Assembly: GCF_014486675.1 (NCBI RefSeq)
Contig: NZ_JACTAC010000001.1
Span: forward strand, 1-64,000
Source: Flavobacterium macrobrachii
Lineage (GTDB): Bacteria; Bacteroidota; Bacteroidia; Flavobacteriales; Flavobacteriaceae
Direction: 5' to 3'
DNA length: 64,000 bases
Part shown: positions 1-64,000 of the stretch, piece after piece
Position numbering within the stretch: the first letter of the stretch is position 1
Layout of the letters: every line of letters starts with the position of its first letter
Notes under the pieces: generated by a model
The model's input: only the letters and a program-made list of their open reading frames with translations
The model's database searches: none
Told to the model about the DNA's origin: nothing
Program-made: the position numbers and the translations under genes

Positions 1-470
1 TTTTTAATGATTTTATAGGATTTTAAAAGTGTATTGCTGTCAGAATAAACAGAAAGAAAGTAAGTTGATGCTGCTTGATTATCTAAAGAAATAGTGGTTA
101 TATTCGCATTTATACTTTGTTTTTCAACTTGCTTTCCAGTGATATCGTATAGTGAAAAATAAAAATTTTCAAAGTTTTTTTCGTCAAATTGTAAAGTAAC
201 AAAACGTGTAGTAGGATTTGGGTACAATAGTAAATTGATGTTACTAACTGGATTTTCAATTGAAAGTTCAAAAATTTCCAATGGTTGTTGATTTCCAAAA
301 TTTAAACTACCATCAACTCCATTTATCTCAATATAATCAATTTGACCAACGGAATAAGAGATTGTTGCTCCATTATTGGAAATGCCAATTCCACCGCTTG
401 CAACAATATTTGACTGACAATAACTAAAGGATGATGTACCAATAATTAAAAAGAGTAAAAGTGTTTTCAT
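1..470 (-). CDS. T9SS type A sorting-domain protein, partial (C-terminus cut by window edge)
   Basis: Open frame from an ATG at 470 running off the left edge with 156 codons visible. It starts with a signal peptide of about 18 residues (MKTLLLFLIIGTSS...). A small domain follows with the pattern ASGGIGISNNGATISYSVGQ, seen in many short Bacteroidota surface proteins. The last 75 or so residues look like a T9SS type A sorting domain: a YPNPT motif, then beta strands with LYDITGK, then a Lys-rich end (KIIK) that must stop within a residue or two of the edge. The protein is therefore likely exported through the Sec pathway and then T9SS, and released or anchored at the surface. Specific function unknown. 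A TAnnTTTG box on the minus strand lies at 487-494. Confidence 0.8.
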   Translation of the reverse strand, partial: MKTLLLFLIIGTSSFSYCQSNIVASGGIGISNNGATISYSVGQIDYIEINGVDGSLNFGNQQPLEIFELSIENPVSNINLLLYPNPTTRFVTLQFDEKNFENFYFSLYDITGKQVEKQSINANITTISLDNQAASTYFLSVYSDSNTLLKSYKIIK

Positions 471-486
471 AACTTTGATTTAACCT

Positions 487-494
487 CAAAATTA
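487..494 (-). promoter_or_regulatory. -7 box (TAATTTTG) for the left-edge T9SS gene
   Basis: Read on the minus strand the octamer is TAATTTTG, matching the Bacteroidota TAnnTTTG -7 element, 17 nt before the ATG at 470. I see no good -33 TTTG. Confidence 0.45.
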
Positions 495-558
495 ACACTT
501 TAATTTAATTCTCATTGAAACTATCGTTAAACGACGAATATAATTGTTGACTAAACAA

Positions 559-589
559 AAATCCCAAACTCTTTTGGAATTTGGGATTT
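559..589 (-). terminator. Rho-independent terminator after odhB
   Basis: The arms AAATCCCAAA (559-568) and TTTGGGATTT (580-589) form a 10-bp stem with an 11-nt loop. On the minus strand it is followed by a T-rich tail, 23 nt beyond the odhB stop. Confidence 0.8.
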
Positions 590-611
590 GTATTTTGGTT
601 AATTTTAAAAA

Positions 612-1832
612 TTATAGCTCCAATGCTTTTTTAGCATTTCCATTCATTAAATGTTCTACTGGATTTTCTAATGCTTCTTTCACAGCAACCAAGAAACCAA
701 CCGACTCACGTCCGTCAATAATTCTGTGGTCATAAGAAAGTGCAACATACATTACTGGTGCAATAACGATTTGTCCATTTTTTACGATAGCTCTATCAAC
801 CACATTGTGCATTCCTAAAATTCCAGATTGTGGCGGATTGATGATTGGTGTTGATAACATACTTCCAAAAACACCACCATTAGAAATAGTAAATGTTCCG
901 CCAGTCATTTCATCAACTGTAATTTGTCCATCGCGAGCGCGCAAAGCCAAACGCTTAATTTCAGCTTCAACACCACGGAATGATAATGTTTCTGCATTTC
1001 TCATTACAGGAACCATCAAACCTTTTGGTCCAGAAACAGCAACTGAAATATCACAGAAATCATAAGAAATTTTCTCTTGACCGTCAATCATTGAGTTAAC
1101 ATCTGGATACAATTGTAATGCACGAGTTACGGCTTTAGTAAAGAAAGACATAAAACCTAGGCCTAAACCATGTTTGGCTTTAAATTCTTCTTTATATTGT
1201 TCGCGTAAAGCATAAATTGCTGTCATGTCAACTTCATTAAAAGTAGTTAACATAGCGGTTTCATTTTTAGCAGAAACCAATCTTTCGGCTACTTTACGAC
1301 GCAACATTGATAATTTTGTTCTTTCAGAACCACGATTTCCGCCAGTTGGTGTTCCCATTGATGGAACAGCGTTTACGGCATCATCTTTAGTTATTCTTCC
1401 ACCTTTTCCGGTGCCAACAATGTCGGTTGGTTGGATATTTTTCTCGTCTAATATTTTTCTCGCTGCTGGAGATGGCGCTTGAGTAGCATATGTTTTTTCT
1501 GCAACTGGAGCAGCTTTTGGTGCTTCAACCTTTTTCTCTTCTACTTTTGCTTCTGCAACAGGTGCTGCTTCTGGTGCATCACCGCTTGGTTTTGCTGCCG
1601 ATGTGTCGATTAGACAAACCACAGCGCCAACAGCAACTGCATCACCTTCTTCTGCTTTTAGCGTAATAATTCCGCTTGCTTCAGCTGGTAATTCAAGTGT
1701 AGCTTTGTCAGAATCAACTTCGGCAATGGCTTGATCTTTTTCTACATAATCGCCATCTTTTACTAACCATGTTGCGATTTCTACTTCTTTTATCGATTCG
1801 CCTGGTGAAGGCACTTTCATTTCTAAAATCAT
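612..1832 (-). CDS. odhB: 2-oxoglutarate dehydrogenase E2, dihydrolipoyllysine succinyltransferase
   Basis: 406 residues, the usual size. Residues 1-76 are a lipoyl domain with the lipoylated lysine K43 in EVDSDKATLEL. An Ala/Pro/Glu/Lys-rich linker follows. Residues about 115-155 are the E1/E3-binding domain (SPAARKILDEKNI...GTGKGGRITKDD). Residues about 170-406 are the acyltransferase domain with the catalytic HRIIDG motif (H369, D373). It moves the succinyl group from E1-bound ThDP through lipoate to CoA in the TCA cycle. It lies 26 nt downstream of sucA, so the two form one minus-strand operon, and the terminator at 559-589 ends it. No E3 gene is nearby. The succinyl rather than acetyl assignment rests mainly on the adjacent sucA. 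Confidence 0.96.
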   Translation of the reverse strand: MILEMKVPSPGESIKEVEIATWLVKDGDYVEKDQAIAEVDSDKATLELPAEASGIITLKAEEGDAVAVGAVVCLIDTSAAKPSGDAPEAAPVAEAKVEEKKVEAPKAAPVAEKTYATQAPSPAARKILDEKNIQPTDIVGTGKGGRITKDDAVNAVPSMGTPTGGNRGSERTKLSMLRRKVAERLVSAKNETAMLTTFNEVDMTAIYALREQYKEEFKAKHGLGLGFMSFFTKAVTRALQLYPDVNSMIDGQEKISYDFCDISVAVSGPKGLMVPVMRNAETLSFRGVEAEIKRLALRARDGQITVDEMTGGTFTISNGGVFGSMLSTPIINPPQSGILGMHNVVDRAIVKNGQIVIAPVMYVALSYDHRIIDGRESVGFLVAVKEALENPVEHLMNGNAKKALEL

Positions 1833-1858
1833 TCTTTTATAATTTTATAAGTGTGTTA

Positions 1859-4630
1859 TTATCTAAATAAATTTTTATCAAAAACCATTCTGATGGCATC
1901 AGCATGACGTCTTCTATCTCTAGTGTGACTTCCTGCTGCTGGTGCTGCATATGCTTTTAACGAAGCTAATCTCCATTTTACTAAATCGAAATTCATTAAC
2001 ATGAAACTGTATGCTCCCATATTTTTTGGCTCTTCTTGTGCCCAAACAAAATCGTCAGCGTTTGGATAAGAAGCTATTATTTCTTTTAATTGCTCGGTTG
2101 GCAATGGAAATAATTGCTCAATACGAACCAAAGCTACATCATTTCTGCCTAAGTTTTCTCTTTCTGCTAAAATATCATAATAGAATTTTCCGGTAACGAA
2201 AACCAATGTTTTGACTTTTTTCTTGTCAACAGAATTATCATCTATTGTTTCTTGGAATTGACCATTTGCTAGTTCATCAACGGTTGATACACACAGTGGA
2301 TGACGTAATAAACTTTTTGGAGAAAATACTACCAATGGTTTACGGAATTTGGTTTTCATTTGTCTTCTCAACAAGTGGAAGAAATTGGCTGGCGTTGTAC
2401 AATCGGCTACATACATATTATGACGTGCGCAAAGTTGTAAATAACGTTCCATTCTTGCTGATGAATGTTCAGCACCTTGACCTTCGTATCCGTGAGGCAA
2501 TAAAAGAACAATTCCGTTTTGGTTGTTCCATTTGTCTTCACCACACGAAATGTATTGGTCAATCATGATTTGTGCACCGTTTGAGAAATCGCCAAATTGT
2601 GCTTCCCAAATGGTTAATGTGTTTGGATTGGCTAAGGCATAACCATAATCAAATCCTAAAACACCATATTCTGAAAGGAAGGAGTTGAATACATTGAACT
2701 TTCCTTTTTTATCTTTTAAAGTATTTAGTAAAACTACTTCTTCTTCGCTGTCTTCTACTTTTACAACGGCATGACGATGCGAAAAAGTTCCTCTCTCTAC
2801 GTCTTGTCCTGAAACACGAATGTCGTAACCTTCAGTTAAAAGTGAACCATAAGCTAATGTTTCGGCTGTTCCCCAATCCAAGGCATTATTATCGTACATT
2901 GTTTTTCTATCGGAAACAATTTTTGAAATTTTGCTGATGAATTTTTTATCCGATGGTAAAGTCGAAACGGTTTCGATGATTGCATCTAATTTTTTTCTGT
3001 CGAATTTTGTATCTACTTTTTTCAACATTTCGTCATCAGAAACTTGAACAAATCCTTTCCATTCGTCTTGTAAAAACGGAGTGATGATGGTTTTATCTTT
3101 CTTGCGTGATGCTTGTAGATTTTCATCAAGATTTGCTTTGTAATCGTTTTCAATTTTAGTGATATAAGCAGCATCAACAATTCCGTCTGTAATTAATTTT
3201 TCAGCATAAATATCTCTTGGATTTTTATGACGTGCAATGATTTTGTATAAAACGGGTTGTGTGAAACGAGGTTCGTCACCTTCGTTATGACCATATTTTC
3301 TATAACCTAATAAATCAATAAATACATCGCGTCCAAACTGCATACGGAAATCTAAAGCGAATAGCATAGCATGAACTACAGCTTCGGTATCATCAGCATT
3401 TACATGAAGTACTGGCGATAAAGTCACTTTAGCAATATCGGTACAATATGTTGATGAACGAGCATCAAGATAATTGGTTGTAAACCCAACTTGGTTGTTA
3501 ATTACAATATGAATTGTACCACCTGTTTTGTATCCGTCCAATTGCGCCATTTGGATAATTTCATACACAATTCCTTGTCCAGCAACGGCAGCATCACCGT
3601 GAACGGCAATGGGAAGTGCTTTTGAAAAATCTTCAGGGAAATATTTGTCTTGTTTTGCACGAGTAATTCCTTCAATTACAGCTCCAACAGTTTCCAAATG
3701 CGATGGATTTGGTGCTAAATTGATGTTGATTTTTTTACCCGATTTTGTTTTTCTTTCAGAAGTTAAACCTAAATGGTATTTAACATCGCCGTCAAAATAT
3801 TCTTTGTCGTAATCTTTTCCGTCAAATTCAGAGAAAATATCTTGAGTAGCTTTTCCAAAAATATTTGCTAACGTATTTAAACGACCACGATGTGCCATTC
3901 CCATAACAAAATGTTCCACACCTTTTTCGGCAGCAGCTTCAATCACAGCATCCAAAGCCGGAATTAAACTTTCGCCACCTTCAAGCGAGAAACGTTTTTG
4001 TCCCACATATTTCGTATGAAGGAAATTTTCAAAAGAAACGGCTTCGTTTAGTTTTCCTAAAATGTGTTTCTTTTGCTCTGCATTGAAATTAGGTTGATTG
4101 TCATTGGCATTAATTCTATCTTGAACCCAGTTTACAAAAATTGGGTTTTCCATATGCATGTATTCGATACCAATATGCTGGCAATACATGTTTTGAAGAT
4201 GAACTAGAATTTGACGTAAAGTGGTAGGTTGTTTTCCGATTACTTTTGCAGCATCAAAAACAGTATCTAAATCGGCAGAAGTTAAGCCGAAATTTTCAAT
4301 ATCTAAATTTGGAAAATAAGCTCTTCTTTCACGAACCGGATTGGTTTTGGTAAACAAATGTCCACGAGTTCTATAACCATCGATTAATCGAAGAACGTTA
4401 AATTCTTTTTGTAATTTGCCCGAAACCAAGCTGCAATCTTGACCATCAGTTTCAGTTTTTGAGATTTGTGCCAATACTTGCTCTTCGGAAAAAGTTTCCA
4501 TACCGAAGTCAAACCCTTGGAAAAAAGCTCTCCAACTTGGTTCTACGCTATCGGGATTTTGAGTATATTGTTCGTATAAATCGGCAAAAAATTGAGTGTG
4601 TGCTGCGTTTAAAAAGGAAAACCTATCCAT
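1859..4630 (-). CDS. sucA: 2-oxoglutarate dehydrogenase E1 component
   Basis: 923 residues, full length for the family. The N-terminus (MDRFSFLNAAHTQFFADLYE) is the conserved segment of OdhA-type E1. MAHRGRLNTLANIFGK is near residue 245. The ThDP and magnesium site starts near residue 341 with HGDAAVAGQGIVYE and ends in INNQVGFTT. A transketolase-like pyrimidine domain and an OGDH C-terminal domain (LPLPTEQLKEI...WAQEEPKNMGA) follow. It decarboxylates 2-oxoglutarate and hands succinyl to OdhB. It is the first gene of sucA-odhB, with a -7 box at 4671-4678. No truncation or missing key motif seen. Confidence 0.97.
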   Translation of the reverse strand: MDRFSFLNAAHTQFFADLYEQYTQNPDSVEPSWRAFFQGFDFGMETFSEEQVLAQISKTETDGQDCSLVSGKLQKEFNVLRLIDGYRTRGHLFTKTNPVRERRAYFPNLDIENFGLTSADLDTVFDAAKVIGKQPTTLRQILVHLQNMYCQHIGIEYMHMENPIFVNWVQDRINANDNQPNFNAEQKKHILGKLNEAVSFENFLHTKYVGQKRFSLEGGESLIPALDAVIEAAAEKGVEHFVMGMAHRGRLNTLANIFGKATQDIFSEFDGKDYDKEYFDGDVKYHLGLTSERKTKSGKKININLAPNPSHLETVGAVIEGITRAKQDKYFPEDFSKALPIAVHGDAAVAGQGIVYEIIQMAQLDGYKTGGTIHIVINNQVGFTTNYLDARSSTYCTDIAKVTLSPVLHVNADDTEAVVHAMLFALDFRMQFGRDVFIDLLGYRKYGHNEGDEPRFTQPVLYKIIARHKNPRDIYAEKLITDGIVDAAYITKIENDYKANLDENLQASRKKDKTIITPFLQDEWKGFVQVSDDEMLKKVDTKFDRKKLDAIIETVSTLPSDKKFISKISKIVSDRKTMYDNNALDWGTAETLAYGSLLTEGYDIRVSGQDVERGTFSHRHAVVKVEDSEEEVVLLNTLKDKKGKFNVFNSFLSEYGVLGFDYGYALANPNTLTIWEAQFGDFSNGAQIMIDQYISCGEDKWNNQNGIVLLLPHGYEGQGAEHSSARMERYLQLCARHNMYVADCTTPANFFHLLRRQMKTKFRKPLVVFSPKSLLRHPLCVSTVDELANGQFQETIDDNSVDKKKVKTLVFVTGKFYYDILAERENLGRNDVALVRIEQLFPLPTEQLKEIIASYPNADDFVWAQEEPKNMGAYSFMLMNFDLVKWRLASLKAYAAPAAGSHTRDRRRHADAIRMVFDKNLFR

Positions 4631-4670
4631 AATTTCTAGTTAATACACTGTTTGTTAAAAAATAGTTTTG

Positions 4671-4701
4671 CAAAAGTATACTATTTGTAATAATCTTTCA
4701 A
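4671..4701 (-). promoter_or_regulatory. sucA promoter
   Basis: The minus strand reads TACTTTTG at 4671-4678, a perfect TAnnTTTG box, with TTG at 4699-4701 separated by 20 nt. The box is 40 nt upstream of the sucA ATG. Confidence 0.65.
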
Positions 4702-4745
4702 TGATTTTAGTATATTTATAACGCTAATTAAATATATATTAAAGT

Positions 4746-5285
4746 ATGAAAATGAATAATGTTCAAAGTTTTTCAAAAGCACTATCGATAATTGCAGTTT
4801 TATTGTTTTTCAACTCTGGATTTTCACAAGAAGCAAGTCAGCAAAACCCCGAAAATAATTTTTGGAAAAATGTTCAATTTGGTGGTGGATTAGGTTTAGG
4901 TTTTGGAAGCGGTTATACCGATATTACCATTGCTCCAACGGCTATTTATAACTTTAATGAATATTTTTCACTTGGAACCGGAGTTCAATACAGTTATTTG
5001 AGACAAAAAGGTTTTTTCAAAAGCAATAACTATGGCGGAAGCATTATTGGACTTTTCAATCCGATTCCCGAAGCACAATTATCGGTAGAATTAGAACAAC
5101 TCCGAGTTAATCTTACGTATGAAAATATTGATGTAACCGAAAATTTTTGGAACACAGCACTATTTCTTGGCGCAGGTTATCGAATGGAAAACGTTACGAT
5201 TGGCGCACGTTACAATGTTTTATTCGACAAAGATAAAAATGTATATGGCGAAGCTTTTATGCCGTTTGTTAGGGTTTTCTTTTAA
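4746..5285 (+). CDS. Small outer-membrane beta-barrel-like protein
   Basis: 179 residues. A signal peptide (about residues 1-28, ending in FFNSGFSQE) precedes alternating hydrophobic/polar strands rich in Gly and aromatics: FGGGLGLGFGSGYTDI, YSLG-type turns, NTALFLGAGYRMENVTIGARYN. The last residues PFVRVFF end in Phe, as outer-membrane barrels commonly do. Probably an 8-strand-type barrel in the outer membrane; ligand or role unknown. Similar small proteins beside sucA are sometimes named alpha-ketoglutarate decarboxylase, apparently from location; nothing in this sequence supports an enzyme. It is divergent from sucA. Its stop overlaps the convergent hypothetical gene by 4 nt. An alternative ATG at 4752 is equally possible. 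Confidence 0.75.
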   Translation: MKMNNVQSFSKALSIIAVLLFFNSGFSQEASQQNPENNFWKNVQFGGGLGLGFGSGYTDITIAPTAIYNFNEYFSLGTGVQYSYLRQKGFFKSNNYGGSIIGLFNPIPEAQLSVELEQLRVNLTYENIDVTENFWNTALFLGAGYRMENVTIGARYNVLFDKDKNVYGEAFMPFVRVFF

Positions 5286-5632
5286 TATTTAGTCCTAAAC
5301 CAAACCTTCATCCATTCTCGTTTTAGAATTAAAAATGAAATTTGCTCAGCGAGTTCAACCGTATCTGAACCGTCGAGTTGTTTCATGTTTTCTTCGGGAA
5401 CATCAATAATATAAAGTAAGTTGAGTAATTCAGCATATTTGTACTGAATTAAGCGATAAATTTTCTCGTGAAGTTGAATTTTCAATTCTTCGGGCGAAGT
5501 ACTTTTTGGAAAATCAATCGCTTCATTGGCAAAATTGAAATCTTTATTGATTTGTTCAATCAGTTTATCGTATAGATTTTCTTTTTCGGCTTCCGAAAGT
5601 AAAAGATCAGTATTTATTGGTGCTACAAACAT
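5282..5632 (-). CDS. Conserved-looking hypothetical protein
   Basis: 116 residues from the ATG at 5632. The longer open frame would need a TTG inside a tandem repeat, so I reject that start. The protein begins MFVAPINTD and is mostly charged helix (LSEAEKENLYDKLIEQINKD; PEELKIQLHEKIYRLIQYKY), with no signal peptide, membrane segment or Cys motif. I do not recognise the family. It lies about 100 nt downstream of the polyprenyl synthetase on the same strand and its stop overlaps the convergent barrel gene by 4 nt. Probably cytoplasmic; function unknown. Confidence 0.65.
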   Translation of the reverse strand: MFVAPINTDLLLSEAEKENLYDKLIEQINKDFNFANEAIDFPKSTSPEELKIQLHEKIYRLIQYKYAELLNLLYIIDVPEENMKQLDGSDTVELAEQISFLILKREWMKVWFRTKY

Positions 5633-5646
5633 ATTCAAATTCAAAT

Positions 5647-5683
5647 TTCAATTACAAATTTCAACTTCAATTACAAATTTCAA
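5647..5683. repeat. Two tandem copies of an 18-bp repeat
   Basis: TTCAATTACAAATTTCAA occurs at 5647-5664 and again at 5666-5683. Looser relatives (ATTCAAATTC, AAATTTCAA) flank it at about 5632-5648. It fills the gap between the polyprenyl synthetase stop and the hypothetical gene start. Confidence 0.8.
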
Positions 5684-5740
5684 AATAATATCAATTTAAA
5701 GTATTGTAATTGATTTTTGAGATTGATTTTTGAAGTTGCT

Positions 5741-6715
5741 TTACACATTTCGGTTCATTAATTTTTCGCCAAACGCTTTTAAAATCATTTTTTTATCACT
5801 TGAAATATTCATTTTTTCTAAAGTTTCAAAGGCAGAAAAAGTAAAATCTTGTATGGCTTTTTGCGTGGCTTCGCTCGCGCCGGTTTGGTTGAAAATATTT
5901 TTTACTGAATTAATTTTATCAGTATTATCATTCGGTTGAATAGAAAACAAATGCAACAATTGTTCTTTTTCTTCTGGTTGTGCAAATTCAATCGCTTTTA
6001 GGTACAAATAGGTTTTTTTATTCTCAATAATATCGCCACCAACTTGTTTTCCAAAGGTTTCTGGATTGCCAAAAGCATCTAAGTAGTCGTCTTGCAATTG
6101 AAAAGCAATGCCTAAATTCAAACCAAAATCATAAATTAAATTTTTATTTTCTTCGGAAGTTTCAGCAACGATTGCACCCATTTTCATGGCAGCACCAACC
6201 AAAACTGCCGTTTTAAATTCAATCATTTTCAGATATTCGGGAATAGTAACATCAACACGCGTTTCAAAATCCACATCATATTGTTGTCCTTCGCAAACTT
6301 CCAAAGCTGTTTTGCTGAATAATTTGGCTAATTCCTGAAAAATTTTGGGTTCATAATCTTCAAAAAACTGATAGGCTAAAATCAACATTGCATCGCCAGA
6401 AAGTATTCCAGTATTGATATCCCATTTTTCGTGAACGGTTTCATTTCCTCTTCGCAACGGCGCATCATCCATAATGTCATCATGTATCAACGAAAAGTTA
6501 TGAAAAACTTCAACTGCAGTTGCTGCCGATAATGCTTTTGTATAATCTGCATCAAAAATTTCGGCTGCCATCAATGTTAAAACCGGGCGAAGTCTTTTTC
6601 CGCCAAGCGATAATATATATTGTATGGGCTCATAGAGATTTTTTGGTTCTTTATTTAAAGCAAGTAACGCAAAATGGGATGAGATTTTTTCTTGATAATT
6701 TGAAATGGACTGCAT
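5741..6715 (-). CDS. Polyprenyl (short-chain trans-prenyl diphosphate) synthetase
   Basis: 324 residues of the all-alpha isoprenyl diphosphate synthase fold. The first Asp-rich motif is HDDIMDDAPLRRG near residues 78-90 and the second is QLQDDYLDAFG near residue 209; both bind Mg-diphosphate. LGGKRLRPVL near residue 35 contributes the IPP-binding Lys/Arg. Phe at position -5 before the first motif suggests a short product such as farnesyl or geranylgeranyl diphosphate, but chain length cannot be fixed by eye. It adds isopentenyl units for quinone or undecaprenyl precursors in the cytoplasm. Start at MQSISNYQEK. Confidence 0.9.
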   Translation of the reverse strand: MQSISNYQEKISSHFALLALNKEPKNLYEPIQYILSLGGKRLRPVLTLMAAEIFDADYTKALSAATAVEVFHNFSLIHDDIMDDAPLRRGNETVHEKWDINTGILSGDAMLILAYQFFEDYEPKIFQELAKLFSKTALEVCEGQQYDVDFETRVDVTIPEYLKMIEFKTAVLVGAAMKMGAIVAETSEENKNLIYDFGLNLGIAFQLQDDYLDAFGNPETFGKQVGGDIIENKKTYLYLKAIEFAQPEEKEQLLHLFSIQPNDNTDKINSVKNIFNQTGASEATQKAIQDFTFSAFETLEKMNISSDKKMILKAFGEKLMNRNV

Positions 6716-6785
6716 GAAAAATATTTTTGGCTAATTTACTTCTTTCTTATCGTATTTTAAAATGTTAAAATTTTGTTAATATTAT

Positions 6786-6813
6786 GGAAACTTTTTTAGT
6801 GTTATTAGTTTCC
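6786..6813. promoter_or_regulatory. Putative TetR operator upstream of the YceI-like gene
   Basis: 28-bp site with perfect 7-bp inverted arms GGAAACT (6786-6792) and AGTTTCC (6807-6813) around a 14-nt core containing TTTTAGTGTTA. It matches the site at 8700-8727 in 25 of 28 positions and sits at the same 5-nt distance before its -7 box. Confidence 0.75.
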
Positions 6814-6817
6814 AGTT

Positions 6818-6825
6818 TACTTTTG
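6818..6825 (+). promoter_or_regulatory. -7 box (TACTTTTG) of the YceI-like/ndh operon
   Basis: TACTTTTG fits TAnnTTTG and starts 5 nt after the operator. It lies downstream of the ATG at 6784, so transcripts from here cannot use that ATG; the ATG at 6850 becomes the start. Confidence 0.7.
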
Positions 6826-6849
6826 TATCAAAATTTTAACAACCTTCCA

Positions 6850-7377
6850 ATGACTGCTACTTTTTTAAGTGTAAATGCTGACGAATCGGATCTTTTATTA
6901 AGAGCTCGACTTAGCGTGCTAACTTTTTTGGCTAATTCTATCGAAAAATTAGAAGCCACTTTGACAATAAATAATAGCGAAATGATTGATGCTTCATTAG
7001 ACCTTTTATTTGATGCTGATAAAGACACAGGAACGATAAAACATTTAAGCGAACCACAAAAAACCAACAGTTTTTTGGAAATTAATCAACAGCATTATAT
7101 TCGTTTTAAATCGATTTCTTTTGAAAAAGTAAACCCAGAAATCAACTTTTTGAAAGGAAATTTAACAATAAATGACATTACCAAAACCATTGAACTTGAC
7201 GTTAAAATTGTTTCAATGGAAATGCAAAGTGAATTGCCAAAAGTAGTGGTTGAATTTTCAGGAAAAATTAATCGTCATGATTTTGACCTTAACATGAATA
7301 CTGAAGTAGATTACAAAGGTTCTAACTCAAATCAGTTTATAGATTTGGTTGCCAACTTTGTTTATACAACAGCTTAA
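6850..7377 (+). CDS. YceI-like lipid-binding domain protein
   Basis: 175 residues from the ATG at 6850. The open frame extends back to 6784, but that extension is the operator and promoter, so I place the start downstream. The protein resembles a divergent YceI domain: LSVLTFLANSIEKLEATLTIN, then SFLEINQQHYIRFKSISFE, then the diagnostic strand GNLTINDITKTIELDVKI and the closing GKINRHDFDLNMN. YceI proteins form a barrel that carries isoprenoid or amphiphilic ligands. No signal peptide is visible, so it may be cytoplasmic. It is 19 nt upstream of the type II NADH dehydrogenase gene and presumably in one operon with it. A possible role with quinones is inference only. Confidence 0.7.
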   Translation: MTATFLSVNADESDLLLRARLSVLTFLANSIEKLEATLTINNSEMIDASLDLLFDADKDTGTIKHLSEPQKTNSFLEINQQHYIRFKSISFEKVNPEINFLKGNLTINDITKTIELDVKIVSMEMQSELPKVVVEFSGKINRHDFDLNMNTEVDYKGSNSNQFIDLVANFVYTTA

Positions 7378-7396
7378 CAATTAAATAAAAAAAACT

Positions 7397-8662
7397 ATGA
7401 AAAAGCAAATAGTCATTATCGGTGGTGGATTTGCCGGATTAAATTTTGCAAAAACAATTTCAAATAACTCCGATTTTGAAATTACACTAGTAGATAAAGT
7501 AAACTACAATTTTTTTCCTCCATTATTATATCAAGTTGCAACAGGTTTTTTAGAAATATCTTCAATAAGTTATCCGTTTAGAAAAATGCTTTCGGGTTCT
7601 AGAATTCGATTTTGGATGGGCGAATTACAAGAAATTGTTTCCAATGAAAACAAAATTATTCTCAATAACGGCGAGTTAAATTTTGACTATTTAGTTATTG
7701 CTACTGGAACTACAACCAATTATTTTGGGATGGAAAACGTGAAGAAAAACGCCATTCCAATGAAAACATTGGAAGATGCGTTGAACATGAGAAATAGTAT
7801 GTTGCAAAGAATAGAAGTCGCTTCAAATTCAAAAAATCTTCAGCAACAAGAAGAGTTGATGACGATTGTTGTTGCTGGCGGTGGACCAACTGGCGTGGAA
7901 CTTTCGGGAATGTTTGCCGAAATGAGCAAAACTATCATCCATAAAGAATATCCAGAACTTTCGCATGTAAAAAACGCCAAAATCTATTTGGTTGATGGCG
8001 GACCGGCTTTGCTTGCACCGATGAGTAAAAATTCTCAGGAAGAAACGTTGAAGCAAATTAAAAAATTAGGCGTTGAGGTACAACTTAACAAACAAGTGGT
8101 TGATTATGATGGTCAAACCGTTAGTTTTAAAGATGGTTCAACGATACGAACTCGAAATTTAATTTGGGCTGCAGGTGTAACGGCAATGCGTTTTAAAGGA
8201 TTGTCAGACGAAATGTTTGGAAGAAGTAATCGTTTATTAGTTGACGAGTTCAATAAAGTTGTCGGAACAGAAAATATTTATGCTATTGGCGATACCGCTT
8301 TTATGGAAACTGACAAAAAATTCCCGAATGGTCATCCGCAAGTAGCACAACCTGCAATGCAACAAGGAAAAAATCTAGCCAAAAACTTGATTTTAGCTTT
8401 AGCTAATAAACCTCAAAAACCATTTCAATACTATGATAAAGGTTCAATGGCAATTATTGGACGAAATAAAGCTGTTGTTGATTTGCCAAAACCAAAAGTT
8501 CATTTCAAAGGATTTCTTGCTTGGATGGCTTGGTTATTTGTCCACTTGATGTCTTTATCGATGCCACGAAATAAAGTTAATACACTATATCATTGGGCAT
8601 TAGCTTATTTTTCTAAGAATTCATCACTGCGAATGATTATTCGTCCAGAGAGAAAAAATTAA
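7397..8662 (+). CDS. ndh: Type II NADH:quinone oxidoreductase (NDH-2)
   Basis: 421 residues, two-dinucleotide-binding flavoprotein. The FAD site is IIGGGFAG (residues 8-14), the NAD(P)H site is VVAGGGPTGVELSG near residue 158, and the second FAD contact is IYAIGDTAFME near residue 294. The C-terminus has amphipathic, Trp-rich helices (FKGFLAWMAWLFVHLMSL) typical of membrane attachment in NDH-2. It oxidises NADH and reduces menaquinone without pumping protons, bypassing the nuo complex encoded at 24787-37789. It follows the YceI-like gene and shares its operator-controlled promoter, so its level probably responds to the TetR encoded at 8760. Confidence 0.92.
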   Translation: MKKQIVIIGGGFAGLNFAKTISNNSDFEITLVDKVNYNFFPPLLYQVATGFLEISSISYPFRKMLSGSRIRFWMGELQEIVSNENKIILNNGELNFDYLVIATGTTTNYFGMENVKKNAIPMKTLEDALNMRNSMLQRIEVASNSKNLQQQEELMTIVVAGGGPTGVELSGMFAEMSKTIIHKEYPELSHVKNAKIYLVDGGPALLAPMSKNSQEETLKQIKKLGVEVQLNKQVVDYDGQTVSFKDGSTIRTRNLIWAAGVTAMRFKGLSDEMFGRSNRLLVDEFNKVVGTENIYAIGDTAFMETDKKFPNGHPQVAQPAMQQGKNLAKNLILALANKPQKPFQYYDKGSMAIIGRNKAVVDLPKPKVHFKGFLAWMAWLFVHLMSLSMPRNKVNTLYHWALAYFSKNSSLRMIIRPERKN

Positions 8663-8699
8663 TCAAATTAATTAGATGTTAAATTTACGTTAATACTTT

Positions 8700-8727
8700 G
8701 GAAACTATTTTAGTGTTAAAAGTTTCC
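8700..8727. promoter_or_regulatory. Putative TetR operator upstream of tetR-efflux operon
   Basis: 28-bp site with perfect arms GGAAACT (8700-8706) and AGTTTCC (8721-8727) and the same core TTTTAGTGTTA as the site at 6786-6813. Its position directly before the tetR promoter fits autorepression. Confidence 0.8.
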
Positions 8728-8731
8728 ATTA

Positions 8732-8739
8732 TACATTTG
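8732..8739 (+). promoter_or_regulatory. -7 box (TACATTTG) of the efflux operon
   Basis: TACATTTG lies 5 nt after the operator and 21 nt before the tetR ATG. The operator occupies the -10 to -40 region, where a bound repressor would block polymerase. Confidence 0.7.
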
Positions 8740-8759
8740 CAAGCGAAAATTAAGCGAAA

Positions 8760-9356
8760 ATGAAAGAGAAAATTATTAAAAAGGCAACGGATATGTTTTT
8801 GAAACTTGGTTTCAAGAGCGTTACTATGGATGATATTGCCAACGAAATGTGTATTTCTAAAAAAACGATTTATAAATATTTCAGCAACAAAGAAAAATTG
8901 ATTGAAGAAGGAACAGAAGTTGTTCACCAAAAAATTCATGATTTGATGGATGAAATTGTTGCAAAAAATTTTAACGCCATTGAAGAAAACTTTCAAATGC
9001 GTGAAATGTTCAAAAAAATGTTTCAATCTTTTGATCAATCTCCAGCATATCAACTAAAAAAACATTATCCTGAGATTTATGAGAAAATGATGTGTAATGA
9101 AATAGAAGATTGTAGTCAAATGTTTCGACAAAATATTGAAAAAGGAATTACACAAGGTTTGTACAGAAAAGAAACCGATGTTGAGGCAGCAGTAAAATTT
9201 TACTACACACTTATTTTTTCTATAAATGAAAACACCATGATGGAAAAAGATGCCTACGAACTTGAACTAAAAGCTCTTGAATATCATACAAGAGCTCTCG
9301 CAACCGAAAAAGGAATTAAAGAACTCGAAAATCAATTATTTAAATCAAATATATAA
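8760..9356 (+). CDS. TetR/AcrR-family transcriptional regulator
   Basis: 198 residues. The N-terminal helix-turn-helix spans about residues 4-50 (ATDMFLKLGFKSVTMDDIAN, then CISKKTIYKYFSNKEKLI), the classic TetR signature. The rest is an all-helical ligand and dimer domain without a recognisable subfamily. It is the first gene of an operon with TolC, membrane fusion and RND pump genes (6 nt to the TolC start). A 28-bp inverted repeat lies over its promoter and a near-copy lies before the YceI-like/ndh operon. It therefore probably represses itself, the pump and NDH-2, and is released by a pump substrate. The inducer is unknown. Confidence 0.92.
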   Translation: MKEKIIKKATDMFLKLGFKSVTMDDIANEMCISKKTIYKYFSNKEKLIEEGTEVVHQKIHDLMDEIVAKNFNAIEENFQMREMFKKMFQSFDQSPAYQLKKHYPEIYEKMMCNEIEDCSQMFRQNIEKGITQGLYRKETDVEAAVKFYYTLIFSINENTMMEKDAYELELKALEYHTRALATEKGIKELENQLFKSNI

Positions 9357-9362
9357 TCATCA

Positions 9363-10703
9363 ATGAAAAACAAATTAATACTAACTTTTCTTTTGTTTGT
9401 AGGTATTTTACAAGCTCAAGAACAAAAGCAAAACTATTCATTTAGTTTACAGCAAGCTATTGAACATGCCATTCAAAACAATTATTCGGCAATTCGAGCT
9501 TCAAAAGACATCGATGCAGCTAAACAGAAAAAATGGGAAACAACTGCTGCAGGTTTACCACAAATTAATGCAAGTGTTGATTATCAAAACAATTTTGAAC
9601 TACAAAAATCAGTAGTTCCAGCGGAATTTTTTGGTGGAAATCCAGGTGAATTTACCGAAGTAGCTTTTGGAACAAGACACAACATGGTTGCCAATGGAAG
9701 ATTGAGCCAACTTATTTTTGATGGTTCATACATCGTAGCATTACAAGCTTCAAAAACCTATTTGAAGTATTATGAAAACGCTAAGCAAAAAAACAGTACC
9801 GAAATTCGCGAAATGGTCATCAATGCATATGGAAATGTACTTTTAGCAGAAGAAAGCATTGCCATTCTTGAAAAAAATAAAGCAACTTTATCTAAAACCC
9901 TTTTTGATACTGAAGAAACCTATAAAAATGGTTTAATCGAAGAAGAAAATGTTGAGCAACTTCAAATTACGTTGGCAACCATCAATAGTAACTTGAATAA
10001 CACGAAACGCTTGCTGGATGTAGCCACAAAAATGTTGAAATATGCTTTAGGAATTTCCTTAGATGCCGATTTAAAATTGACCGATAAACTAGATAATTTG
10101 TCTATGTCAAATATGGATATTGCTTTAAATTCAAATGGATTTACAGTAGCAGAAAATATTGATTTTCAAATGATTAAAAATCTTGAGGAGCAACGTTCAT
10201 TAGAATTAAAATTGCAAAAAAGTAAAGCGTTACCATCGTTAGCAGCTAATGTGAACTTTGGTTATAATGCTTTCAACGACCAGTTTGCTTTTTTTACTCA
10301 AAACCAAAAATGGTTGAATTATTCCAACTTAGGAGTAAGTTTAAATGTACCTATTTTTAGCAGTTTTGGTCGAAAAGCCAAAACACAACAAGCCAAAATT
10401 GCTTTAGACCAAGCTAAAATTCAGTTGACAGAAGTCGAGCAACAATTGCAACTTCAATATGAAAAAGCCAAAAGTGATTTTGAATTCAGTATTGAAGAAT
10501 ATGCAACAGCAAAAAGCAATTTGAATTTAGCTGAACGTATTGAAAAAAAGCAACAAATAAAATTCACTGAAGGTTTATCGTCCAGTTTTGATTTTAGCGA
10601 AGCCCAAAGACAATTGTATTCGGCTCAACAAAATTATTTACAATCAATGGTGAACATCATCAATAAAAAAGCCACTTTAGAAAAGATAATTAATAAAAAC
10701 TAA
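9363..10703 (+). CDS. TolC-family outer membrane efflux protein
   Basis: 446 residues. Signal peptide residues 1-19 (ending GILQAQ). The mature protein is an outer membrane factor: two repeats of long helices and short strands, starting YSFSLQQAIEHAIQNNYSAI and ending with the coiled region FEFSIEEYATAKSNLNLAER and SSSFDFSEAQRQLYSAQQNY. Three copies would form the outer-membrane channel and periplasmic tunnel of the tripartite pump encoded with the next two genes. It is 6 nt after tetR and 11 nt before the fusion protein gene. All parts expected of the family are present. Confidence 0.93.
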   Translation: MKNKLILTFLLFVGILQAQEQKQNYSFSLQQAIEHAIQNNYSAIRASKDIDAAKQKKWETTAAGLPQINASVDYQNNFELQKSVVPAEFFGGNPGEFTEVAFGTRHNMVANGRLSQLIFDGSYIVALQASKTYLKYYENAKQKNSTEIREMVINAYGNVLLAEESIAILEKNKATLSKTLFDTEETYKNGLIEEENVEQLQITLATINSNLNNTKRLLDVATKMLKYALGISLDADLKLTDKLDNLSMSNMDIALNSNGFTVAENIDFQMIKNLEEQRSLELKLQKSKALPSLAANVNFGYNAFNDQFAFFTQNQKWLNYSNLGVSLNVPIFSSFGRKAKTQQAKIALDQAKIQLTEVEQQLQLQYEKAKSDFEFSIEEYATAKSNLNLAERIEKKQQIKFTEGLSSSFDFSEAQRQLYSAQQNYLQSMVNIINKKATLEKIINKN

Positions 10704-10714
10704 CCTAAAATATA

Positions 10715-11854
10715 ATGAAAAAAATAATATTACTTTCCGTTTTATCACTCATGCTTTTCGCTTGTGGAAAAGGTGAAAAAGAACAATCAATCGATAGTTT
10801 AATAAGTTCAAAAAATGTAAAAGCACTTCAGGAAAAAAAAGTTGCTTTGCAAGCTGAAATTGCTACCATTGAAGAAGCATTAGCTACTTTGGATGTAAAA
10901 GTAGATGAAGCTCTTGTTGGCGTTACAACTGTAAAAGATACCGTTTTCAATCACTATCTTGAAGTGCAAGGAAATGTTGATACCAAAGAAAATATAGTTA
11001 TTCAACCGGAATATAGCGGAACATTAACTTCGTTAACCGTTAAAGCTGGACAACGTGTTTCAAAAGGTCAAATCCTTGGGCGTGTTGACGATGCAGGAAT
11101 GAGCCAACAATTAGCAAGTGCCGAAAATCAATATCAATTGGCAAAAACAACTTACGAAAGACAAAAAAATCTTTGGGACAAAAAAATTGGTTCTGAAATT
11201 CAATATTTACAAGCACAAACCCAAATGGTTTCGGCTCAAAAAGCAGTTTCACAAATCAAAGCTCAATTGTCTAAAACCGTAATTCGTGCTCCATTTTCTG
11301 GAACAATTGATGAGGTTTTTGTAGAAAAAGGCGAAGTTGTAGCTCCAAGCGCACAAGGTTTGATGCGAATTGTGAATTTAGGAAATATGTATGTGTCAAC
11401 TACAATTCCTGAAAGCTATATAGGAAAACTGAAAATTGGTGACCAAGTAGATGTTTTTCTAACTTCTTTAGGTAAAACTTACAAAGGAAAAGTACGTCAA
11501 GTGGGAAGTTTTATCAATCCAAACAATAGAAGTTTTGGCATTGAAGTAAGTGTTCCAAATCCAGAAAATTTGTTACGTCCAAATCAAGTAGCAAAACTAA
11601 AAATCATTGACTATGTTAGTAAAGATGCTATTGTGGTTCCAACTGGAGTAATCCAAGAAGACGCTAATCATGATCAATTTGTTTTTGTAGTTGACGGAAG
11701 TAATGGTAAAACAGGAAAAGCTAAAAAAGTATTAGTAAAAACTGGAAAATCATCTGATAATGTAACTGAAATTTTAAGCGGATTATCGGTTAATGATGTA
11801 ATCGTAACGGATGGTGTTAATAACATTTCAGAAGGAATGAAATTGAATTTCTAA
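10715..11854 (+). CDS. RND efflux periplasmic adaptor (membrane fusion protein), lipoprotein
   Basis: 379 residues. The lipobox ends at C17 (MLFAC), so the protein is probably lipid-anchored facing the periplasm. Residues about 28-66 form a short coiled coil, followed by the split lipoyl/barrel-sandwich domain (SGTLTSLTVKAGQRVSKGQI ... VIRAPFSGTIDEVFVEKGEV). The alpha-hairpin lies between these, then the beta-barrel (TTIPESYIGKLKIGDQVDV) and a membrane-proximal domain. It joins the inner-membrane RND pump to the TolC channel. The 76-nt gap to the RND gene is filled with degenerate repeat words. Confidence 0.93.
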   Translation: MKKIILLSVLSLMLFACGKGEKEQSIDSLISSKNVKALQEKKVALQAEIATIEEALATLDVKVDEALVGVTTVKDTVFNHYLEVQGNVDTKENIVIQPEYSGTLTSLTVKAGQRVSKGQILGRVDDAGMSQQLASAENQYQLAKTTYERQKNLWDKKIGSEIQYLQAQTQMVSAQKAVSQIKAQLSKTVIRAPFSGTIDEVFVEKGEVVAPSAQGLMRIVNLGNMYVSTTIPESYIGKLKIGDQVDVFLTSLGKTYKGKVRQVGSFINPNNRSFGIEVSVPNPENLLRPNQVAKLKIIDYVSKDAIVVPTGVIQEDANHDQFVFVVDGSNGKTGKAKKVLVKTGKSSDNVTEILSGLSVNDVIVTDGVNNISEGMKLNF

Positions 11855-11858
11855 AAAC

Positions 11859-11922
11859 AGTAGTCAGTTATCAGTTCTCTGTTACATACAGACAACCGAT
11901 AACCGGCAACCGATAACTAAAA
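11859..11922. repeat. Short-word repeat between adaptor and RND pump genes
   Basis: The gap holds related words: CAGTTATCAGTT, then CCGATAACCGGCAACCGATAACT-like units, giving inverted AGTTATC/GATAACT pairs and the direct repeat AACCGATAAC. It belongs to the degenerate word class also seen at 44584-44650 and inside leuS. Confidence 0.6.
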
Positions 11923-11930
11923 ACAAATAT

Positions 11931-14900
11931 ATGAGTCACCAAAATAAAGAATTCGGTATATCGAGTTGGGCTGTAGATAACAGAGTTACTGTTTACATCT
12001 TCACCTTTCTTATTGTTGTTACAGGATTAATTGCCTATGTAACGATGCCACGTGAGGATTTCCCTGAAATCATCGAAAATAAAATTTACATATCGTCTGT
12101 ATTTCCTGGAAATTCAGCTGAGGATGTTGAGAAATTAATTATCAAACCACTTGAAAAGGAGTTTAAAAACATTAGTGGAATTGAAAAAATTACTGCTAGT
12201 GCTTTTCAAGATTATGGGATGATTATCGCTGAATTCTCGGATAAAGTATCTGTTGAACAAGCGAAAGTAAAAATCAAAGACAAAGTCGATGTTGTAAAAG
12301 CCGATACCGATTGGCCTAATCTTGACAACGGAAGTAAAGTTGAGCCAAGTGTTTTCGACTTAAACATTTCGGAAGAAGTGCCGATTTTGAATATCAACTT
12401 AAAAGGAAATTACACGACACAACAGCTTAAAAAGTACGGAGAAAAACTAGAAGACGACATCGAGGAAATTCCCGAAGTAAAACAAGTTGATATTTTAGGT
12501 GTTGATGATAAAGAGGTAGAAATTGCGGTTGATATTTTCAAAATGACGGCAGCTCAAGTTTCTTTTGACGACATTCAAAATGCTGTGAAGTATGAGAACA
12601 TGACGCTTTCGGGAGGAAATTTAACGTCTCAAGGTTCAAGAAACAACATCAGAATTGTTGGAGAAATTAAAGATCCAAAAGAACTAGAAAATGTTATTGT
12701 AAAATCTTTCGGAGGAACAGTTTATTTAAAAGATATTGCTACAGTTTCGTTCAAAGAAAAAGAAAAAACTACCTATGCTCGCGAAAAAGGAAAAGAAGTA
12801 GTGATGCTCAACGTGAAAAAACGTTCGGGACAAAACATGATTTCTGCCATTGAGCAAGTGAAGGAAAAAATCAAATTGGCTCAAGAAACTTATTTGCCAA
12901 AAGATTTAAAACTAGACTTAACAAACGATCAATCTTCACGAGTTGAACACCAAGTTGATGAATTGTCCAACCACATTATTTTTGGTATTATCCTAGTAAT
13001 GATTGTGTTGATGTTCACCATGGGATTGCGAAATTCATTATTCGTTGGAGCGGCAATTCCACTTTCGATGTTGATGGCGTTTAGTATTCTTTCGGCATTC
13101 GGAATGACGTTGAACACTATGGTTTTGTTCGGATTAGTAATGGGATTAGGAATGCTTGTGGATGACGGAATTGTGGTAGTCGACAATGTATTTGCCAATA
13201 TGCAAAAAGGAATGTCGCGCGTTCAAGCTTCAAAAATTGGTATTGGCGAAATCGCTTGGCCAGTAATTTCATCAACCGCAACAACCTTGATGGCGTTTCT
13301 ACCGTTTGCACTTTGGCCTGGAACAATGGGTAAATTCATGATTTATTTCCCAGTAACACTTTCGGTAACTCTTGGAGCATCTTTATTTGTGGCGATGATT
13401 ATCAATGCTGCAATGACTGGTGGTTCGATGGATATTGAAGATAGAAATGTTACTAAAAAATCAGCCAAAATGTATTCTATCATTTTTGGAATAATTGCTA
13501 TCATTTTTGTCATCATTGGAAACGTAAACGATTCGAAAGCAGCTAGAGGAATTGGTCACTTAGCCTTGATTTCATTGGGGTTAATGTGGCTTTATAAATG
13601 GAAATTATACCAATGGACACAAGATTTCCAACATGGTTTTTTTCCAAAAATGGAAGAAAAATACAAACGCTTCTTAACCAAAATATTAACAGGTAGAAAT
13701 GCTTGGTATGCTTTAGTAGGTATCATTGGAATGTTGTTCTTATCCTTTATTCTGCTTGGAGTTTTCCCAAGAAAAGTATTGTTCTTCCCTGATAATATTC
13801 CAAATCAAGCCATTGTTTACATCGAATATCCACAAGGAACCGATATTGAAAAAACGAATAAGGCAACCTTATTTGTAGAAAAGCAAGTTATCGCTATTTT
13901 GGAAAAATATGTAGACGATAAAAATAAAGAGGAAAACTACATCGCAGAAAGTATCGTTTCGCAAGTTGGCGTTGGTGCTGGAAATCCAAATGTAGATGCT
14001 GGTTCCGCTTCTGAAACGCCTTTTAAAGGAAAAGTAACGGTAAGTTTTACTGAATTTAAGCTTCGAAGAGGTGTAAATACTTCTGATATTTTGGAAGAAA
14101 TCCGCGGAAAAGTAAAAGGAATTGCTGGAGCAACTGTTACCGTTGAAAAAGATGCAAATGGTCCGCCAGCAGGTTATCCAATCAGTGTTCAGTTAACTGG
14201 AACGGATTACGATCAAATGATTAAAGAAGCTGATAAAATGATTGGTTTTATCAATGCTAAAAACATTCCTGGTATTGAACGATTAAGCGTTGATGTAAAT
14301 AAGCAAAGTCCTGAATTGGAAGTACTTGTAGATAGAGTAAATGCAGGAAGTGTTGGTGTTTCTACAGGTCAATTAGGATTTAATCTTCGTCGTTCGGTTT
14401 ATGGTCAAGAAATTTCGACTTATAAAGAAGGTGATGACGATTACAACATCATTGTGAGAATGCAAGAAGACCAACGAAAAAATGAAAACATTTTGTTCAA
14501 TCAATCGTTGACTTTTAGAAATCAAAACAATGGTCAGATGATGCAAGTGCCGATTTCGGCAGTTTCTGAAACGCAAAAAACGACAACGTATAACCAAATC
14601 AAAAGAAAGAATTACAAACGTATTATGACCGTTTATTCTAACGTGATTACAGGTTATAATGCTGATGAAATTACCAAGCAAATTGCATCTGAATTAAAAG
14701 GATACGAATTGCCAAAAGGAATTACATATTCGTTTTCAGGAGTTCAAGAAGAACAAGGGAAAAACCAAAGTTTCTTGTTGTATGCTTTATTCTTAGCAAT
14801 GGCAGGAATTACCATCATCATCGTGTTGCAGTTCAACTCGATTTCAAAAACTGTGGTGATTTTGTTTACGGTATTGTTGAGCTTTAGTGGTGTTTTCTAT

Positions 14901-15401
14901 GGATATGTCATTGCCAATATGGATTTCGTAATCTTAATGACGATGATGGGAATTATTTCACTCGCCGGAATTGTCGTGAAAAATGGTATCGTTTTGATGG
15001 ATTTCTTCGTATTGCTTCTAGACCAAAAAGTGAGAGAGAAAAATGTAAAAAGTCACGATGATTTAACTATTGATGAAATCAAAGACATCATTGTTGAAAG
15101 TGGTAAAAACCGTTTACGTCCAGTATTGTTAACCGCTTTAACTGCTGTTTTAGGATTAATTCCTCTAGCAATTGGTCTAAACTTTGACTTCTTTGGTTTA
15201 GTAACCGATTTAAATCCGCACTTATATATTGGTGGTGACAACGTAATATTTTGGGGACCATTGGCTTGGACTATTATTTTTGGATTGACTTATGCAACTA
15301 TTCTAACTTTAGTAATGGTTCCAGTAATGTTCTTCCTAGTAAAAAGAACCAAATATTTCCTTCGCGATAGAAGAGAAAAACGAAAAGCGATTGAAGCTTA
15401 A
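11931..15401 (+). CDS. RND efflux pump permease (HAE family)
   Basis: 1156 residues. The N-terminus has TM1 (VYIFTFLIVVTGLIAYV) followed by PREDFPEI. The porter half-repeats are separated by TM2-6. TM4 carries the proton-relay aspartates in GLGMLVDDGIVVVDNVFANM. The second half ends with LTYATILTLVMVPVMFFLV. It exports substrates using the proton gradient, with the adaptor and TolC partner encoded just upstream. It is over 100 residues longer than typical pumps. Part of the excess is at about residues 499-570, where two additional hydrophobic segments (SIIFGIIAIIFVIIG; HLALISLGLMWLYKW) lie between TM6 and the cytoplasmic helix. Substrate cannot be read from sequence. Confidence 0.94.
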   Translation: MSHQNKEFGISSWAVDNRVTVYIFTFLIVVTGLIAYVTMPREDFPEIIENKIYISSVFPGNSAEDVEKLIIKPLEKEFKNISGIEKITASAFQDYGMIIAEFSDKVSVEQAKVKIKDKVDVVKADTDWPNLDNGSKVEPSVFDLNISEEVPILNINLKGNYTTQQLKKYGEKLEDDIEEIPEVKQVDILGVDDKEVEIAVDIFKMTAAQVSFDDIQNAVKYENMTLSGGNLTSQGSRNNIRIVGEIKDPKELENVIVKSFGGTVYLKDIATVSFKEKEKTTYAREKGKEVVMLNVKKRSGQNMISAIEQVKEKIKLAQETYLPKDLKLDLTNDQSSRVEHQVDELSNHIIFGIILVMIVLMFTMGLRNSLFVGAAIPLSMLMAFSILSAFGMTLNTMVLFGLVMGLGMLVDDGIVVVDNVFANMQKGMSRVQASKIGIGEIAWPVISSTATTLMAFLPFALWPGTMGKFMIYFPVTLSVTLGASLFVAMIINAAMTGGSMDIEDRNVTKKSAKMYSIIFGIIAIIFVIIGNVNDSKAARGIGHLALISLGLMWLYKWKLYQWTQDFQHGFFPKMEEKYKRFLTKILTGRNAWYALVGIIGMLFLSFILLGVFPRKVLFFPDNIPNQAIVYIEYPQGTDIEKTNKATLFVEKQVIAILEKYVDDKNKEENYIAESIVSQVGVGAGNPNVDAGSASETPFKGKVTVSFTEFKLRRGVNTSDILEEIRGKVKGIAGATVTVEKDANGPPAGYPISVQLTGTDYDQMIKEADKMIGFINAKNIPGIERLSVDVNKQSPELEVLVDRVNAGSVGVSTGQLGFNLRRSVYGQEISTYKEGDDDYNIIVRMQEDQRKNENILFNQSLTFRNQNNGQMMQVPISAVSETQKTTTYNQIKRKNYKRIMTVYSNVITGYNADEITKQIASELKGYELPKGITYSFSGVQEEQGKNQSFLLYALFLAMAGITIIIVLQFNSISKTVVILFTVLLSFSGVFYGYVIANMDFVILMTMMGIISLAGIVVKNGIVLMDFFVLLLDQKVREKNVKSHDDLTIDEIKDIIVESGKNRLRPVLLTALTAVLGLIPLAIGLNFDFFGLVTDLNPHLYIGGDNVIFWGPLAWTIIFGLTYATILTLVMVPVMFFLVKRTKYFLRDRREKRKAIEA

Positions 15402-15418
15402 TTTTAATTATCGGTTAA

Positions 15419-15451
15419 AAAAAAGGAACTCAAATTTGAGTTCCTTTTTTT
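15419..15451. terminator. Bidirectional terminator, perfect palindromic stem
   Basis: GGAACTCAAATTTGAGTTCC (15425-15444) is a perfect palindrome flanked by A and T runs, so it can stop both the RND operon and the convergent T9SS gene. A near-copy lies at 18077-18107. Confidence 0.85.
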
Positions 15452-15457
15452 ATCTGA

Positions 15458-16075
15458 TTAATTTTTAATTATTTTCTTTGTAATTCTTTTGGTTCCATTT
15501 GTAACTTTTAAAATATAATTACCTTTTACAAGTTTTTCGATGTTAATGTTGGTTGTTTTTGATTTCAATTTGTAATTAAAAACAACTTTGCCATTAGTAT
15601 CAAAAATTTCACATTTGGCGTTTTGGGCTAAATCTTCATTAAGTATTAAATCAAGATATTGTTTAGCAGGATTTGGAGATACTGATAAAACAACCGGTTT
15701 TAAATAATCCAATGTGTTTAAAGAATTATTAACTCTAAATCCAAAGGGAATACTCGAATAAAGTCCTAAAGAAGTATTAAAAACATTAACATTATAATCT
15801 CCTAGATTAGCATCTGAAGGTATATTAATAGTAACTAACAAATTTTCAGAGTCTAAATATTCAATTTGAGTGATAGGTAGAAAATTTGAAAATTGGTTTG
15901 TAAAGGAAATGTTTTCTGTTGTACTTGCTAGAAAGAAAATCCCATTATCTCCAGAAAGTGAAACTGTTAATTCTTGTCCAGCTATTCCAGAACTTGGTAC
16001 GACAGATATTACAGATTGTGCGTTATTAATATTTGTAAAAAACAAAGCAATTAGTAAAGTAGTAATGGTTTTCAT
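15458..16075 (-). CDS. T9SS type A sorting-domain protein with IPT/TIG-like domain
   Basis: 205 residues. Signal peptide to about residue 19 (ending NINNAQ). Residues about 20-115 look like one Ig-like IPT/TIG fold (VISVVPSSGIAGQELTVSLS...). The C-terminal 80 residues are a T9SS type A domain: SVSPNPAKQYLDLIL, CEIFDTNGKVV, LVKGNYILKV and a basic end. It should be secreted and attached at the cell surface; being so small, it may be a structural or adhesive unit. Its ATG overlaps the stop of the upstream O-antigen ligase-like gene (ATGA), implying translational coupling and possibly a functional link. Confidence 0.8.
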   Translation of the reverse strand: MKTITTLLIALFFTNINNAQSVISVVPSSGIAGQELTVSLSGDNGIFFLASTTENISFTNQFSNFLPITQIEYLDSENLLVTINIPSDANLGDYNVNVFNTSLGLYSSIPFGFRVNNSLNTLDYLKPVVLSVSPNPAKQYLDLILNEDLAQNAKCEIFDTNGKVVFNYKLKSKTTNINIEKLVKGNYILKVTNGTKRITKKIIKN

Positions 16076-18042
16076 TTTTTTGGTTTTATTTTGTTGATAT
16101 ATTCTTCAAATGTATAATTATTTTTCTTTGAAAGGAAGTATAGTGTAACTAAATCATTTTCAGTCTTTATACTGTTTTTTAAAAAAGTGTTCAATTCAGT
16201 GTCTTTTTTTGATATGAGGAATTTGTTTATTTTTTGTTCTAAAATTGATGCTAAATATCTTTTGTAATTGGTATGACTACTTTCTGTGTTTATTAAGTCA
16301 ATTGTTGAAAAGGCTTTATCAAATTTTTTCTCATGAAGATAAATTGCTACCAGGTTTAATCTTGCTTCTTCATATTTTGGAGAAATTTTTAATGCTTTTA
16401 AATAGTAGTCTTTGGATTTATCTAGTTGCGAAAGAACAAAATAGTTTGTGCCTAAATCGTTTAAAATAGAAATATTGTTTGGATTAAAATTATTAGCTTT
16501 TCTATACTCAATAAGACTTTCTTTGTATTTTTTTAAATGAAAATAGGCAGTTGCTTTATACCAATTTAAAGGTATTGTTTTAGTATCTATCTTATAAAAA
16601 TAATTCTCAGCAAGTTCACTTTCTTTAATGACTTCATTCCAGTTTTGGCTCAAGTTAGCTTGTTGTAGTAAAAAAATATGTTTTTCAGAGTTTAGTCTAA
16701 AAAGAACAATAGTTGTTGAGGTTATTAAGGCAATTATACTTACAATTAAAATCAGGCATTTACGTACTTTTTTTGAATTACGATTCGACTTTACTGTATA
16801 ATCATAACTAAGTATTGAAAATATTGATATCAGTAGTAATTGATGCTCGATTCTATTGGAAGGAAAATCAAAAAAGCAAATGAAAAGATATCCAATGATG
16901 AAACTAAAAATTATGAAATATTTGTTTTTTTCTACACTTGAATTTGTTTTTTTATAAAGTGTAAACGAATAATAAAGATTTATAATAAAGATTGCAGCAA
17001 AAAGGAGAAATCCAAAAATTCCGATTTCACAAAATATCTTTAAGAAATCATTATGAGGATTATCAACGATTACTTTTCCATTAATTATTTCATGGTTTGA
17101 AAAATTTGAAAGACCATATTTTGGAAAATGAATTCCCCAATTTCCACCTCCAACTCCAAAAATAAAGTTATCTTCAATCATTTTTAGAGAATTATTCCAA
17201 AATAAGACTCTAGCATCAAAAGTTTTATTATCAGATATTCTATTGAAATATTGATTAGAAAATAACGTTGATGAAATATTTTTATTGCCTAGACACGATG
17301 AAAAATAAATTGATGAACCAAGTAGAAAAAGACCTAGAATTGATACCAAAAATTTCTTCTTAAAAAAAACTTTATGGATGTATCTAATAAAGTTCAAACT
17401 CAAAAATAGTATCAGTGCTATTAAAACGGAACGACTTCTTAATGTTACAAGAAAAAACAGTGTGAGTAATATCCCAGAAACACATAGGATTTTGTAATTT
17501 TTAGAATATTTTAAACCAATAAAATAAAAAGGTAAAGAACAATACAGTATTGAAGAAAGTAAATTTTTATTGCCAAATGTTCCAGAAATTAAATCAACTT
17601 GTCTAAAAAGGTTTTGCCCGATTATAGATTTATTTATAAAAGCAAATATTGTTATTATAACGCAAACAATTCCAAAAAAAATCAAAGACTTAATTAATTG
17701 TTTAGTTTCAAGAAGACTATTTCTTAAAAGTAAATATAGATTGAAGAAAAAAAGAAAAAATGTGGTGACTTTTGAGAAAAAATAAATGCTATTTCCAAAA
17801 TCTACAGCATTAAATATGGAACAAATACTGCATATTAGTAACCCTAGAAATAATAAAGTGTTCCATTCAAAATCAATTGTTAATGAAGACGATTGGTTTT
17901 TTAATTGAAAAATTAATACTAAAGATAAAAATAGGTTTGTAAATAGATGTCTAGAAAGTAAAAATGGATCTAAAACATTGCTTAAGAAAACTAATGGCAA
18001 TGAGATAAAAAATAATAAAAATAAAAAATTAATATTTTTCAA
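16072..18042 (-). CDS. O-antigen ligase/polymerase-like membrane protein with TPR domain
   Basis: 656 residues. About 10-12 hydrophobic segments fill residues 1-455. The Wzy/WaaL-type region includes SRSVLIALILFLSLNF and, after a large loop, the signature VDNPHNDFLKIFCEIGIFG (H and E expected to be functional). Residues about 480-620 form tetratricopeptide-type helices (NWYKATAYFHLKKYKESLIE; YYLKALKISPKYEEARLNLV). Such proteins join or polymerise lipid-linked glycans on the periplasmic face. No other glycan genes are adjacent. It is coupled to a T9SS-cargo gene. Coding DNA is visibly more AT-rich than neighbours. Ligase versus polymerase cannot be decided here. Confidence 0.8.
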   Translation of the reverse strand: MKNINFLFLLFFISLPLVFLSNVLDPFLLSRHLFTNLFLSLVLIFQLKNQSSSLTIDFEWNTLLFLGLLICSICSIFNAVDFGNSIYFFSKVTTFFLFFFNLYLLLRNSLLETKQLIKSLIFFGIVCVIITIFAFINKSIIGQNLFRQVDLISGTFGNKNLLSSILYCSLPFYFIGLKYSKNYKILCVSGILLTLFFLVTLRSRSVLIALILFLSLNFIRYIHKVFFKKKFLVSILGLFLLGSSIYFSSCLGNKNISSTLFSNQYFNRISDNKTFDARVLFWNNSLKMIEDNFIFGVGGGNWGIHFPKYGLSNFSNHEIINGKVIVDNPHNDFLKIFCEIGIFGFLLFAAIFIINLYYSFTLYKKTNSSVEKNKYFIIFSFIIGYLFICFFDFPSNRIEHQLLLISIFSILSYDYTVKSNRNSKKVRKCLILIVSIIALITSTTIVLFRLNSEKHIFLLQQANLSQNWNEVIKESELAENYFYKIDTKTIPLNWYKATAYFHLKKYKESLIEYRKANNFNPNNISILNDLGTNYFVLSQLDKSKDYYLKALKISPKYEEARLNLVAIYLHEKKFDKAFSTIDLINTESSHTNYKRYLASILEQKINKFLISKKDTELNTFLKNSIKTENDLVTLYFLSKKNNYTFEEYINKIKPKK

Positions 18043-18060
18043 CTAAGTTATATTTACTGC

Positions 18061-18068
18061 CAAAATTA
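18061..18068 (-). promoter_or_regulatory. -7 box (TAATTTTG) of the ligase-like/T9SS operon
   Basis: Minus-strand TAATTTTG, 18 nt before the ATG at 18042 and just past the terminator at 18077-18107. The cassette therefore seems to have its own promoter. Confidence 0.5.
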
Positions 18069-18076
18069 GTTAAATT

Positions 18077-18107
18077 AAAAAGGAACTCGATTTTGAGTTC
18101 CTTTTTA
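18077..18107 (-). terminator. Terminator after YwqK-like gene
   Basis: Arms GGAACTC (18082-18088) and GAGTTCC (18095-18101), extended by A/T pairs, with loop GATTTT. Same arms as the terminator at 15425-15444. Confidence 0.8.
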
Positions 18108-18123
18108 ATAAAGTTAATCTATA

Positions 18124-18468
18124 TTATTTGTTAACAATAGCGGCTTCTTTCCATGATTTGATAGAAGAAATTCTACTTTTAGAGTAATCAACTTCGCTTA
18201 AAGTTTTATCGTTCCAAAAAACCCATTTACCAGTTTTTTCGCCATTAGCATATTCGCCAAATGATTTTTTCACACCATTTTCATCATAAGAAACCCATTG
18301 TCCTTCTAATTTTCCATTTTTGAAAAAACCTTGTTGTTGAATTTGACCATTTTCATGATAGTATGTAGCTTTTACTAAACTTCCTTCTTGTTCTAAAACG
18401 GGTTTCTTCTCTTGTGCAATTGTCAATCCTGAAACTAGGACTGCGCTTAAAATCAGCATCTTTTTCAT
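18124..18468 (-). CDS. YwqK-type MORN-like repeat protein, exported
   Basis: 114 residues. Signal peptide residues 1-19 (ending LTIAQ). The mature part holds about three MORN-variant repeats: YYHENGQIQQQGFFKNGKLE, GQWVSYDENGVKKSFGEY and GEKTGKWVFWND. Databases often label this family as a YwqK antitoxin, but a signal peptide and lack of a toxin partner make that name doubtful here. Probably a periplasmic or surface protein with an interaction role. Monocistronic between two terminators, with a -7 box (TAAATTTG on the minus strand) at 18499-18506. Confidence 0.75.
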   Translation of the reverse strand: MKKMLILSAVLVSGLTIAQEKKPVLEQEGSLVKATYYHENGQIQQQGFFKNGKLEGQWVSYDENGVKKSFGEYANGEKTGKWVFWNDKTLSEVDYSKSRISSIKSWKEAAIVNK

Positions 18469-18498
18469 AATTGTAGGTTTTAGTTATTAATTTATAAG

Positions 18499-18506
18499 CA
18501 AATTTA
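18499..18506 (-). promoter_or_regulatory. -7 box (TAAATTTG) of the YwqK-like gene
   Basis: Minus-strand TAAATTTG, 30 nt before the ATG at 18468. No clear -33 element at normal spacing. Confidence 0.5.
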
Positions 18507-18580
18507 TTTAATTTGTTTACAATAAAAAAACTTTTGCTTAACAATTTCGTAACATTGAGAAAAACTTAACATTGGGAAAC

Positions 18581-18609
18581 AAAAAAACCTTGCCAAATGA
18601 CAAGGTTTT
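18581..18609 (-). terminator. Terminator after the TlpA-like gene
   Basis: Arms AAAACCTTG (18584-18592) and CAAGGTTTT (18601-18609). On the minus strand T residues follow the stem, which starts about 20 nt after the stop. Confidence 0.8.
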
Positions 18610-18629
18610 ATAAATCGATTAGTAATGAA

Positions 18630-19625
18630 TTACTTAAGTAATTTATCTAATTGTTCTTTCAGTTTTGGGCTTGAAGGTCTTGCTGCATCTGCATCTACAA
18701 CAATTCCGTTAGGATCAATCAATATAAATCTTGGGATAGAACTTATTCCAAAAGCTTTTAAAAAATCAGATTCCCAGTTTTTATCAGCATATAATTGAAT
18801 TCCGCCTAATTGTTTTTCAGTTACAAAGTTTTTCCATTTGTCGTAATCTTTTTGTACATCAGCAGAAATACTAACAAATTCAATGTTTTTTCCATGATAT
18901 TTTGCTTCAATTTCTTTTAAGAAAGGAATTTCAGCACGACATGGTCCGCACCAAGTTGCCCAAACATCAATGTAAACATATTTTCCTTTTAAACTTTCTA
19001 ATGTAGTTTTTCCACCTTTATGATTTTCAAAATCAAAACCTGGCGATTTAGTGTTGTTTAGTTTTTTATTGGCAGAAATTTGAGTATAATATTGTTTTAA
19101 GCCTTGTAAACCTTGAGAAATTCCAGCTTTATAGGTTGTTACAAAATTAGCATCCAAACCAGTTTGCTTATCAAGTCTAGCAATATCGCCATTTAATTTT
19201 TCGTCAAATGCTTTTTTGAATGCAGCTTCGTCAAGTGCTAACATGCCATTGTAGTCAAATTTTTGTTCTGCTAAAGTTTGCGCTGCAATAAAATTATTTT
19301 CATTGGAACCTTTACCAGAAAATTTGATGGTTTCGTCAAATTTTGCTCCATCCAAAGTCATTTTTAAATCATAACCTGGCTTTAAAAATAATTGAGCATA
19401 TTCAGCTCCGTCAAATAATTGGTATAAACCTTCTTTTATTGAAAATGTAGCTTTGAATTCGCCTTTTTCATCCGCTTTTATTTCTTTAACAATTGTACGT
19501 CCATTTTTGATAAACAAAACATCACCGTTTTTATTGGTGACATTTGCTTGAAATATCATATCTTCTTGTGCAAAAAGGGAAACTGTTACAAGAAGTGTTG
19601 TTACTAAAGTTAGCAATTTTTTCAT
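18630..19625 (-). CDS. TlpA/ResA-like periplasmic thioredoxin with N-terminal DUF4369-like domain
   Basis: 331 residues. Signal peptide residues 1-20 (ending VSLFAQ). Residues about 21-120 form a beta-rich domain resembling DUF4369 (IFQANVTNKNGDVLFIKNGR). A helical linker precedes the thioredoxin fold at about 190-331: the active site WATWCGPC is near residue 225 and the cis-proline loop is SSIPRFILID. This is a thiol:disulfide oxidoreductase exported to the periplasm, likely reducing cysteines in substrates such as cytochrome c or outer-membrane proteins. Both catalytic Cys are present. Transcribed alone from a promoter at 19655-19687. Confidence 0.88.
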   Translation of the reverse strand: MKKLLTLVTTLLVTVSLFAQEDMIFQANVTNKNGDVLFIKNGRTIVKEIKADEKGEFKATFSIKEGLYQLFDGAEYAQLFLKPGYDLKMTLDGAKFDETIKFSGKGSNENNFIAAQTLAEQKFDYNGMLALDEAAFKKAFDEKLNGDIARLDKQTGLDANFVTTYKAGISQGLQGLKQYYTQISANKKLNNTKSPGFDFENHKGGKTTLESLKGKYVYIDVWATWCGPCRAEIPFLKEIEAKYHGKNIEFVSISADVQKDYDKWKNFVTEKQLGGIQLYADKNWESDFLKAFGISSIPRFILIDPNGIVVDADAARPSSPKLKEQLDKLLK

Positions 19626-19654
19626 GATTGATAATGAATTTATTTTTTCGAAAT

Positions 19655-19687
19655 CAAATATAGTTTTTTATAAATCACAAAAACAAA
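19655..19687 (-). promoter_or_regulatory. Promoter of the TlpA-like gene
   Basis: Minus-strand TATATTTG at 19655-19662 with TTTG at 19684-19687, spacing 21 nt. The box is 30 nt before the ATG. Confidence 0.65.
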
Positions 19688-19741
19688 GATTAACAAAAAA
19701 TTTCAAGTGACGTTTATCTGTCTAAATTGATTTTAGTTTTT

Positions 19742-19749
19742 TACTTTTG
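19742..19749 (+). promoter_or_regulatory. -7 box (TACTTTTG) upstream of aspS
   Basis: TACTTTTG is 51 nt before the aspS ATG. The -33 region is unclear. Confidence 0.5.
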
Positions 19750-19799
19750 CATTCGATTCGCCTTGGCGGAGAATTATCTAAAATAAAATTTATTCCAAA

Positions 19800-21545
19800 A
19801 TGTATAGAAGTCATAATTGTGGTGAATTGAACGCTTCACATATTAATCAAGAAGTTACACTTGCTGGTTGGGTTCAAAAATCAAGAGATAAAGGGTTTAT
19901 GAATTGGGTTGATTTGCGCGACCGATATGGAATTACACAATTGTTATTTGACGAAAGTCGTTCCGAAAAATCAGTTTTTGAATTGGCTAAAACTCTTGGA
20001 AGAGAATTTGTAGTTCAAGTTAAAGGAACTGTTATTGAGCGTGAAGCCAAAAATAAAAACATGGCTACGGGTGAAATTGAAATTCTTGTAAAAGAAATGA
20101 CAATTCTTAACGCAGCTTTAACGCCACCTTTCACTATTGAAGATGAAACCGACGGCGGTGAAGATATTAGAATGAAATACCGTTACTTAGATATCAGAAG
20201 AAATCCTGTAAAAAACTCATTGCTTTTCCGTCATAAAGTGGCTATGGAAGTACGCAAGTATTTATCCGATTTAGATTTTTGCGAAGTTGAAACTCCTTAT
20301 TTAATTAAATCAACTCCAGAAGGCGCAAGAGATTTCGTAGTTCCAAGTAGAATGAACGAAGGTCAATTTTATGCCTTGCCACAATCGCCACAAACATTTA
20401 AACAATTATTGATGGTTGGTGGAATGGATAAGTATTTTCAAATTGTAAAATGCTTCCGCGACGAAGATTTACGTGCCGACAGACAACCAGAGTTTACACA
20501 AATCGATTGCGAAATGGCATTTGTGGAACAAGAAGATATTTTAAATGTTTTTGAAGGATTAACGCGTCATTTACTAAAAGAAATAAAAGGTATAGAAGTA
20601 GAGAAATTCCCTCGAATTACCTACGATTATGCTATGAAAACTTACGGAAACGACAAGCCAGACATTCGTTTTGATATGAAATTTGGAGAGTTAAATGAAG
20701 TTTCCAAGCATAAAGATTTTCCAGTTTTTAATGCAGCAGAATTAGTTGTTGGAATTGCAGCTCCGAATTGTGCAGCTTACACAAGAAAAGAAATCGATGC
20801 TTTAATTGACTGGGTAAAACGTCCACAAGTTGGTGCATCTGGAATGGTTTATGTAAAATGTGAAGCTGATGGAACTTATAAATCATCTGTAGATAAATTT
20901 TACGATCAAGAAGATTTGAAAAAATGGGCTGAAATTACTGGCGCGAAAGCTGGTGACATGATTTTTGTACTTTCTGGTCCAGCAGACAAAACTAGAACAC
21001 AACTATCTGCATTAAGAATGGAATTAGCAACAAGATTAGGATTGAGAAATCCAGCAGAATTTGCTCCACTTTGGGTTGTAGATTTTCCATTATTAGAATT
21101 GGACGAAGAAAGCGGAAGATGGCACGCCATGCACCATCCATTTACTTCACCAAAACCAGAAGACATGGAATTGTTAGCGACAAATCCTGGAAAAGTTCGC
21201 GCTAATGCTTATGATATGGTATTAAACGGAAACGAAATTGGCGGTGGTTCTATCAGAATTCACGATAAGGCTACACAACAATTAATGTTCAAATATTTAG
21301 GATTTACTGAAGAAGAAGCTAGAAATCAATTCGGATTCTTGATGGATGCTTTCCAATTTGGCGCACCACCACACGGTGGTTTAGCATTTGGATTGGATAG
21401 ATTGGTTGCAATTCTTGGTGGTCAAGAAACGATTCGTGATTTTATAGCCTTTCCAAAAAACAACTCAGGAAGAGACGTTATGATTGATGCGCCATCTGTG
21501 ATTGATGAAGCACAATTAAATGAATTAAATATAAAACTTAAATAA
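19800..21545 (+). CDS. aspS: Aspartyl-tRNA synthetase
   Basis: 581 residues, bacterial-type AspRS with the GAD insertion. The N-terminal OB-fold anticodon domain is residues 1-105 ([20 protein letters not shown]). Class II motif 2 is [18 protein letters not shown] near residue 218, and motif 3 is [15 protein letters not shown] near residue 530. The GAD domain lies between ([20 protein letters not shown]). It charges tRNA-Asp in the cytoplasm. Whether it also charges tRNA-Asn depends on genes outside the window. The delta-60 repeat gene starts only 6 nt after its stop, so the two may be cotranscribed although unrelated in function. Confidence 0.97.
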
Positions 21546-21551
21546 AATATT

Positions 21552-24233
21552 ATGAGGAAAATCTACATTTTAATCTGTTGTTATTTTTTGACAAATTTTT
21601 CATTTTCTCAGAATGCTGGGGAATTGTTTACAGAATTTGGAACAAATGGAAAAGTAAATACTAATATTGGTCAAGCAGATTACACTGTAGTTAGCCAATT
21701 TATACAAAATGATGGTAAAATCTTGATTTTTGGAAATATTGAAAGTTATGAATTTAACGAAGCTTTCTTGTTAAGATTGAATACTGATGGTTCATTAGAT
21801 ACAAGTTTTGACACCGATGGAAAGTTAGAATTGGATCAAATGGAGTTTGCTGTTAAAGTTCTAACACAATCTGATGGGAAAATACTTTTAGGTGGAAATG
21901 TTGAAGGAAATCCAGTCTTTATGCGATTATTAGCAAATGGTGAGTTAGATTCTACCTTTGGTAACAATGGTTTAATCAACGAAACTGGTACAAATTTCGA
22001 TAGAGGTCTTAATGATTTTGCTATACAAAGTGACGGTAAAATTCTAGCTTTGTCTAATTTTAATAGCGGTTCACAAGATTATAGAGTTTTACGATACAAT
22101 ACCAATGGTTTGGCAGATACATCTTTTGGAAATAATGGAAGTATTACAACGGATATTGGTAATACCGAATTTTCGAAATGTATAATTTTACAACCTGATG
22201 GAAAATTTCTTGTTGGTGGTACAACATTAATATCTTCTATTCCAAACATATTTATTGCTCGATACAATTCGAATGGAACATTAGATAATAGTTTCAACTC
22301 AAATGGACGACGCGTTTTTAGTTATACATCGATAAATAATTTTTTCAATTTAGATATTCAAAGTGATGGCAAAATTGTATTTGTTTTTTCAAATTATACT
22401 TCATCATTACCAAGAATAAATGTTGTCCGACTTAATTCAAACAGTTCTCTAGACACAACATTTGCAACAAATGGAATAATTACAAATACTGCTCCAAACA
22501 ATTTTGGAAATAGTATGGAAAAATTTAAAATTTTAAGTGATGGCAAATTTTTAATAGTTTGTAATACATCTCCAGTTGTAAATGGTAGTTCAAATAACAA
22601 TATTTTAATACATCGTCTTAATTCCAATGGAAGTTTAGATACTACTCTAAACGGAAATGGATTTTTAGAATACTCTTATTTTTCATATAATGATTTTGCT
22701 CGCGATTTTTCAACAATTGGAAACCAAGTTTTGATTGCCGGAAACACCGAAGAAACATTGTTGCTTAATAAAATAGCTATTTCAAAAATAAACAACGACG
22801 GAAGTTTTGATTCTACATTTGATACCGATGGAAGATTGTTTTATTTTTTTCCAAAATTTGCTTTCGACGAATCAACATGTTCTGTAAAACAAAATGACGG
22901 TAAAGTTATACTTGCTGGAATTAGTCATGTTAATGGTAATGGAGTTTTATCTGCTTGTCGATATAATATAGACGGAAGCATTGATACAAATTTTGGTTCA
23001 AATGGTTTTTTTACCTATAATAGCGTGTTTTCAGATACAGTAAAAGGAATAAAAGTTGATTCTAATGGAAAAATCGTAATTGTTTCTGGACAAACTTTTA
23101 TCAAGCTACTTCGATTAAATAGTAACGGAACTGTCGATACAACTTTTGGAACAAATGGTTTAGCAAACTTTAATTCATCTTCATTTTCAAGTGGAAATGA
23201 TTTAAAAATATTAAATGATAACTCCATTTTAGTTGTTGGTACTACTACAACAAGTACAGGTCAAAGTTTAACAACTGATTTCTTTTTGGCAAAAGTGGAT
23301 AACAATGGAAACCTAGTTCAATCCTTTGGAACAAGCGGTTCAACTACACTATCATCTACTGCAAATTTCGATGAGTTATTAAAAGTAGATACTTTATCCG
23401 ATGGAAAAATTATTACAATCGGAACATTTCAAAACACAAATGGTAATGCGGATATTGTTGTTTTCAAATGTAATGCTAATGGTTCGTTAGACACAAGTTT
23501 CAACACTACTGGAATCTTTACAATTGGAATACCTGACTTAGCTGATTCTCCTATTAGTCTAGCAATACAGAGCGATGATAAAATAATGATAGCCGACAAT
23601 TATAATAATTTTTCAAATTCGTTACTCTTCAGGCTTAATCCAAATGGTTCTTTGGATACTACATTTGATGTAGATGGTATTATATATTTAGATCCAACAA
23701 AAATTAGTTACACCTCCGCAATTCTTCCGATTATTAATAATAAATTTATAATTTCAGGTACTTTAGGATTGGAAGACAATGATTTTATTGTGGCAAAATT
23801 TAACAATAATGGTTCAATTGACAACGGTTTTGGTAATAATGGCTATGCAAGTGTCGATTTCTTTAACAATTACGATTTACCTTCAAATGTGTTAATTTCA
23901 AACGATAACAACATAATACTAACCGGAGTTACCATAGTAAATAATGAAACATTTGATTTTGCGTTATGCAAGTTGTATTTAGAAAATGAGCTATCTAATA
24001 ACGATATTATTAATAAACCTGTTTCATTATTTTACCCAAATCCAGCTACAAGTATTATCTACTTATCAGAAGATGTTAAAGATGTTGAAATAGTCAACAT
24101 ACAAGGTAAAAAAATAAACTCCATAATCAATCATAATACAATTCAACTTGATCATTTAGCAACTGGAATTTATATATTGCAAATGAAGTTAGAAAATGGA
24201 ACTACGATTAATCAAAAATTAATCAGAAAATAA
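21552..24233 (+). CDS. Delta-60 repeat T9SS-secreted protein
   Basis: 893 residues. Signal peptide to about residue 20 (NFSFSQ). I count about 13 units of the delta-60 type, each with a core like NGSLDTSFGTNG followed roughly 40 residues later by QSDGKILVGG; together they probably fold into beta-propeller blades. The last 75 residues are a T9SS type A sorting domain (LFYPNPATSIIYLS, VNIQGKKIN, LATGIYILQMK, KLIRK). The product should be a large surface or secreted protein; ligand or enzyme activity is not evident. It follows aspS by 6 nt. Confidence 0.88.
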   Translation: MRKIYILICCYFLTNFSFSQNAGELFTEFGTNGKVNTNIGQADYTVVSQFIQNDGKILIFGNIESYEFNEAFLLRLNTDGSLDTSFDTDGKLELDQMEFAVKVLTQSDGKILLGGNVEGNPVFMRLLANGELDSTFGNNGLINETGTNFDRGLNDFAIQSDGKILALSNFNSGSQDYRVLRYNTNGLADTSFGNNGSITTDIGNTEFSKCIILQPDGKFLVGGTTLISSIPNIFIARYNSNGTLDNSFNSNGRRVFSYTSINNFFNLDIQSDGKIVFVFSNYTSSLPRINVVRLNSNSSLDTTFATNGIITNTAPNNFGNSMEKFKILSDGKFLIVCNTSPVVNGSSNNNILIHRLNSNGSLDTTLNGNGFLEYSYFSYNDFARDFSTIGNQVLIAGNTEETLLLNKIAISKINNDGSFDSTFDTDGRLFYFFPKFAFDESTCSVKQNDGKVILAGISHVNGNGVLSACRYNIDGSIDTNFGSNGFFTYNSVFSDTVKGIKVDSNGKIVIVSGQTFIKLLRLNSNGTVDTTFGTNGLANFNSSSFSSGNDLKILNDNSILVVGTTTTSTGQSLTTDFFLAKVDNNGNLVQSFGTSGSTTLSSTANFDELLKVDTLSDGKIITIGTFQNTNGNADIVVFKCNANGSLDTSFNTTGIFTIGIPDLADSPISLAIQSDDKIMIADNYNNFSNSLLFRLNPNGSLDTTFDVDGIIYLDPTKISYTSAILPIINNKFIISGTLGLEDNDFIVAKFNNNGSIDNGFGNNGYASVDFFNNYDLPSNVLISNDNNIILTGVTIVNNETFDFALCKLYLENELSNNDIINKPVSLFYPNPATSIIYLSEDVKDVEIVNIQGKKINSIINHNTIQLDHLATGIYILQMKLENGTTINQKLIRK

Positions 24234-24323
24234 ATTTGACAACAAAAAAAACACTTTATTGAAAATCATTTAATTACAAACTTAAATCATTATATTTTTT
24301 TTATAAAATTTAGATGTTTTTTG

Positions 24324-24353
24324 TTTGTTATATCACAATAAAATTTATCTTTG
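24324..24353 (+). promoter_or_regulatory. Promoter of the cold-shock gene
   Basis: TTTG (24324-24327), 18 nt, then TATCTTTG (24346-24353): a near-ideal Bacteroidota promoter. It leaves a leader of about 20-25 nt before the ATG at 24383, shorter than the long structured leader of E. coli cspA. Confidence 0.75.
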
Positions 24354-24382
24354 AACATTATTAATTATTTTTTATTACAAAA

Positions 24383-24583
24383 ATGCGCACAGGCAAAGTA
24401 AAATTTTTTAATGAATCCAAAGGTTATGGATTTATTACAGACGATGAAACAGGAAAAGACATTTTCGTTCACGCTACTGGAGTTAAAGGTGGTTCGTTAA
24501 ACGAAGGTGATAGCGTTTCATACGAAGAAGAAGAAGGAAGAAAAGGTAAAGTAGCTGCTCAAGTAGAAGCTATCGAAGACTAA
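24383..24583 (+). CDS. Cold-shock domain protein
   Basis: 66 residues, one complete cold-shock domain. RNP1 is KGYGFI (residues 14-19) and RNP2 is DIFVHAT (residues 27-33). Start MRTGKVKFFN matches family starts. An acidic stretch (SYEEEEGRKG) sits where the last loop lies. It binds single-stranded RNA or DNA in the cytoplasm and acts as an RNA chaperone. Monocistronic, between its own promoter and the terminator at 24615-24643. Whether it is cold-induced cannot be told from the sequence. Confidence 0.95.
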   Translation: MRTGKVKFFNESKGYGFITDDETGKDIFVHATGVKGGSLNEGDSVSYEEEEGRKGKVAAQVEAIED

Positions 24584-24614
24584 TATATATTATTTTTTGA
24601 TTACCTGACAAATC

Positions 24615-24643
24615 AAGCGTTCCATAATTGGGACGCTTTTTTT
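24615..24643 (+). terminator. Terminator after the cold-shock gene
   Basis: Arms AAGCGTTCC (24615-24623) and GGGACGCTT (24630-24638) with one T-G pair, followed by a T run. Confidence 0.85.
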
Positions 24644-24723
24644 ATTCATCATAAGCATTATTTAAATTCATTTTAAATAAACACTTTTTTAACTATAAAT
24701 AACAAACGTTTAAGGTTTGTTTC

Positions 24724-24753
24724 TTGTGTTTTAAATATTGCGATGTATATTTG
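24724..24753 (+). promoter_or_regulatory. Promoter of the nuo operon
   Basis: TTG (24724-24726), 19 nt, then TATATTTG (24746-24753), 33 nt before the nuoA ATG. I found no other good promoter inside the operon. Confidence 0.65.
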
Positions 24754-24786
24754 TAACTATTTTAATTTTGAGCAAATTTTAAGGCT

Positions 24787-25152
24787 ATGCAATCAAATCA
24801 ATTAGACTATTTACCAATACTAATGCAAATGCTTTTAGCAGTTGGATTTGTTGTTGGAACCATTATTATATCAGGCTATTTAGGTCCAAAAAGAAGTTCA
24901 AAGAACAAAGATAAAAACTTTGAATGTGGTATCGAATCTGTTGGAAATGCTAGAATCCCGTTTTCAGTAAAATATTTTCTAGTAGCTATTCTTTTCGTGC
25001 TTTTTGATGTTGAGGTTATCTTTCTATATCCATGGGCAGTTAATTTTAAAGATTTAGGAATAGAAGGAATGATTAAAATGGTCATTTTTATGTCGCTTTT
25101 ATTGATTGGATTTTTCTATATCATTAAAAAGAAAGCGCTGGATTGGGAATAA
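24787..25152 (+). CDS. nuoA: NADH-quinone oxidoreductase subunit A
   Basis: 121 residues with three transmembrane helices: MLLAVGFVVGTIIISGYLG, then YFLVAILFVLFDVEVIFLYP, then MSLLLIGFFYIIKK. The conserved Cys loop is KNFECGIESVGNARI (Cys near residue 46), which lines the quinone cavity. It is a core membrane subunit of respiratory complex I and the first gene of the 14-gene nuo operon. Confidence 0.96.
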   Translation: MQSNQLDYLPILMQMLLAVGFVVGTIIISGYLGPKRSSKNKDKNFECGIESVGNARIPFSVKYFLVAILFVLFDVEVIFLYPWAVNFKDLGIEGMIKMVIFMSLLLIGFFYIIKKKALDWE

Positions 25153-25184
25153 ATTAATTACGAAATTTTAATTACACGTTATAA

Positions 25185-25730
25185 ATGAGTGATTCTAAAA
25201 TAAATATGGTTGCTCCACCAGAAGGAGTTGTTGGCGAAGGGTTTTTTGCTACAAAATTAAACGACGTGGTTGGAATGGCGCGTGCCAATTCACTTTGGCC
25301 ATTACCATTTGCAACATCATGTTGTGGTATTGAATTTATGGCAACAATGGCTTCACATTATGATTTAGCCCGTTTTGGTTCGGAAAGAGTAAGTTTTTCT
25401 CCACGCCAAGCCGATATGCTAATGGTGATGGGAACAATTTCCAAAAAAATGGCACCTATTTTACGTCAAGTTTACGAACAAATGTCAGAACCTCGTTGGG
25501 TAATTGCTGTTGGTGCTTGTGCAAGTTCAGGAGGAGTTTTTGATACTTATTCTGTACTGCAAGGAATTGATAAAGTAATCCCAGTCGATGTTTATGTTCC
25601 TGGTTGTCCTCCAAGACCTGAACAAATTGTTGACGGTGTTATGCAATTGCAAGAACTAGTTAGAAACGAATCCGTACGAAGAAGAAATTCTCCTGAATAC
25701 AAAGAATTGTTAGCATCATATAACTTATAA
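25185..25730 (+). CDS. nuoB: NADH-quinone oxidoreductase subunit B
   Basis: 181 residues. The ligands for the terminal 4Fe-4S cluster N2 are visible: the CC pair in FATSCCGIEFM, a Cys in AVGACASSGGVF, and one in YVPGCPPRPEQIVDG. N2 passes electrons to the quinone at the junction of the peripheral and membrane arms. It is in the nuo order after nuoA (32-nt gap) and 1 nt before nuoC. Confidence 0.97.
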   Translation: MSDSKINMVAPPEGVVGEGFFATKLNDVVGMARANSLWPLPFATSCCGIEFMATMASHYDLARFGSERVSFSPRQADMLMVMGTISKKMAPILRQVYEQMSEPRWVIAVGACASSGGVFDTYSVLQGIDKVIPVDVYVPGCPPRPEQIVDGVMQLQELVRNESVRRRNSPEYKELLASYNL

Positions 25731-25731
25731 T

Positions 25732-26256
25732 ATGGCATTAGAAACAATCACAATACAAGAAAGAATAATTGAAAAGTTTGGAAATTCAGCGTCCAATTTT
25801 GGAATGCAAAAAGATATTTTCTGCTTTGAGATTACTCCTGATAAAGCCTATGAAGTAATTCAGTTTTTAAAAACAGAATCCGAATTAAACTTCCATTTCC
25901 TAACTGATTTAGCCGGAATTCATTATCCAGATAATGATATTAATGAGCAATTCGCCGTTAGTTATCAATTGCACAATTGGATTGAAAATGTCAGAATTCG
26001 TGTCAAAACTTTTTTAAATGGCGAAAATCCTGAAATAAAATCTATAATTGATTTATTTCAATGTTCGAATTGGATGGAAAGAGAAGCTTGGGATTTTTAT
26101 GGAATAAATTTCATTGGACATCCACAGTTGAAAAGAATTTTGAATATGGATGAAATGATTTCACATCCAATGAGAAAAGAATTCCCAATGGAAGATAGCG
26201 GAAGAACTGACAAAGACGATAGATTCTTTGGAAGAACAAGTTTAATTAAAAATTAA
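25732..26256 (+). CDS. nuoC: NADH-quinone oxidoreductase subunit C (30 kDa)
   Basis: 174 residues. Contains the 30-kDa signature WMEREAWDFYGINFIGHPQL near residue 115-135 and ends after MRKEFPMEDSGR. NuoC is separate from NuoD here, not fused as in E. coli. It binds NuoD and NuoB in the connecting module. Its last codons (LIKN) run into AT-rich short-word repeats that fill the gap to nuoD. Confidence 0.95.
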   Translation: MALETITIQERIIEKFGNSASNFGMQKDIFCFEITPDKAYEVIQFLKTESELNFHFLTDLAGIHYPDNDINEQFAVSYQLHNWIENVRIRVKTFLNGENPEIKSIIDLFQCSNWMEREAWDFYGINFIGHPQLKRILNMDEMISHPMRKEFPMEDSGRTDKDDRFFGRTSLIKN

Positions 26257-26360
26257 AAATTAAGAATTACAAATAGAAGTAATTCTAGTTTAAAAACATA
26301 AAACTAATTGTCCAATTGCGGTTAAAATAATTTTTAATTCGTAATTCGTAATTCGTAATT
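26240..26360. repeat. Short-word repeats between nuoC and nuoD
   Basis: The gap begins with repeated AATTAAAA words and ends with three tandem TAATTCG heptamers (26335-26355). The two sides are partly complementary, so the transcript could fold across the gap. Confidence 0.65.
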
Positions 26361-26365
26361 AATAT

Positions 26366-27601
26366 ATGTCAGACTTATTGTTATCACCAGAGCATCGATA
26401 TGCTAAAGAAATAGAAAAGAAACGCAACGAAGATGGAAGCGAACTTTCGGTATTAAATTTAGGGCCAACGCATCCAGCTACTCATGGAATTTTCCAAAAC
26501 ATTCTATTAATGGATGGTGAGCGAATTCTTGATGCCGAACCAACAATCGGTTACATTCACCGCGCTTTTGAAAAAATTGCCGAAAATCGTCCTTTTTATC
26601 AAATCAATGTTTTGACAGACCGAATGAACTATTGTTCTTCGCCTATCAACAACATGGCTTGGTGGATGACTGTAGAAAAATTATTAAATATAGAAGTACC
26701 AAAACGCGCTCAATATTTAAGAGTGATAGTAATGGAATTGGCTCGTATTGCTGATCATTTAATTTGTAATTCAATCCTTGGAGTTGATACTGGTGCTTAT
26801 ACAGGTTTTCTTTATGTGTTTCAATTCAGAGAAAAAATATATGAAATCTACGAAGAAATTTGTGGAGCTCGATTAACAACCAACATGGGAAGAATTGGTG
26901 GTTTCGAAAGAGAATGGTCTGACGAAGCTTTCAAAAAATTAGACGTTTTCCTAACTGATTTCCCAATTGCTTGGAAAGAATTTGAAAATCTTTTTGAAAG
27001 AAACAGAATTTTTATTGATAGAACAGTAAATGTTGGTCCAATTTCGGCTGAAAGAGCTATGGATTATGGATTTACTGGTCCAAATCTTCGTGCGGCTGGT
27101 ATCGATTATGACGTTAGAAAAGCACAACCATATTCATCCTATGAAGATTTTGAGTTTGATGTTCCAGTAGGAAAATCAGGTGATACTTATGACAGATTTT
27201 GTGTCAGAAATGCTGAAGTTTGGGAAAGTTTGAAAATCATTCGACAAGCAGTAGACAAATTACCAAAAGGTTCAATTCATGCTGATGTTCCTGATTATTA
27301 TCTTCCACCAAAGGAAGATGTTTACAATAATATGGAAAGTTTAATTTATCATTTTAAAATTGTGATGGGCGAAGTTCCAGTTCCAGTAGCTGAAATTTAT
27401 CACGCAGTTGAAGGTGGAAATGGCGAATTAGGTTTCTACTTAATAACCGACGGAAGCAGAACACCTTATCGATTAAAAATGAGAAGACCTTGCTTTATCT
27501 ACTACCAAGCTTATACTGAAATGATTAAAGGCGGAATGTTATCCGATGCTATCGTGATTTTATCAAGTTTGAATGTAATAGCAGGAGAATTAGACGCATA
27601 A
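26366..27601 (+). CDS. nuoD: NADH-quinone oxidoreductase subunit D (49 kDa)
   Basis: 411 residues. Family hallmarks: LNLGPTHPATHGIFQNILLM near residue 30, the quinone-site His and Tyr region GYIHRAFEKIAE, ITDRMNYCS-like NVLTDRMNYCSS, and the C-terminal AGELDA. It forms the quinone-binding site with NuoB and carries no cluster of its own. It is separated by a 109-nt repeat-filled gap from nuoC, but remains within the operon. Confidence 0.97.
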   Translation: MSDLLLSPEHRYAKEIEKKRNEDGSELSVLNLGPTHPATHGIFQNILLMDGERILDAEPTIGYIHRAFEKIAENRPFYQINVLTDRMNYCSSPINNMAWWMTVEKLLNIEVPKRAQYLRVIVMELARIADHLICNSILGVDTGAYTGFLYVFQFREKIYEIYEEICGARLTTNMGRIGGFEREWSDEAFKKLDVFLTDFPIAWKEFENLFERNRIFIDRTVNVGPISAERAMDYGFTGPNLRAAGIDYDVRKAQPYSSYEDFEFDVPVGKSGDTYDRFCVRNAEVWESLKIIRQAVDKLPKGSIHADVPDYYLPPKEDVYNNMESLIYHFKIVMGEVPVPVAEIYHAVEGGNGELGFYLITDGSRTPYRLKMRRPCFIYYQAYTEMIKGGMLSDAIVILSSLNVIAGELDA

Positions 27602-27680
27602 GAATAAAGATTGCAGAATGCAGATTTTAGATTGCTGATTCAAATATCTAAAATCTAAAATTTAATATCTAAAATTAGAA
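27602..27680. repeat. Short-word repeats between nuoD and nuoE
   Basis: 79-nt gap composed of related words: TTGCAGAATGCAGATT, ATCTAAAATCTAAAATT, ATATCTAAAATTAG. No reading frame seen. Confidence 0.6.
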
Positions 27681-28211
27681 ATGGAAAGATCATATATAAA
27701 ACAAGAGATAAACATAACCGAATCGTTGATGAACCGCATCAATGAATTGATTAGTCACTATCCTGAAGGCAAACAAAAATCGGCTTTATTACCAGTTTTG
27801 CACGAAGTTCAAGATGCTCATGACAATTGGTTGAGTATTGAATTGCAAAATAAAGTAGCTGAAATTCTGGGAATTCAACGAATTGAAGTATATGAAGTGG
27901 TTACTTTTTATACCATGTTCAATCAGCGACCAATTGGAAAATTCATGTTCGAATTCTGTCAAACTTCTCCTTGTTGCCAAAACGGAGTAGAAGACTTGAT
28001 GGATTACACTTGTTCTAAATTAGGTGTAAAAGTTGGCGAACCAACAGCCGATGGACAATTTGAAGTTCGTGGCGTTGAGTGTCTTGGTGCTTGCGGTTAT
28101 GCGCCAATGATGCAATTGGGCGATTTCTACCAAGAGCATTTGACCAAAGAAAAAATCGATCAGTTAATTACTGATTGCAAAGACGGAAAAATCACTTTAC
28201 ACGATAAATAG
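27681..28211 (+). CDS. nuoE: NADH-quinone oxidoreductase subunit E (24 kDa)
   Basis: 176 residues, thioredoxin-like 2Fe-2S (N1a) protein. An N-terminal helical bundle (residues 1-80) precedes the cluster ligands: the first Cys pair in CQTSPCCQ and the second in ECLGACGYAPMM. EVVTFYTMFN is the usual family segment. It works with NuoF at the NADH-oxidising tip. Only 4 nt separate it from nuoF, so the two are probably translated together. Confidence 0.96.
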   Translation: MERSYIKQEINITESLMNRINELISHYPEGKQKSALLPVLHEVQDAHDNWLSIELQNKVAEILGIQRIEVYEVVTFYTMFNQRPIGKFMFEFCQTSPCCQNGVEDLMDYTCSKLGVKVGEPTADGQFEVRGVECLGACGYAPMMQLGDFYQEHLTKEKIDQLITDCKDGKITLHDK

Positions 28212-28215
28212 TATC

Positions 28216-29583
28216 ATGGGAAGAAAAATATTATTAGACAAAATCAACGTTCCAGGAATTAAAACTTATGAAGTATATCGTCGTGAAGGCGGATATGCAT
28301 CAGTTGAAAAAGCCCTGAAAAAAATGACACCCGATGAAGTGGTTGAAGAAGTAAAAACTTCGGGACTTCGTGGTCGTGGTGGCGCAGGATTTCCAGCTGG
28401 AATGAAATGGAGTTTTATCGATAAAAAATCGGGAAACCCAAGACATTTGGTTTGCAATGCTGACGAATCAGAACCTGGAACTTTCAAAGACAGATATTTA
28501 ATGGAATACATTCCGCATCTTTTAATAGAAGGAATGATTACATCAAGTTATGCTTTGGGCGCAAACCTTTCTTATATCTACATTCGTGGAGAATACATGT
28601 GGGTTTACAAAATTTTAGAAAGAGCCATCGCCGAAGCAAAAGCTGCTGGTTGGTTGGGTAAAAATATATTAGGTTCAGGCTATGATTTAGAACTTTTTGT
28701 TCAAATTGGTGGCGGAGCTTACATCTGCGGAGAAGAAACTGCTTTAATTGAAAGTCTTGAAGGAAATCGTGGAAATCCTCGTTTGAAACCACCATTTCCT
28801 GCTGTAAAAGGACTTTGGCAAAATCCAACCGTAGTAAATAACGTAGAAACTATTTCGGCTGTGCCTTGGATTATCAATAATTCGGGTGCCGATTATGCAG
28901 GAATTGGAATTGGTCGTTCTACTGGAACCAAATTAATTTCAGCTTCTGGAAACATCAAAAATCAAGGTGTTTTCGAAATCGAATTAGGCGTTTCTGTATA
29001 CGAATTCATGAATTCTGATGAATATTGTGGCGGAATGCAAACTGACAGACCTTTAAAAGCATTAGTTCCTGGAGGAAGTTCGGTGCCAATTTTACCAGCC
29101 AATTTAATTTACAAAACTGCCGCTGGTGAAGATAGATTAATGACTTATGAAAGTTTATCTGATGGCGGATTTGCAACAGGTTCAATGTTAGGTTCAGGCG
29201 GATTTATCGTTTATGATGATAGAGCATGTATCGTTCGAAATACATGGAATTTTTCACGTTTTTACCACCACGAAAGCTGCGGACAATGTACACCTTGCCG
29301 TGAAGGAACAGGTTGGTTAGAAAAAGTCTTATGGAGAATTGAAAACGGTCAAGGACGCGAAGAAGATATTGAGTTATTATGGAGTATTCAGTCCAAAATT
29401 GAAGGAAATACGATTTGTCCACTTGGTGACGCGGCTTCATGGCCAGTTGCTGCGGCAATTCGTCACTTCAGAGACGAGTTTGAATACCACATTCGTTTCC
29501 CAGAAAAAGTAAAAAATAGAGATCATTTTGTGAATGAGCCATTTGAAAAAGTGAAACATTTAGTAGCAAAACAAGAAGTTTAA
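28216..29583 (+). CDS. nuoF: NADH-quinone oxidoreductase subunit F (51 kDa)
   Basis: 455 residues. The FMN/NADH-binding glycine-rich segment is LRGRGGAGFPAGMKW near residue 52; the adjacent NADH/FMN contacts are CNADESEPGTFKDR and GGGAYICGEETALIESLEG. The N3 4Fe-4S ligands are ESCGQCTPCREG and the later Cys in NTICPLGD. It takes a hydride from NADH and starts electron transfer in complex I. Complete. Confidence 0.97.
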   Translation: MGRKILLDKINVPGIKTYEVYRREGGYASVEKALKKMTPDEVVEEVKTSGLRGRGGAGFPAGMKWSFIDKKSGNPRHLVCNADESEPGTFKDRYLMEYIPHLLIEGMITSSYALGANLSYIYIRGEYMWVYKILERAIAEAKAAGWLGKNILGSGYDLELFVQIGGGAYICGEETALIESLEGNRGNPRLKPPFPAVKGLWQNPTVVNNVETISAVPWIINNSGADYAGIGIGRSTGTKLISASGNIKNQGVFEIELGVSVYEFMNSDEYCGGMQTDRPLKALVPGGSSVPILPANLIYKTAAGEDRLMTYESLSDGGFATGSMLGSGGFIVYDDRACIVRNTWNFSRFYHHESCGQCTPCREGTGWLEKVLWRIENGQGREEDIELLWSIQSKIEGNTICPLGDAASWPVAAAIRHFRDEFEYHIRFPEKVKNRDHFVNEPFEKVKHLVAKQEV

Positions 29584-29594
29584 TAAGAACATAA

Positions 29595-29620
29595 ATACTC
29601 CGTAGGAGTTATATATTGGT
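29595..29620. repeat. Small hairpin word immediately before nuoG
   Basis: ACTCCGTAGGAGT gives a 5-bp stem (ACTCC/GGAGT) followed by TATATATTGGT and the nuoG ATG at 29621. From memory, similar TCCGTAGGA-containing words recur between Bacteroidota genes; I cannot confirm that here. Confidence 0.5.
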
Positions 29621-30646
29621 ATGAAAGTAACCATAGACGGTCAAGAAATAGAAGTAGAAGCTGGAACAACAATCCTGCAAGCTGCTCGTATGATTGGTGG
29701 AGAATCCGTTCCGCCAGCCATGTGTTATTATTCAAAACTAAAAGGAACCGGTGGAAAATGCCGTTGCTGTTTAGTTGACGTTACAAAAGGTAGCGAAGCC
29801 GATCCAAGACCAATGCCAAAATTAGTAGCATCATGTGTTACTGGTTGTCAAGACGGAATGGAAGTAGCCAGCAAATCTTCTGAAAGAGTAACCGAAGCTA
29901 GAAAAGCAGTAACCGAATTCCTTTTGATAAATCACCCATTAGATTGTCCAGTTTGTGATCAAGCAGGAGAATGTGATTTGCAAAATTTATCATTCGAACA
30001 CGGAAAATCAGAAACTCGCTTCATCGAAGAAAAAAGAACTTTTGAGCCTGAAGATATTGGTCCATACATTCAATTACACATGAACCGTTGCATCGTTTGT
30101 CAACGTTGTGTAGAAGTTGCCGATCAATTAACTGATGGTAGAGTTCATGGAGTTTTAAATCGTGGTGATCATTCACAAATTTCAACTTGTGTTTCAGCAG
30201 CTATTGACAATGAATTCTCTGGAAACATGATTGACGTTTGCCCGGTTGGAGCGTTAACTGATAAAACATTCCGTTTCAAATCGAGAGTTTGGTTCAACAA
30301 ACCTTTCAATGCGCACAGAGAATGTACCACGCCAGGATGTTGCGGAAAAACAACACTTTGGATGTTTGGAAACGAAATTCAAAGAGTTACAGCAAGAAAA
30401 GACGAATACCACGAAGTAGAAGATTTCATCTGTAACACGTGTCGTTTCGACAAAAAAGAAGTTTCGGATTGGGTTATTGAAGGTCCAAGAAAATTTGAAA
30501 AAGACTCTGTAATAAACCAAAACAACTATACTCGCAAAATGAATAAAGTTGTGATTGAAACCGAAAAAGGAATTCTTGAAGGAAGAGAAATCGATAGAAA
30601 AAAAATCAGTATGGTTGAAATTCCATTAGATAATAAAAAATCGTAA
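29621..30646 (+). CDS. nuoG: NADH-quinone oxidoreductase subunit G, short form
   Basis: 341 residues against roughly 800-900 in E. coli-type NuoG. Present: the N-terminal 2Fe-2S ferredoxin domain (MCYYSKLKGTGGKCRCC), the His/Cys 4Fe-4S motif (HPLDCPVCDQAGECDL), the next cluster (CIVCQRCVE ... DVCPVGAL), and a Cys-rich start of the molybdopterin-type domain (CTTPGCCG ... FICNTCRFDKKE). The large molybdopterin oxidoreductase-like domain is missing. The electron path to NuoI can still be complete. The end is a clean stop 3 nt before nuoH, so this looks like an evolved short form rather than a broken gene. Confidence 0.93.
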   Translation: MKVTIDGQEIEVEAGTTILQAARMIGGESVPPAMCYYSKLKGTGGKCRCCLVDVTKGSEADPRPMPKLVASCVTGCQDGMEVASKSSERVTEARKAVTEFLLINHPLDCPVCDQAGECDLQNLSFEHGKSETRFIEEKRTFEPEDIGPYIQLHMNRCIVCQRCVEVADQLTDGRVHGVLNRGDHSQISTCVSAAIDNEFSGNMIDVCPVGALTDKTFRFKSRVWFNKPFNAHRECTTPGCCGKTTLWMFGNEIQRVTARKDEYHEVEDFICNTCRFDKKEVSDWVIEGPRKFEKDSVINQNNYTRKMNKVVIETEKGILEGREIDRKKISMVEIPLDNKKS

Positions 30647-30649
30647 GAA

Positions 30650-31681
30650 ATGGATAGTGCATTTATCATAGAAAAAAGTGTTTTCATTGTTGCAATTTTT
30701 GCAGTAACCATGATTATGGCAATGTATTCTACTTGGGCTGAACGAAAAGTTGCTGCTTATCTTCAGGATAGAGTCGGACCAAATCGTGCAGGTTGGGGTG
30801 GATTATTGCAACCGCTAGCTGATGGTATGAAATTATTTGCCAAAGAAGAATTTTTCCCAAATACACCAAACCGTTTCCTGTTTATTGTTGGTCCAGCAAT
30901 TGCCATGAGTACCGCATTAATGACCAGTGCAGTTATGCCTTGGGGTGATAAATTGGAAATTTTTGGTCGAACAGTAATTCTTCAAGCAACCGATATTGAT
31001 GTTGCCTTATTATATGTATTCGGAATTATATCGGTTGGAGTTTACGGAATTATGATTGGTGGTTGGGCTTCAAATAATAAATTCTCATTAATGAGTTCGG
31101 TTCGTGCCGCTTCCCAAATGGTTTCTTATGAAATCGCTATGGGATTATCCATCATCGCTTTGTTAATGATGACAGGAACATTGAGCTTAAAAGAAATCGC
31201 AGCACAACAAGCCGGAATGAATTGGAATGTATTCTATCAACCTGTTGGTTTTTTGATATTCTTAATTTGTGCTTTTGCAGAAACTAATAGAACACCTTTT
31301 GACTTAGCTGAATGTGAGTCGGAGTTGATTGGTGGTTATCACACTGAGTATTCTTCCATGAAAATGGGATTCTATTTGTTTGCTGAATATGCTAACATGT
31401 TTATTTCTTCCGCTATCTTAGCTGTCTTGTATTTTGGTGCTTACAATTATCCTGGAATGCAATGGATGGTTGATAATGTTGGGGTAAATGCAGCAAATAT
31501 TCTTGGGATTGTAGTATTGTTTATAAAAATATGTTTCTTCATCTTTTTCTATATGTGGATAAGATGGACGATACCCCGTTTTAGATACGATCAATTAATG
31601 CATTTGGGTTGGAAAATATTAATTCCATTAGCAATTGTAAATATTATGGTAACTGGAATTTGTATTCTAGTTTTTAAATAA
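30650..31681 (+). CDS. nuoH: NADH-quinone oxidoreductase subunit H
   Basis: 343 residues, eight transmembrane helices. The conserved signatures are AERKVAAYLQDRVGPNRAG near residue 28 and AETNRTPFDLAECESELIGG near residue 206, which form the quinone channel. NuoH couples quinone reduction to proton pumping. It starts 3 nt after nuoG. Confidence 0.96.
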   Translation: MDSAFIIEKSVFIVAIFAVTMIMAMYSTWAERKVAAYLQDRVGPNRAGWGGLLQPLADGMKLFAKEEFFPNTPNRFLFIVGPAIAMSTALMTSAVMPWGDKLEIFGRTVILQATDIDVALLYVFGIISVGVYGIMIGGWASNNKFSLMSSVRAASQMVSYEIAMGLSIIALLMMTGTLSLKEIAAQQAGMNWNVFYQPVGFLIFLICAFAETNRTPFDLAECESELIGGYHTEYSSMKMGFYLFAEYANMFISSAILAVLYFGAYNYPGMQWMVDNVGVNAANILGIVVLFIKICFFIFFYMWIRWTIPRFRYDQLMHLGWKILIPLAIVNIMVTGICILVFK

Positions 31682-31687
31682 AAAAGT

Positions 31688-32239
31688 ATGTCAACAGCTA
31701 TTCAAAATATATCATTATCAGGCAAGAAAAAACAAGTTTCTAATAAGGAAATGACCTTTCTTGAAAGAATGTATCTTGTTGCTATTGTAAAAGGTTTGTG
31801 GATTACCATCAAACACTTTTTCAGAAAAAAAGCAACCATTCATTATCCAGAGCAAGTTAGAGAATTTAGTCCAGTCTATCGCGGAAGACACATGTTGAAA
31901 CGCGATGAGCAAGGAAGAGAAAACTGTACAGCTTGTGGTTTATGCGCACTTTCTTGTCCAGCAGAAGCCATCACGATGAAAGCCGAAGAACGTAAAAAAG
32001 GCGAAGAACATTTGTATCGTGAAGAGAAATATGCTTCAATTTATGAAATCAATATGCTTCGTTGTATTTTCTGTGGATTATGTGAAGAAGCTTGTCCAAA
32101 AGATGCCATTTACTTAACACTTTCGAAAGAGTTGGTTCCAGCACAATACGACAGAGAAGATTTTATTTTTGGAAAAGATAAATTAGTAATGCCTCTCGAA
32201 ATGGCTTTGAAAAATACCCAACTTAAAAACGCTAACTAA
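31688..32239 (+). CDS. nuoI: NADH-quinone oxidoreductase subunit I
   Basis: 183 residues. Two 4Fe-4S motifs: CTACGLCALSCP and CIFCGLCEEACP, for clusters N6a and N6b, which connect NuoG to NuoB. An N-terminal amphipathic helix (FLERMYLVAIVKGLWITIKH) lies on the membrane. Its stop overlaps the nuoJ ATG by 1 nt. Confidence 0.96.
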   Translation: MSTAIQNISLSGKKKQVSNKEMTFLERMYLVAIVKGLWITIKHFFRKKATIHYPEQVREFSPVYRGRHMLKRDEQGRENCTACGLCALSCPAEAITMKAEERKKGEEHLYREEKYASIYEINMLRCIFCGLCEEACPKDAIYLTLSKELVPAQYDREDFIFGKDKLVMPLEMALKNTQLKNAN

Positions 32240-32751
32240 TGTCTCCAGTTTTAATTACATTTTATTTTTTAGCTGCCTTTACTTTGGCTACAGCGTTTTT
32301 GACCATTTACAGTAAAAATCCAATACACAGTGCAATTTATTTAGTATTGTGTATGGTTTCAATTATGGGACATTATTTATTGTTGAATGCTCAATTTGTT
32401 GCTATTGTTCAGCTTATTGTTTATGCTGGTGCTATTATGGTATTGATGCTATTTACCATCATGTTGATGAATCTCAACAAAGAAGACGAAGTACACAAAC
32501 CGAGAATTACACGTCTCGGTGCAATTGTAGTTTTCATCCTTATGAGTATGGTTTTGATAACTATTTTTATCAATTCTAAAACCATTATGGGTGAATATGA
32601 TAGTACTGGCGAAGATTTCCAATCGATAAAAGTATTAGGAAAAGTATTGTTGAACGAATATATGGTTCCGTTTGAATTTGCCTCTATTTTATTATTAGTA
32701 GCAATGATTGGAACGGTTTTATTGACTAAAAAAGAAAAAGACCAGAAATAA
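32239..32751 (+). CDS. nuoJ: NADH-quinone oxidoreductase subunit J
   Basis: 170 residues, five transmembrane helices. The conserved helix with its pi-bulge region is [20 protein letters not shown] near residues 51-70. It belongs to the proton-translocation E-channel with NuoA, H and K. Starts and stops overlap both neighbours by 1 nt. Confidence 0.94.
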
Positions 32752-33074
32752 TGATAGAGAATATTTTAAATATTATTGGTATCGAAAACTATATTTTCCT
32801 AACCGTACTGCTTTTTTGTATTGGGGTTTTTGGCGTATTGTATCGTAGAAATGCCATTATAGTTTTCATGTCCATCGAAATTATGTTGAATGCAGTTAAC
32901 CTATTGTTTGTTGCCTTTTCAACCTATCATCAAGATGCCGAAGGACAAGTTTTTGTATTTTTCTCGATGGCAGTTGCCGCAGCAGAAGTAGCCGTTGGTT
33001 TAGCCATATTAGTTTCGGTATTTAGAAACCTTGGCTCGATAGATATTGACAATTTAAAGAATTTAAAAGGATAA
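32751..33074 (+). CDS. nuoK: NADH-quinone oxidoreductase subunit K
   Basis: 107 residues, three transmembrane helices. The conserved membrane glutamates are in [14 protein letters not shown] and [16 protein letters not shown] small antiporter-like core subunit. TAATG-type overlap with nuoJ upstream. Confidence 0.95.
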
Positions 33075-33080
33075 TTGAAA

Positions 33081-34958
33081 ATGGATACAAACTTGGCTTT
33101 ATTATTACTATTATCTCCATTTGTTGGATTTCTTTTCAATATTTTCTTTGGGAAAAAAGTAAGCAAAGGAATTTCTGGCGCAATTGGTACACTAACTGTA
33201 GTCGTATCATTTTTACTGAGTATTTGCTTTTTTGCACAATTAAATCAAAACGGAAAACCATTTGAAATCTCGCTTTTCGATTGGATACAAGTAAGTAATT
33301 TCAAATTGGATTTTGGAATTTTACTAGATCAATTATCATTACTTTGGTTATTATTCGTTACCGGAATTGGTTCGTTAATTCACTTGTATTCGATTAGTTA
33401 TATGCACGATGATGAAAATATGCATAAGTTTTTTGCCTATTTGAATTTGTTCGTGTTTTTCATGATAACATTAGTTGTTGGAAACAACTTATTAGTAATG
33501 TTTATCGGTTGGGAAGGCGTTGGATTATGTTCGTATTTACTAATCGGATTTTGGTATAAAAACCAACCTTATAATGATGCTGCAAAGAAAGCTTTCATTA
33601 TGAACAGAATAGGAGATTTAGGTTTCCTAATTGGAATGTTTATTATCGCAGCTTTATTTTCAACTTTAAATTACGCTGAAATTAAATCTGCTGTTGCTAG
33701 TGGAGATGCGAATTCTGCTTTACTTGGATTAGCCGCTTTATGTTTATTCATCGGAGCTTGTGGAAAATCGGCGCAATTACCTTTATATACTTGGTTACCT
33801 GATGCTATGGCTGGACCAACGCCAGTTTCTGCATTAATTCACGCGGCAACGATGGTTACCGCAGGTATTTTTATGGTAACAAGAATGAATTTCTTATTCG
33901 ATTTAACACCAGATGTTCAAAATATTATTGCAATCGTTGGTGCAATTACCGCTTTGGTTGCCGCTTCTATCGGATTATTGCAAAATGATATTAAGAAAGT
34001 ATTGGCCTATTCAACCGTTTCACAATTAGGTTTGATGTTCCTTGCTTTAGGACTTGGCGCATACACGGTTGCTGTTTTCCACGTAATTACTCACGCGTTT
34101 TTCAAAGCCTGTTTGTTCTTAGGTTCGGGTTCAGTAATTCATGGATTGCACGGTGAACAAGACATGAGAAAAATGGGTGGTTTGCGCAAAGCGATGCCAA
34201 TTACGTTTTGGACTATGATGATTTCAACGTTGGCTATAGCAGGTATTTTCCCTTTTGCTGGTTTCTGGTCAAAAGATGAAATCTTAATGGTTGCTTTTGG
34301 ACACAATAAAGCATTATGGATTGTGGCTTCTATTGCATCGATTATGACAGCTTTCTATATGTTCCGATTGATGTATTTGACTTTCTTTAGAGAGTTCAGA
34401 GGAACAGAAGAACAAAAACACCATTTACACGAAAGTCCAAAATTGATCACTATTCCATTAGTAATTTTAGCAGTTTTAGCTGTAATTGGTGGCGCAATCA
34501 ATTTGCCAGGAAGTATGTGGTTAAACCATTTCTTGGAACCAGTTTTAGTGGCAAAACACGAAGCGCATCATTTAGGAACACAAGAATTTATTTTAATGGG
34601 AATTGCTTTAGTTGGTGCAATTATCGGAATTGTTTGGGCAAACGCTAAATACATCAAACAAGGTTTCGTTCCAAAAGAAGATGCCGAAATCGTTGGTTTC
34701 TCAAAAACAATTTATAACAAATACTATGTAGATGAATTCTACACTTTCCTTATCGTTAAACCATTAAATGGATTGTCAAACTTTTTCAGAACTACGCTTG
34801 AACCAGCATTAGGAAAAGTCGTTTACGGTTTTGGAACGGTGGCAAACGGAATTGGATCTCAAGGTAAAAAATTACAAAATGGTAATATCGGTTTGTACTT
34901 ATTTGTATTTGTAATTGGTATTTGTGCCATCATAACTTATTTATTCATAGCTCAATAA
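33081..34958 (+). CDS. nuoL: NADH-quinone oxidoreductase subunit L
   Basis: 625 residues from the ATG at 33081; the open frame begins at a TTG 6 nt earlier, which I reject. Antiporter-type subunit: the key glutamate is in FIGWEGVGLCSYLLIGFWY, the lysine-bearing helices are in GKSAQLPLYTWLPDAMAGPT and LQNDIKKVLAYSTVSQLG, and a C-terminal lateral helix reaches back along the membrane arm. It pumps protons at the distal end of complex I. Confidence 0.96.
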   Translation: MDTNLALLLLLSPFVGFLFNIFFGKKVSKGISGAIGTLTVVVSFLLSICFFAQLNQNGKPFEISLFDWIQVSNFKLDFGILLDQLSLLWLLFVTGIGSLIHLYSISYMHDDENMHKFFAYLNLFVFFMITLVVGNNLLVMFIGWEGVGLCSYLLIGFWYKNQPYNDAAKKAFIMNRIGDLGFLIGMFIIAALFSTLNYAEIKSAVASGDANSALLGLAALCLFIGACGKSAQLPLYTWLPDAMAGPTPVSALIHAATMVTAGIFMVTRMNFLFDLTPDVQNIIAIVGAITALVAASIGLLQNDIKKVLAYSTVSQLGLMFLALGLGAYTVAVFHVITHAFFKACLFLGSGSVIHGLHGEQDMRKMGGLRKAMPITFWTMMISTLAIAGIFPFAGFWSKDEILMVAFGHNKALWIVASIASIMTAFYMFRLMYLTFFREFRGTEEQKHHLHESPKLITIPLVILAVLAVIGGAINLPGSMWLNHFLEPVLVAKHEAHHLGTQEFILMGIALVGAIIGIVWANAKYIKQGFVPKEDAEIVGFSKTIYNKYYVDEFYTFLIVKPLNGLSNFFRTTLEPALGKVVYGFGTVANGIGSQGKKLQNGNIGLYLFVFVIGICAIITYLFIAQ

Positions 34959-34968
34959 TTTTCATATA

Positions 34969-36405
34969 ATGGATGTAACTACATTATTAATACTACTTTT
35001 AATTGGAGCCGTTGCAACACTTGTTTCGGGTGATAAACTAGCTTCAAAAGTAGCTTTACTATTCAGTTTAGTCGCTTTCGGATTATCAATTAATTTACTT
35101 TTACAATTCAATCAAGGAACCGACATTGGTTTTGTTTCCAATTGGATTGCTAATCCAAAAGTTGCTTTGGCACTAAAAGCCGACGGTTTATCTATGGCAA
35201 TGGTTTTATTGACTACAGCTTTAACACCGTTAATTATACTATCATCTTTTGGAAATAGTTTCAATAATAGCAAAAACTTCTACGCTTTAGTGTTATTCAT
35301 GGCATTTGCTATGGTTGGAACTTTCCTTGCTGCCGATGGTTTGTTATACTATATTTTTTGGGAATTGGCATTAATACCAATCTATTTCATTGCTTTAATT
35401 TGGGGTAATGGCGACGTTGAGGAACGCAAAAAAGCCGTAGTGAAATTTTTCATTTATACTTTAGCGGGTTCATTATTTATGTTGGTTGGATTTGCTTATT
35501 TATATTCAAAAGCAGGAAGTTTCCTTTTGGAAGATTTATACAAATTAGAACTTTCAAACCAAGAACAATTTTGGATTTTCTTTGCTTTCTTTTTAGCTTA
35601 TGCCATCAAAATTCCAATCATTCCTTTTCATACTTGGCAAGCAAAGGTGTATCAAAAAGCACCAACTGTTGGAACGATGTTACTTTCGGGTATTATGCTA
35701 AAAATGGGATTGTACAGCGTTATTCGTTGGCAGTTACCAATCGCTCCAGATGCCGCAAAAGAATACATGCCAATCTTAATTGGGTTGAGTATTGCTGGAG
35801 TAATTTATGGATCAATTGTTGCGCTTCGCCAAAAAGATTTGAAAAAATTATTGGCTTATTCGTCTTTGGCGCACGTTGGTTTAATCGCCGCAGGTTGTTA
35901 TACTTTGACAGCTGATGGATTAAATGGAGCAGTTTATCAAATGATTGCTCACGGTTTTGTAATCGTTGGGTTATTCTTTGCTGCCGAAGTAATTTTTAGA
36001 AGATTTGAAACCAGAAAAATTGATGAACTTGGCGGAATTCGTTCACAAGCTTCAGGATTTACTTCCATGTTTATGATATTGGTTTTAGCGTCGGTTGCTT
36101 TGCCTGGAACATACAACTTTGTGGGTGAGTTTACCGTTTTATATAGTTTAAGTCAAGTGAATATTTGGTTTGCAGTAATCGGTGGAACAACTATTATTCT
36201 TGGAGCGTACTATATGTTGAAAATGTTCCAAAACGTAATGCTTGGCGAAACAAATACCAAAGTTTTTAAAGATGTAAACGTTAGCGAAGCAATTGTTTTT
36301 GTTGTAATTATTGGTTTCCTTTTGTTCTTCGGATTGTACCCGAAACCAATCAACGATTTAGTAAATCCAGCGATTAAAGAAATTTTAGCAGTAATAAATA
36401 GATAA
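34969..36405 (+). CDS. nuoM: NADH-quinone oxidoreductase subunit M
   Basis: 478 residues, 14-helix antiporter subunit. Conserved glutamate in YYIFWELALIPIYFI; helix-break Lys region PIIPFHTWQAKVYQKAPT (HTWLP variant); RQKDLKKLLAYSSLAHVG in the C-terminal half. Middle pump of the membrane arm. 10 nt after nuoL. Confidence 0.96.
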   Translation: MDVTTLLILLLIGAVATLVSGDKLASKVALLFSLVAFGLSINLLLQFNQGTDIGFVSNWIANPKVALALKADGLSMAMVLLTTALTPLIILSSFGNSFNNSKNFYALVLFMAFAMVGTFLAADGLLYYIFWELALIPIYFIALIWGNGDVEERKKAVVKFFIYTLAGSLFMLVGFAYLYSKAGSFLLEDLYKLELSNQEQFWIFFAFFLAYAIKIPIIPFHTWQAKVYQKAPTVGTMLLSGIMLKMGLYSVIRWQLPIAPDAAKEYMPILIGLSIAGVIYGSIVALRQKDLKKLLAYSSLAHVGLIAAGCYTLTADGLNGAVYQMIAHGFVIVGLFFAAEVIFRRFETRKIDELGGIRSQASGFTSMFMILVLASVALPGTYNFVGEFTVLYSLSQVNIWFAVIGGTTIILGAYYMLKMFQNVMLGETNTKVFKDVNVSEAIVFVVIIGFLLFFGLYPKPINDLVNPAIKEILAVINR

Positions 36406-36409
36406 TAAA

Positions 36410-37789
36410 ATGCAAGTATTAATAACAATAGTATCATTAGGAGTTTTTTGTCTGTTGGCAGAGATTTTCAATTTAAGAAAATTGCTGGTTCCAGTTACTG
36501 TAATTGGTTTACTTGGCGTTTTAGGAATTTCGTTAGGATTTTGGTCAATTGATAGTTCAATAGATACCAATTATTTAAACATGATGGCAACAACTAAGTT
36601 TTCATCAGCGTTTTCGTCACTTTTTATTGTGTTAACGATTTTCATCTTGTTGATGAGTGACGATTTTTACAAAGACATTCCAACTAAATTTTCTGATTTT
36701 ATTGCCATTAAAATATTCCTTTTGGCTGGAGCAGTTGCTATGGTTTCGTTTACCAATTTAGCGATGTTCTTTTTAGGAATAGAAATACTGTCAATTTCAT
36801 TATACATTTTGGCAGCAAGCCGACGATTAGACATTAAAAGCAACGAAGCTGGAATGAAATATTTCTTAATGGGTTCATTTGCTTCGGGAATTATTCTATT
36901 CGGAATTTGCTTGGTTTATGGTGCTACAGGATATTTCAATTTAGAAGAAATTTATGCATTGTCTCAAGGTATTGGTTTACCAACTTGGTTTCCAATTGGT
37001 GTTACGTTAATTGTTATTGGAATGTTGTTCAAAATAGCTGCAGCACCATTTCATTTTTGGGCACCAGATGTTTATGAAGGTTCGCCAGCATTGACAACGG
37101 CAATCATGAGTACTTTGGCAAAAGTAGTAGCCATGGCAACATTGTATAAATTATTAAGTGGAATGACGGTTGCTCTAGGATATAAAGTAGAATTATTGAT
37201 TGTAATTATTTCAATTCTTTCTATGACTATTGGAAATATCATGGCTTTACGTCAAAAGAATGTCAAAAGAATGTTGGCTTTTTCGGGTATTTCTCATGCT
37301 GGATTTATGCTAATGGCATTGCTAACTTTATCAACTGCAGCAACAACACTTTTATATTACACAACAGCTTATGCTTTAGCAGGAATTGCAGCATTTGCTG
37401 TAATCATTATGGTTACAAAAAACAAAGAGAACGAGAATATTGAAAACTTCAACGGTTTAGGAAAAACAAATCCTTTGATGGCAGCAGTTCTAACAGCTTC
37501 GCTATTGTCGATGGCTGGAATTCCTATTTTCTCTGGATTTTTTGCTAAATTTATGTTGTTTAGCGATACCGTAAAAGCTGGGTTTTTAATTGTAGTTATC
37601 GCAGGAGTAATCAACTCTATAATAAGTGTTGGTTATTATTTCAAATTGATTTTAGCGATGTACACTAAAGATGCTGAAACAGAAAAACAAGCAATTCCAT
37701 TTTCATACTATGTTGTAGCAGTTGTTGCAATTGCATTGAATGTTGTTATTGGAATTTATCCTTCTTTATTGACTAATTTGTTACAATAA
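36410..37789 (+). CDS. nuoN: NADH-quinone oxidoreductase subunit N
   Basis: 459 residues, the last gene of the operon. Antiporter family: MFFLGIEILSISLYILAA carries the glutamate and APFHFWAPDVYEGSPALTTA the conserved lysine-side loop, followed by RQKNVKRMLAFSGISHAG. It completes the 14 subunits A-N. A terminator lies at 37808-37840. Confidence 0.96.
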   Translation: MQVLITIVSLGVFCLLAEIFNLRKLLVPVTVIGLLGVLGISLGFWSIDSSIDTNYLNMMATTKFSSAFSSLFIVLTIFILLMSDDFYKDIPTKFSDFIAIKIFLLAGAVAMVSFTNLAMFFLGIEILSISLYILAASRRLDIKSNEAGMKYFLMGSFASGIILFGICLVYGATGYFNLEEIYALSQGIGLPTWFPIGVTLIVIGMLFKIAAAPFHFWAPDVYEGSPALTTAIMSTLAKVVAMATLYKLLSGMTVALGYKVELLIVIISILSMTIGNIMALRQKNVKRMLAFSGISHAGFMLMALLTLSTAATTLLYYTTAYALAGIAAFAVIIMVTKNKENENIENFNGLGKTNPLMAAVLTASLLSMAGIPIFSGFFAKFMLFSDTVKAGFLIVVIAGVINSIISVGYYFKLILAMYTKDAETEKQAIPFSYYVVAVVAIALNVVIGIYPSLLTNLLQ

Positions 37790-37807
37790 AAATTAATTTA
37801 TTTTTAT

Positions 37808-37840
37808 AAAGCCATCAGGAATTTTCTTAATGGCTTTTTT
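37808..37840 (+). terminator. Terminator of the nuo operon
   Basis: Arms AAAGCCAT (37808-37815) and ATGGCTTT (37830-37837) plus partial inner pairing, followed by T residues, 19 nt after the nuoN stop. Confidence 0.8.
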
Positions 37841-37901
37841 AATGATATAATTACATATGAATCTGGGAAGTTTTTGTAAGATTATTGTTTTTTGTGTAAA
37901 A

Positions 37902-40391
37902 TCAATCCAATCCTAAATCCAAAACAAAGTTCAATTTTACGGCGATATTATCTTCTAAACGCCTAAGCTGATTTGGACCATAGCGGTAAAAACCAGAAAG
38001 GCCAAAACCTTTGAAGATTTTATTCAATTCAATGCCCGATTCGAAGAAACCTTGTTCAAGCGTTTTGTATTCGATTCCTAAATGGCGCTGACTGTTTTCA
38101 AGATTTCCCCAAGCCATTCGGGTAACCATAACGAGTTGAGGTTTTACTTTTTTGAAAATTTCAATGCGTTTAAAGCCGTGTTTTAATTGTAACATAGCAA
38201 ATTCACTAGAGAAAAATTCGTTAAAAAACATGGTTTCAAAACTGTTTTTACCAGCAATAGTAATACGCTGCAATAAATTATCTTTGGTTAAATTATTCGG
38301 AGAAGTATTGTATAAATGAGTTAATGGAAGTGCACCAAAAGCATAACCAAATTGTGCCAAAACAGTCGATTTTTGTCCGTTGAGGTATTTTTTTTCATAG
38401 TCAATTCTGAAGTCAATTTTACCAAAATCGAAATCATTTTCTAGAATATTAGGTAATGATTTAGTAAACTGAAAAGTAAATTTTGGAAAGCGTTTTTCAA
38501 TTTCGAGTTTTCCATTTGGCGTTTGCATATAATCGCTAAACGGATTCCATTGCAAAGAAACCATCGCCGAAGTAATGTTGAAATTATCGAAAACTTTTCC
38601 GTTGTAATCAAATTGATAACCAAACAAAGGTGTAATTTCACTATGACTTAACTGCCAAATACTTTCGGTTTTGGGAATTATTTTAGTTTCGATAAATCCG
38701 CGCCAAGTTTTGTGATTGTAAAACGTACTAATATTGATAGGTCGCGGATCATACAATTTAAAAACGCGTTTGTCGATAGCAAAATTGGTACTTGCAATCT
38801 CTCGAATATCATCAGTGTAAGAAGCACCAATCCAAGTGTTGGAAAAATTACCAATTCGGGCAGCAAAACCCAAATGATATTTTACAGTTTCATCCTTTAA
38901 ACCATAAGCAGTGTATGCGTCAATCTTATATTTTTTTGAAAATTGCTCGTTGGTAACGCCGCCAATTCCAAATCTAAATCCTTCGAAATTATTGAAACTT
39001 AATAGATATCTTAAATCAAAGTCGAAAAAGCCAAAAGGTAAATATCCATTGATAATTTTTCGACCAAAACGAATTTTTTTCTCCAATTGATTTGCTGTAG
39101 CAATGCTGTCGAGAACAACATAAGTATTACTACTTCGTAAATCGAGCTTTCCGTTTCTGTTTTGTTGCCAAAAACTTTCGTTTTTATGAATCGAATCTTC
39201 TTTTACATCAACAGCAATAAATGATTTTTTGATTTTTACAGTCGTATTGAATTGTACATTGTAGGTTTCGGTTTCGGATGCTAAATAGGTGAAATCCGAA
39301 CTTTCTTTGGTATTTTGATTTCCGTCATTAGTGTCGGCTTCAAAAGAAATTCTTCCACCAAGAATAGATGTTGCTTCTTTACTTTTTCCTTTGATGATTT
39401 TGAAATTTTTCTTCGTTTGAAACCAAATATCATTTTCGGGATAATAACTAAATTCGTGAATTCCAGTAATGTTCAAAACGCCTCGAACACGCATTACGGC
39501 TTTAGCAACTGCAAAATTCTGATTATCAATATAAAGCAATCCTTCAAGGCCTTTTCGTTTCAATTTATTTTTAAAATGAATGACGAATGTTTGCCTATTG
39601 TCAATAGAAACGGTATCGTTGATTTTAAACGAATATTCGGCTAGCGAGTTATCAGCAATTGGACTTTTATATTTGGTTTCAAAAAGTTCATAGCGTTCGT
39701 CATAGATAGAAAACGATTGCAGTTCAAAGCCAAAATATTCATAAATGGGTTCGTTGAAACCTGCCATTTTTGAGCCAATAACGGTTTCTTTAATCGTTGG
39801 TTTTGCAAATTGAAAACGCGATATTTTTTCGGCTAAAAATAAATGCTGTTTGTCAATTATTTTTTTGAATTTATAATCCGATGAATCGATTTTTTGAAAC
39901 ATTTTTCCAAGCGAAGTAGTCACAAAAACGCTATCTATTTTGCCAGAAATAGAGTCGGGATTTGCACTAACTAAAAGTTTGTTGTATGTGCTAAACTGAA
40001 AACTGTTTAGTTTTTTTTGTGGATTATTTTTGTCTTTGTTGGCAATGACTTTTTCGATTAATTTATTGGCTTTGTTTTCGTTAGAAACGATAACTTCGTC
40101 TAAATTATCTGTTTTTTTTGAGAGAAAAACCGTTTGATAAATATTATTAAAAGTAAAGATTTTTTTTTCGTAACCAAGAAATGAAACAGTAAACGTGGTG
40201 AAATTTTCTTTGGAAACAAAATGAAATTTTCCATCCACATCCGAAACTATTTTGGTTCCGTTATCGAGTTCAATGTTAGCAAAAGGAAGTGATTTATTGG
40301 TCGAAGCATCTTTGACAATTCCATTTAATGCTGTTTGCGCGTTAAGCATAGCAGAAAATAAAAATAAAAAGCCAAATAAATACTTGTTCAT
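37902..40391 (-). CDS. DUF5686 outer-membrane protein with carboxypeptidase-regulatory-like domain
   Basis: 829 residues from the ATG at 40391; the longer frame would use a TTG upstream. Signal peptide to about residue 18 (FSAMLNAQ). Next comes a carboxypeptidase regulatory-like Ig domain (LNGIVKDASTNKSLPFANIE ... DGKFHFVSKENFTTFTVSFL), the same module found before TonB-dependent receptors. A middle region of about 300 residues follows, then a large beta-barrel-like C-terminus with many aromatic strand ends. This matches the DUF5686 family of Bacteroidota; I see no TonB plug domain. Location outer membrane; transport or structural role unknown. Confidence 0.82.
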   Translation of the reverse strand: MNKYLFGFLFLFSAMLNAQTALNGIVKDASTNKSLPFANIELDNGTKIVSDVDGKFHFVSKENFTTFTVSFLGYEKKIFTFNNIYQTVFLSKKTDNLDEVIVSNENKANKLIEKVIANKDKNNPQKKLNSFQFSTYNKLLVSANPDSISGKIDSVFVTTSLGKMFQKIDSSDYKFKKIIDKQHLFLAEKISRFQFAKPTIKETVIGSKMAGFNEPIYEYFGFELQSFSIYDERYELFETKYKSPIADNSLAEYSFKINDTVSIDNRQTFVIHFKNKLKRKGLEGLLYIDNQNFAVAKAVMRVRGVLNITGIHEFSYYPENDIWFQTKKNFKIIKGKSKEATSILGGRISFEADTNDGNQNTKESSDFTYLASETETYNVQFNTTVKIKKSFIAVDVKEDSIHKNESFWQQNRNGKLDLRSSNTYVVLDSIATANQLEKKIRFGRKIINGYLPFGFFDFDLRYLLSFNNFEGFRFGIGGVTNEQFSKKYKIDAYTAYGLKDETVKYHLGFAARIGNFSNTWIGASYTDDIREIASTNFAIDKRVFKLYDPRPINISTFYNHKTWRGFIETKIIPKTESIWQLSHSEITPLFGYQFDYNGKVFDNFNITSAMVSLQWNPFSDYMQTPNGKLEIEKRFPKFTFQFTKSLPNILENDFDFGKIDFRIDYEKKYLNGQKSTVLAQFGYAFGALPLTHLYNTSPNNLTKDNLLQRITIAGKNSFETMFFNEFFSSEFAMLQLKHGFKRIEIFKKVKPQLVMVTRMAWGNLENSQRHLGIEYKTLEQGFFESGIELNKIFKGFGLSGFYRYGPNQLRRLEDNIAVKLNFVLDLGLD

Positions 40392-40420
40392 TAAAGATGA
40401 TTTACGCAAAAGTAGTAATA

Positions 40421-40453
40421 AAAAAATCCGTCTGGATAATCGAGACGGATTTT
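40421..40453 (-). terminator. Terminator after frr
   Basis: Arms AAATCCGTCT (40424-40433) and AGACGGATTT (40443-40452), a 10-bp stem with a 9-nt loop. On the minus strand a T run follows. Confidence 0.85.
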
Positions 40454-40470
40454 AATATTGAATTAACAAG

Positions 40471-41031
40471 TTACACTTTCATAATCTCGGCTTCTTTGAT
40501 AACCAAGTGTTCTTCTATTTTTTTGATATAGGCATCAGTTAATTTTTGAACGTCTTCTTCGGCTTTTTTACAAACATCTTCAGAAGTTCCGTCTTTTTCT
40601 AATTTTTTGATATCGGTATTGGCATCTTTTCTAGCATTTCGGATACCAATTTTTGCGTCTTCGGCTTCGGCTTTTGCTTGTTTAACCAAGTCGCGTCTTC
40701 TTTCTTCGGTTAATGGCGGAACGCTGATTATGATGTTATCGCCATTATTCATTGGGTTAAAACCAAGATTTGCAATCATAATTGCTTTTTCAATTGGGTG
40801 CAACATGCTTTTTTCCCAAGGTGTAACGGTTATAGTTCTTGCATCTGGAACATTAACGTTTGCTACTTGCGAAAGTGGCGTTTGTGAACCATAATAGTCA
40901 ACAAAAACACCTCCAAGCATTTGTGGTGTTGCTTTTCCGGCACGAATGTTTAAAAATTCTTTTTCTAAATGCGCAATCGAACCGTTCATTGATTCTTTTG
41001 TACTGTCTAAAATAAATTCAATTTCTTCCAT
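40471..41031 (-). CDS. frr: Ribosome recycling factor
   Basis: 186 residues, standard length. Conserved features: SMNGSIAHLEKEFLNIRAGK near residue 15-35, PWEKSMLHPIEKAI, NNGDNIIISVPPLTEERRRD and a basic/acidic coiled C-terminus. With EF-G it splits post-termination ribosomes. It follows pyrH by 78 nt on the same strand, the common pyrH-frr pairing. The terminator at 40421-40453 ends the unit. Confidence 0.97.
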   Translation of the reverse strand: MEEIEFILDSTKESMNGSIAHLEKEFLNIRAGKATPQMLGGVFVDYYGSQTPLSQVANVNVPDARTITVTPWEKSMLHPIEKAIMIANLGFNPMNNGDNIIISVPPLTEERRRDLVKQAKAEAEDAKIGIRNARKDANTDIKKLEKDGTSEDVCKKAEEDVQKLTDAYIKKIEEHLVIKEAEIMKV

Positions 41032-41109
41032 TTTATTTATAGTTTAAAAGTTTATTGGTCTCTAATGTTTATAGGCAAATAACCTCATAAACTTATAACC
41101 AGTTAACCT

Positions 41110-41817
41110 CTATATTTTTACTGTTGTTCCAATGTTTTCTCCATTGCAAATTTTCAACAAATTACCTTTGGTATTCATATCAAAAACTACAATTGGCAAT
41201 TCGTTTTCTTGACTTAGTGTAAATGCAGTTGTATCCATTACATTCAATCCTTTTTTCAAAACTTCGTCAAAAGTAATGTTTTCGAATTTTATAGCATTGT
41301 CATTTTTCTCTGGATCAGAATCGTAAATTCCATCCACACGAGTTCCTTTTAAAATGACATCGGCATGCACTTCAACACCGCGAAGAACTGCAGCAGTATC
41401 CGTTGTAAAATATGGATTTCCGGTTCCAGCTCCAAAAATTACAATTCTTCCTTTTTCAAGATGACGAACAGCTCTTCTTTTGATATAAGGTTCAGCAATG
41501 GCTTCAATTTTTAAAGCGGTTTGCAAACGAGTTAGCATTCCTTTGTCTTCCAGCGCACCTTGCAAAGCCATTCCGTTGATAACCGTTGCTAACATTCCCA
41601 TGTAATCGCCTTGAACTCTGTCCATTCCGTTGCTTGCGCCAGCAATTCCTCTAAAAATGTTTCCGCCGCCAATCACAATTGCAATTTCAACGCCTTTGTC
41701 ATGAATTTCTTTGATTTCATCAGCATATTCAGCAAGACGTTTTGGATCAATTCCATATTGTCTTTCGCCCATTAAAGCTTCGCCACTCAGTTTTAGAAGA
41801 ATTCTTTTGTATTTCAT
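41110..41817 (-). CDS. pyrH: UMP kinase
   Basis: 235 residues from the ATG at 41817. The open frame extends 30 codons further up, but that stretch contains the promoter and does not resemble the family, so I trim it. The start [17 protein letters not shown] is the usual PyrH N-terminus. Amino-acid-kinase motifs: [10 protein letters not shown] for phosphate binding, the [16 protein letters not shown] helix, and [15 protein letters not shown]. Phosphorylates UMP to UDP, hexameric, cytoplasmic. First gene of pyrH-frr. Confidence 0.96.
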
Positions 41818-41848
41818 TCGTTGTGTTTTATTGTTGTTTTTTGTGATG

Positions 41849-41856
41849 CAAATATA
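41849..41856 (-). promoter_or_regulatory. -7 box (TATATTTG) of pyrH
   Basis: Minus-strand TATATTTG, 32 nt before the ATG at 41817 and inside the falsely extended open frame, which supports the shorter start. Confidence 0.6.
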
Positions 41857-41936
41857 AACATATTCTCTTTTTATGAAGTATTCGTTAAAAATAATGTTTA
41901 GTAACAATTATCACAAAATAAAAAAAAATGGTTTAC

Positions 41937-41944
41937 TACCTTTG
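41937..41944 (+). promoter_or_regulatory. -7 box (TACCTTTG) of the thioredoxin-fold gene
   Basis: TACCTTTG lies 23 nt before the ATG at 41967 and downstream of the ATG at 41928, so the later ATG is the likely start. It is divergent from the pyrH box 80 nt away. Confidence 0.6.
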
Positions 41945-41966
41945 CTATCACAAACAAACTCCTAAA

Positions 41967-42560
41967 ATGAAAACCATTATTAAACAAAGTTTAGCTAAAA
42001 GCTATACATATCAAGACTATAGAAATCAAGTTTCAGCACTTTTAAAAGAAGGAAAATCAACTGGAAACGAACAATCTGCAGATTTAACACATTATAGTGA
42101 ATTAAACGAAGTTCGAATGAATCGTTTAGATAAAACAATGGTTGTTCCCGAAGAAAATATAAAACGATTACAAGAAATCAATTCCGAAATGATTTGGTTA
42201 GTAATTTCCGAAGGTTGGTGTGGAGATGCAGCACAAATTCTTCCTATTATCCATAAAATGGCAGAACAATCAGAAAAAATAGATTTGAAAATTGTGCTTC
42301 GAGATGAAAATGAAGAATTGATGAATTTATTTTTAACCAATGGAACCAAATCGATACCTAAATTGATTGTTTTGGATAAAAATACCTTAGAAGTTTTGGG
42401 TGATTTTGGACCAAGACCAACAGAAGCAAAGCAATTGATTTTGGATTATAAAGCAACGCATGGTGTTGTAGATGAAACAGCAAAAACCGAACTTCAAAAA
42501 TGGTATTTACACGATAAAGGATTGAGTACACAGAGAGAAATTTTGGAGTTAGTAAAGTAA
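41967..42560 (+). CDS. Thioredoxin-family protein, single-Cys WCGD type
   Basis: 197 residues from the ATG at 41967. No signal peptide. The thioredoxin fold has the active-site sequence EGWCGDAAQILP near residue 90, so only the first Cys of CxxC is present; the cis-Pro loop is TKSIPKLIVLD. With one Cys it is unlikely to be a classic disulfide reductase and may act in glutathione/bacillithiol-like chemistry, peroxide handling or as a redox sensor. This WCGD/WCGA subgroup is common in Bacteroidota. Monocistronic and divergent from pyrH. Confidence 0.8.
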   Translation: MKTIIKQSLAKSYTYQDYRNQVSALLKEGKSTGNEQSADLTHYSELNEVRMNRLDKTMVVPEENIKRLQEINSEMIWLVISEGWCGDAAQILPIIHKMAEQSEKIDLKIVLRDENEELMNLFLTNGTKSIPKLIVLDKNTLEVLGDFGPRPTEAKQLILDYKATHGVVDETAKTELQKWYLHDKGLSTQREILELVK

Positions 42561-42564
42561 GGTT

Positions 42565-42897
42565 TTAGACTATTACTTTTCTAACTTGTTTGATGATTTT
42601 TGGAGAACGACTGCCATGAAAAGCTCTTAAAACCTCAATTCTATTTGCTCTAATTCGGTAAATGATTAAATAGGAACCAAGAATAATATTTCTGTAGATT
42701 TTAGTTTTTGTTTCTAAATGGCGACATTCAGGATGAAGAAGATATTGGTTTTCAAGATGTTCAACATCAAACAATATTGTTTCAAAAAATGAATCTGCTA
42801 GTTTAATTCCAAATGTAGCTTCGCCATATTCGTAAATAGCTTGAATATCGAAATAATACAATTCTGATTTGACTACTTCTTTCTTTCCGATCTCCAT
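42565..42897 (-). CDS. RelE/ParE-family toxin-like protein
   Basis: 110 residues. The fold pattern matches ParE/RelE: N-terminal helices with YEYGEATFGIKLADSFFETI, then HPECRHLETKTKIYRNIILG and the terminal strands SYLIIYRIRANRIEVLRAFH with GSRSP. ParE members block gyrase and RelE members cut mRNA; which applies cannot be told, although the RIEVLRAFHGSR ending resembles ParE. Its start overlaps the end of a 54-residue upstream gene by 25 nt, the usual antitoxin-toxin arrangement. Confidence 0.85.
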   Translation of the reverse strand: MEIGKKEVVKSELYYFDIQAIYEYGEATFGIKLADSFFETILFDVEHLENQYLLHPECRHLETKTKIYRNIILGSYLIIYRIRANRIEVLRAFHGSRSPKIIKQVRKVIV

Positions 42898-43037
42898 TTG
42901 TCAAATCGTTCTTTAAATTCTTTAACAGTCATAAAATTACCTTCTTCTGCCTCTTTTATTAAAGAAACAAACTCATCTTGTGACATTGGCTTGCCTGGAG
43001 TTGCAAGGTTTTTGGATTTTTTATTAGACGTTTTCAT
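42873..43037 (-). CDS. Small antitoxin of the ParE-like module
   Basis: 54 residues, ATG at 43037 to TAG at 42873. Sequence begins MKTSNKKSKNL and ends FDKWRSERKK. The middle MSQDEFVSLIKEAEEGNFMT and VKEFKERFDKW are helical and amphipathic, typical of the toxin-wrapping part of a short antitoxin; the Lys-rich N-terminus could bind DNA but no clear ribbon-helix-helix is visible. It overlaps the toxin start by 25 nt. The role is inferred from size, order and overlap. Confidence 0.72.
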   Translation of the reverse strand: MKTSNKKSKNLATPGKPMSQDEFVSLIKEAEEGNFMTVKEFKERFDKWRSERKK

Positions 43038-43094
43038 TAATAACGAATTTGAAAGAATAGTAAAAGTAAGAAATAAATGAATTGGAAAAGTAAA

Positions 43095-43784
43095 TTATAA
43101 CAAAGATTTCTCAAACGCGTCAGGACTAATTCCGTTTTCAACTGAATAATCTCCAATTTTTGTTCGGCGTAAAATGGATAAATAACCACCAGATTGTAAC
43201 GCCTTTCCAAAGTCAAAAGCCAGCGAACGAATGTATGTTCCTTTGCTGCATTGTACTCTGAAATCTACTTCTGGTAATGCAATTCGGGTAATTTCAAATT
43301 CGTAAATAGTGGTTTTCCGTGAAGCTATTTCTACTTCTTCGCCAGCGCGAGCATGTTCGTACAAACGTTTTCCGTCTTTTTTGATGGCAGAAAAAACAGG
43401 CGGTTTTTGGTCGATTTCGCCTAGAAATTGTTTTGTTGTTTCAAGAATTAGAGCTTCGGTAATATGTTCGGTTGGAAAAGTTGAATCAACTTCGGTTTCC
43501 AAATCATAACTCGGCGTAGTTGCTCCAAGAACGATTGTTCCAGTATATTCTTTGGCTTGCGCCTGTATTTCGGTAATTTTTTTGGTAAATTTTCCGGTGC
43601 AAATGATTAATAATCCTGTTGCTAACGGATCCAAAGTTCCAGCATGACCAATTTTAAATTTCTTTGGCAAGTCGTATTTTCGCTTCAAAACATATTTTAA
43701 TTTGTTCACCGCTTGAAACGATGACCAAGTTAGCGGTTTGTCTATCAGCAAGACTTGACCTTCAAGATAATCTTCGGCTGTCAT
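43095..43784 (-). CDS. truB: tRNA pseudouridine(55) synthase
   Basis: 229 residues. The catalytic Asp lies in GHAGTLDPLATGLLI near residue 50; GQVLLIDKPLTWSSFQ is the N-terminal signature and KGTYIRSLAFDFG the later uridine-site motif. It makes pseudouridine 55 in the T loop of tRNA. It lacks the C-terminal PUA domain of E. coli TruB, like other shorter forms. Its ATG overlaps the uppP stop by 1 nt (minus strand), within the ftsX-DUF3098-uppP-truB cluster. Confidence 0.95.
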   Translation of the reverse strand: MTAEDYLEGQVLLIDKPLTWSSFQAVNKLKYVLKRKYDLPKKFKIGHAGTLDPLATGLLIICTGKFTKKITEIQAQAKEYTGTIVLGATTPSYDLETEVDSTFPTEHITEALILETTKQFLGEIDQKPPVFSAIKKDGKRLYEHARAGEEVEIASRKTTIYEFEITRIALPEVDFRVQCSKGTYIRSLAFDFGKALQSGGYLSILRRTKIGDYSVENGISPDAFEKSLL

Positions 43785-44581
43785 TAAATTATCGTTAGTT
43801 TTTGAACAAAGAAGTGTATTAACAAAACGGCAATTCCAGCCACAATTCGGTAATAACCAAAGAGTTTAAAACCATTTTTAGATAAAAAACCGATGAATGA
43901 TTTAATTGCAATCATGGCTACAATAAAGCCAACAACATTGCCAATAATCAATAGATTAACTTGTTCGTCAGATAAAACAAATCCGGCTTTGTAATAGTCA
44001 TAACATTTTTTAACTGTTGCTCCAAGCATCGTTGGAACAGCTAAAAAAAACGAAAATTCGGCAGCAGTTGTTCTTGATAATTTTTGCGACATTCCGCCAA
44101 CAATACTTGCACCGCTTCGCGAAACACCAGGAATCATTGCTAAACATTGGAACAAACCTATTTTGAAAGCAGTTACATAATTAATTTCTTTAACAACTTC
44201 GGTTTCTTCTTTTGGTGTAAACCATTCATCAACTTTTAGTAAAATAACGCCACCAATAATTAGTGAAATGGCTACAGTAATTGGATTTTCAAGCAAACCA
44301 TCGATAAAATCACTTAATAATAATCCTAAAACGACAGCAGGAATAAATCCAATCAACAGTTTGAAATAGAAATCTATTGTTTGAAAAAAGCGTTTGAAGT
44401 ATAAAATGACTACCGATAAAATAGTTCCCAATTGAATTACAATCGTAAAAAGTTTGGTAAAATCATCGTGAGCAATTCCAAAAAAAGAGGAAGCAATAAT
44501 CATGTGTCCAGTTGAAGAAACCGGCAAAAATTCCGTAATTCCTTCAATGATTGCTAAAATAATAGCTTGAATGTAATCCAT
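43784..44581 (-). CDS. uppP: Undecaprenyl-diphosphatase
   Basis: 265 residues, about eight membrane helices, BacA family. Signature 1 is [16 protein letters not shown] (residues 14-29) and signature 2 is [13 protein letters not shown] near residue 150. It dephosphorylates C55-PP to recycle the lipid carrier for peptidoglycan and glycan synthesis. Its overexpression gives bacitracin tolerance in other bacteria. Overlaps truB by 1 nt. Confidence 0.95.
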
Positions 44582-44583
44582 AG

Positions 44584-44650
44584 GTATAGTGATTAGTGAA
44601 AAGTGGTTAGCGAATAGTCGTTTTGCTAATTACTATTCACTATTTACTAA
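44584..44650. repeat. Short-word repeat between uppP and the DUF3098 gene
   Basis: Words of the type GTGATTAGTGAAAAGTGGTTAG on the left are partly matched by CTAATTACTATTCACTATTTAC on the right, so the 67-nt gap is an imperfect inverted repeat made of degenerate units. Confidence 0.6.
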
Positions 44651-44884
44651 TTACTTTTTCTTAAAAATCGAATAAATTGTAATTCCAAAACCAATTAACA
44701 CAACCGTTGGTGCCAATCGAATTCTTCTGAAACTAAAAACATCTTCGTTAAAAACTTTTGGATCATCGCTTCCACCGCCAGCCATAAGAATAAATCCTAA
44801 AGCGATAACTGCAATACCAATTAAAAGTACGGCATAATTTACTTTTTCAAAAAGAAAATCGGGTTTGTGTTCGTTGTTTTTCAT
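44651..44884 (-). CDS. DUF3098 membrane protein
   Basis: 77 residues. Two membrane helices (VNYAVLLIGIAVIALGFILM and LAPTVVLIGFGITIYSIF) with a short loop containing GGGSDDPKVFN and FRRIRLAP. Matches DUF3098, whose genes usually sit between ftsX and uppP in Bacteroidota, as here. Probably an inner-membrane accessory protein in cell-envelope or division work; function unknown. Confidence 0.82.
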   Translation of the reverse strand: MKNNEHKPDFLFEKVNYAVLLIGIAVIALGFILMAGGGSDDPKVFNEDVFSFRRIRLAPTVVLIGFGITIYSIFKKK

Positions 44885-44886
44885 AG

Positions 44887-44904
44887 TGTCATTGCGAGGA
44901 ACAA
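44887..44904. repeat. Fragment resembling a dispersed GCGAGGAAC repeat
   Basis: The words GTCATTGCGAGGAAC just upstream of the DUF3098 start match, from memory, the beginning of a family of dispersed intergenic repeats in Bacteroidota and other bacteria. Only the beginning is present. The rest of the 117-nt gap is unstructured, T-rich DNA. Confidence 0.35.
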
Positions 44905-45001
44905 AATTTTTTTCCTCATAATTTAGAATTGTTTAATTATCTGTTCAATATCAATCTTTTTGTCCTTCAATCTTTCTATCATCAAATCCTTCAATCCTTT
45001 T

Positions 45002-45877
45002 TTAATACAAATCATCCGTTCTCAAATTCAAGAAACGTTGCGTAGCAAAATAAGTGCTCAACCATGGAATTAATGCGCCAAGCAATAAAACACAAAGCAA
45101 AACAGCACCAATTAAGATTTTATCTTTAAAAATCTCCAAGGTAGGGAAATTTATATCTATATAAATTAAAACGCCAATCAAAGCAATTACTGCCAAAACA
45201 GCACCAATCATTCCAAGCATAATACTTCTTTTGATGAATGGTTTTCTGATGAATGATTTTGTAGCGCCAACCAATTGCATCGTTTTGATAATAAATCGAT
45301 TAGAAAATATAGACAATCGCATCGAACTATTGATTAATAAAACCGAAACAACAGCAAAAATGCCACTAATAATTAAAATCCACATACTGATTTGTTTCAC
45401 ATTATCATTAACCAAAGTCACTAATTGTTGATCGTAAATAACATCAGCAATCATCTCGTTTTTGCGCAAACGGGTTTCAATTTTTTTAAAACTATCATTG
45501 GTTACATAATCCGCTTTTACGTGAACATCAAAAGAGTTTTGCAACGGATTTACACCTAAAAACTGCATAAAATCTTCACCAATTACTTTTTTGTGTTGTG
45601 CTGCTGCTTTTTCTTTGCTAACATAAACATAGTCTTTTGCAAAACTTGCCAAACGCAATTCTTCGTCAAAAGCTTTGATGATGGAGTCATTAGCTTCACT
45701 TTTCATGAAAATAGTCATCACAATGTCTTCCTTGAAATTATCCGAAATTCGTTTGGAATTAATCACAAATAATCCCAAAGTTCCTAGTAAAAAAAGTACT
45801 AAAAATACGCTCAATACAACCGAAAAATATGAAGTGATTACTCTGCGTTTTTGAAACTTTTCAAATGATGATGACAT
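45002..45877 (-). CDS. ftsX: Cell division protein FtsX (permease-like)
   Basis: 291 residues. Topology: N-terminal membrane helix (YFSVVLSVFLVLFLLGTLGL), a periplasmic domain of about 120 residues (DIVMTIFMKSEANDSIIKAF ... ADVIYDQQLVTLV), then three helices in the FtsX permease domain. With FtsE ATPase it controls peptidoglycan hydrolases at the septum. No ftsE is in this window. First gene of the ftsX-DUF3098-uppP-truB cluster. Confidence 0.93.
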   Translation of the reverse strand: MSSSFEKFQKRRVITSYFSVVLSVFLVLFLLGTLGLFVINSKRISDNFKEDIVMTIFMKSEANDSIIKAFDEELRLASFAKDYVYVSKEKAAAQHKKVIGEDFMQFLGVNPLQNSFDVHVKADYVTNDSFKKIETRLRKNEMIADVIYDQQLVTLVNDNVKQISMWILIISGIFAVVSVLLINSSMRLSIFSNRFIIKTMQLVGATKSFIRKPFIKRSIMLGMIGAVLAVIALIGVLIYIDINFPTLEIFKDKILIGAVLLCVLLLGALIPWLSTYFATQRFLNLRTDDLY

Positions 45878-45966
45878 ACTTAATAATTTAAGCCGTAAAA
45901 ATAATAAAGAATTTGTTTAATCAAATGTTTATCCTGTTTAAAGTTTTGAAATTACTACTTAAAACG

Positions 45967-45974
45967 TAAATTTG
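45967..45974 (+). promoter_or_regulatory. -7 box (TAAATTTG) upstream of leuS
   Basis: TAAATTTG is 95 nt before the leuS ATG, so the leader would be about 90 nt. The leader contains CCGATT and AATCGGCC segments that can pair around a 40-nt loop. Confidence 0.45.
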
Positions 45975-46068
45975 GCACCGATTAGTATAGACATTAACTC
46001 TCGATTAACTCACAAGGTAAAATCGGCCAGTTTATTTAGGTAAATTAGCACAAAAATAATAACGACGA

Positions 46069-49000
46069 ATGAAGTATCATCACGAAAAAGTAGAAGAGAA
46101 GTGGCAACAATATTGGGCAAAAAATCAAACGTTTGCAGCATCAAATAACAGCGAAAAACCAAAATATTATGTTTTGGACATGTTTCCGTATCCATCAGGT
46201 GCAGGATTACACGTTGGTCATCCGCTAGGTTATATTGCTTCCGATATTGTAGCGCGTTACAAACGTCACAAAGGGTTCAATGTTTTGCATCCGCAAGGTT
46301 ACGATTCGTTTGGTTTACCTGCAGAACAATATGCCATTCAAACCGGTCAACATCCAGAAAAAACTACTCGTGAAAACATTGCACGTTACCGCGAACAATT
46401 AGATAAAATTGGTTTTTCATTCGATTGGAGTAGAGAAGTACGCACGTCAAATCCTGATTATTACAAACATACGCAATGGATTTTTATTCAATTGTTCAAT
46501 TCGTGGTACAATAATGATTCGGATAAAGCCGAAGATATTTCGACCTTAACTTCCATTTTTGAAAAAGAAGGAAATGCTTCTGTAAATGCGGTTTGCGATG
46601 ACAATATACAATCGTTTTCTGCTGCTGAATGGAATGCTTTTTCATATGAACAACAACAAAAAATTCTACTACAATATAGATTAACCTATTTGGCTGAAAC
46701 CGAAGTAAATTGGTGTCCAGCATTAGGAACCGTTTTAGCCAACGACGAAATCGTAAACGGCGTTTCAGAACGTGGCGGTCATCCAGTAATTCGTAAAAAA
46801 ATGACACAATGGTCGATGCGAATTTCTGCTTATGCCGAAAGATTGTTACAAGGATTAAACGAAATCGATTGGAGCGAAAGCATCAAAGAAAGTCAACGAA
46901 ACTGGATTGGAAAATCGGTTGGAGCTCATGTAGAATTCAGAATTCAGAATTCAGAATTCAGAATTCCTGTGTTCACAACAAGACCTGATACTATTTTCGG
47001 AGTAACCTTCATGACTTTAGCTCCTGAACACGAATTGGTTTCACAAATCACAACGCCTGAACAAAAAGCTGCGGTTGAAGCTTATGTTGAAGCGACTGCA
47101 AAACGTTCAGAAAGAGAAAGAATGGCCGATGTAAAAACCATTTCTGGAGTTTTCACAGGTGCGTTTGCCGAACATCCATTTACCAAAGAACCAATTCCGG
47201 TTTGGATTGGCGATTACGTTTTGGCTGGTTATGGAACTGGTGCAGTGATGGCGGTTCCGTGTGGTGACGAACGTGATTATGCTTTCGCGAATTTCTTCAA
47301 AGGTCATAACGGAATGCCCGAAATTAAAAATATTTTCAATCAAGATATTTCTGAAGCAGCTTATGGTGAAAAAGGCGGTTTCGAATTAGTAAATTCTGAT
47401 TTCTTAAACGGATTGGATTACAAAGACGGAACGAAAAAAATCATCGAAGAATTAGAGAAAATTGGGCAAGGAAAAGGCAAAACCAATTACCGTTTGCGTG
47501 ATGCGGTTTTCTCTCGTCAAAGATATTGGGGCGAACCATTTCCTGTGTATTATGTGAACGGATTGCCACAAATGATTGATGCCAAACATTTACCAATCGT
47601 TTTGCCAGAAGTAGAAAAATATTTGCCAACCGAAGACGGACAACCGCCATTAGGTAATGCAACCGATTGGGCTTGGGATAGTGTTCAGTGTTCAGTGGTT
47701 AGTAATCAGTTAATAGATAACGTGAATATTTTTCCATTGGAATTGAATACAATGCCAGGTTGGGCAGGAAGTTCTTGGTATTGGATGCGTTACATGGATG
47801 CACACAATGAAAACGAATTTGCCTCAGCCGACGCACTAAAATATTGGGAAAACGTAGATTTATACATTGGCGGAAGCGAACACGCAACCGGACATTTATT
47901 GTATTCTCGTTTTTGGAACAAATTCTTAAAAGATAGAGGTTACGCACCAACAGAAGAACCATTCAAAAAATTGATTAATCAAGGAATGATTTTGGGAATG
48001 AGTGCGTTTGTTTATAGATTAAAACTTGAGTTTAGACCTAATTCGAAGAGTGGTTGGTCTTCAAGTATTTATAATGTTTTTGTCTCAAGTGGTTGGATAA
48101 AACAAATTGTGAGTAATTATCAATCAATAAAATCAATCAATGAAGAATTATATAATGAGATTGAAGATAAATTCAAAAAAGAGTTTGAACATGTGATATA
48201 TAAACAATCAACAAGTCCTGAAAAAAGAGTTTCTTTTGATCCTATTCACGTTGATTTATCAGTAATAAATGACATCACAAATGAATTAAACATTGAAGCA
48301 TTCAAAAACCATCCATTATATTCAGATTATAAAGAAGCTATTTTTATAAAAGAAGAAAATGATAAATACATCGTTGGACGAGAAGTTGAAAAAATGTCTA
48401 AATCAAAGTACAACGTTGTCAATCCAGATGATATTTGTAATGATTATGGTGCCGATACGTTGCGTTTGTATGAAATGTTTTTAGGTCCATTGGAGCAAGC
48501 AAAACCTTGGAATACTGCTGGAATTACAGGAGTTTCTGGTTTCTTGAAAAAATTGTGGCGTTTGTATTTTGATGATAATGGTTTGATTGTAACCAACGAC
48601 GAACCAACAGCAGATATGTACAAATCCTTACATAAAACCATCAAAAAAGTGACGGAAGACATCGAGAATTTCTCGTTCAATACATCGGTTTCACAGTTTA
48701 TGATTTGTGTAAACGAATTGGCGCAATTAAAATGCAGTCATAGAAAAATTTTAGAACCATTAGCCATTTTGGTTTCGCCTTATGCACCGCATATTGCTGA
48801 AGAATTATATTTTAGATTACAAGACATAAAGACAGAAGGATTGCAAGATTATAAAGGAATTTCCAACGTAGCTTTCCCAATTTTTGAAGAAAAGTATTTA
48901 GTAGAAAGCGAAAAAGAATATCCAGTTTCATTCAATGGAAAAATGCGTTTTACCATCAAATTGCCATTGGATTTAACCAAAGACCAAATCCAAGAAATCG

Positions 49001-49095
49001 TTATGGCAGACGAAAGAACAGTTGCACAATTGGCTGGAAACTCACCAAAGAACATAATTATCGTTCCAGGTAAAATCATCAATATTGTGGGATAG
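46069..49095 (+). CDS. leuS: Leucyl-tRNA synthetase with internal repeat-derived segments
   Basis: 1008 residues, longer than the roughly 860-930 usual for bacteria. HIGH motif: FPYPSGAGLHVGHPLGY near residue 40. KMSKS motif: EKMSKSKYNVVNPDD near residue 780. An editing domain (CP1) follows residue 285 (FTTRPDTIFGVTF). An extra insert near residues 148-200 (NNDSDKAEDISTL...) resembles those of Bacteroidota enzymes. Three oddities: five AGAATTC heptamers encode residues about 288-299; word repeats encode SVQCSVVSNQLI near residue 540; a low-complexity AT-rich stretch encodes residues about 650-770. It charges tRNA-Leu; the frame is intact. Confidence 0.95.
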   Translation: MKYHHEKVEEKWQQYWAKNQTFAASNNSEKPKYYVLDMFPYPSGAGLHVGHPLGYIASDIVARYKRHKGFNVLHPQGYDSFGLPAEQYAIQTGQHPEKTTRENIARYREQLDKIGFSFDWSREVRTSNPDYYKHTQWIFIQLFNSWYNNDSDKAEDISTLTSIFEKEGNASVNAVCDDNIQSFSAAEWNAFSYEQQQKILLQYRLTYLAETEVNWCPALGTVLANDEIVNGVSERGGHPVIRKKMTQWSMRISAYAERLLQGLNEIDWSESIKESQRNWIGKSVGAHVEFRIQNSEFRIPVFTTRPDTIFGVTFMTLAPEHELVSQITTPEQKAAVEAYVEATAKRSERERMADVKTISGVFTGAFAEHPFTKEPIPVWIGDYVLAGYGTGAVMAVPCGDERDYAFANFFKGHNGMPEIKNIFNQDISEAAYGEKGGFELVNSDFLNGLDYKDGTKKIIEELEKIGQGKGKTNYRLRDAVFSRQRYWGEPFPVYYVNGLPQMIDAKHLPIVLPEVEKYLPTEDGQPPLGNATDWAWDSVQCSVVSNQLIDNVNIFPLELNTMPGWAGSSWYWMRYMDAHNENEFASADALKYWENVDLYIGGSEHATGHLLYSRFWNKFLKDRGYAPTEEPFKKLINQGMILGMSAFVYRLKLEFRPNSKSGWSSSIYNVFVSSGWIKQIVSNYQSIKSINEELYNEIEDKFKKEFEHVIYKQSTSPEKRVSFDPIHVDLSVINDITNELNIEAFKNHPLYSDYKEAIFIKEENDKYIVGREVEKMSKSKYNVVNPDDICNDYGADTLRLYEMFLGPLEQAKPWNTAGITGVSGFLKKLWRLYFDDNGLIVTNDEPTADMYKSLHKTIKKVTEDIENFSFNTSVSQFMICVNELAQLKCSHRKILEPLAILVSPYAPHIAEELYFRLQDIKTEGLQDYKGISNVAFPIFEEKYLVESEKEYPVSFNGKMRFTIKLPLDLTKDQIQEIVMADERTVAQLAGNSPKNIIIVPGKIINIVG
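46932..46966 (+). repeat. Five tandem AGAATTC heptamers inside leuS
   Basis: Exact units at 46932, 46939, 46946, 46953 and 46960 (35 bp). Because the unit is 7 bp, gain or loss of one unit shifts the reading frame; three units restore it. It encodes a repeated RIQNSEF-type peptide. Confidence 0.95.
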
Positions 49096-49124
49096 ATTTT
49101 TTTCTCTTTTGTCAATAATTGAAT

Positions 49125-49159
49125 AATCCAAATTCCATTCCGGAGTTTGGATTTTTTTT
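49125..49159 (+). terminator. Terminator after leuS
   Basis: Arms AATCCAAA (49125-49132) and TTTGGATT (49146-49153), followed by a long T run, 30 nt after the stop. Confidence 0.85.
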
Positions 49160-49212
49160 TGTAACAAATTTTATTTTTTACGTATAATCTGTAAACCTTA
49201 AATTTATTGATT

Positions 49213-49617
49213 ATGGAAAAAAGAAATGTTGGAAAACTTGTAATTGGATCAGTATTAGTTATGTTTATTATTGTGGTAACACTAATGTTCGGTCTTCCGG
49301 TTTATAACGTTTGGCAACAAGAAATGGCAGGTAAAGCCGAAATGGCAAAAGCCGAACAAAATCGTAGAATTTTGGTAGAAGAAGCCAAAGCTAAGCTTGA
49401 AGCAGAAAAATTAAATGCACAAGCAGAAATCGAACGCGCAAAAGGTATGGCAGAAGCGATGAAAGTTGAAAACGGAACGTTGAGCGAAACGTATAATCAA
49501 TATTTATTCATTAGAACATTAGAAAAATTGGCAGACAAAGGTGATTTGCCTCAAATTATCTATTTGCCGTCAAATGGTATGATTCCTGTAATGGATGTTG
49601 CTAAAAATAATAAATAA
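49213..49617 (+). CDS. Small membrane-anchored coiled-coil protein, SPFH C-terminus-like
   Basis: 134 residues from the ATG at 49213; a TTG at 49207 is rejected. One N-terminal transmembrane helix (VLVMFIIVVTLMFGLPVYNV), then an Ala/Glu/Lys coiled coil (EMAGKAEMAKAEQNRRILVE, AEIERAKGMAEAMKVENG), then a compact end with YLPSNGMIPVMD. The coiled coil and ending resemble the C-terminal half of SPFH/prohibitin proteins, but the SPFH domain itself is absent. Possibly an oligomeric inner-membrane scaffold or protease-associated factor. Function not established. Confidence 0.72.
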   Translation: MEKRNVGKLVIGSVLVMFIIVVTLMFGLPVYNVWQQEMAGKAEMAKAEQNRRILVEEAKAKLEAEKLNAQAEIERAKGMAEAMKVENGTLSETYNQYLFIRTLEKLADKGDLPQIIYLPSNGMIPVMDVAKNNK

Positions 49618-49630
49618 AAGTTAAACTTTT

Positions 49631-49659
49631 TTTGCGTCTTTGTTCAGTAATTATTTTTG
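49631..49659 (+). promoter_or_regulatory. Promoter of the outer-membrane protein gene at 49684
   Basis: TTTG (49631-49634), 17 nt, TATTTTTG (49652-49659), 24 nt before the ATG. Overlap with the longer open frame shows that the TTG at 49657 is not the start. Confidence 0.7.
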
Positions 49660-49683
49660 ATAAAACAATTTAAAAGCCACATT

Positions 49684-50367
49684 ATGAAAAAAGTTGTACT
49701 ATCAGTTTTGATGTTGTCATCCGTTGTAGCGTTGGCACAAGAAGAAACCAAAGTTGTCGATTCTGTGAAAACCTCCAAATCTTACAAACTAGAAACTTAT
49801 ATTGGTTTCAATGGAAATGTAAACAACGGATTGAATTTGAATAAAAAACTCAAAAACGCCAACCTCCCAGAACTCGATAGTTTTGTTCCCGAAGTTAATT
49901 TTGGTTTAAATCTTTTCATGGAAAAATATTCAGGCGATGTTGAATTCGGATTTTTATTTGCCAAACCAAACGAAGGCAATAACGAAATAAAATATCGAGG
50001 TTTCAACACCAGATTGCGCGTACATTATAACGTAGTTAATCAAGAAAAATTTGCTTTTACAACAGGACTTGGATTAGCATTTTTAGGCAACCAGTATGAT
50101 ATTTACAGTAAAGACAATACCATTGATTTAAACGATTTAGAACCCAATAACAACAGCGGACATGTAAGTTTCACTAACCAAATGTTGTATTTTGGACCAT
50201 CGGCATCGGTGTATTTGTTCAAAAAATCAAGCCTTCAAATGCGTGTAAACCTAGGATATGAATTTGCCTTAACTCGTGGAAGATACCGTTCAGAATTTGG
50301 AAGTATTTTGAATAATGTAAACGAATCGGGTAACAACCGATTTGTATTTGGAATTACATTATTGTAG
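49684..50367 (+). CDS. Outer-membrane beta-barrel-like protein
   Basis: 227 residues from the ATG at 49684. Signal peptide residues 1-18 (SSVVALAQ). The mature protein has alternating strands and Gly/Asn turns (YKLETYIGFNGNVNNGLN, VEFGFLFAKPNEGNNEIKYR, FAFTTGLGLAFLGNQYDIYS), ending NRFVFGITLL, in line with a small outer-membrane barrel. No family recognised. Transcribed alone from a strong-looking promoter. Possibly OmpW/porin-like; exact role unknown. Confidence 0.72.
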   Translation: MKKVVLSVLMLSSVVALAQEETKVVDSVKTSKSYKLETYIGFNGNVNNGLNLNKKLKNANLPELDSFVPEVNFGLNLFMEKYSGDVEFGFLFAKPNEGNNEIKYRGFNTRLRVHYNVVNQEKFAFTTGLGLAFLGNQYDIYSKDNTIDLNDLEPNNNSGHVSFTNQMLYFGPSASVYLFKKSSLQMRVNLGYEFALTRGRYRSEFGSILNNVNESGNNRFVFGITLL

Positions 50368-50439
50368 ATGACAACATGGCATAAAACAGTTTTGGCGTAC
50401 TATTTGATTAAAATTAATAAAACTAAAAAGAGTTAAAAA

Positions 50440-51135
50440 ATGATAGGATATTATATTTTACTTGGAGCAATCGCTCTAGTAAGTTGGTTAGTAAGTTCAA
50501 AACTGAAAAGCAAATTTGATGAATATTCAAAAATTCATCTTAGAAATGGAATGTCTGGAGCCGAAATTGCATCGCAAATGCTTCAAGACCATGGAATTTA
50601 TGACGTAAAAGTAATCTCAACACCAGGTCAATTGACAGACCATTACAACCCCATGGACAAAACCGTTAATCTTTCTGAAGCGGTTTATAATCAAAGAAAT
50701 GCAGCCGCGGCCGCAGTAGCCGCTCACGAAGTTGGTCACGCTGTACAACATGCTACAGCTTATGATATGTTAATGTTGCGCTCACGATTAGTTCCTATTG
50801 TTAATGTTTCCTCGATGTTATCCCAATGGTTGATTTTTGGCGGATTAATTCTTGGTGCCGCAGCAGGACTGGGTTTTGGGTTTTATGTTGCTGTTATTGG
50901 TTTAATTTTAATGGCAATAGCCACCGCTTTTAGCTTCATTACGCTTCCGGTAGAATATGATGCAAGTAATCGTGCATTGGCATGGTTAAAAAATAAAAAC
51001 ATGGTATCGCAACAAGAATTCGCTGGCGCTGAAGATGCATTGAAATGGGCAGCTCGAACTTATGTCGTAGCCGCAATTGGTGCATTGGCTTCTTTACTCT
51101 ATTGGGCAATGCAAGTCTTTGGAAGCAGAGATTAA
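50440..51135 (+). CDS. Zinc metallopeptidase, YugP family
   Basis: 231 residues. The zinc site HEVGHAVQH is near residue 96, within AAAAVAAHEVGHAVQHATAY. Three or four membrane helices: one at the N-terminus (YYILLGAIALVSWLVSSKL), two around residues 130-165, one at the end (AAIGALASLLYWAMQVFG). Matches YugP-type membrane peptidases (Zn_peptidase_2). Substrate unknown. A terminator at 51142-51170 follows its stop. Confidence 0.88.
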   Translation: MIGYYILLGAIALVSWLVSSKLKSKFDEYSKIHLRNGMSGAEIASQMLQDHGIYDVKVISTPGQLTDHYNPMDKTVNLSEAVYNQRNAAAAAVAAHEVGHAVQHATAYDMLMLRSRLVPIVNVSSMLSQWLIFGGLILGAAAGLGFGFYVAVIGLILMAIATAFSFITLPVEYDASNRALAWLKNKNMVSQQEFAGAEDALKWAARTYVVAAIGALASLLYWAMQVFGSRD

Positions 51136-51141
51136 ATACAA

Positions 51142-51170
51142 AATCCGTTACGAAAGTAGCGGATTTTTTT
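51142..51170 (+). terminator. Terminator after the YugP-family gene
   Basis: Arms AATCCGTTAC (51142-51151) and GTAGCGGATT (51156-51165) with a GAAA tetraloop and a T run. Confidence 0.85.
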
Positions 51171-51173
51171 ATT

Positions 51174-51276
51174 TAGAAGCGAATCGTTTGGGCAGTTTCA
51201 GGAACAGTAATTCCCGCTTTTCGTTTCAATCTTGCCTAAAAAAAGGCAAGGATTTCCACTTCAATCGGGGCTAAAC
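51174..51276 (-). repeat. Hairpin element, copy 1
   Basis: Read on the minus strand: TTTAGCCCCGATTGAAGTGG, AAATC, a short hairpin CTTGCC-TTTTTTTA-GGCAAG, then GATTGAAACGAAAAGCGGGA, a 30-nt variable part, and CCCAAACGATTCGCTTCTAA. The same architecture as copies at 51938, 56895 and 62216. No reading frame. Could be a structured RNA or a mobile hairpin element. Confidence 0.85.
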
Positions 51277-51326
51277 AGCCAACCATTTACCACCAAAAAC
51301 CGCAAACTGCGACTGCAAATTGAACA

Positions 51327-51803
51327 CTACAACTGTATCTGTCTTTCAATCTGCTGTTCCAGCGAAATAAACGTTTCCGTTCTCGAAACACCATCAATGG
51401 GTTGGATTTTTTTATTGAGCAACTGCATCAAATGTTCGTTGTCTTTGCAAATAATTTTGATAAGAATAGACCAATTTCCAGTAGTATAATGACATTCCAA
51501 CACTTCAGGAATTTTTTTCAACTCTCGAACCGCATCCGAATTGCTAGAAGCCTTGTCAAGATAGACGCCAATAAACGCCATCGTTTTATAACCCAAAACT
51601 TTGTTGTCAATCACCACTTTAGAACCTGCAATTACGCCAGCATCTTCCAGTTTTCGCAACCGTTGATGAATTGCCGCACCAGAAATACCAATTTTATTAG
51701 CAATTTGCAGAATAGGTTTTCGAGCATCTTCCATCAAATCACGAAGTATTTCTTTATCGATACCGTCAATTTCTATTTGTAACTGATTTATTTTCATTTT
51801 CAA
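51327..51803 (-). CDS. Lrp/AsnC-family transcriptional regulator
   Basis: 158 residues. N-terminal helix-turn-helix (LMEDARKPILQIANKIGISG, AAIHQRLRKLEDAGVIAGSK) near residues 20-60; C-terminal RAM effector domain (FIGVYLDKASSNSDAVRELK, YTTGNWSILIKIICKDNEHL). Such regulators form octamers that sense amino acids. It is flanked by inverted copies 1 and 2 of the hairpin element, and the gene after copy 2 is a saccharopine dehydrogenase-family enzyme, so lysine metabolism is a possible target. That link is inference. Confidence 0.92.
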   Translation of the reverse strand: MKMKINQLQIEIDGIDKEILRDLMEDARKPILQIANKIGISGAAIHQRLRKLEDAGVIAGSKVVIDNKVLGYKTMAFIGVYLDKASSNSDAVRELKKIPEVLECHYTTGNWSILIKIICKDNEHLMQLLNKKIQPIDGVSRTETFISLEQQIERQIQL

Positions 51804-51937
51804 TTAATTTGAAAGTAAAAATAAGAGTTTTGTTTTAATTGGTAATTAAAAAAATGAAATTGGTTGTTATTTGATTTAAAACCATTAAGGTATTAAGTTT
51901 CATTAAGAAAGTTAACAAAAATAAAAATGGAAAATCT

Positions 51938-52050
51938 TTTAGCCCTGATTGTAGAGGAAATCATCTTTGTCAAAGTTTTGAACTTTGACAAAGATATTGT
52001 AACGGAAAGCAGGAATTACCATCACTGATAAATCCCAAACCTTTCGCTTA
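51938..52050 (+). repeat. Hairpin element, copy 2
   Basis: Plus strand: TTTAGCCCTGATTGTAGAGG, AAATC, stem CTTTGTCAAAGTT/AACTTTGACAAAG with a TTG loop, then ATTGTAACGGAAAGCAGGAA, variable part, and CCCAAACCTTTCGCTT. The T in GATTGTA replaces the consensus A and occurs on both sides of the hairpin. It lies in the 258-nt gap before the Lrp gene; the rest of that gap holds ATTAAG-type word repeats near 51880-51915. Confidence 0.85.
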
Positions 52051-52061
52051 AAATAAAAAAT

Positions 52062-53435
52062 TTAATTTCCTAATAATCTATCCGGATTGTAACCAACATA
52101 AGGCATTTCGGTTTCTTTGAAAATTACGCCAAACTCTTCAAGTTCTTTGATGATAGGCAAATAAACTTCTTTGTTGATAGGCAATTGAACTCCTGGAGTT
52201 TTAATTTTTCCGTTCAAGATTTGGATGGTTGCCATGGCTACAGGCAAACCTACTGTTTTTGCCATGGCAGTATAAGTTTGGTCATCGCCAATGCAAACCA
52301 TTTTAGAATCGATTTGTTTTTTCTCACCATTGATTTCATAGCCAAACTTGTGATACATAACAATCATGTCTTTGTCTTCGGGTTGTAAACTCCAACTTTG
52401 TGAAAGAATGTGTTCAAGGATTTGTGCCGGAGTTGCATTTTTTAGTCCAACAATTTTAGTTGGGTTGAATAAATCGAGTTCTAATAATTTATCCCACATG
52501 ATGTCGTCTTGCTCAATGCCAAGTTGCAAACGGGTTTTTATTTCGGTTGAATCGGTTGGCGAATAAGGCAAAAAGGAGTTGATGAAATCGCGGTAACTCA
52601 TGGTTTCGGAGTTTTCCATTGGATATGTATCATCGGTCATTCCGAGTTGTACAAACATGTTCCAAGCTTTGGAATACCCAACACGGCGAATGGTTCCGCG
52701 GTATAAAGTTAGGATGTCGTCAAGTCCGTAAACACTTCGGTATTTTAGTGAATCGCGATTGGCATAACCTTCAAATTTTCCATAACCTTCTATTTCGAGA
52801 AATTCGGTTCTTCGGAATAATTTGTGATACGGAATGTATTTGTATTTTCCTTCCTGAATGAACTTGGCTGCGCCACCTTGACCGGCTAAAACTACGTTTC
52901 TTGGCGCCCAAGTGAATTTGTAATTCCAAAGGTTAGTATCGCTTTCTGGAGCAACTAATCCGCCACAAAACGATTCGAATAAAATCATTTTTCCGCCTTT
53001 GGAACGAATTTCGTCAATAACTTTCATTGCACTCATGTGGTCAATTCCAGGATCAAGACCAATTTCGTTCATAAAAACCAAACTGTTTGCTTTTACTTCT
53101 TCGTCTAAAGCTTGCATCGCATCAGAAATATAAGAAGCGGTAACCATGTTTTTCTTGAACTTCACGCAATCTTTTGCCACATCAATGTGCATGTGTGCCG
53201 GAAGCATCGAAATGACGATGTCTGCCTTTTGAATTTCCGATTGGCGTTGTTCTACGTTATTTATGTCTAAGGCAATTGGTTTTGCGTTTGGATGATTGTT
53301 GGTTTTGCGTTGTGCTAATTCCAAAGACAAATCACCAATGGTTATGTGTAGATTTTCCTGAGTAGATTTTTCAAGAAGGTATTTTATAAGCGATGATGCA
53401 GAACGACCTGCACCGATAATCAATATGTTTCTCAT
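52062..53435 (-). CDS. Saccharopine dehydrogenase-family protein
   Basis: 457 residues from the ATG at 53435; the upstream 18 codons of the open frame are rejected because MRNILIIGAGRSASSLI is a natural Rossmann start (GxGxxxS). NADP-binding domain residues 1-130 (ADIVISMLPAHMHIDVAKDC), then a saccharopine dehydrogenase C-terminal catalytic domain (FMNEIGLDPGIDHMSAMKVI, LFESFCGGLVAPESDTN, YANRDSLKYRSVYGLDDILT). Family members interconvert saccharopine and aminoadipate semialdehyde with glutamate in lysine catabolism. An Lrp gene next door fits amino-acid control. Close relatives act in polyamine synthesis, so lysine specificity is not proven. Confidence 0.87.
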   Translation of the reverse strand: MRNILIIGAGRSASSLIKYLLEKSTQENLHITIGDLSLELAQRKTNNHPNAKPIALDINNVEQRQSEIQKADIVISMLPAHMHIDVAKDCVKFKKNMVTASYISDAMQALDEEVKANSLVFMNEIGLDPGIDHMSAMKVIDEIRSKGGKMILFESFCGGLVAPESDTNLWNYKFTWAPRNVVLAGQGGAAKFIQEGKYKYIPYHKLFRRTEFLEIEGYGKFEGYANRDSLKYRSVYGLDDILTLYRGTIRRVGYSKAWNMFVQLGMTDDTYPMENSETMSYRDFINSFLPYSPTDSTEIKTRLQLGIEQDDIMWDKLLELDLFNPTKIVGLKNATPAQILEHILSQSWSLQPEDKDMIVMYHKFGYEINGEKKQIDSKMVCIGDDQTYTAMAKTVGLPVAMATIQILNGKIKTPGVQLPINKEVYLPIIKELEEFGVIFKETEMPYVGYNPDRLLGN

Positions 53436-53480
53436 TCGTTTGTTTGTTGTTGTGGCAAATGTATGAATTTGCACAAATAA

Positions 53481-53507
53481 AAAACCCATTCAGTACGAAT
53501 GGGTTTT
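53481..53507 (-). terminator. Terminator after the small membrane protein gene
   Basis: Arms AAAACCCATTC (53481-53491) and GAATGGGTTTT (53497-53507). On the minus strand, T residues follow. It lies just after the stop at 53512. Confidence 0.8.
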
Positions 53508-53511
53508 GAAA

Positions 53512-53847
53512 TTATTCTAAATCGCTTTCTAATTGTTCCAATTCTTCAAGCTCTTTTTTAGCTTCTTGTTTGGTTTCAATTTTTTGTTGTTCAAAGGTTT
53601 GGTCAACTTCAACTTCATCTTTTACCAAAATTGTTTTACCTAAAACAAAAGCCGAACACAAAGCTGCAACTGTCAAAAGAATTTTTGGAAACTTTTTTTG
53701 ATTTTCATTTGATTTTTGCATTAATAATAAACCAAATACTATGGCTAATCCAATGGGTAAAAATGCCAATGTGTCAAATGGTAAAACGCTCAAAGCAATG
53801 GCAAATAGCGTAAAGAAAATGGCTAGTCCAATTAATAATTTTCTCAT
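53512..53847 (-). CDS. Small inner-membrane protein with acidic coiled tail
   Basis: 111 residues. Three hydrophobic segments (LLIGLAIFFTLFAIALSVLP, FLPIGLAIVFGLLLM and ILLTVAALCSAFVLGKTILV), then a highly charged helical tail (FEQQKIETKQEAKKELEELE). Family not recognised. It lies 2 nt downstream of the DUF3108 gene and is probably cotranscribed with it. Confidence 0.7.
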   Translation of the reverse strand: MRKLLIGLAIFFTLFAIALSVLPFDTLAFLPIGLAIVFGLLLMQKSNENQKKFPKILLTVAALCSAFVLGKTILVKDEVEVDQTFEQQKIETKQEAKKELEELEQLESDLE

Positions 53848-53849
53848 AA

Positions 53850-54611
53850 TTATATTCCTGTCGCTGAAGTTAATGCTAATTGTCCGGTTCCAACTGGAAT
53901 GCTAAATTTCATTAATGCTGGAACTTTTTTTGCATCGGCAGTCAGCCAAATTAGGTTTTTGTCTTTGCCTTTTAAAGCATCTGTTTTTGCTCCGATAGAA
54001 ATTTTATAACATTCTTTGTTGCCAAGATTTCCAGCTTTCACCGTTTCTTTTCCCATATATTTTAAAGTAACTGGAATTTCTTTTTCGTCAAAAACGATAG
54101 TGTAAGATTTGGTTTGTCCAACTTGCATTTTTGAGAAATCAACTAAACGCAATTGGTACAAAATGGAAACCGCATCAATACTTGTTGGTTTTATATTGAA
54201 TGTTTTGGTTGACTCTGGATATTTTCTTTTTTTAACCGTACTGGTTACTTTGTTGTTTTTGAAAATATATTTTTCCTTTTTGGTATAACCACCTTCATCG
54301 ATGCTTCGTTTGTAAAGCGATGGTTTTAAGGTTGTAGGATGAACATATGATTCATAAATGTCTCTGATTTTAAAAAACGAATCCCATTTGCTGAAAGTTG
54401 AAAGTTCACAGCTTAAGTGTAGATAATTATTTTTTGCGGTTGCAACATTTTCGGTTATCATAGTTACTTGAGCCAATTGCGTCATTAATCCGCTCATATT
54501 GTACGAACCAGCAAAAACTAATTTTTCACCAGCTTTTATATTAACGCTTTTTTCTGCTGAAAATGAACACAATAAAAGTAGCGAACAGATGATAAAAAAT
54601 ATTTTTTTCAT
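53850..54611 (-). CDS. DUF3108 periplasmic protein
   Basis: 253 residues. Signal peptide residues 1-19 (IICSLLLLCSFSAEK). The mature part follows the DUF3108 pattern: IKAGEKLVFAGSYNMSGLMT, ATAKNNYLHLSCELSTFSKW, FKIRDIYESYVHPTTLKPSL, then TSIDAVSILYQLRLVDFSKM and a final barrel-like half with NLIWLTADAKKVPALMKFSI. Likely a beta-rich periplasmic or outer-membrane-facing protein of unknown function. It starts the two-gene minus-strand unit with the small membrane protein and is divergent from the DUF423 gene. Confidence 0.83.
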   Translation of the reverse strand: MKKIFFIICSLLLLCSFSAEKSVNIKAGEKLVFAGSYNMSGLMTQLAQVTMITENVATAKNNYLHLSCELSTFSKWDSFFKIRDIYESYVHPTTLKPSLYKRSIDEGGYTKKEKYIFKNNKVTSTVKKRKYPESTKTFNIKPTSIDAVSILYQLRLVDFSKMQVGQTKSYTIVFDEKEIPVTLKYMGKETVKAGNLGNKECYKISIGAKTDALKGKDKNLIWLTADAKKVPALMKFSIPVGTGQLALTSATGI

Positions 54612-54629
54612 AAAAATTTAATTGAGGTG

Positions 54630-54663
54630 CAAATATAAAATTTAGAAAATGTTAAAGTTCAAA
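54630..54663 (-). promoter_or_regulatory. Promoter of the DUF3108 gene
   Basis: Minus-strand TATATTTG (54630-54637) with TTTG at 54660-54663, spacing 22 nt. Confidence 0.65.
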
Positions 54664-54676
54664 AATTAAGCCAAAA

Positions 54677-54710
54677 TTTGTGTTTTCTCGCTTTATAACG
54701 AATAAATTTG
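54677..54710 (+). promoter_or_regulatory. Promoter of the DUF423 gene
   Basis: TTTG (54677-54680), 22 nt, TAAATTTG (54703-54710). Both elements sit in a 30-bp-spaced direct repeat of AAATTTGTGTTTT. Confidence 0.6.
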
Positions 54711-54726
54711 TGTTTTATTTTATACT

Positions 54727-55116
54727 ATGGAAAGAAAAATTATTGCCACAGCTGCTTTTTTGGGATTAACTGCAATTATTTTAGGTGCATTTGGTGCACA
54801 TGCTTTAAAGAATTATTTGTCGCCCGAACAGTTAATAAGTTTTGAAACTGGAGTAAAATATCAAATATATCACGCATTGTTTTTACTTTTCTTAGGATTA
54901 AGTGGCGTTTTGTTGATGGATAAAACCAAAAAGCTCCTGTATTGGTTAGTCGTTTTAGGAGTAATTTTATTCTCAGGTTCGATATATTTATTGACAACAA
55001 AGAATGTTACAGGAATAGATTTCAAATTTTTAGGACCAATAACACCAATCGGTGGAATGCTATTAATCACGGCTTGGATTGTTTTGTTTGTTAAAGTTTT
55101 AAACAAAAAATCATAA
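54727..55116 (+). CDS. DUF423 membrane protein
   Basis: 129 residues with four membrane helices. DUF423 landmarks: LGLTAIILGAFGAHALKNYL near the start, FETGVKYQIYHALFLLFLGL in helix 2, VILFSGSIYLLT in helix 3 and GPITPIGGMLLITAWIVLF at the end. Inner membrane; function unknown (YwdK/YgdD family). Transcribed alone between divergent DUF3108 and downstream pckA. Confidence 0.9.
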   Translation: MERKIIATAAFLGLTAIILGAFGAHALKNYLSPEQLISFETGVKYQIYHALFLLFLGLSGVLLMDKTKKLLYWLVVLGVILFSGSIYLLTTKNVTGIDFKFLGPITPIGGMLLITAWIVLFVKVLNKKS

Positions 55117-55129
55117 ATTTTTGCAGAAC

Positions 55130-55141
55130 TACAACGTTGTA
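55130..55141. promoter_or_regulatory. 12-bp palindrome before the pckA promoter
   Basis: TACAACGTTGTA is a perfect palindrome ending 12 nt before the -7 box TACCTTTG (55154-55161), so it covers the -33 region. A candidate operator for control of gluconeogenesis; the regulator is unknown. Confidence 0.5.
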
Positions 55142-55153
55142 ATTAAATATTTT

Positions 55154-55161
55154 TACCTTTG
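55154..55161 (+). promoter_or_regulatory. -7 box (TACCTTTG) of pckA
   Basis: TACCTTTG is 35 nt before the pckA ATG. No good -33 match; the palindrome at 55130-55141 occupies that position. Confidence 0.6.
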
Positions 55162-55196
55162 CAGTCAATTTAACAATTGCAACACAATACAATTTT

Positions 55197-56822
55197 ATGG
55201 AGAATACTGTTCAGTTTACGAAATCGATTTCGTTAGAAAAATACGGAATCAATAATGTTCAAGAAATTATATACAATCCATCGTTTGAATTTTTATATAA
55301 CGAAGAGTTAAGTCCAAGTCTAGAAGGTTACGAAAAAGGACAACTATCAGAACTTGGAGCTGTAAACGTAATGACTGGAGAATTTACTGGTCGTTCGCCA
55401 AAAGACAAATACATCGTTAAAGATAGCGTTACAGAAAACACAATTTGGTGGAATTCTGAAAAGGCAGTAAACGACAACAAACCGATTTCTCAAACCACTT
55501 GGAATGCACTGAAAGAAACAACGGTTAATCAACTTTCTGGAAAAAGACTATTTGTTGTTGATGCTTTTTGTGGTGCAAACGAAAATACTCGGTTGAAAGT
55601 ACGTTTTATAATGGAAGTAGCGTGGCAAGCTCATTTCGTAAAAAATATGTTCATTCGTCCAACTGATGCTCAACTTGAAAATTTTGGCGAACCAGACTTT
55701 ATTGTAATGAACGGTTCAAAAACAAGTTTCAAAGATTTTGCTGCTCACGGATTAAATTCTGAAGTGTATATCGCTTTCAATTTAACGGAGAAAATTCAAA
55801 TTATTGGCGGAACTTGGTATGGTGGCGAAATGAAAAAAGGAATGTTTGCGATGATGAATTATTACTTGCCGTTGCAAGGAATTGCATCAATGCACTGTTC
55901 CGCAAACAAAGGAAAAGACGGCGATGTTGCGGTTTTCTTTGGATTGTCTGGAACAGGAAAAACAACACTTTCTACCGATCCAAAGCGCGAATTAATTGGT
56001 GATGACGAACACGGTTGGGACAACGATGGTGTTTTCAATTTTGAAGGCGGATGTTATGCAAAAACCATTGATTTAAGTGCAGAAAACGAACCCGATATTT
56101 TTGGTGCCATCAAAAAAGACGCATTATTAGAAAATGTAACCGTTGATGCCAACGGAAAAATAGATTTCAAAGACGGTTCGGTTACTCAAAACACAAGAGT
56201 TTCATACCCAATAAATCACATTCAAAATATTGTAAAACCCGTTTCTAAAGCTGGTCATGCAACAAAAGTTATCTTTTTAACAGCCGATGCATTTGGAGTA
56301 ATGCCACCAGTTTCTAAACTTACACCAGAACAAACAAAATACTATTTCCTTTCAGGTTTTACAGCAAAATTAGCTGGAACAGAACGTGGAGTTACACAAC
56401 CTGAACCAACATTTTCAGCATGTTTTGGAAAGGCATTTTTAACATTACATCCAACAAAATATGGTGAAGAGTTGGTTAAAAAAATGGAGCAACACAACGC
56501 AACTGCTTACATGGTAAACACAGGTTGGAACGGAACAGGAAAACGCATTTCGATAAAAGACACACGAGCAATTATCGATGCCATTCTTGACGGTTCGATA
56601 GAAAAAGCTGAAACGAAAGTTATTCCGGTTTTCAATTTTGAAGTTCCAATAGCTTTGCACGATGTAAATGCTACAATTTTAGATCCAAGAAATACCTATG
56701 CCGATGCTTCCGAATGGACAACAAAAGCACAAGATTTAGCAGGAAGATTTATTAAAAATTTTGTGCAATATACCGATAATTCCGAAGGGCAGAATTTAGT
56801 AAAAGCTGGTCCGCAATTATAA
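55197..56822 (+). CDS. pckA: Phosphoenolpyruvate carboxykinase (ATP)
   Basis: 541 residues, full length. The P-loop-like kinase-1a motif [11 protein letters not shown] is near residue 247 and the metal/kinase-2 motif [20 protein letters not shown] near residue 266; [15 protein letters not shown] is the N-terminal substrate segment. Converts oxaloacetate plus ATP to PEP, the entry to gluconeogenesis, in the cytoplasm. A palindrome covers its promoter. A terminator and hairpin element copy 3 follow. Confidence 0.97.
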
Positions 56823-56855
56823 AACAACAAACAAACTAAACCAAACTTAGAAAAG

Positions 56856-56892
56856 CTCAATCTCGTTGTAAAAAACAAGATTGGGTTTTTTT
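56856..56892 (+). terminator. Terminator after pckA
   Basis: Imperfect stem between CTCAATCTCGTTGT (from 56856) and ACAAGATTGGG (to 56885), followed by a T run. Confidence 0.75.
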
Positions 56893-56894
56893 AT

Positions 56895-57016
56895 TAGAAG
56901 CGAAACGATTGGGAATTTTTACTTTCCGTTTTCCTGCTTTGCGTTTCAATCTTTTTAAATTGCCGGGTTTAAACCCGTGGCAATTTAAAAAGGATTTTCA
57001 CTTCAATCAGGGCTAA
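56895..57016 (-). repeat. Hairpin element, copy 3
   Basis: Minus strand: TTAGCCCTGATTGAAGTGAA, AATCC, a long stem TTTTTAAATTGCC..GGCAATTTAAAAA around GGGTTTAAACCC, then GATTGAAACGCAAAGCAGGA and TTCCCAATCGTTTCGCTTCTAA. Its hairpin resembles that of copy 4. It fills most of the 294-nt gap between pckA and hemD, which otherwise contains only the two terminators. Confidence 0.85.
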
Positions 57017-57063
57017 TTAGTCATTGTCTTTTGTAAAACAAACACTTCAAATAATACTAAATA

Positions 57064-57095
57064 AAAAATTCCAAACTCATTAGAATTTGGAATTT
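57064..57095 (-). terminator. Terminator after hemD
   Basis: Arms AAATTCCAAA (57066-57075) and TTTGGAATTT (57086-57095), 10-bp stem, T run on the minus strand. Confidence 0.8.
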
Positions 57096-57116
57096 CAGTG
57101 TTTGGATTTTTTAAAT

Positions 57117-57875
57117 CTATTTTCCTTTATTAGCTTCGGCAACATATTTTTCCAAAGCCATCGTCATCGAAGGTGTTTCTGGAGTTGGAGCAAGAATATC
57201 TATTCGTAAACCATGTTCCAATGCTTCTTTTTGAGTAGTACTTCCAAAAACAGCAATTCGAGTATTGTTCTGTTTAAAATCAGGGAAGTTTTTAAACAAC
57301 GACTTAATTCCTGTTGGGCTAAAAAACGCCAAAATATCATAATAAACATCAGCCAAATCAGATAAATCACTCATTACCGTTTTATAAAAAGTGGCTGGTG
57401 TCCAATTTAATTTTAGTGCATTTAACGTTTGTGGAATATCAAAATTCAATTGATCAGAAGCAGGCAATAAAAACTTCTCGTCTTTGTATTTTTTAAATAA
57501 CGTAGTCATATCAGCAAAATCTTTTTGACCAACATATATTTTACGTTTTCTATAGACAACATACTTTTGCAAGTAAAAAGCAATAGCTTCAGATTGGCAA
57601 AAATATTTTAAATCTTCAGGAACTTTATAACGCATTTCTTCAGCTACTCTAAAAAAATGATCAACAGAGTTTCGGCTGGTTAAAATAATCGCACTAAAAT
57701 TGTTGAGGTCTATTTTTTGAGCCCTAATGTCTTTCGCACTTACTCCTTCTACATGAATAAACGAGCGGAAATCAACCTTTACCTTATGTTTTTGTTGTAA
57801 TTCAAAATAAGGTGAATTTTCTACTTTTGGTTCTGGCTGAGACACCAAAATTGTTTTCACTTTTAAATTTGACAT
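57117..57875 (-). CDS. hemD: Uroporphyrinogen-III synthase
   Basis: 252 residues with the two-domain, weakly conserved HemD pattern: TILVSQPEPKVENSPYFELQ at the start, AIILTSRNSVDHFFRVAEEM (the T/S-S-x-N-x-V element), and the second half YYDILAFFSPTGIKSLFKNF then IAVFGSTTQKEALEHGLRID ending in TPETPSMTMAL. Cyclises hydroxymethylbilane with ring-D inversion in haem and sirohaem synthesis. It lies 9 nt after the DUF4271 gene, so they form one operon. Confidence 0.9.
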   Translation of the reverse strand: MSNLKVKTILVSQPEPKVENSPYFELQQKHKVKVDFRSFIHVEGVSAKDIRAQKIDLNNFSAIILTSRNSVDHFFRVAEEMRYKVPEDLKYFCQSEAIAFYLQKYVVYRKRKIYVGQKDFADMTTLFKKYKDEKFLLPASDQLNFDIPQTLNALKLNWTPATFYKTVMSDLSDLADVYYDILAFFSPTGIKSLFKNFPDFKQNNTRIAVFGSTTQKEALEHGLRIDILAPTPETPSMTMALEKYVAEANKGK

Positions 57876-57884
57876 TGTTTTGAG

Positions 57885-58547
57885 CTAAATTTTTGTAATC
57901 AAATAATATATGAAATAATACGGTGCTATTTCAAGTGCGCAAAGATACAAAATAAAATAAAACAAGTTACCGATTACTAAATTTTGATAAATTCTCAAAG
58001 AAACTAAATAAGTAAGTAGGTTTATTATTAAAATCGCACCAATAACACAATAAATCAATAAATATGATGAATTATTGTAAAAAAGATAAATATTTACAGG
58101 AAGCAATACTATTGCTATAAATGTTCGATAACTAACTTTTTGCAAATTAAACTGCTCTATAAACTCTTCAATGTTAAAAGTAGTGGCAATAATTTTTTCG
58201 ATTAAAAACTTAGAAAGTACAAAAACACCAAAGAAAACAAATATGCGTATAAAATTTATCCAATCATATTTAGAACTAATCCCAAAATAATCGAGCGCAA
58301 TTTGAATAAAAAATGAAAACGAAATAGCTTGTACAATAAATAAAAGCACTGTAAAACCACTCATTAAATTAGAACTGTCTTTGTAAACTTTAATGTATTT
58401 GTCCGTAACCAAAATTCGCATGAAATCATTAAAACGAGTTTCAAAAGCCGTTTTAGTGATAGCAATTAAAGCAAAGGAAAGTATAAACAAACACGTTGCC
58501 CAATCTTTGGGTTCAATAACTCTTGGGTTTAAAATGGTTTCTATCAT
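57885..58547 (-). CDS. DUF4271 membrane protein
   Basis: 220 residues, about six membrane helices (LFILSFALIAITKTAF; VLLFIVQAISFSFFIQIAL; IRIFVFFGVFVLSKFLI; FIAIVLLPVNIYLF; LLIYCVIGAILIINLLTYLV; NLFYFILYLCALEIAPYYFI). Matches DUF4271, commonly paired with hemD in Bacteroidota. Function unknown. The -7 box at 58553-58560 ends only 5 nt before the ATG, so the mRNA may be leaderless. Confidence 0.82.
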   Translation of the reverse strand: MIETILNPRVIEPKDWATCLFILSFALIAITKTAFETRFNDFMRILVTDKYIKVYKDSSNLMSGFTVLLFIVQAISFSFFIQIALDYFGISSKYDWINFIRIFVFFGVFVLSKFLIEKIIATTFNIEEFIEQFNLQKVSYRTFIAIVLLPVNIYLFYNNSSYLLIYCVIGAILIINLLTYLVSLRIYQNLVIGNLFYFILYLCALEIAPYYFIYYLITKI

Positions 58548-58552
58548 CGCTA

Positions 58553-58560
58553 CAAAATTA
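58553..58560 (-). promoter_or_regulatory. -7 box (TAATTTTG) of DUF4271-hemD
   Basis: Minus-strand TAATTTTG with only 5 nt to the ATG at 58547. Transcription would begin at or next to the start codon. Confidence 0.5.
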
Positions 58561-58620
58561 CGATTTTTTTATTTTCTAAATTATTATAAAATTATTAAGA
58601 AACTACACTGATAAAAACAG

Positions 58621-58628
58621 TATTTTTG
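58621..58628 (+). promoter_or_regulatory. -7 box (TATTTTTG) of the mannosyltransferase-like gene
   Basis: TATTTTTG is 21 nt before the ATG at 58650. An ATG at 58639 opens only a 3-codon frame and stops, so it is not the start. No convincing -33. Confidence 0.55.
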
Positions 58629-58649
58629 CCCTGAAAAATGTCCTTATAA

Positions 58650-59372
58650 ATGAGTTCAGGTATAGTAATTATTCCAACCTATAACGAAATTGAAAACATC
58701 GAAAGCATTGTTCGTGCTGTGTTTTCGCTTGAAAAAATATTTCATATTCTTATTGTTGACGATAATTCTCCCGATGGAACCGCGCAAAAAGTAACTGAAC
58801 TTCAAAAAGAATTTTCCGAAAAATTATTTCTAGAAGTAAGAAAAAAGAAGTCTGGATTAGGAACAGCTTATGTGCATGGTTTCAAATGGGCTTTGGATAA
58901 AAATTACGAATTCATCTTTGAAATGGATGCCGATTTTTCTCACAATCCAAATGATTTAGAACGACTTCATGAAGCTTGTGTAAACGGTGCCGATTTAGCA
59001 GTTGGTTCTCGATATGTAACTGGTGTAAATGTGGTAAACTGGCCATTGAGCAGAGTTTTGTTGTCCTATTTTGCTTCGGTTTATGTTCGAATGATAACCG
59101 GAATGAAAATAATGGATGCAACTGCTGGTTTTATTTGTTACAAAAAACACGTGTTAGAAACCATCAATTTAGATAAAATAAAATTCATTGGTTACGCGTT
59201 TCAAATTGAAATGAAATACCGAGCTTTTGCCAAAAAGTTCAACATTCAAGAAGTTCCAGTCATTTTCACCGACAGAACTAAAGGACAATCCAAAATGAGT
59301 GGTGCAATTATTAAAGAAGCCGTTTTTGGCGTTTTGTCATTGCGAATAAAAAAGTTTATTAACCGATTATAA
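58650..59372 (+). CDS. Polyprenol-phosphate mannose synthase-like glycosyltransferase (GT2)
   Basis: 240 residues. GT2 fold: VIIPTYNEIENIESIV (residues 5-20), LIVDDNSPDGTAQKV, the DxD-type EMDADFSHNPNDLERLHEAC near residue 90, and QIEMKYRAFAKKF. Matches DPM1-type enzymes that load mannose (or another hexose) from a nucleotide sugar onto a polyprenyl phosphate. It lacks C-terminal membrane helices, so it works at the inner face of the membrane. 6 nt before the dihydroorotase gene, forming an operon with it and the DUF4296 gene. Confidence 0.85.
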   Translation: MSSGIVIIPTYNEIENIESIVRAVFSLEKIFHILIVDDNSPDGTAQKVTELQKEFSEKLFLEVRKKKSGLGTAYVHGFKWALDKNYEFIFEMDADFSHNPNDLERLHEACVNGADLAVGSRYVTGVNVVNWPLSRVLLSYFASVYVRMITGMKIMDATAGFICYKKHVLETINLDKIKFIGYAFQIEMKYRAFAKKFNIQEVPVIFTDRTKGQSKMSGAIIKEAVFGVLSLRIKKFINRL

Positions 59373-59378
59373 AATAAA

Positions 59379-60725
59379 ATGAATACTGTTTTAATTAAAA
59401 ATGCCAAGATTGTAAACGAAGGTAAGATTGTAGAAGGCGACGTTTTGATTGAAGATGAATTCATAGTCGAAATTGCCGAAAGTATTAGTCCAAAATCACC
59501 TAATTGTAAAATTATTGATGCCGAAGGAAATTATTTAATTCCGGGTGCAATCGATGATCAAGTACATTTTCGTGAACCAGGTTTAACTCATAAAGGAACA
59601 ATTGAAACCGAAAGTCGTGCTGCTGTTGCTGGCGGAATAACATCTTTTATCGAGCAGCCAAACACCGTTCCAAATGCAGTAACGCAAGAAATTTTGGAAG
59701 AAAAATATCAAATTGCTGCCCGAACTTCCTATGCGAATTATTCGTTTATGATGGGTGGAACTAATGATAATTTAGAAGAAATTCTTAAAACAAATCCCAA
59801 AAATGTAGCCGGTTTAAAACTATTTTTAGGATCTTCTACAGGTGACATGCTTGTAGATAGTTCTGCTGCGTTAGAAAAAATATTTTCCAGCACTAAACTT
59901 CTAATTGCTGTTCATAGCGAAGACGAGACCACGGTAAAAGAAAATTTAGAAAAATATAAATTACAGTTTGGTGACGATATTCCGGTACAATATCATCCCG
60001 AAATTAGAAGTGTAGAAGCATGCTATAAATCAACGGTAAAAGTTATCGAATTGGCTAAACGAACTGGAGCAAGACTGCATGTTTTTCATATTTCAACAGC
60101 CAAAGAATTGGATTTATTTACCAATAAAATTCCGCTGGAAGAAAAACAAATCACGGCTGAGGTTTGCATTCATCATCTTTGGTTTTCAGACGAAGATTAT
60201 GCCACAAAAGGAAATCTTATCAAATGGAATCCTGCCGTAAAATCAGCTGATGATAGAAAAGCTCTTTGGGCAGCATTGCTAGATGATAGAATAGATGTTG
60301 TTGCCACTGACCATGCGCCACATACTTTGGAGGAAAAAAAGCAAGTGTATACAAAAGCGCCTTCTGGTGGACCATTAGTGCAACATGCTGTAGTTGCCAT
60401 GTTTGAAGCACATCATCAAGGTAAAATTTCTGTTGAAAAAATAGTAGAAAAAATGTGTCACAATCCAGCAAAAATATTTAAAATTGAGAAGCGCGGGTTT
60501 ATCAAGGAAGGTTTCTATGCCGATTTAGTTATTGTAAATGCAGGTTTGCCTTGGAATGTCAAGAAGGAAAATATTATAGCAAAATGTGGTTGGTCGCCAT
60601 TTGAAGGATATAATTTTAAATCCAGAATATCACATACTTTTGTAAACGGAGAATTGGTTTACCAAAATTTTAAAGTAAAAGATAAAAAAGTTGGAAAGCG
60701 ATTGCTTTTTGAAACAGAGTTGTAA
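59379..60725 (+). CDS. pyrC: Dihydroorotase
   Basis: 448 residues, amidohydrolase fold (class I type). Metal and substrate residues: IDDQVHFREPGLTHKGTI near residue 58 (the first His of the usual HxH is Gln), the carboxylated Lys in GLKLFLGSST, His in LIAVHSEDET, HVFHIST, and the catalytic Asp in VATDHAPHTLEEK near residue 308. It closes carbamoyl-aspartate to dihydroorotate in pyrimidine synthesis. As all other ligands are present, I take it as active. 6 nt after the glycosyltransferase gene. Confidence 0.9.
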   Translation: MNTVLIKNAKIVNEGKIVEGDVLIEDEFIVEIAESISPKSPNCKIIDAEGNYLIPGAIDDQVHFREPGLTHKGTIETESRAAVAGGITSFIEQPNTVPNAVTQEILEEKYQIAARTSYANYSFMMGGTNDNLEEILKTNPKNVAGLKLFLGSSTGDMLVDSSAALEKIFSSTKLLIAVHSEDETTVKENLEKYKLQFGDDIPVQYHPEIRSVEACYKSTVKVIELAKRTGARLHVFHISTAKELDLFTNKIPLEEKQITAEVCIHHLWFSDEDYATKGNLIKWNPAVKSADDRKALWAALLDDRIDVVATDHAPHTLEEKKQVYTKAPSGGPLVQHAVVAMFEAHHQGKISVEKIVEKMCHNPAKIFKIEKRGFIKEGFYADLVIVNAGLPWNVKKENIIAKCGWSPFEGYNFKSRISHTFVNGELVYQNFKVKDKKVGKRLLFETEL

Positions 60726-60735
60726 TTTTACAAAT

Positions 60736-61119
60736 ATGAAAAAAATATTCTTTTTTTGCGTAGTATTTTTAGCCGTTAGTTGTAATAATTCAGTAATTGA
60801 AAAACCATCCAATTTGATTGAAAAAGATAAAATGGTTGATATTTTATATGATATTTCGTTATTAGAAACGGTTAAAAGTCAAGGGATTAAACGAGGTTTT
60901 ACACAAAGTGAAATCAATCAATACATTCTAAAAAAATATAAAATTGATAGCCTTCAGTTGATTTCGAGCAATAAATATTATGCTTCGGATGCCGAAGAAT
61001 ATAAAAGAATGTTTGAAAAAGTAAAAGCAAAATTAGACGAAGACGATAAAAAAGTAACTGGAAAAACAGCTGCAGAGAAAAACAGTACCGAGAATTCGGA
61101 TGCGCCTAAAGTGTATTAA
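60736..61119 (+). CDS. DUF4296 lipoprotein
   Basis: 127 residues from the ATG at 60736; the upstream part of the open frame belongs to the end of pyrC in another frame. Lipobox ends at C16 (FLAVSC). The mature protein is helical (KMVDILYDISLLETVKSQGI, FTQSEINQYILKKYKIDSLQ) with a Lys/Glu/Thr-rich disordered tail. Matches the DUF4296 family, frequently after pyrC in Flavobacteriaceae. Periplasmic-side lipoprotein; function unknown. Its end overlaps the convergent epimerase gene by 14 nt. Confidence 0.85.
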   Translation: MKKIFFFCVVFLAVSCNNSVIEKPSNLIEKDKMVDILYDISLLETVKSQGIKRGFTQSEINQYILKKYKIDSLQLISSNKYYASDAEEYKRMFEKVKAKLDEDDKKVTGKTAAEKNSTENSDAPKVY

Positions 61120-62128
61120 TTTTTTTGTCCAAAGTAATTATTTCGTCTAAAACGGAATCGATACTTTGAAACTCATAATTCAATCCCGAGATTTCGGGAT
61201 TTTTAATTTTCTGGTTGGAAATAATTTCTTTGGAATGAAGTGAATTGGCACCATATTTTGTGATTTTTCGCTTACTTCTAAAAACAGTTGAAACCAACCA
61301 ATCCAATCGCCACGCAATTGAAGTCATCCAAGGTTTTACTTCAAAAGTTGGTTTTTTGACATTTAATTTGTCGGCAATTTTAAAAATGATTTCTTCAAAA
61401 GATAGATTTTCGGAAATTAATGAAAATCGTTCTCCCGAAACGGTGCTTTTCATCAACAAATGCATTGTTTTTACAACATCAAAAACGCCAATATAACCTG
61501 TTGAACCTTTGGTGAAAAAGGGAAATCCTTTTTTTATTTTGGTAAAAAATTCGCCACTTCCATCTTTCCAAAGTGTTGTTCCAAAAATTACTCCGGGATT
61601 TACAATTACTACGTTTAAACCTTCTTGTTGTCCGCGCCAAACTTCCATTTCGGCACCATATTTTGTGATGGCATAATCGCTGTGAAGTGATTCGGGATTC
61701 CATTCAATTTCTTCGGTGAGAATGGTTTCGGTTTCTTTTAAATCGCCTAATGCTGCAATGGAACTAACGTGGCAAAGTTTTTTTATGTTTTTATCGATGC
61801 AAAAATTGACAATGTTGGCTGTACCTTCGATATTTACTTTTCTGAGTAGATTTTCGTCTTTTGGATTAAATGAAATTTGTGCGGCACAATGGTAAACGTA
61901 TTCTATATTTTCAAAAGCAATTTCTAGTGATGGAATGTCGAGAATATCGGCTTTTATCCATTGGATTTTGGCAAAAAGATGTTCTTTATTGTAGAGTGAA
62001 AATAGTTTTTTGGTTTTTTCAATCTTTTTTTGATTTCTGTAAATGGCAACTATATTTTCTTCATTTTCTGCTAAATGAAGTAATAAATGTGCTCCAACTA
62101 AACCGGTTCCGCCTGTGACTAAAATCAT
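61106..62128 (-). CDS. NAD-dependent epimerase/dehydratase (extended SDR)
   Basis: 340 residues. The Rossmann motif is TGGTGLVGAHLL (residues 5-16); the catalytic Tyr-Lys pair is in YAITKYGAEMEVW near residue 150-160; the Ser is in LCHVSSIAALG. C-terminal substrate half to residue 340. The family includes sugar epimerases, dihydroflavonol-type reductases and hydroxysteroid-like enzymes; substrate cannot be assigned. No sugar-pathway genes adjacent. Convergent with the DUF4296 gene and divergent from tyrS, with hairpin element copy 4 between. Confidence 0.88.
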   Translation of the reverse strand: MILVTGGTGLVGAHLLLHLAENEENIVAIYRNQKKIEKTKKLFSLYNKEHLFAKIQWIKADILDIPSLEIAFENIEYVYHCAAQISFNPKDENLLRKVNIEGTANIVNFCIDKNIKKLCHVSSIAALGDLKETETILTEEIEWNPESLHSDYAITKYGAEMEVWRGQQEGLNVVIVNPGVIFGTTLWKDGSGEFFTKIKKGFPFFTKGSTGYIGVFDVVKTMHLLMKSTVSGERFSLISENLSFEEIIFKIADKLNVKKPTFEVKPWMTSIAWRLDWLVSTVFRSKRKITKYGANSLHSKEIISNQKIKNPEISGLNYEFQSIDSVLDEIITLDKKINTL

Positions 62129-62215
62129 GTTGTAAAGATAAGTTTAAAAGTTTATAGTTTAAAAGTTTAAAAGGAATTGGTTTTGAAATAATGTTTTCTT
62201 GGTAAGACAAATACT

Positions 62216-62341
62216 GTTTAGCCCTGATTGAAGTGGAAATCCTTTATAAATTGCCACGGGTTTAAACTCGTGGCAATTTATAAAGATTGAAACGGAAAGC
62301 AGGAGAATGGATAACAGATAAATTCCAAGCGATTCGCTCAA
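62216..62341 (+). repeat. Hairpin element, copy 4
   Basis: Plus strand: TTTAGCCCTGATTGAAGTGG, AAATCC, stem TTTATAAATTGCCACG/CGTGGCAATTTATAAA, then GATTGAAACGGAAAGCAGGA, variable part, and AATTCCAAGCGATTCGCT. Fills most of the 289-nt gap between the epimerase and tyrS; the remaining part near 62145-62172 is made of AGTTTAAA words. Confidence 0.88.
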
Positions 62342-62371
62342 CATAATTAATTTTTGATATTAAAATTGCTA

Positions 62372-62401
62372 TTGTCATTGGTTTTTGAATTGTTATCTTT
62401 G
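62372..62401 (+). promoter_or_regulatory. Promoter of tyrS
   Basis: TTG (62372-62374), 19 nt, TATCTTTG (62394-62401), 17 nt before the ATG at 62418. It lies inside the longer open frame that begins at 62385, so the later start is right. Confidence 0.65.
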
Positions 62402-62417
62402 TCAAAATTTTGAAAAA

Positions 62418-63710
62418 ATGAAGAATTTAGTAGAAGAATTGCAATGGCGTGGATTGGTTCATGATATCATGCCTGGAACGGAAGAACAACTTTTAAAGGA
62501 AATGACAACGACGTATATTGGGTTTGATCCAACGAGCGATTCATTGCATATTGGGAGTTTGGTTCCGATAATTCTTTTAGTTCATTTGGAGAAATTTGGG
62601 CATAAACCTATTGCTTTGGTTGGTGGCGCAACAGGAATGATTGGCGATCCATCGGGGAAAAGTGACGAAAGAAATTTGCTGGATGAAGCTACTTTGGATA
62701 AAAATGTGGCTGGAATTAAAGCGGTTTTGTCACGATTTTTGGATTTTAATTCTACTGCTGCGAATGCTCCGATTTTGGTTAATAACTATGATTGGATGAA
62801 GGATTTTTCGTTTATCAATTTTGCACGTGATGTGGGAAAACGTATTACTGTAAACTACATGATGGCAAAGGATTCTGTGAAGAAAAGATTAAGTGCTGAA
62901 GGCGAAGGAATGAGTTTCACGGAGTTTACCTATCAATTAATTCAGGGTTATGATTTTCATCATTTGTATAAAGCGCACAATTGTTTGCTACAAATGGGTG
63001 GAAGCGATCAATGGGGAAATATTACGACTGGAACGGAATTGGTTCGTAGAATGAATAGCGAATCGGCAAAAGCTTTTGCAATGACTTGTCCTTTGATAAC
63101 TAAAGCTGATGGTTCTAAATTTGGAAAATCCGAAGGTGGAAATGTTTGGTTAACTGCGGATAAAACTTCGGTCTATAAATTCTACCAATTTTGGTTGAAT
63201 ACAACTGATGTTGATGCGGAGAAATACATTAAGATTTTTACGTTTTTGGATAAAAACACGATTGATAGTTTAGTTGCTGAACATCAAACTGCTCCACATT
63301 TACGTGTTTTACAAAAGCGTTTGGCGGAAGAAATCACCACTTTTGTTCATGGAAAAGAAGAGTTGGAGAAAGCAGTTTTTGCTTCGAGTGCTTTTTTTAG
63401 TCCAACGATGGATGATTTAAAAAAATTGGATGTTGCTACTTTTTTAGAGGTTTTTGATGGTGTTCCACAAGCTGAGGTTTCAACTGATGATTTGAACGAA
63501 GGTTTGGATATGATTGCAGCGCTTTCTGCTAAAACAGGTTTCTTGGCTTCTAATAGTGACGCAAGACGTGAATTGCAGCAGAATTCGATTTCGTTAAATA
63601 AAGAAAAAATAGCAGCAGATTATAAAATTACAGCATCTGATTTAATTCACAATCAGTTTGTAATGTTGCAAAAAGGAAAGAAAAATTATTACTTGATAAA
63701 AATGGTTTAA
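62418..63710 (+). CDS. tyrS: Tyrosyl-tRNA synthetase
   Basis: 430 residues from the ATG at 62418 ([16 protein letters not shown]). HIGH-type motif in [17 protein letters not shown] near residue 38-54; KFGKSEGG as the KMSKS loop near residue 234; [20 protein letters not shown] for tyrosine binding; a C-terminal S4 RNA-binding domain ([20 protein letters not shown]). Charges tRNA-Tyr. Own promoter; terminator at 63714-63740. Confidence 0.97.
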
Positions 63711-63713
63711 TAC

Positions 63714-63740
63714 AAAAAGGAGCAAATTTTGCTCCTTTTT
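63714..63740. terminator. Bidirectional terminator after tyrS
   Basis: Perfect stem of AAAAAGGAGCAAA and its complement around 63727, ending in CCTTTTT. It can serve tyrS and the convergent right-edge gene. Confidence 0.85.
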
Positions 63741-64000
63741 TATTCTCTAAAATTAATTTCAACTTTATTGGAAGTAAACCAACCTTTGATAAAGTTTTTG
63801 TCTTTTAGGATTTCGTTTTGTTCTTTTTCGGAAAATTTTGAAAGCAATTCTTCTTTCATCAAATTGATATGTAATTCATAAAAATGTGGTTCTTTTTCGT
63901 CAATGTAATATTCCATAACATCGTTTTTGAAATAGCGATTTTTATCCCAATTAAAAGTTGTTGAAAATTCTTTTGTTTGATTTGATTTAATTTCTTGAAT
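63740..64000 (-). CDS. Hypothetical protein, partial (N-terminus beyond window)
   Basis: 86 codons plus stop at 63740, open to the right edge, so the start is outside. Visible part is charged: FNWDKNRYFKNDVMEYYIDE, then EKEPHFYELHINLMKEELLS, ending WFTSNKVEINFRE. No motif or family recognised. The convergent terminator at 63714-63740 fits the end of a gene. Internal ATGs exist but nothing favours them. Confidence 0.6.
   Translation of the reverse strand: MQEIKSNQTKEFSTTFNWDKNRYFKNDVMEYYIDEKEPHFYELHINLMKEELLSKFSEKEQNEILKDKNFIKGWFTSNKVEINFRE

Follow-up and report, generated by a model that had tools for sequence, protein, structure and literature searches.

A putative TetR operator shared by an RND efflux operon and a YceI lipocalin-NADH dehydrogenase unit in Flavobacterium macrobrachii

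Repressors of the TetR family that control a neighboring RND efflux pump are a known kind of system. Within the Bacteroidota, deletion of BmeR5 in Bacteroides fragilis raises expression of its pump (PMC4790292, in excerpt), and in F. johnsoniae a tetR-tolC-adaptor-permease operon with tolC mutations has been described (PMC10197871, in excerpt), possibly at the locus treated here. The regulators QacR and CprB bind DNA as a dimer of dimers (PMC4150764, in excerpt). Isoprenoids such as ubiquinone-8 or octaprenyl compounds are ligands of YceI proteins, one of which, BcnA, captures hydrophobic antibiotics (excerpts of PMC9113575 and PMC5350466).

Here, we describe a locus within a window of 64,000 nucleotides (the whole stretch of F. 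macrobrachii DNA that was analyzed, contig NZ_JACTAC010000001.1). What is new relative to the known kind of system is a second branch, comprising a YceI lipocalin and a type II NADH dehydrogenase (NDH-2), and an operator that is unusually widespread. Sequence comparison strongly suggests that the TetR encoded in the window controls both the pump operon and the yceI-ndh unit, a reading to which we give a probability of about 0.83. Among the titles and starts of abstracts listed in searches of the open-access literature, none mentions the operator or the regulon, which does not prove that they are unpublished.

The locus and its two predicted operators

A sequence-only reading of the window had named YceI, NDH-2, TetR, TolC, an adaptor, and an RND permease, and this gene content holds (Table 1). 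The divergent polyprenyl synthetase gene (PPS) adjoins tetR in most of the flavobacterial loci read.

Table 1. Features of the F. macrobrachii locus, in window coordinates.
Feature	Position	Strand	Basis
Polyprenyl synthetase (PPS), divergent	5741..6715	-	PF00348 265 bits; synteny
Candidate -7 box of PPS promoter, TAAATTAG, 47 nt from O1	6731..6738	-	read from sequence
AT-rich conserved stretch upstream of O1	6762..6785	+	direct repeat; information profile
Operator O1 (predicted), GGAAACTTTTTTAGTGTTATTAGTTTCC, before yceI-ndh, over -33 region (TTTA 6795-6798)	6786..6813	+	repeat, genome match, information profile
-7 box TACTTTTG of yceI-ndh promoter; transcription start inferred ~6830	6818..6825	+	
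yceI-like, 175 aa	6850..7377	+	PF04264 49 bits, cut-off 23.7
ndh, type II NADH:quinone oxidoreductase (NDH-2), 421 aa	7397..8662	+	PF07992 and NDH2_C
AT-rich conserved stretch upstream of O2	8676..8699	+	direct repeat
Operator O2 (predicted), GGAAACTATTTTAGTGTTAAAAGTTTCC, before tetR-tolC-MFP-RND, over -33 region (TTTA 8709-8712)	8700..8727	+	repeat, genome match
-7 box TACATTTG of tetR promoter; transcription start inferred ~8744	8732..8739	+	
tetR, 198 aa	8760..9356	+	PF00440 46.4 bits, cut-off 24
TolC-type outer-membrane channel	9363..10703	+	PF02321
RND periplasmic adaptor (MFP)	10715..11854	+	TIGR01730 214.7 bits, cut-off 94.9
RND permease, 1156 aa	11931..15401	+	PF00873 534 bits

The YceI domain match spans positions 20 to 135 of the 150 in the PF04264 profile, and the nearest solved structure is TT1927b (1wub; E = 1.2e-7); a structure model built from three sequences was too poor for use (pLDDT 45). 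A start at 6850 fits better than the open reading frame start at 6784, because the latter would place the operator and promoter within the gene. Read from 6850, the protein opens directly with the domain, as do the other YceI N termini listed (judged by eye), and a relative whose YceI is 94% identical (L033) has a stop codon where the window has the ATG of 6784. The ndh product best matches a solved non-electrogenic NADH:ubiquinone reductase (9mqy; E = 2.4e-63), and NADH:quinone activity without proton pumping is predicted for it from its family. Complex I is encoded in the same window (nuoH, 30686-31654, PF00146), and further nuo-like open reading frames at 24787-37789 were recognized by eye as a complex I cluster. 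The genome also holds a second NDH-2 and two further YceI genes; an NqrB match indicative of Na-NQR was looked for in the genome and none was found. With complex I and a second NDH-2 present, the window ndh is an extra NADH dehydrogenase and not the sole one.

The window TetR has the N-terminal helix-turn-helix domain and all-helical fold of the TetR/AcrR family, with the recognition helix SKKTIY at residues 33 to 38 (8856-8873). Its structure model is good (pLDDT 89.3), with 3f0c as the best fold match (Z = 17.8, rmsd 2.2, 179 residues aligned). NCBIfam models gave it no name, all being far below their cut-offs: AcrR reached 28.2 of 271 bits and MtrR 36.3 of 280, and the fatty-acid regulator FadR tied with MtrR at 36.3 bits, likewise far below cut-off. 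As in other local TetR repressors of RND pumps, the gene adjoins a tripartite pump operon, and its own promoter bears a palindromic site.

That site is one of two. The sequence-only reading had reported two 28-bp sites identical at 25 of 28 positions, which is borne out at the same coordinates, and the 7-bp arms GGAAACT/AGTTTCC are indeed identical in O1 and O2. The likeness is longer than first noted, with 83% identity over 64 nt (6762-6825 versus 8676-8739), and this direct repeat takes in both the -7 box and an AT-rich upstream stretch. A TAnnTTTG box does follow each site, but the spacing of "exactly 5 nt" does not stand, as 4 nt lie between and the box begins at the fifth base. The AT-rich stretch reads TGTTAAA...GTTAATA in front of both sites, and is possibly an UP-like element or the site of another factor.

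With up to three mismatches, the O1/O2 consensus had no match in 100 dinucleotide shuffles of the window. The pattern was built from O1 and O2 themselves, and uniqueness in the genome is therefore the stronger test: across 3.45 Mb, the same consensus and tolerance match O1 and O2 only. A third regulon member sought in the genome by arm match was not found, since one mismatch in the arms alone gave a single extra match, within a 1009-codon open frame. At up to two mismatches, there were 12 arm matches in all versus 19 for a reversed-pattern control. The genome scan that had been proposed as a check thus leaves O1 and O2 as the only good sites in the genome.

Conservation of the operator and anatomy of its promoters

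Loci were gathered in two sets. The first consists of the best 80 of 165 loci retrieved solely by similarity to the TetR protein (L033-L112), irrespective of the site. Among these best 80 of 165, the operator GGAAACT-N14-AGTTTCC, with at most one arm mismatch, lies upstream of tetR in 79/80 (78/79 without duplicates); in the 80th (L051), the sequence begins 21 nt before tetR. Two loci, L033 and L034, have an additional copy before yceI-ndh. In a survey of the genus, the 28-mer (up to three mismatches) occurs in 123/150 genomes, the window's included, versus 2/150 for the reversed-pattern control, and the second set, fetched for having the site, comprises 109 of the 123 matching genomes, read besides the window's own. 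Combined, the sets give 190 loci (183 unique), many of which were selected for the site; in the unique loci, 240 sites fall in the PPS-tetR interval versus none in 1,793,628 other bases. In the 27 genomes that the 28-mer did not match, a search with the TetR protein found it in 24; of these, 22 have the site with at most one mismatch and a spacer of 13 to 14 nt. As for the remaining two, L306 is truncated and L317, with a TetR 30% identical to that of the window, is without the site.

To gauge depth, exact arms were searched in 395 genomes of the phylum, with 85 matches. By our own tally of the phylum table, these occur in 23/24 genomes of the genus, 15/17 in the rest of the family, 25/49 in the rest of the class, and 22/297 in the rest of the phylum; in the other family of the same order, 0/8 genomes matched. 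The reversed-pattern control gave 2/49 in the rest of the class and 8/297 in the rest of the phylum. On counts alone, the enrichment beyond the class is modest, and a neighboring tetR is the better evidence there. We read 52 of the 85 loci, namely 30 from within the class (24 class, 4 family, 2 genus) and all 22 from outside it. In the former group, tetR adjoins the site in 30/30, with TolC visible in 29; in the latter, it does so in 20/22. Only 9 of these 22 show TolC or MFP in the stretch retrieved, and L276 and L284 have the site with no tetR nearby. Outside the family, this amounts to tetR beside the site in 44/46 loci read, and the TetRs there are only 21 to 40% identical to that of the window in BLAST alignments. 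The helix SKKT[ILVM]Y is found in 189/189, 30/30, and 20/20 TetRs of the operator-bearing sets, a frequency counted among these sets. On this comparative evidence, many families of the phylum carry the operator before a gene for a related repressor.

The -7 box lies at -12 to -5 (PMC9723704, in excerpt). With the transcription start inferred from that position, the operator covers about -44 to -17. A TAnnTTTG-like box at offset 4 to 6 follows 214/240 sites versus 19/477 control stretches; counting at least five of six letters, the offset is 4, 5, or 6 for 163, 39, and 12 of the 240, respectively, leaving 25 sites without a box and 1 with a box at offset 2. The operator lies over the -33 region, which points most naturally to autorepression.

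The same overlap could be taken to mean that the palindrome is a promoter feature or the site of another factor, with TetR binding elsewhere, and part of the conservation of the site is indeed promoter conservation. However, the arm positions carry 1.9 to 2.0 bits, more than most other promoter positions, and tetR adjoins the site in 50/52 loci read from the phylum sample. Further evidence comes from second sites, chosen by position alone as lying 40 to 60 nt downstream of another site (n = 27). They lie at a distance of 45 to 56 nt from it, 26 in inverted and one (L009) in direct orientation. Such inverted copies cannot be a -33 element, yet they keep the arms and the core. We regard a promoter feature or the site of another factor as very improbable.

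The operator core is itself off-center (TTT-N-GTNTT). An explanation of this asymmetry as a -33 element only was rejected, as GTGTT is retained in 25/26 inverted second sites (L012 being the exception); the core is therefore probably read by the repressor. Third sites proximal to tetR in the same clade keep the arms, and most of them are without GTGTT. With half-sites 21 bp apart in a 28-bp site and the off-center GTGTT as a third conserved patch, binding by two TetR dimers would fit, and we infer this arrangement.

An alternative to drug export is that the regulon balances isoprenoids or membrane lipids, with a prenyl or acyl ligand and with the divergent PPS affected too. PPS is the usual divergent neighbor, NDH-2 enzymes as a family use quinones, and the weak family matches of TetR include FadR. 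YceI proteins bind polyprenoids and quinones (excerpts of PMC9113575 and PMC5350466). However, the FadR match is no better than that to MtrR, and the likely PPS promoter lies at a median of 64 nt from the operator, with a PPS-type box in 152/176 loci (counted without a chance control); no more than 39 of those 152 have the -33 element expected with it (CAAA on the + strand). Since the box in the window is as distant as it is from O1 (Table 1), the repressor probably does not cover PPS directly, and promoter position does not support PPS as a direct TetR target. We consider a lipid-balance regulon unlikely.

The slot between PPS and tetR

In 115 of the 183 unique loci, the PPS-tetR gap is shorter than 260 nt with nothing inserted, the commonest arrangement. 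YceI lies between the two in 55, accompanied by NDH-2 in 3 of these; a further 9 contain something else or a long gap, and in 4 no PPS is visible. A single operator (at most one mismatch) is shared by yceI and tetR in 18/55 YceI loci, and in the loci read, an operator precedes the cargo genes of the PPS-tetR interval. Slot content was read locus by locus in 14 loci, with gene names assigned by eye. SDR genes occupy the slot in L188-L191 and L142; L114 has an MBL-fold hydrolase gene flanked by operators on both sides, and L183 has a small open reading frame; in L113 (G045, 3194-4840), yceI is interrupted by genes for a Crp-like regulator and an SMR-type small transporter (by eye). As the slot also accepts SDR and MBL-fold genes, its theme is wider than respiration.

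NDH-2 of the window type (at least 71% identical, E at most 1e-190) was found in 9 of 398 Flavobacterium genomes, the window's included, and in 9/9 it lies in the PPS-tetR slot with YceI and operators. The order is yceI-ndh in six and ndh-yceI in three, with an operator (at most one mismatch) before each unit, some with a 13-nt spacer; in the ndh-yceI order, one operator is common to yceI and tetR. Less similar NDH-2 loci from a 101-genome search had no site, YceI, or TetR within their 1.5-kb flanks in 28/28 cases read. The nine proteins group as a single clade (SH-aLRT 100; quick search, distant outgroup), which is partly expected from their selection for likeness to the window protein. On a PPS tree (FastTree; 145 sequences, with short or interrupted ones and those below 68% identity left out), the YceI-NDH-2 pair requires 5 changes and the presence of YceI 13, and the tree does not separate gain from loss. 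Judged by these distributions, NDH-2 is a lineage-specific addition and YceI the usual partner.

Cargo and pump both vary. Window YceI (6850-7377) is 40% identical to that of L034 (6068-6589), though NDH-2 and TetR are 92% identical, and fast divergence or replacement may account for this. In L269, the yceI match is split between two frames, and O2 is separated from tetR by about 0.8 kb of unread sequence. Pump proteins behind a like TetR and operator are often 22 to 31% identical to the window's (e.g., L033 and L265; TetR 93%). In L033 (8349-13888), the pump genes are 24 to 28% identical to the window's at a TetR identity of 93%; here the pump was exchanged, and the regulator and operators were kept. 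TetRs 41 to 42% identical precede TolCs 69 to 71% identical in L088, L092, L097-L099, and L103. Regulator and operator are thus often more constant than the pump; with pumps exchanged so often behind one kind of TetR and operator, the operator is not tied to a single substrate.

The origin of O1 is relevant to its function. Close relatives without cargo have a single site there, of nearly the O2 sequence, which makes duplication its likely origin and agrees with the placement of O1 and O2 in a direct repeat. From this it could follow that TetR controls the pump operon alone, O1 being a remnant of a tetR-promoter duplication at the insertion of yceI-ndh and no longer of consequence. Yet the O1 arms are intact despite 17% drift in the 64-nt repeat, the six loci with the window's order and the three with the opposite order all keep operators before their units, and 26 YceI loci have a further, inverted operator downstream of the promoter. 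An inconsequential O1 therefore seems improbable, and control of both units by TetR remains the preferred reading.

Probable shared control and comparison with known systems

Comparison across the loci establishes the operator, its placement on the promoters, its deep co-conservation with tetR, and the copies before cargo units. A two-operon regulon linking drug or lipid export to a non-pumping NADH dehydrogenase had been proposed from the sequence. Its core, the action of a single TetR on both promoters, has strong support from operator-tetR co-conservation and from the operators before cargo genes; the link to respiration exists in gene content but is confined to one lineage group. We infer that TetR is the binder and that it represses rather than activates. 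As a local, autoregulating repressor, TetR would bind O2 and O1 and block the sigma-A type promoters of tetR-tolC-MFP-RND and yceI-ndh by covering the -33 region, and both promoters would be freed when it takes up a toxic, probably hydrophobic, compound. That the inducer is redox-active or quinone-like, as first suggested, is a guess.

NDH-2 enzymes use quinones and have an active site that faces the cytosol. We speculate that the apparently cytosolic YceI lipocalin would hold an isoprenoid, be it menaquinone or a lipophilic toxin, and that NDH-2 would keep menaquinone reduced; the two might form a reduced-quinone shield, or YceI might serve to sequester lipophilic toxins. Pump, YceI binder, and quinone reductase might then constitute one detoxification response, a tentative proposal that we regard as rather doubtful. 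A broader synthesis would see an ancient pair of SKKT-type TetR and operator, patchy across the phylum, and a Flavobacterium slot that captures detoxification genes together with an operator copy, the window's YceI and slot-specific NDH-2 acting as an FSP1-like quinone shield co-induced with the pump; taken as a whole, this is speculative and probably wrong in some part. An operator conserved from Flavobacterium to distant families makes the control of such pumps in Bacteroidota readable from sequence, each gene behind a copy of the site becomes a testable member of the same response, and the pairing of lipocalin and NDH-2 under pump control offers a lead to the role of YceI proteins without a signal peptide.

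Among described systems, BmeR5-BmeABC5 of B. fragilis, from the same phylum, likewise pairs a TetR repressor with an adjoining tripartite RND pump. In contrast, no YceI or NDH-2 is mentioned in the excerpted account, from which the likeness is drawn (PMC4790292). With AcrR, MtrR, and SmeT, the window TetR shares its fold (SmeT and MtrR are among the matches), its gene neighborhood, and an operator on the promoter. It differs from AcrR and MtrR in falling far below their family cut-offs, in that tetR heads the pump operon, and in the addition of a lipocalin and a quinone reductase. QacR also has a 28-bp operator with a non-palindromic core (PMC4150764, in excerpt), and its DNA complex (1jt0) is among the fold matches of the window TetR (Z = 14.9, rmsd 3.8, 175 residues aligned, 21% identity), for which the same stoichiometry is presumed.

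A functional parallel to the second branch is BcnA-LcoA-PsrA of Burkholderia cenocepacia, a system of peroxyl-radical detoxification in which a YceI lipocalin has a proposed quinone-reducing partner, as here. From the excerpted account, it includes a cytoplasmic reductase, which may be compared with the SDR genes in some slots; in contrast, BcnA is secreted and its partner is a cytochrome b561, whereas the window YceI has no evident signal peptide (by eye) and is partnered by NDH-2 (PMC9113575). Among the open reading frames read in 14 loci, no cytochrome b561 partner was recognized by eye. FSP1 is an animal NADH:quinone reductase that acts against lipid peroxidation. It is a distant sequence relative of the window NDH-2 (9ift; E = 1.9e-12), but the window protein matches NDH-2 enzymes such as 9mqy far better.
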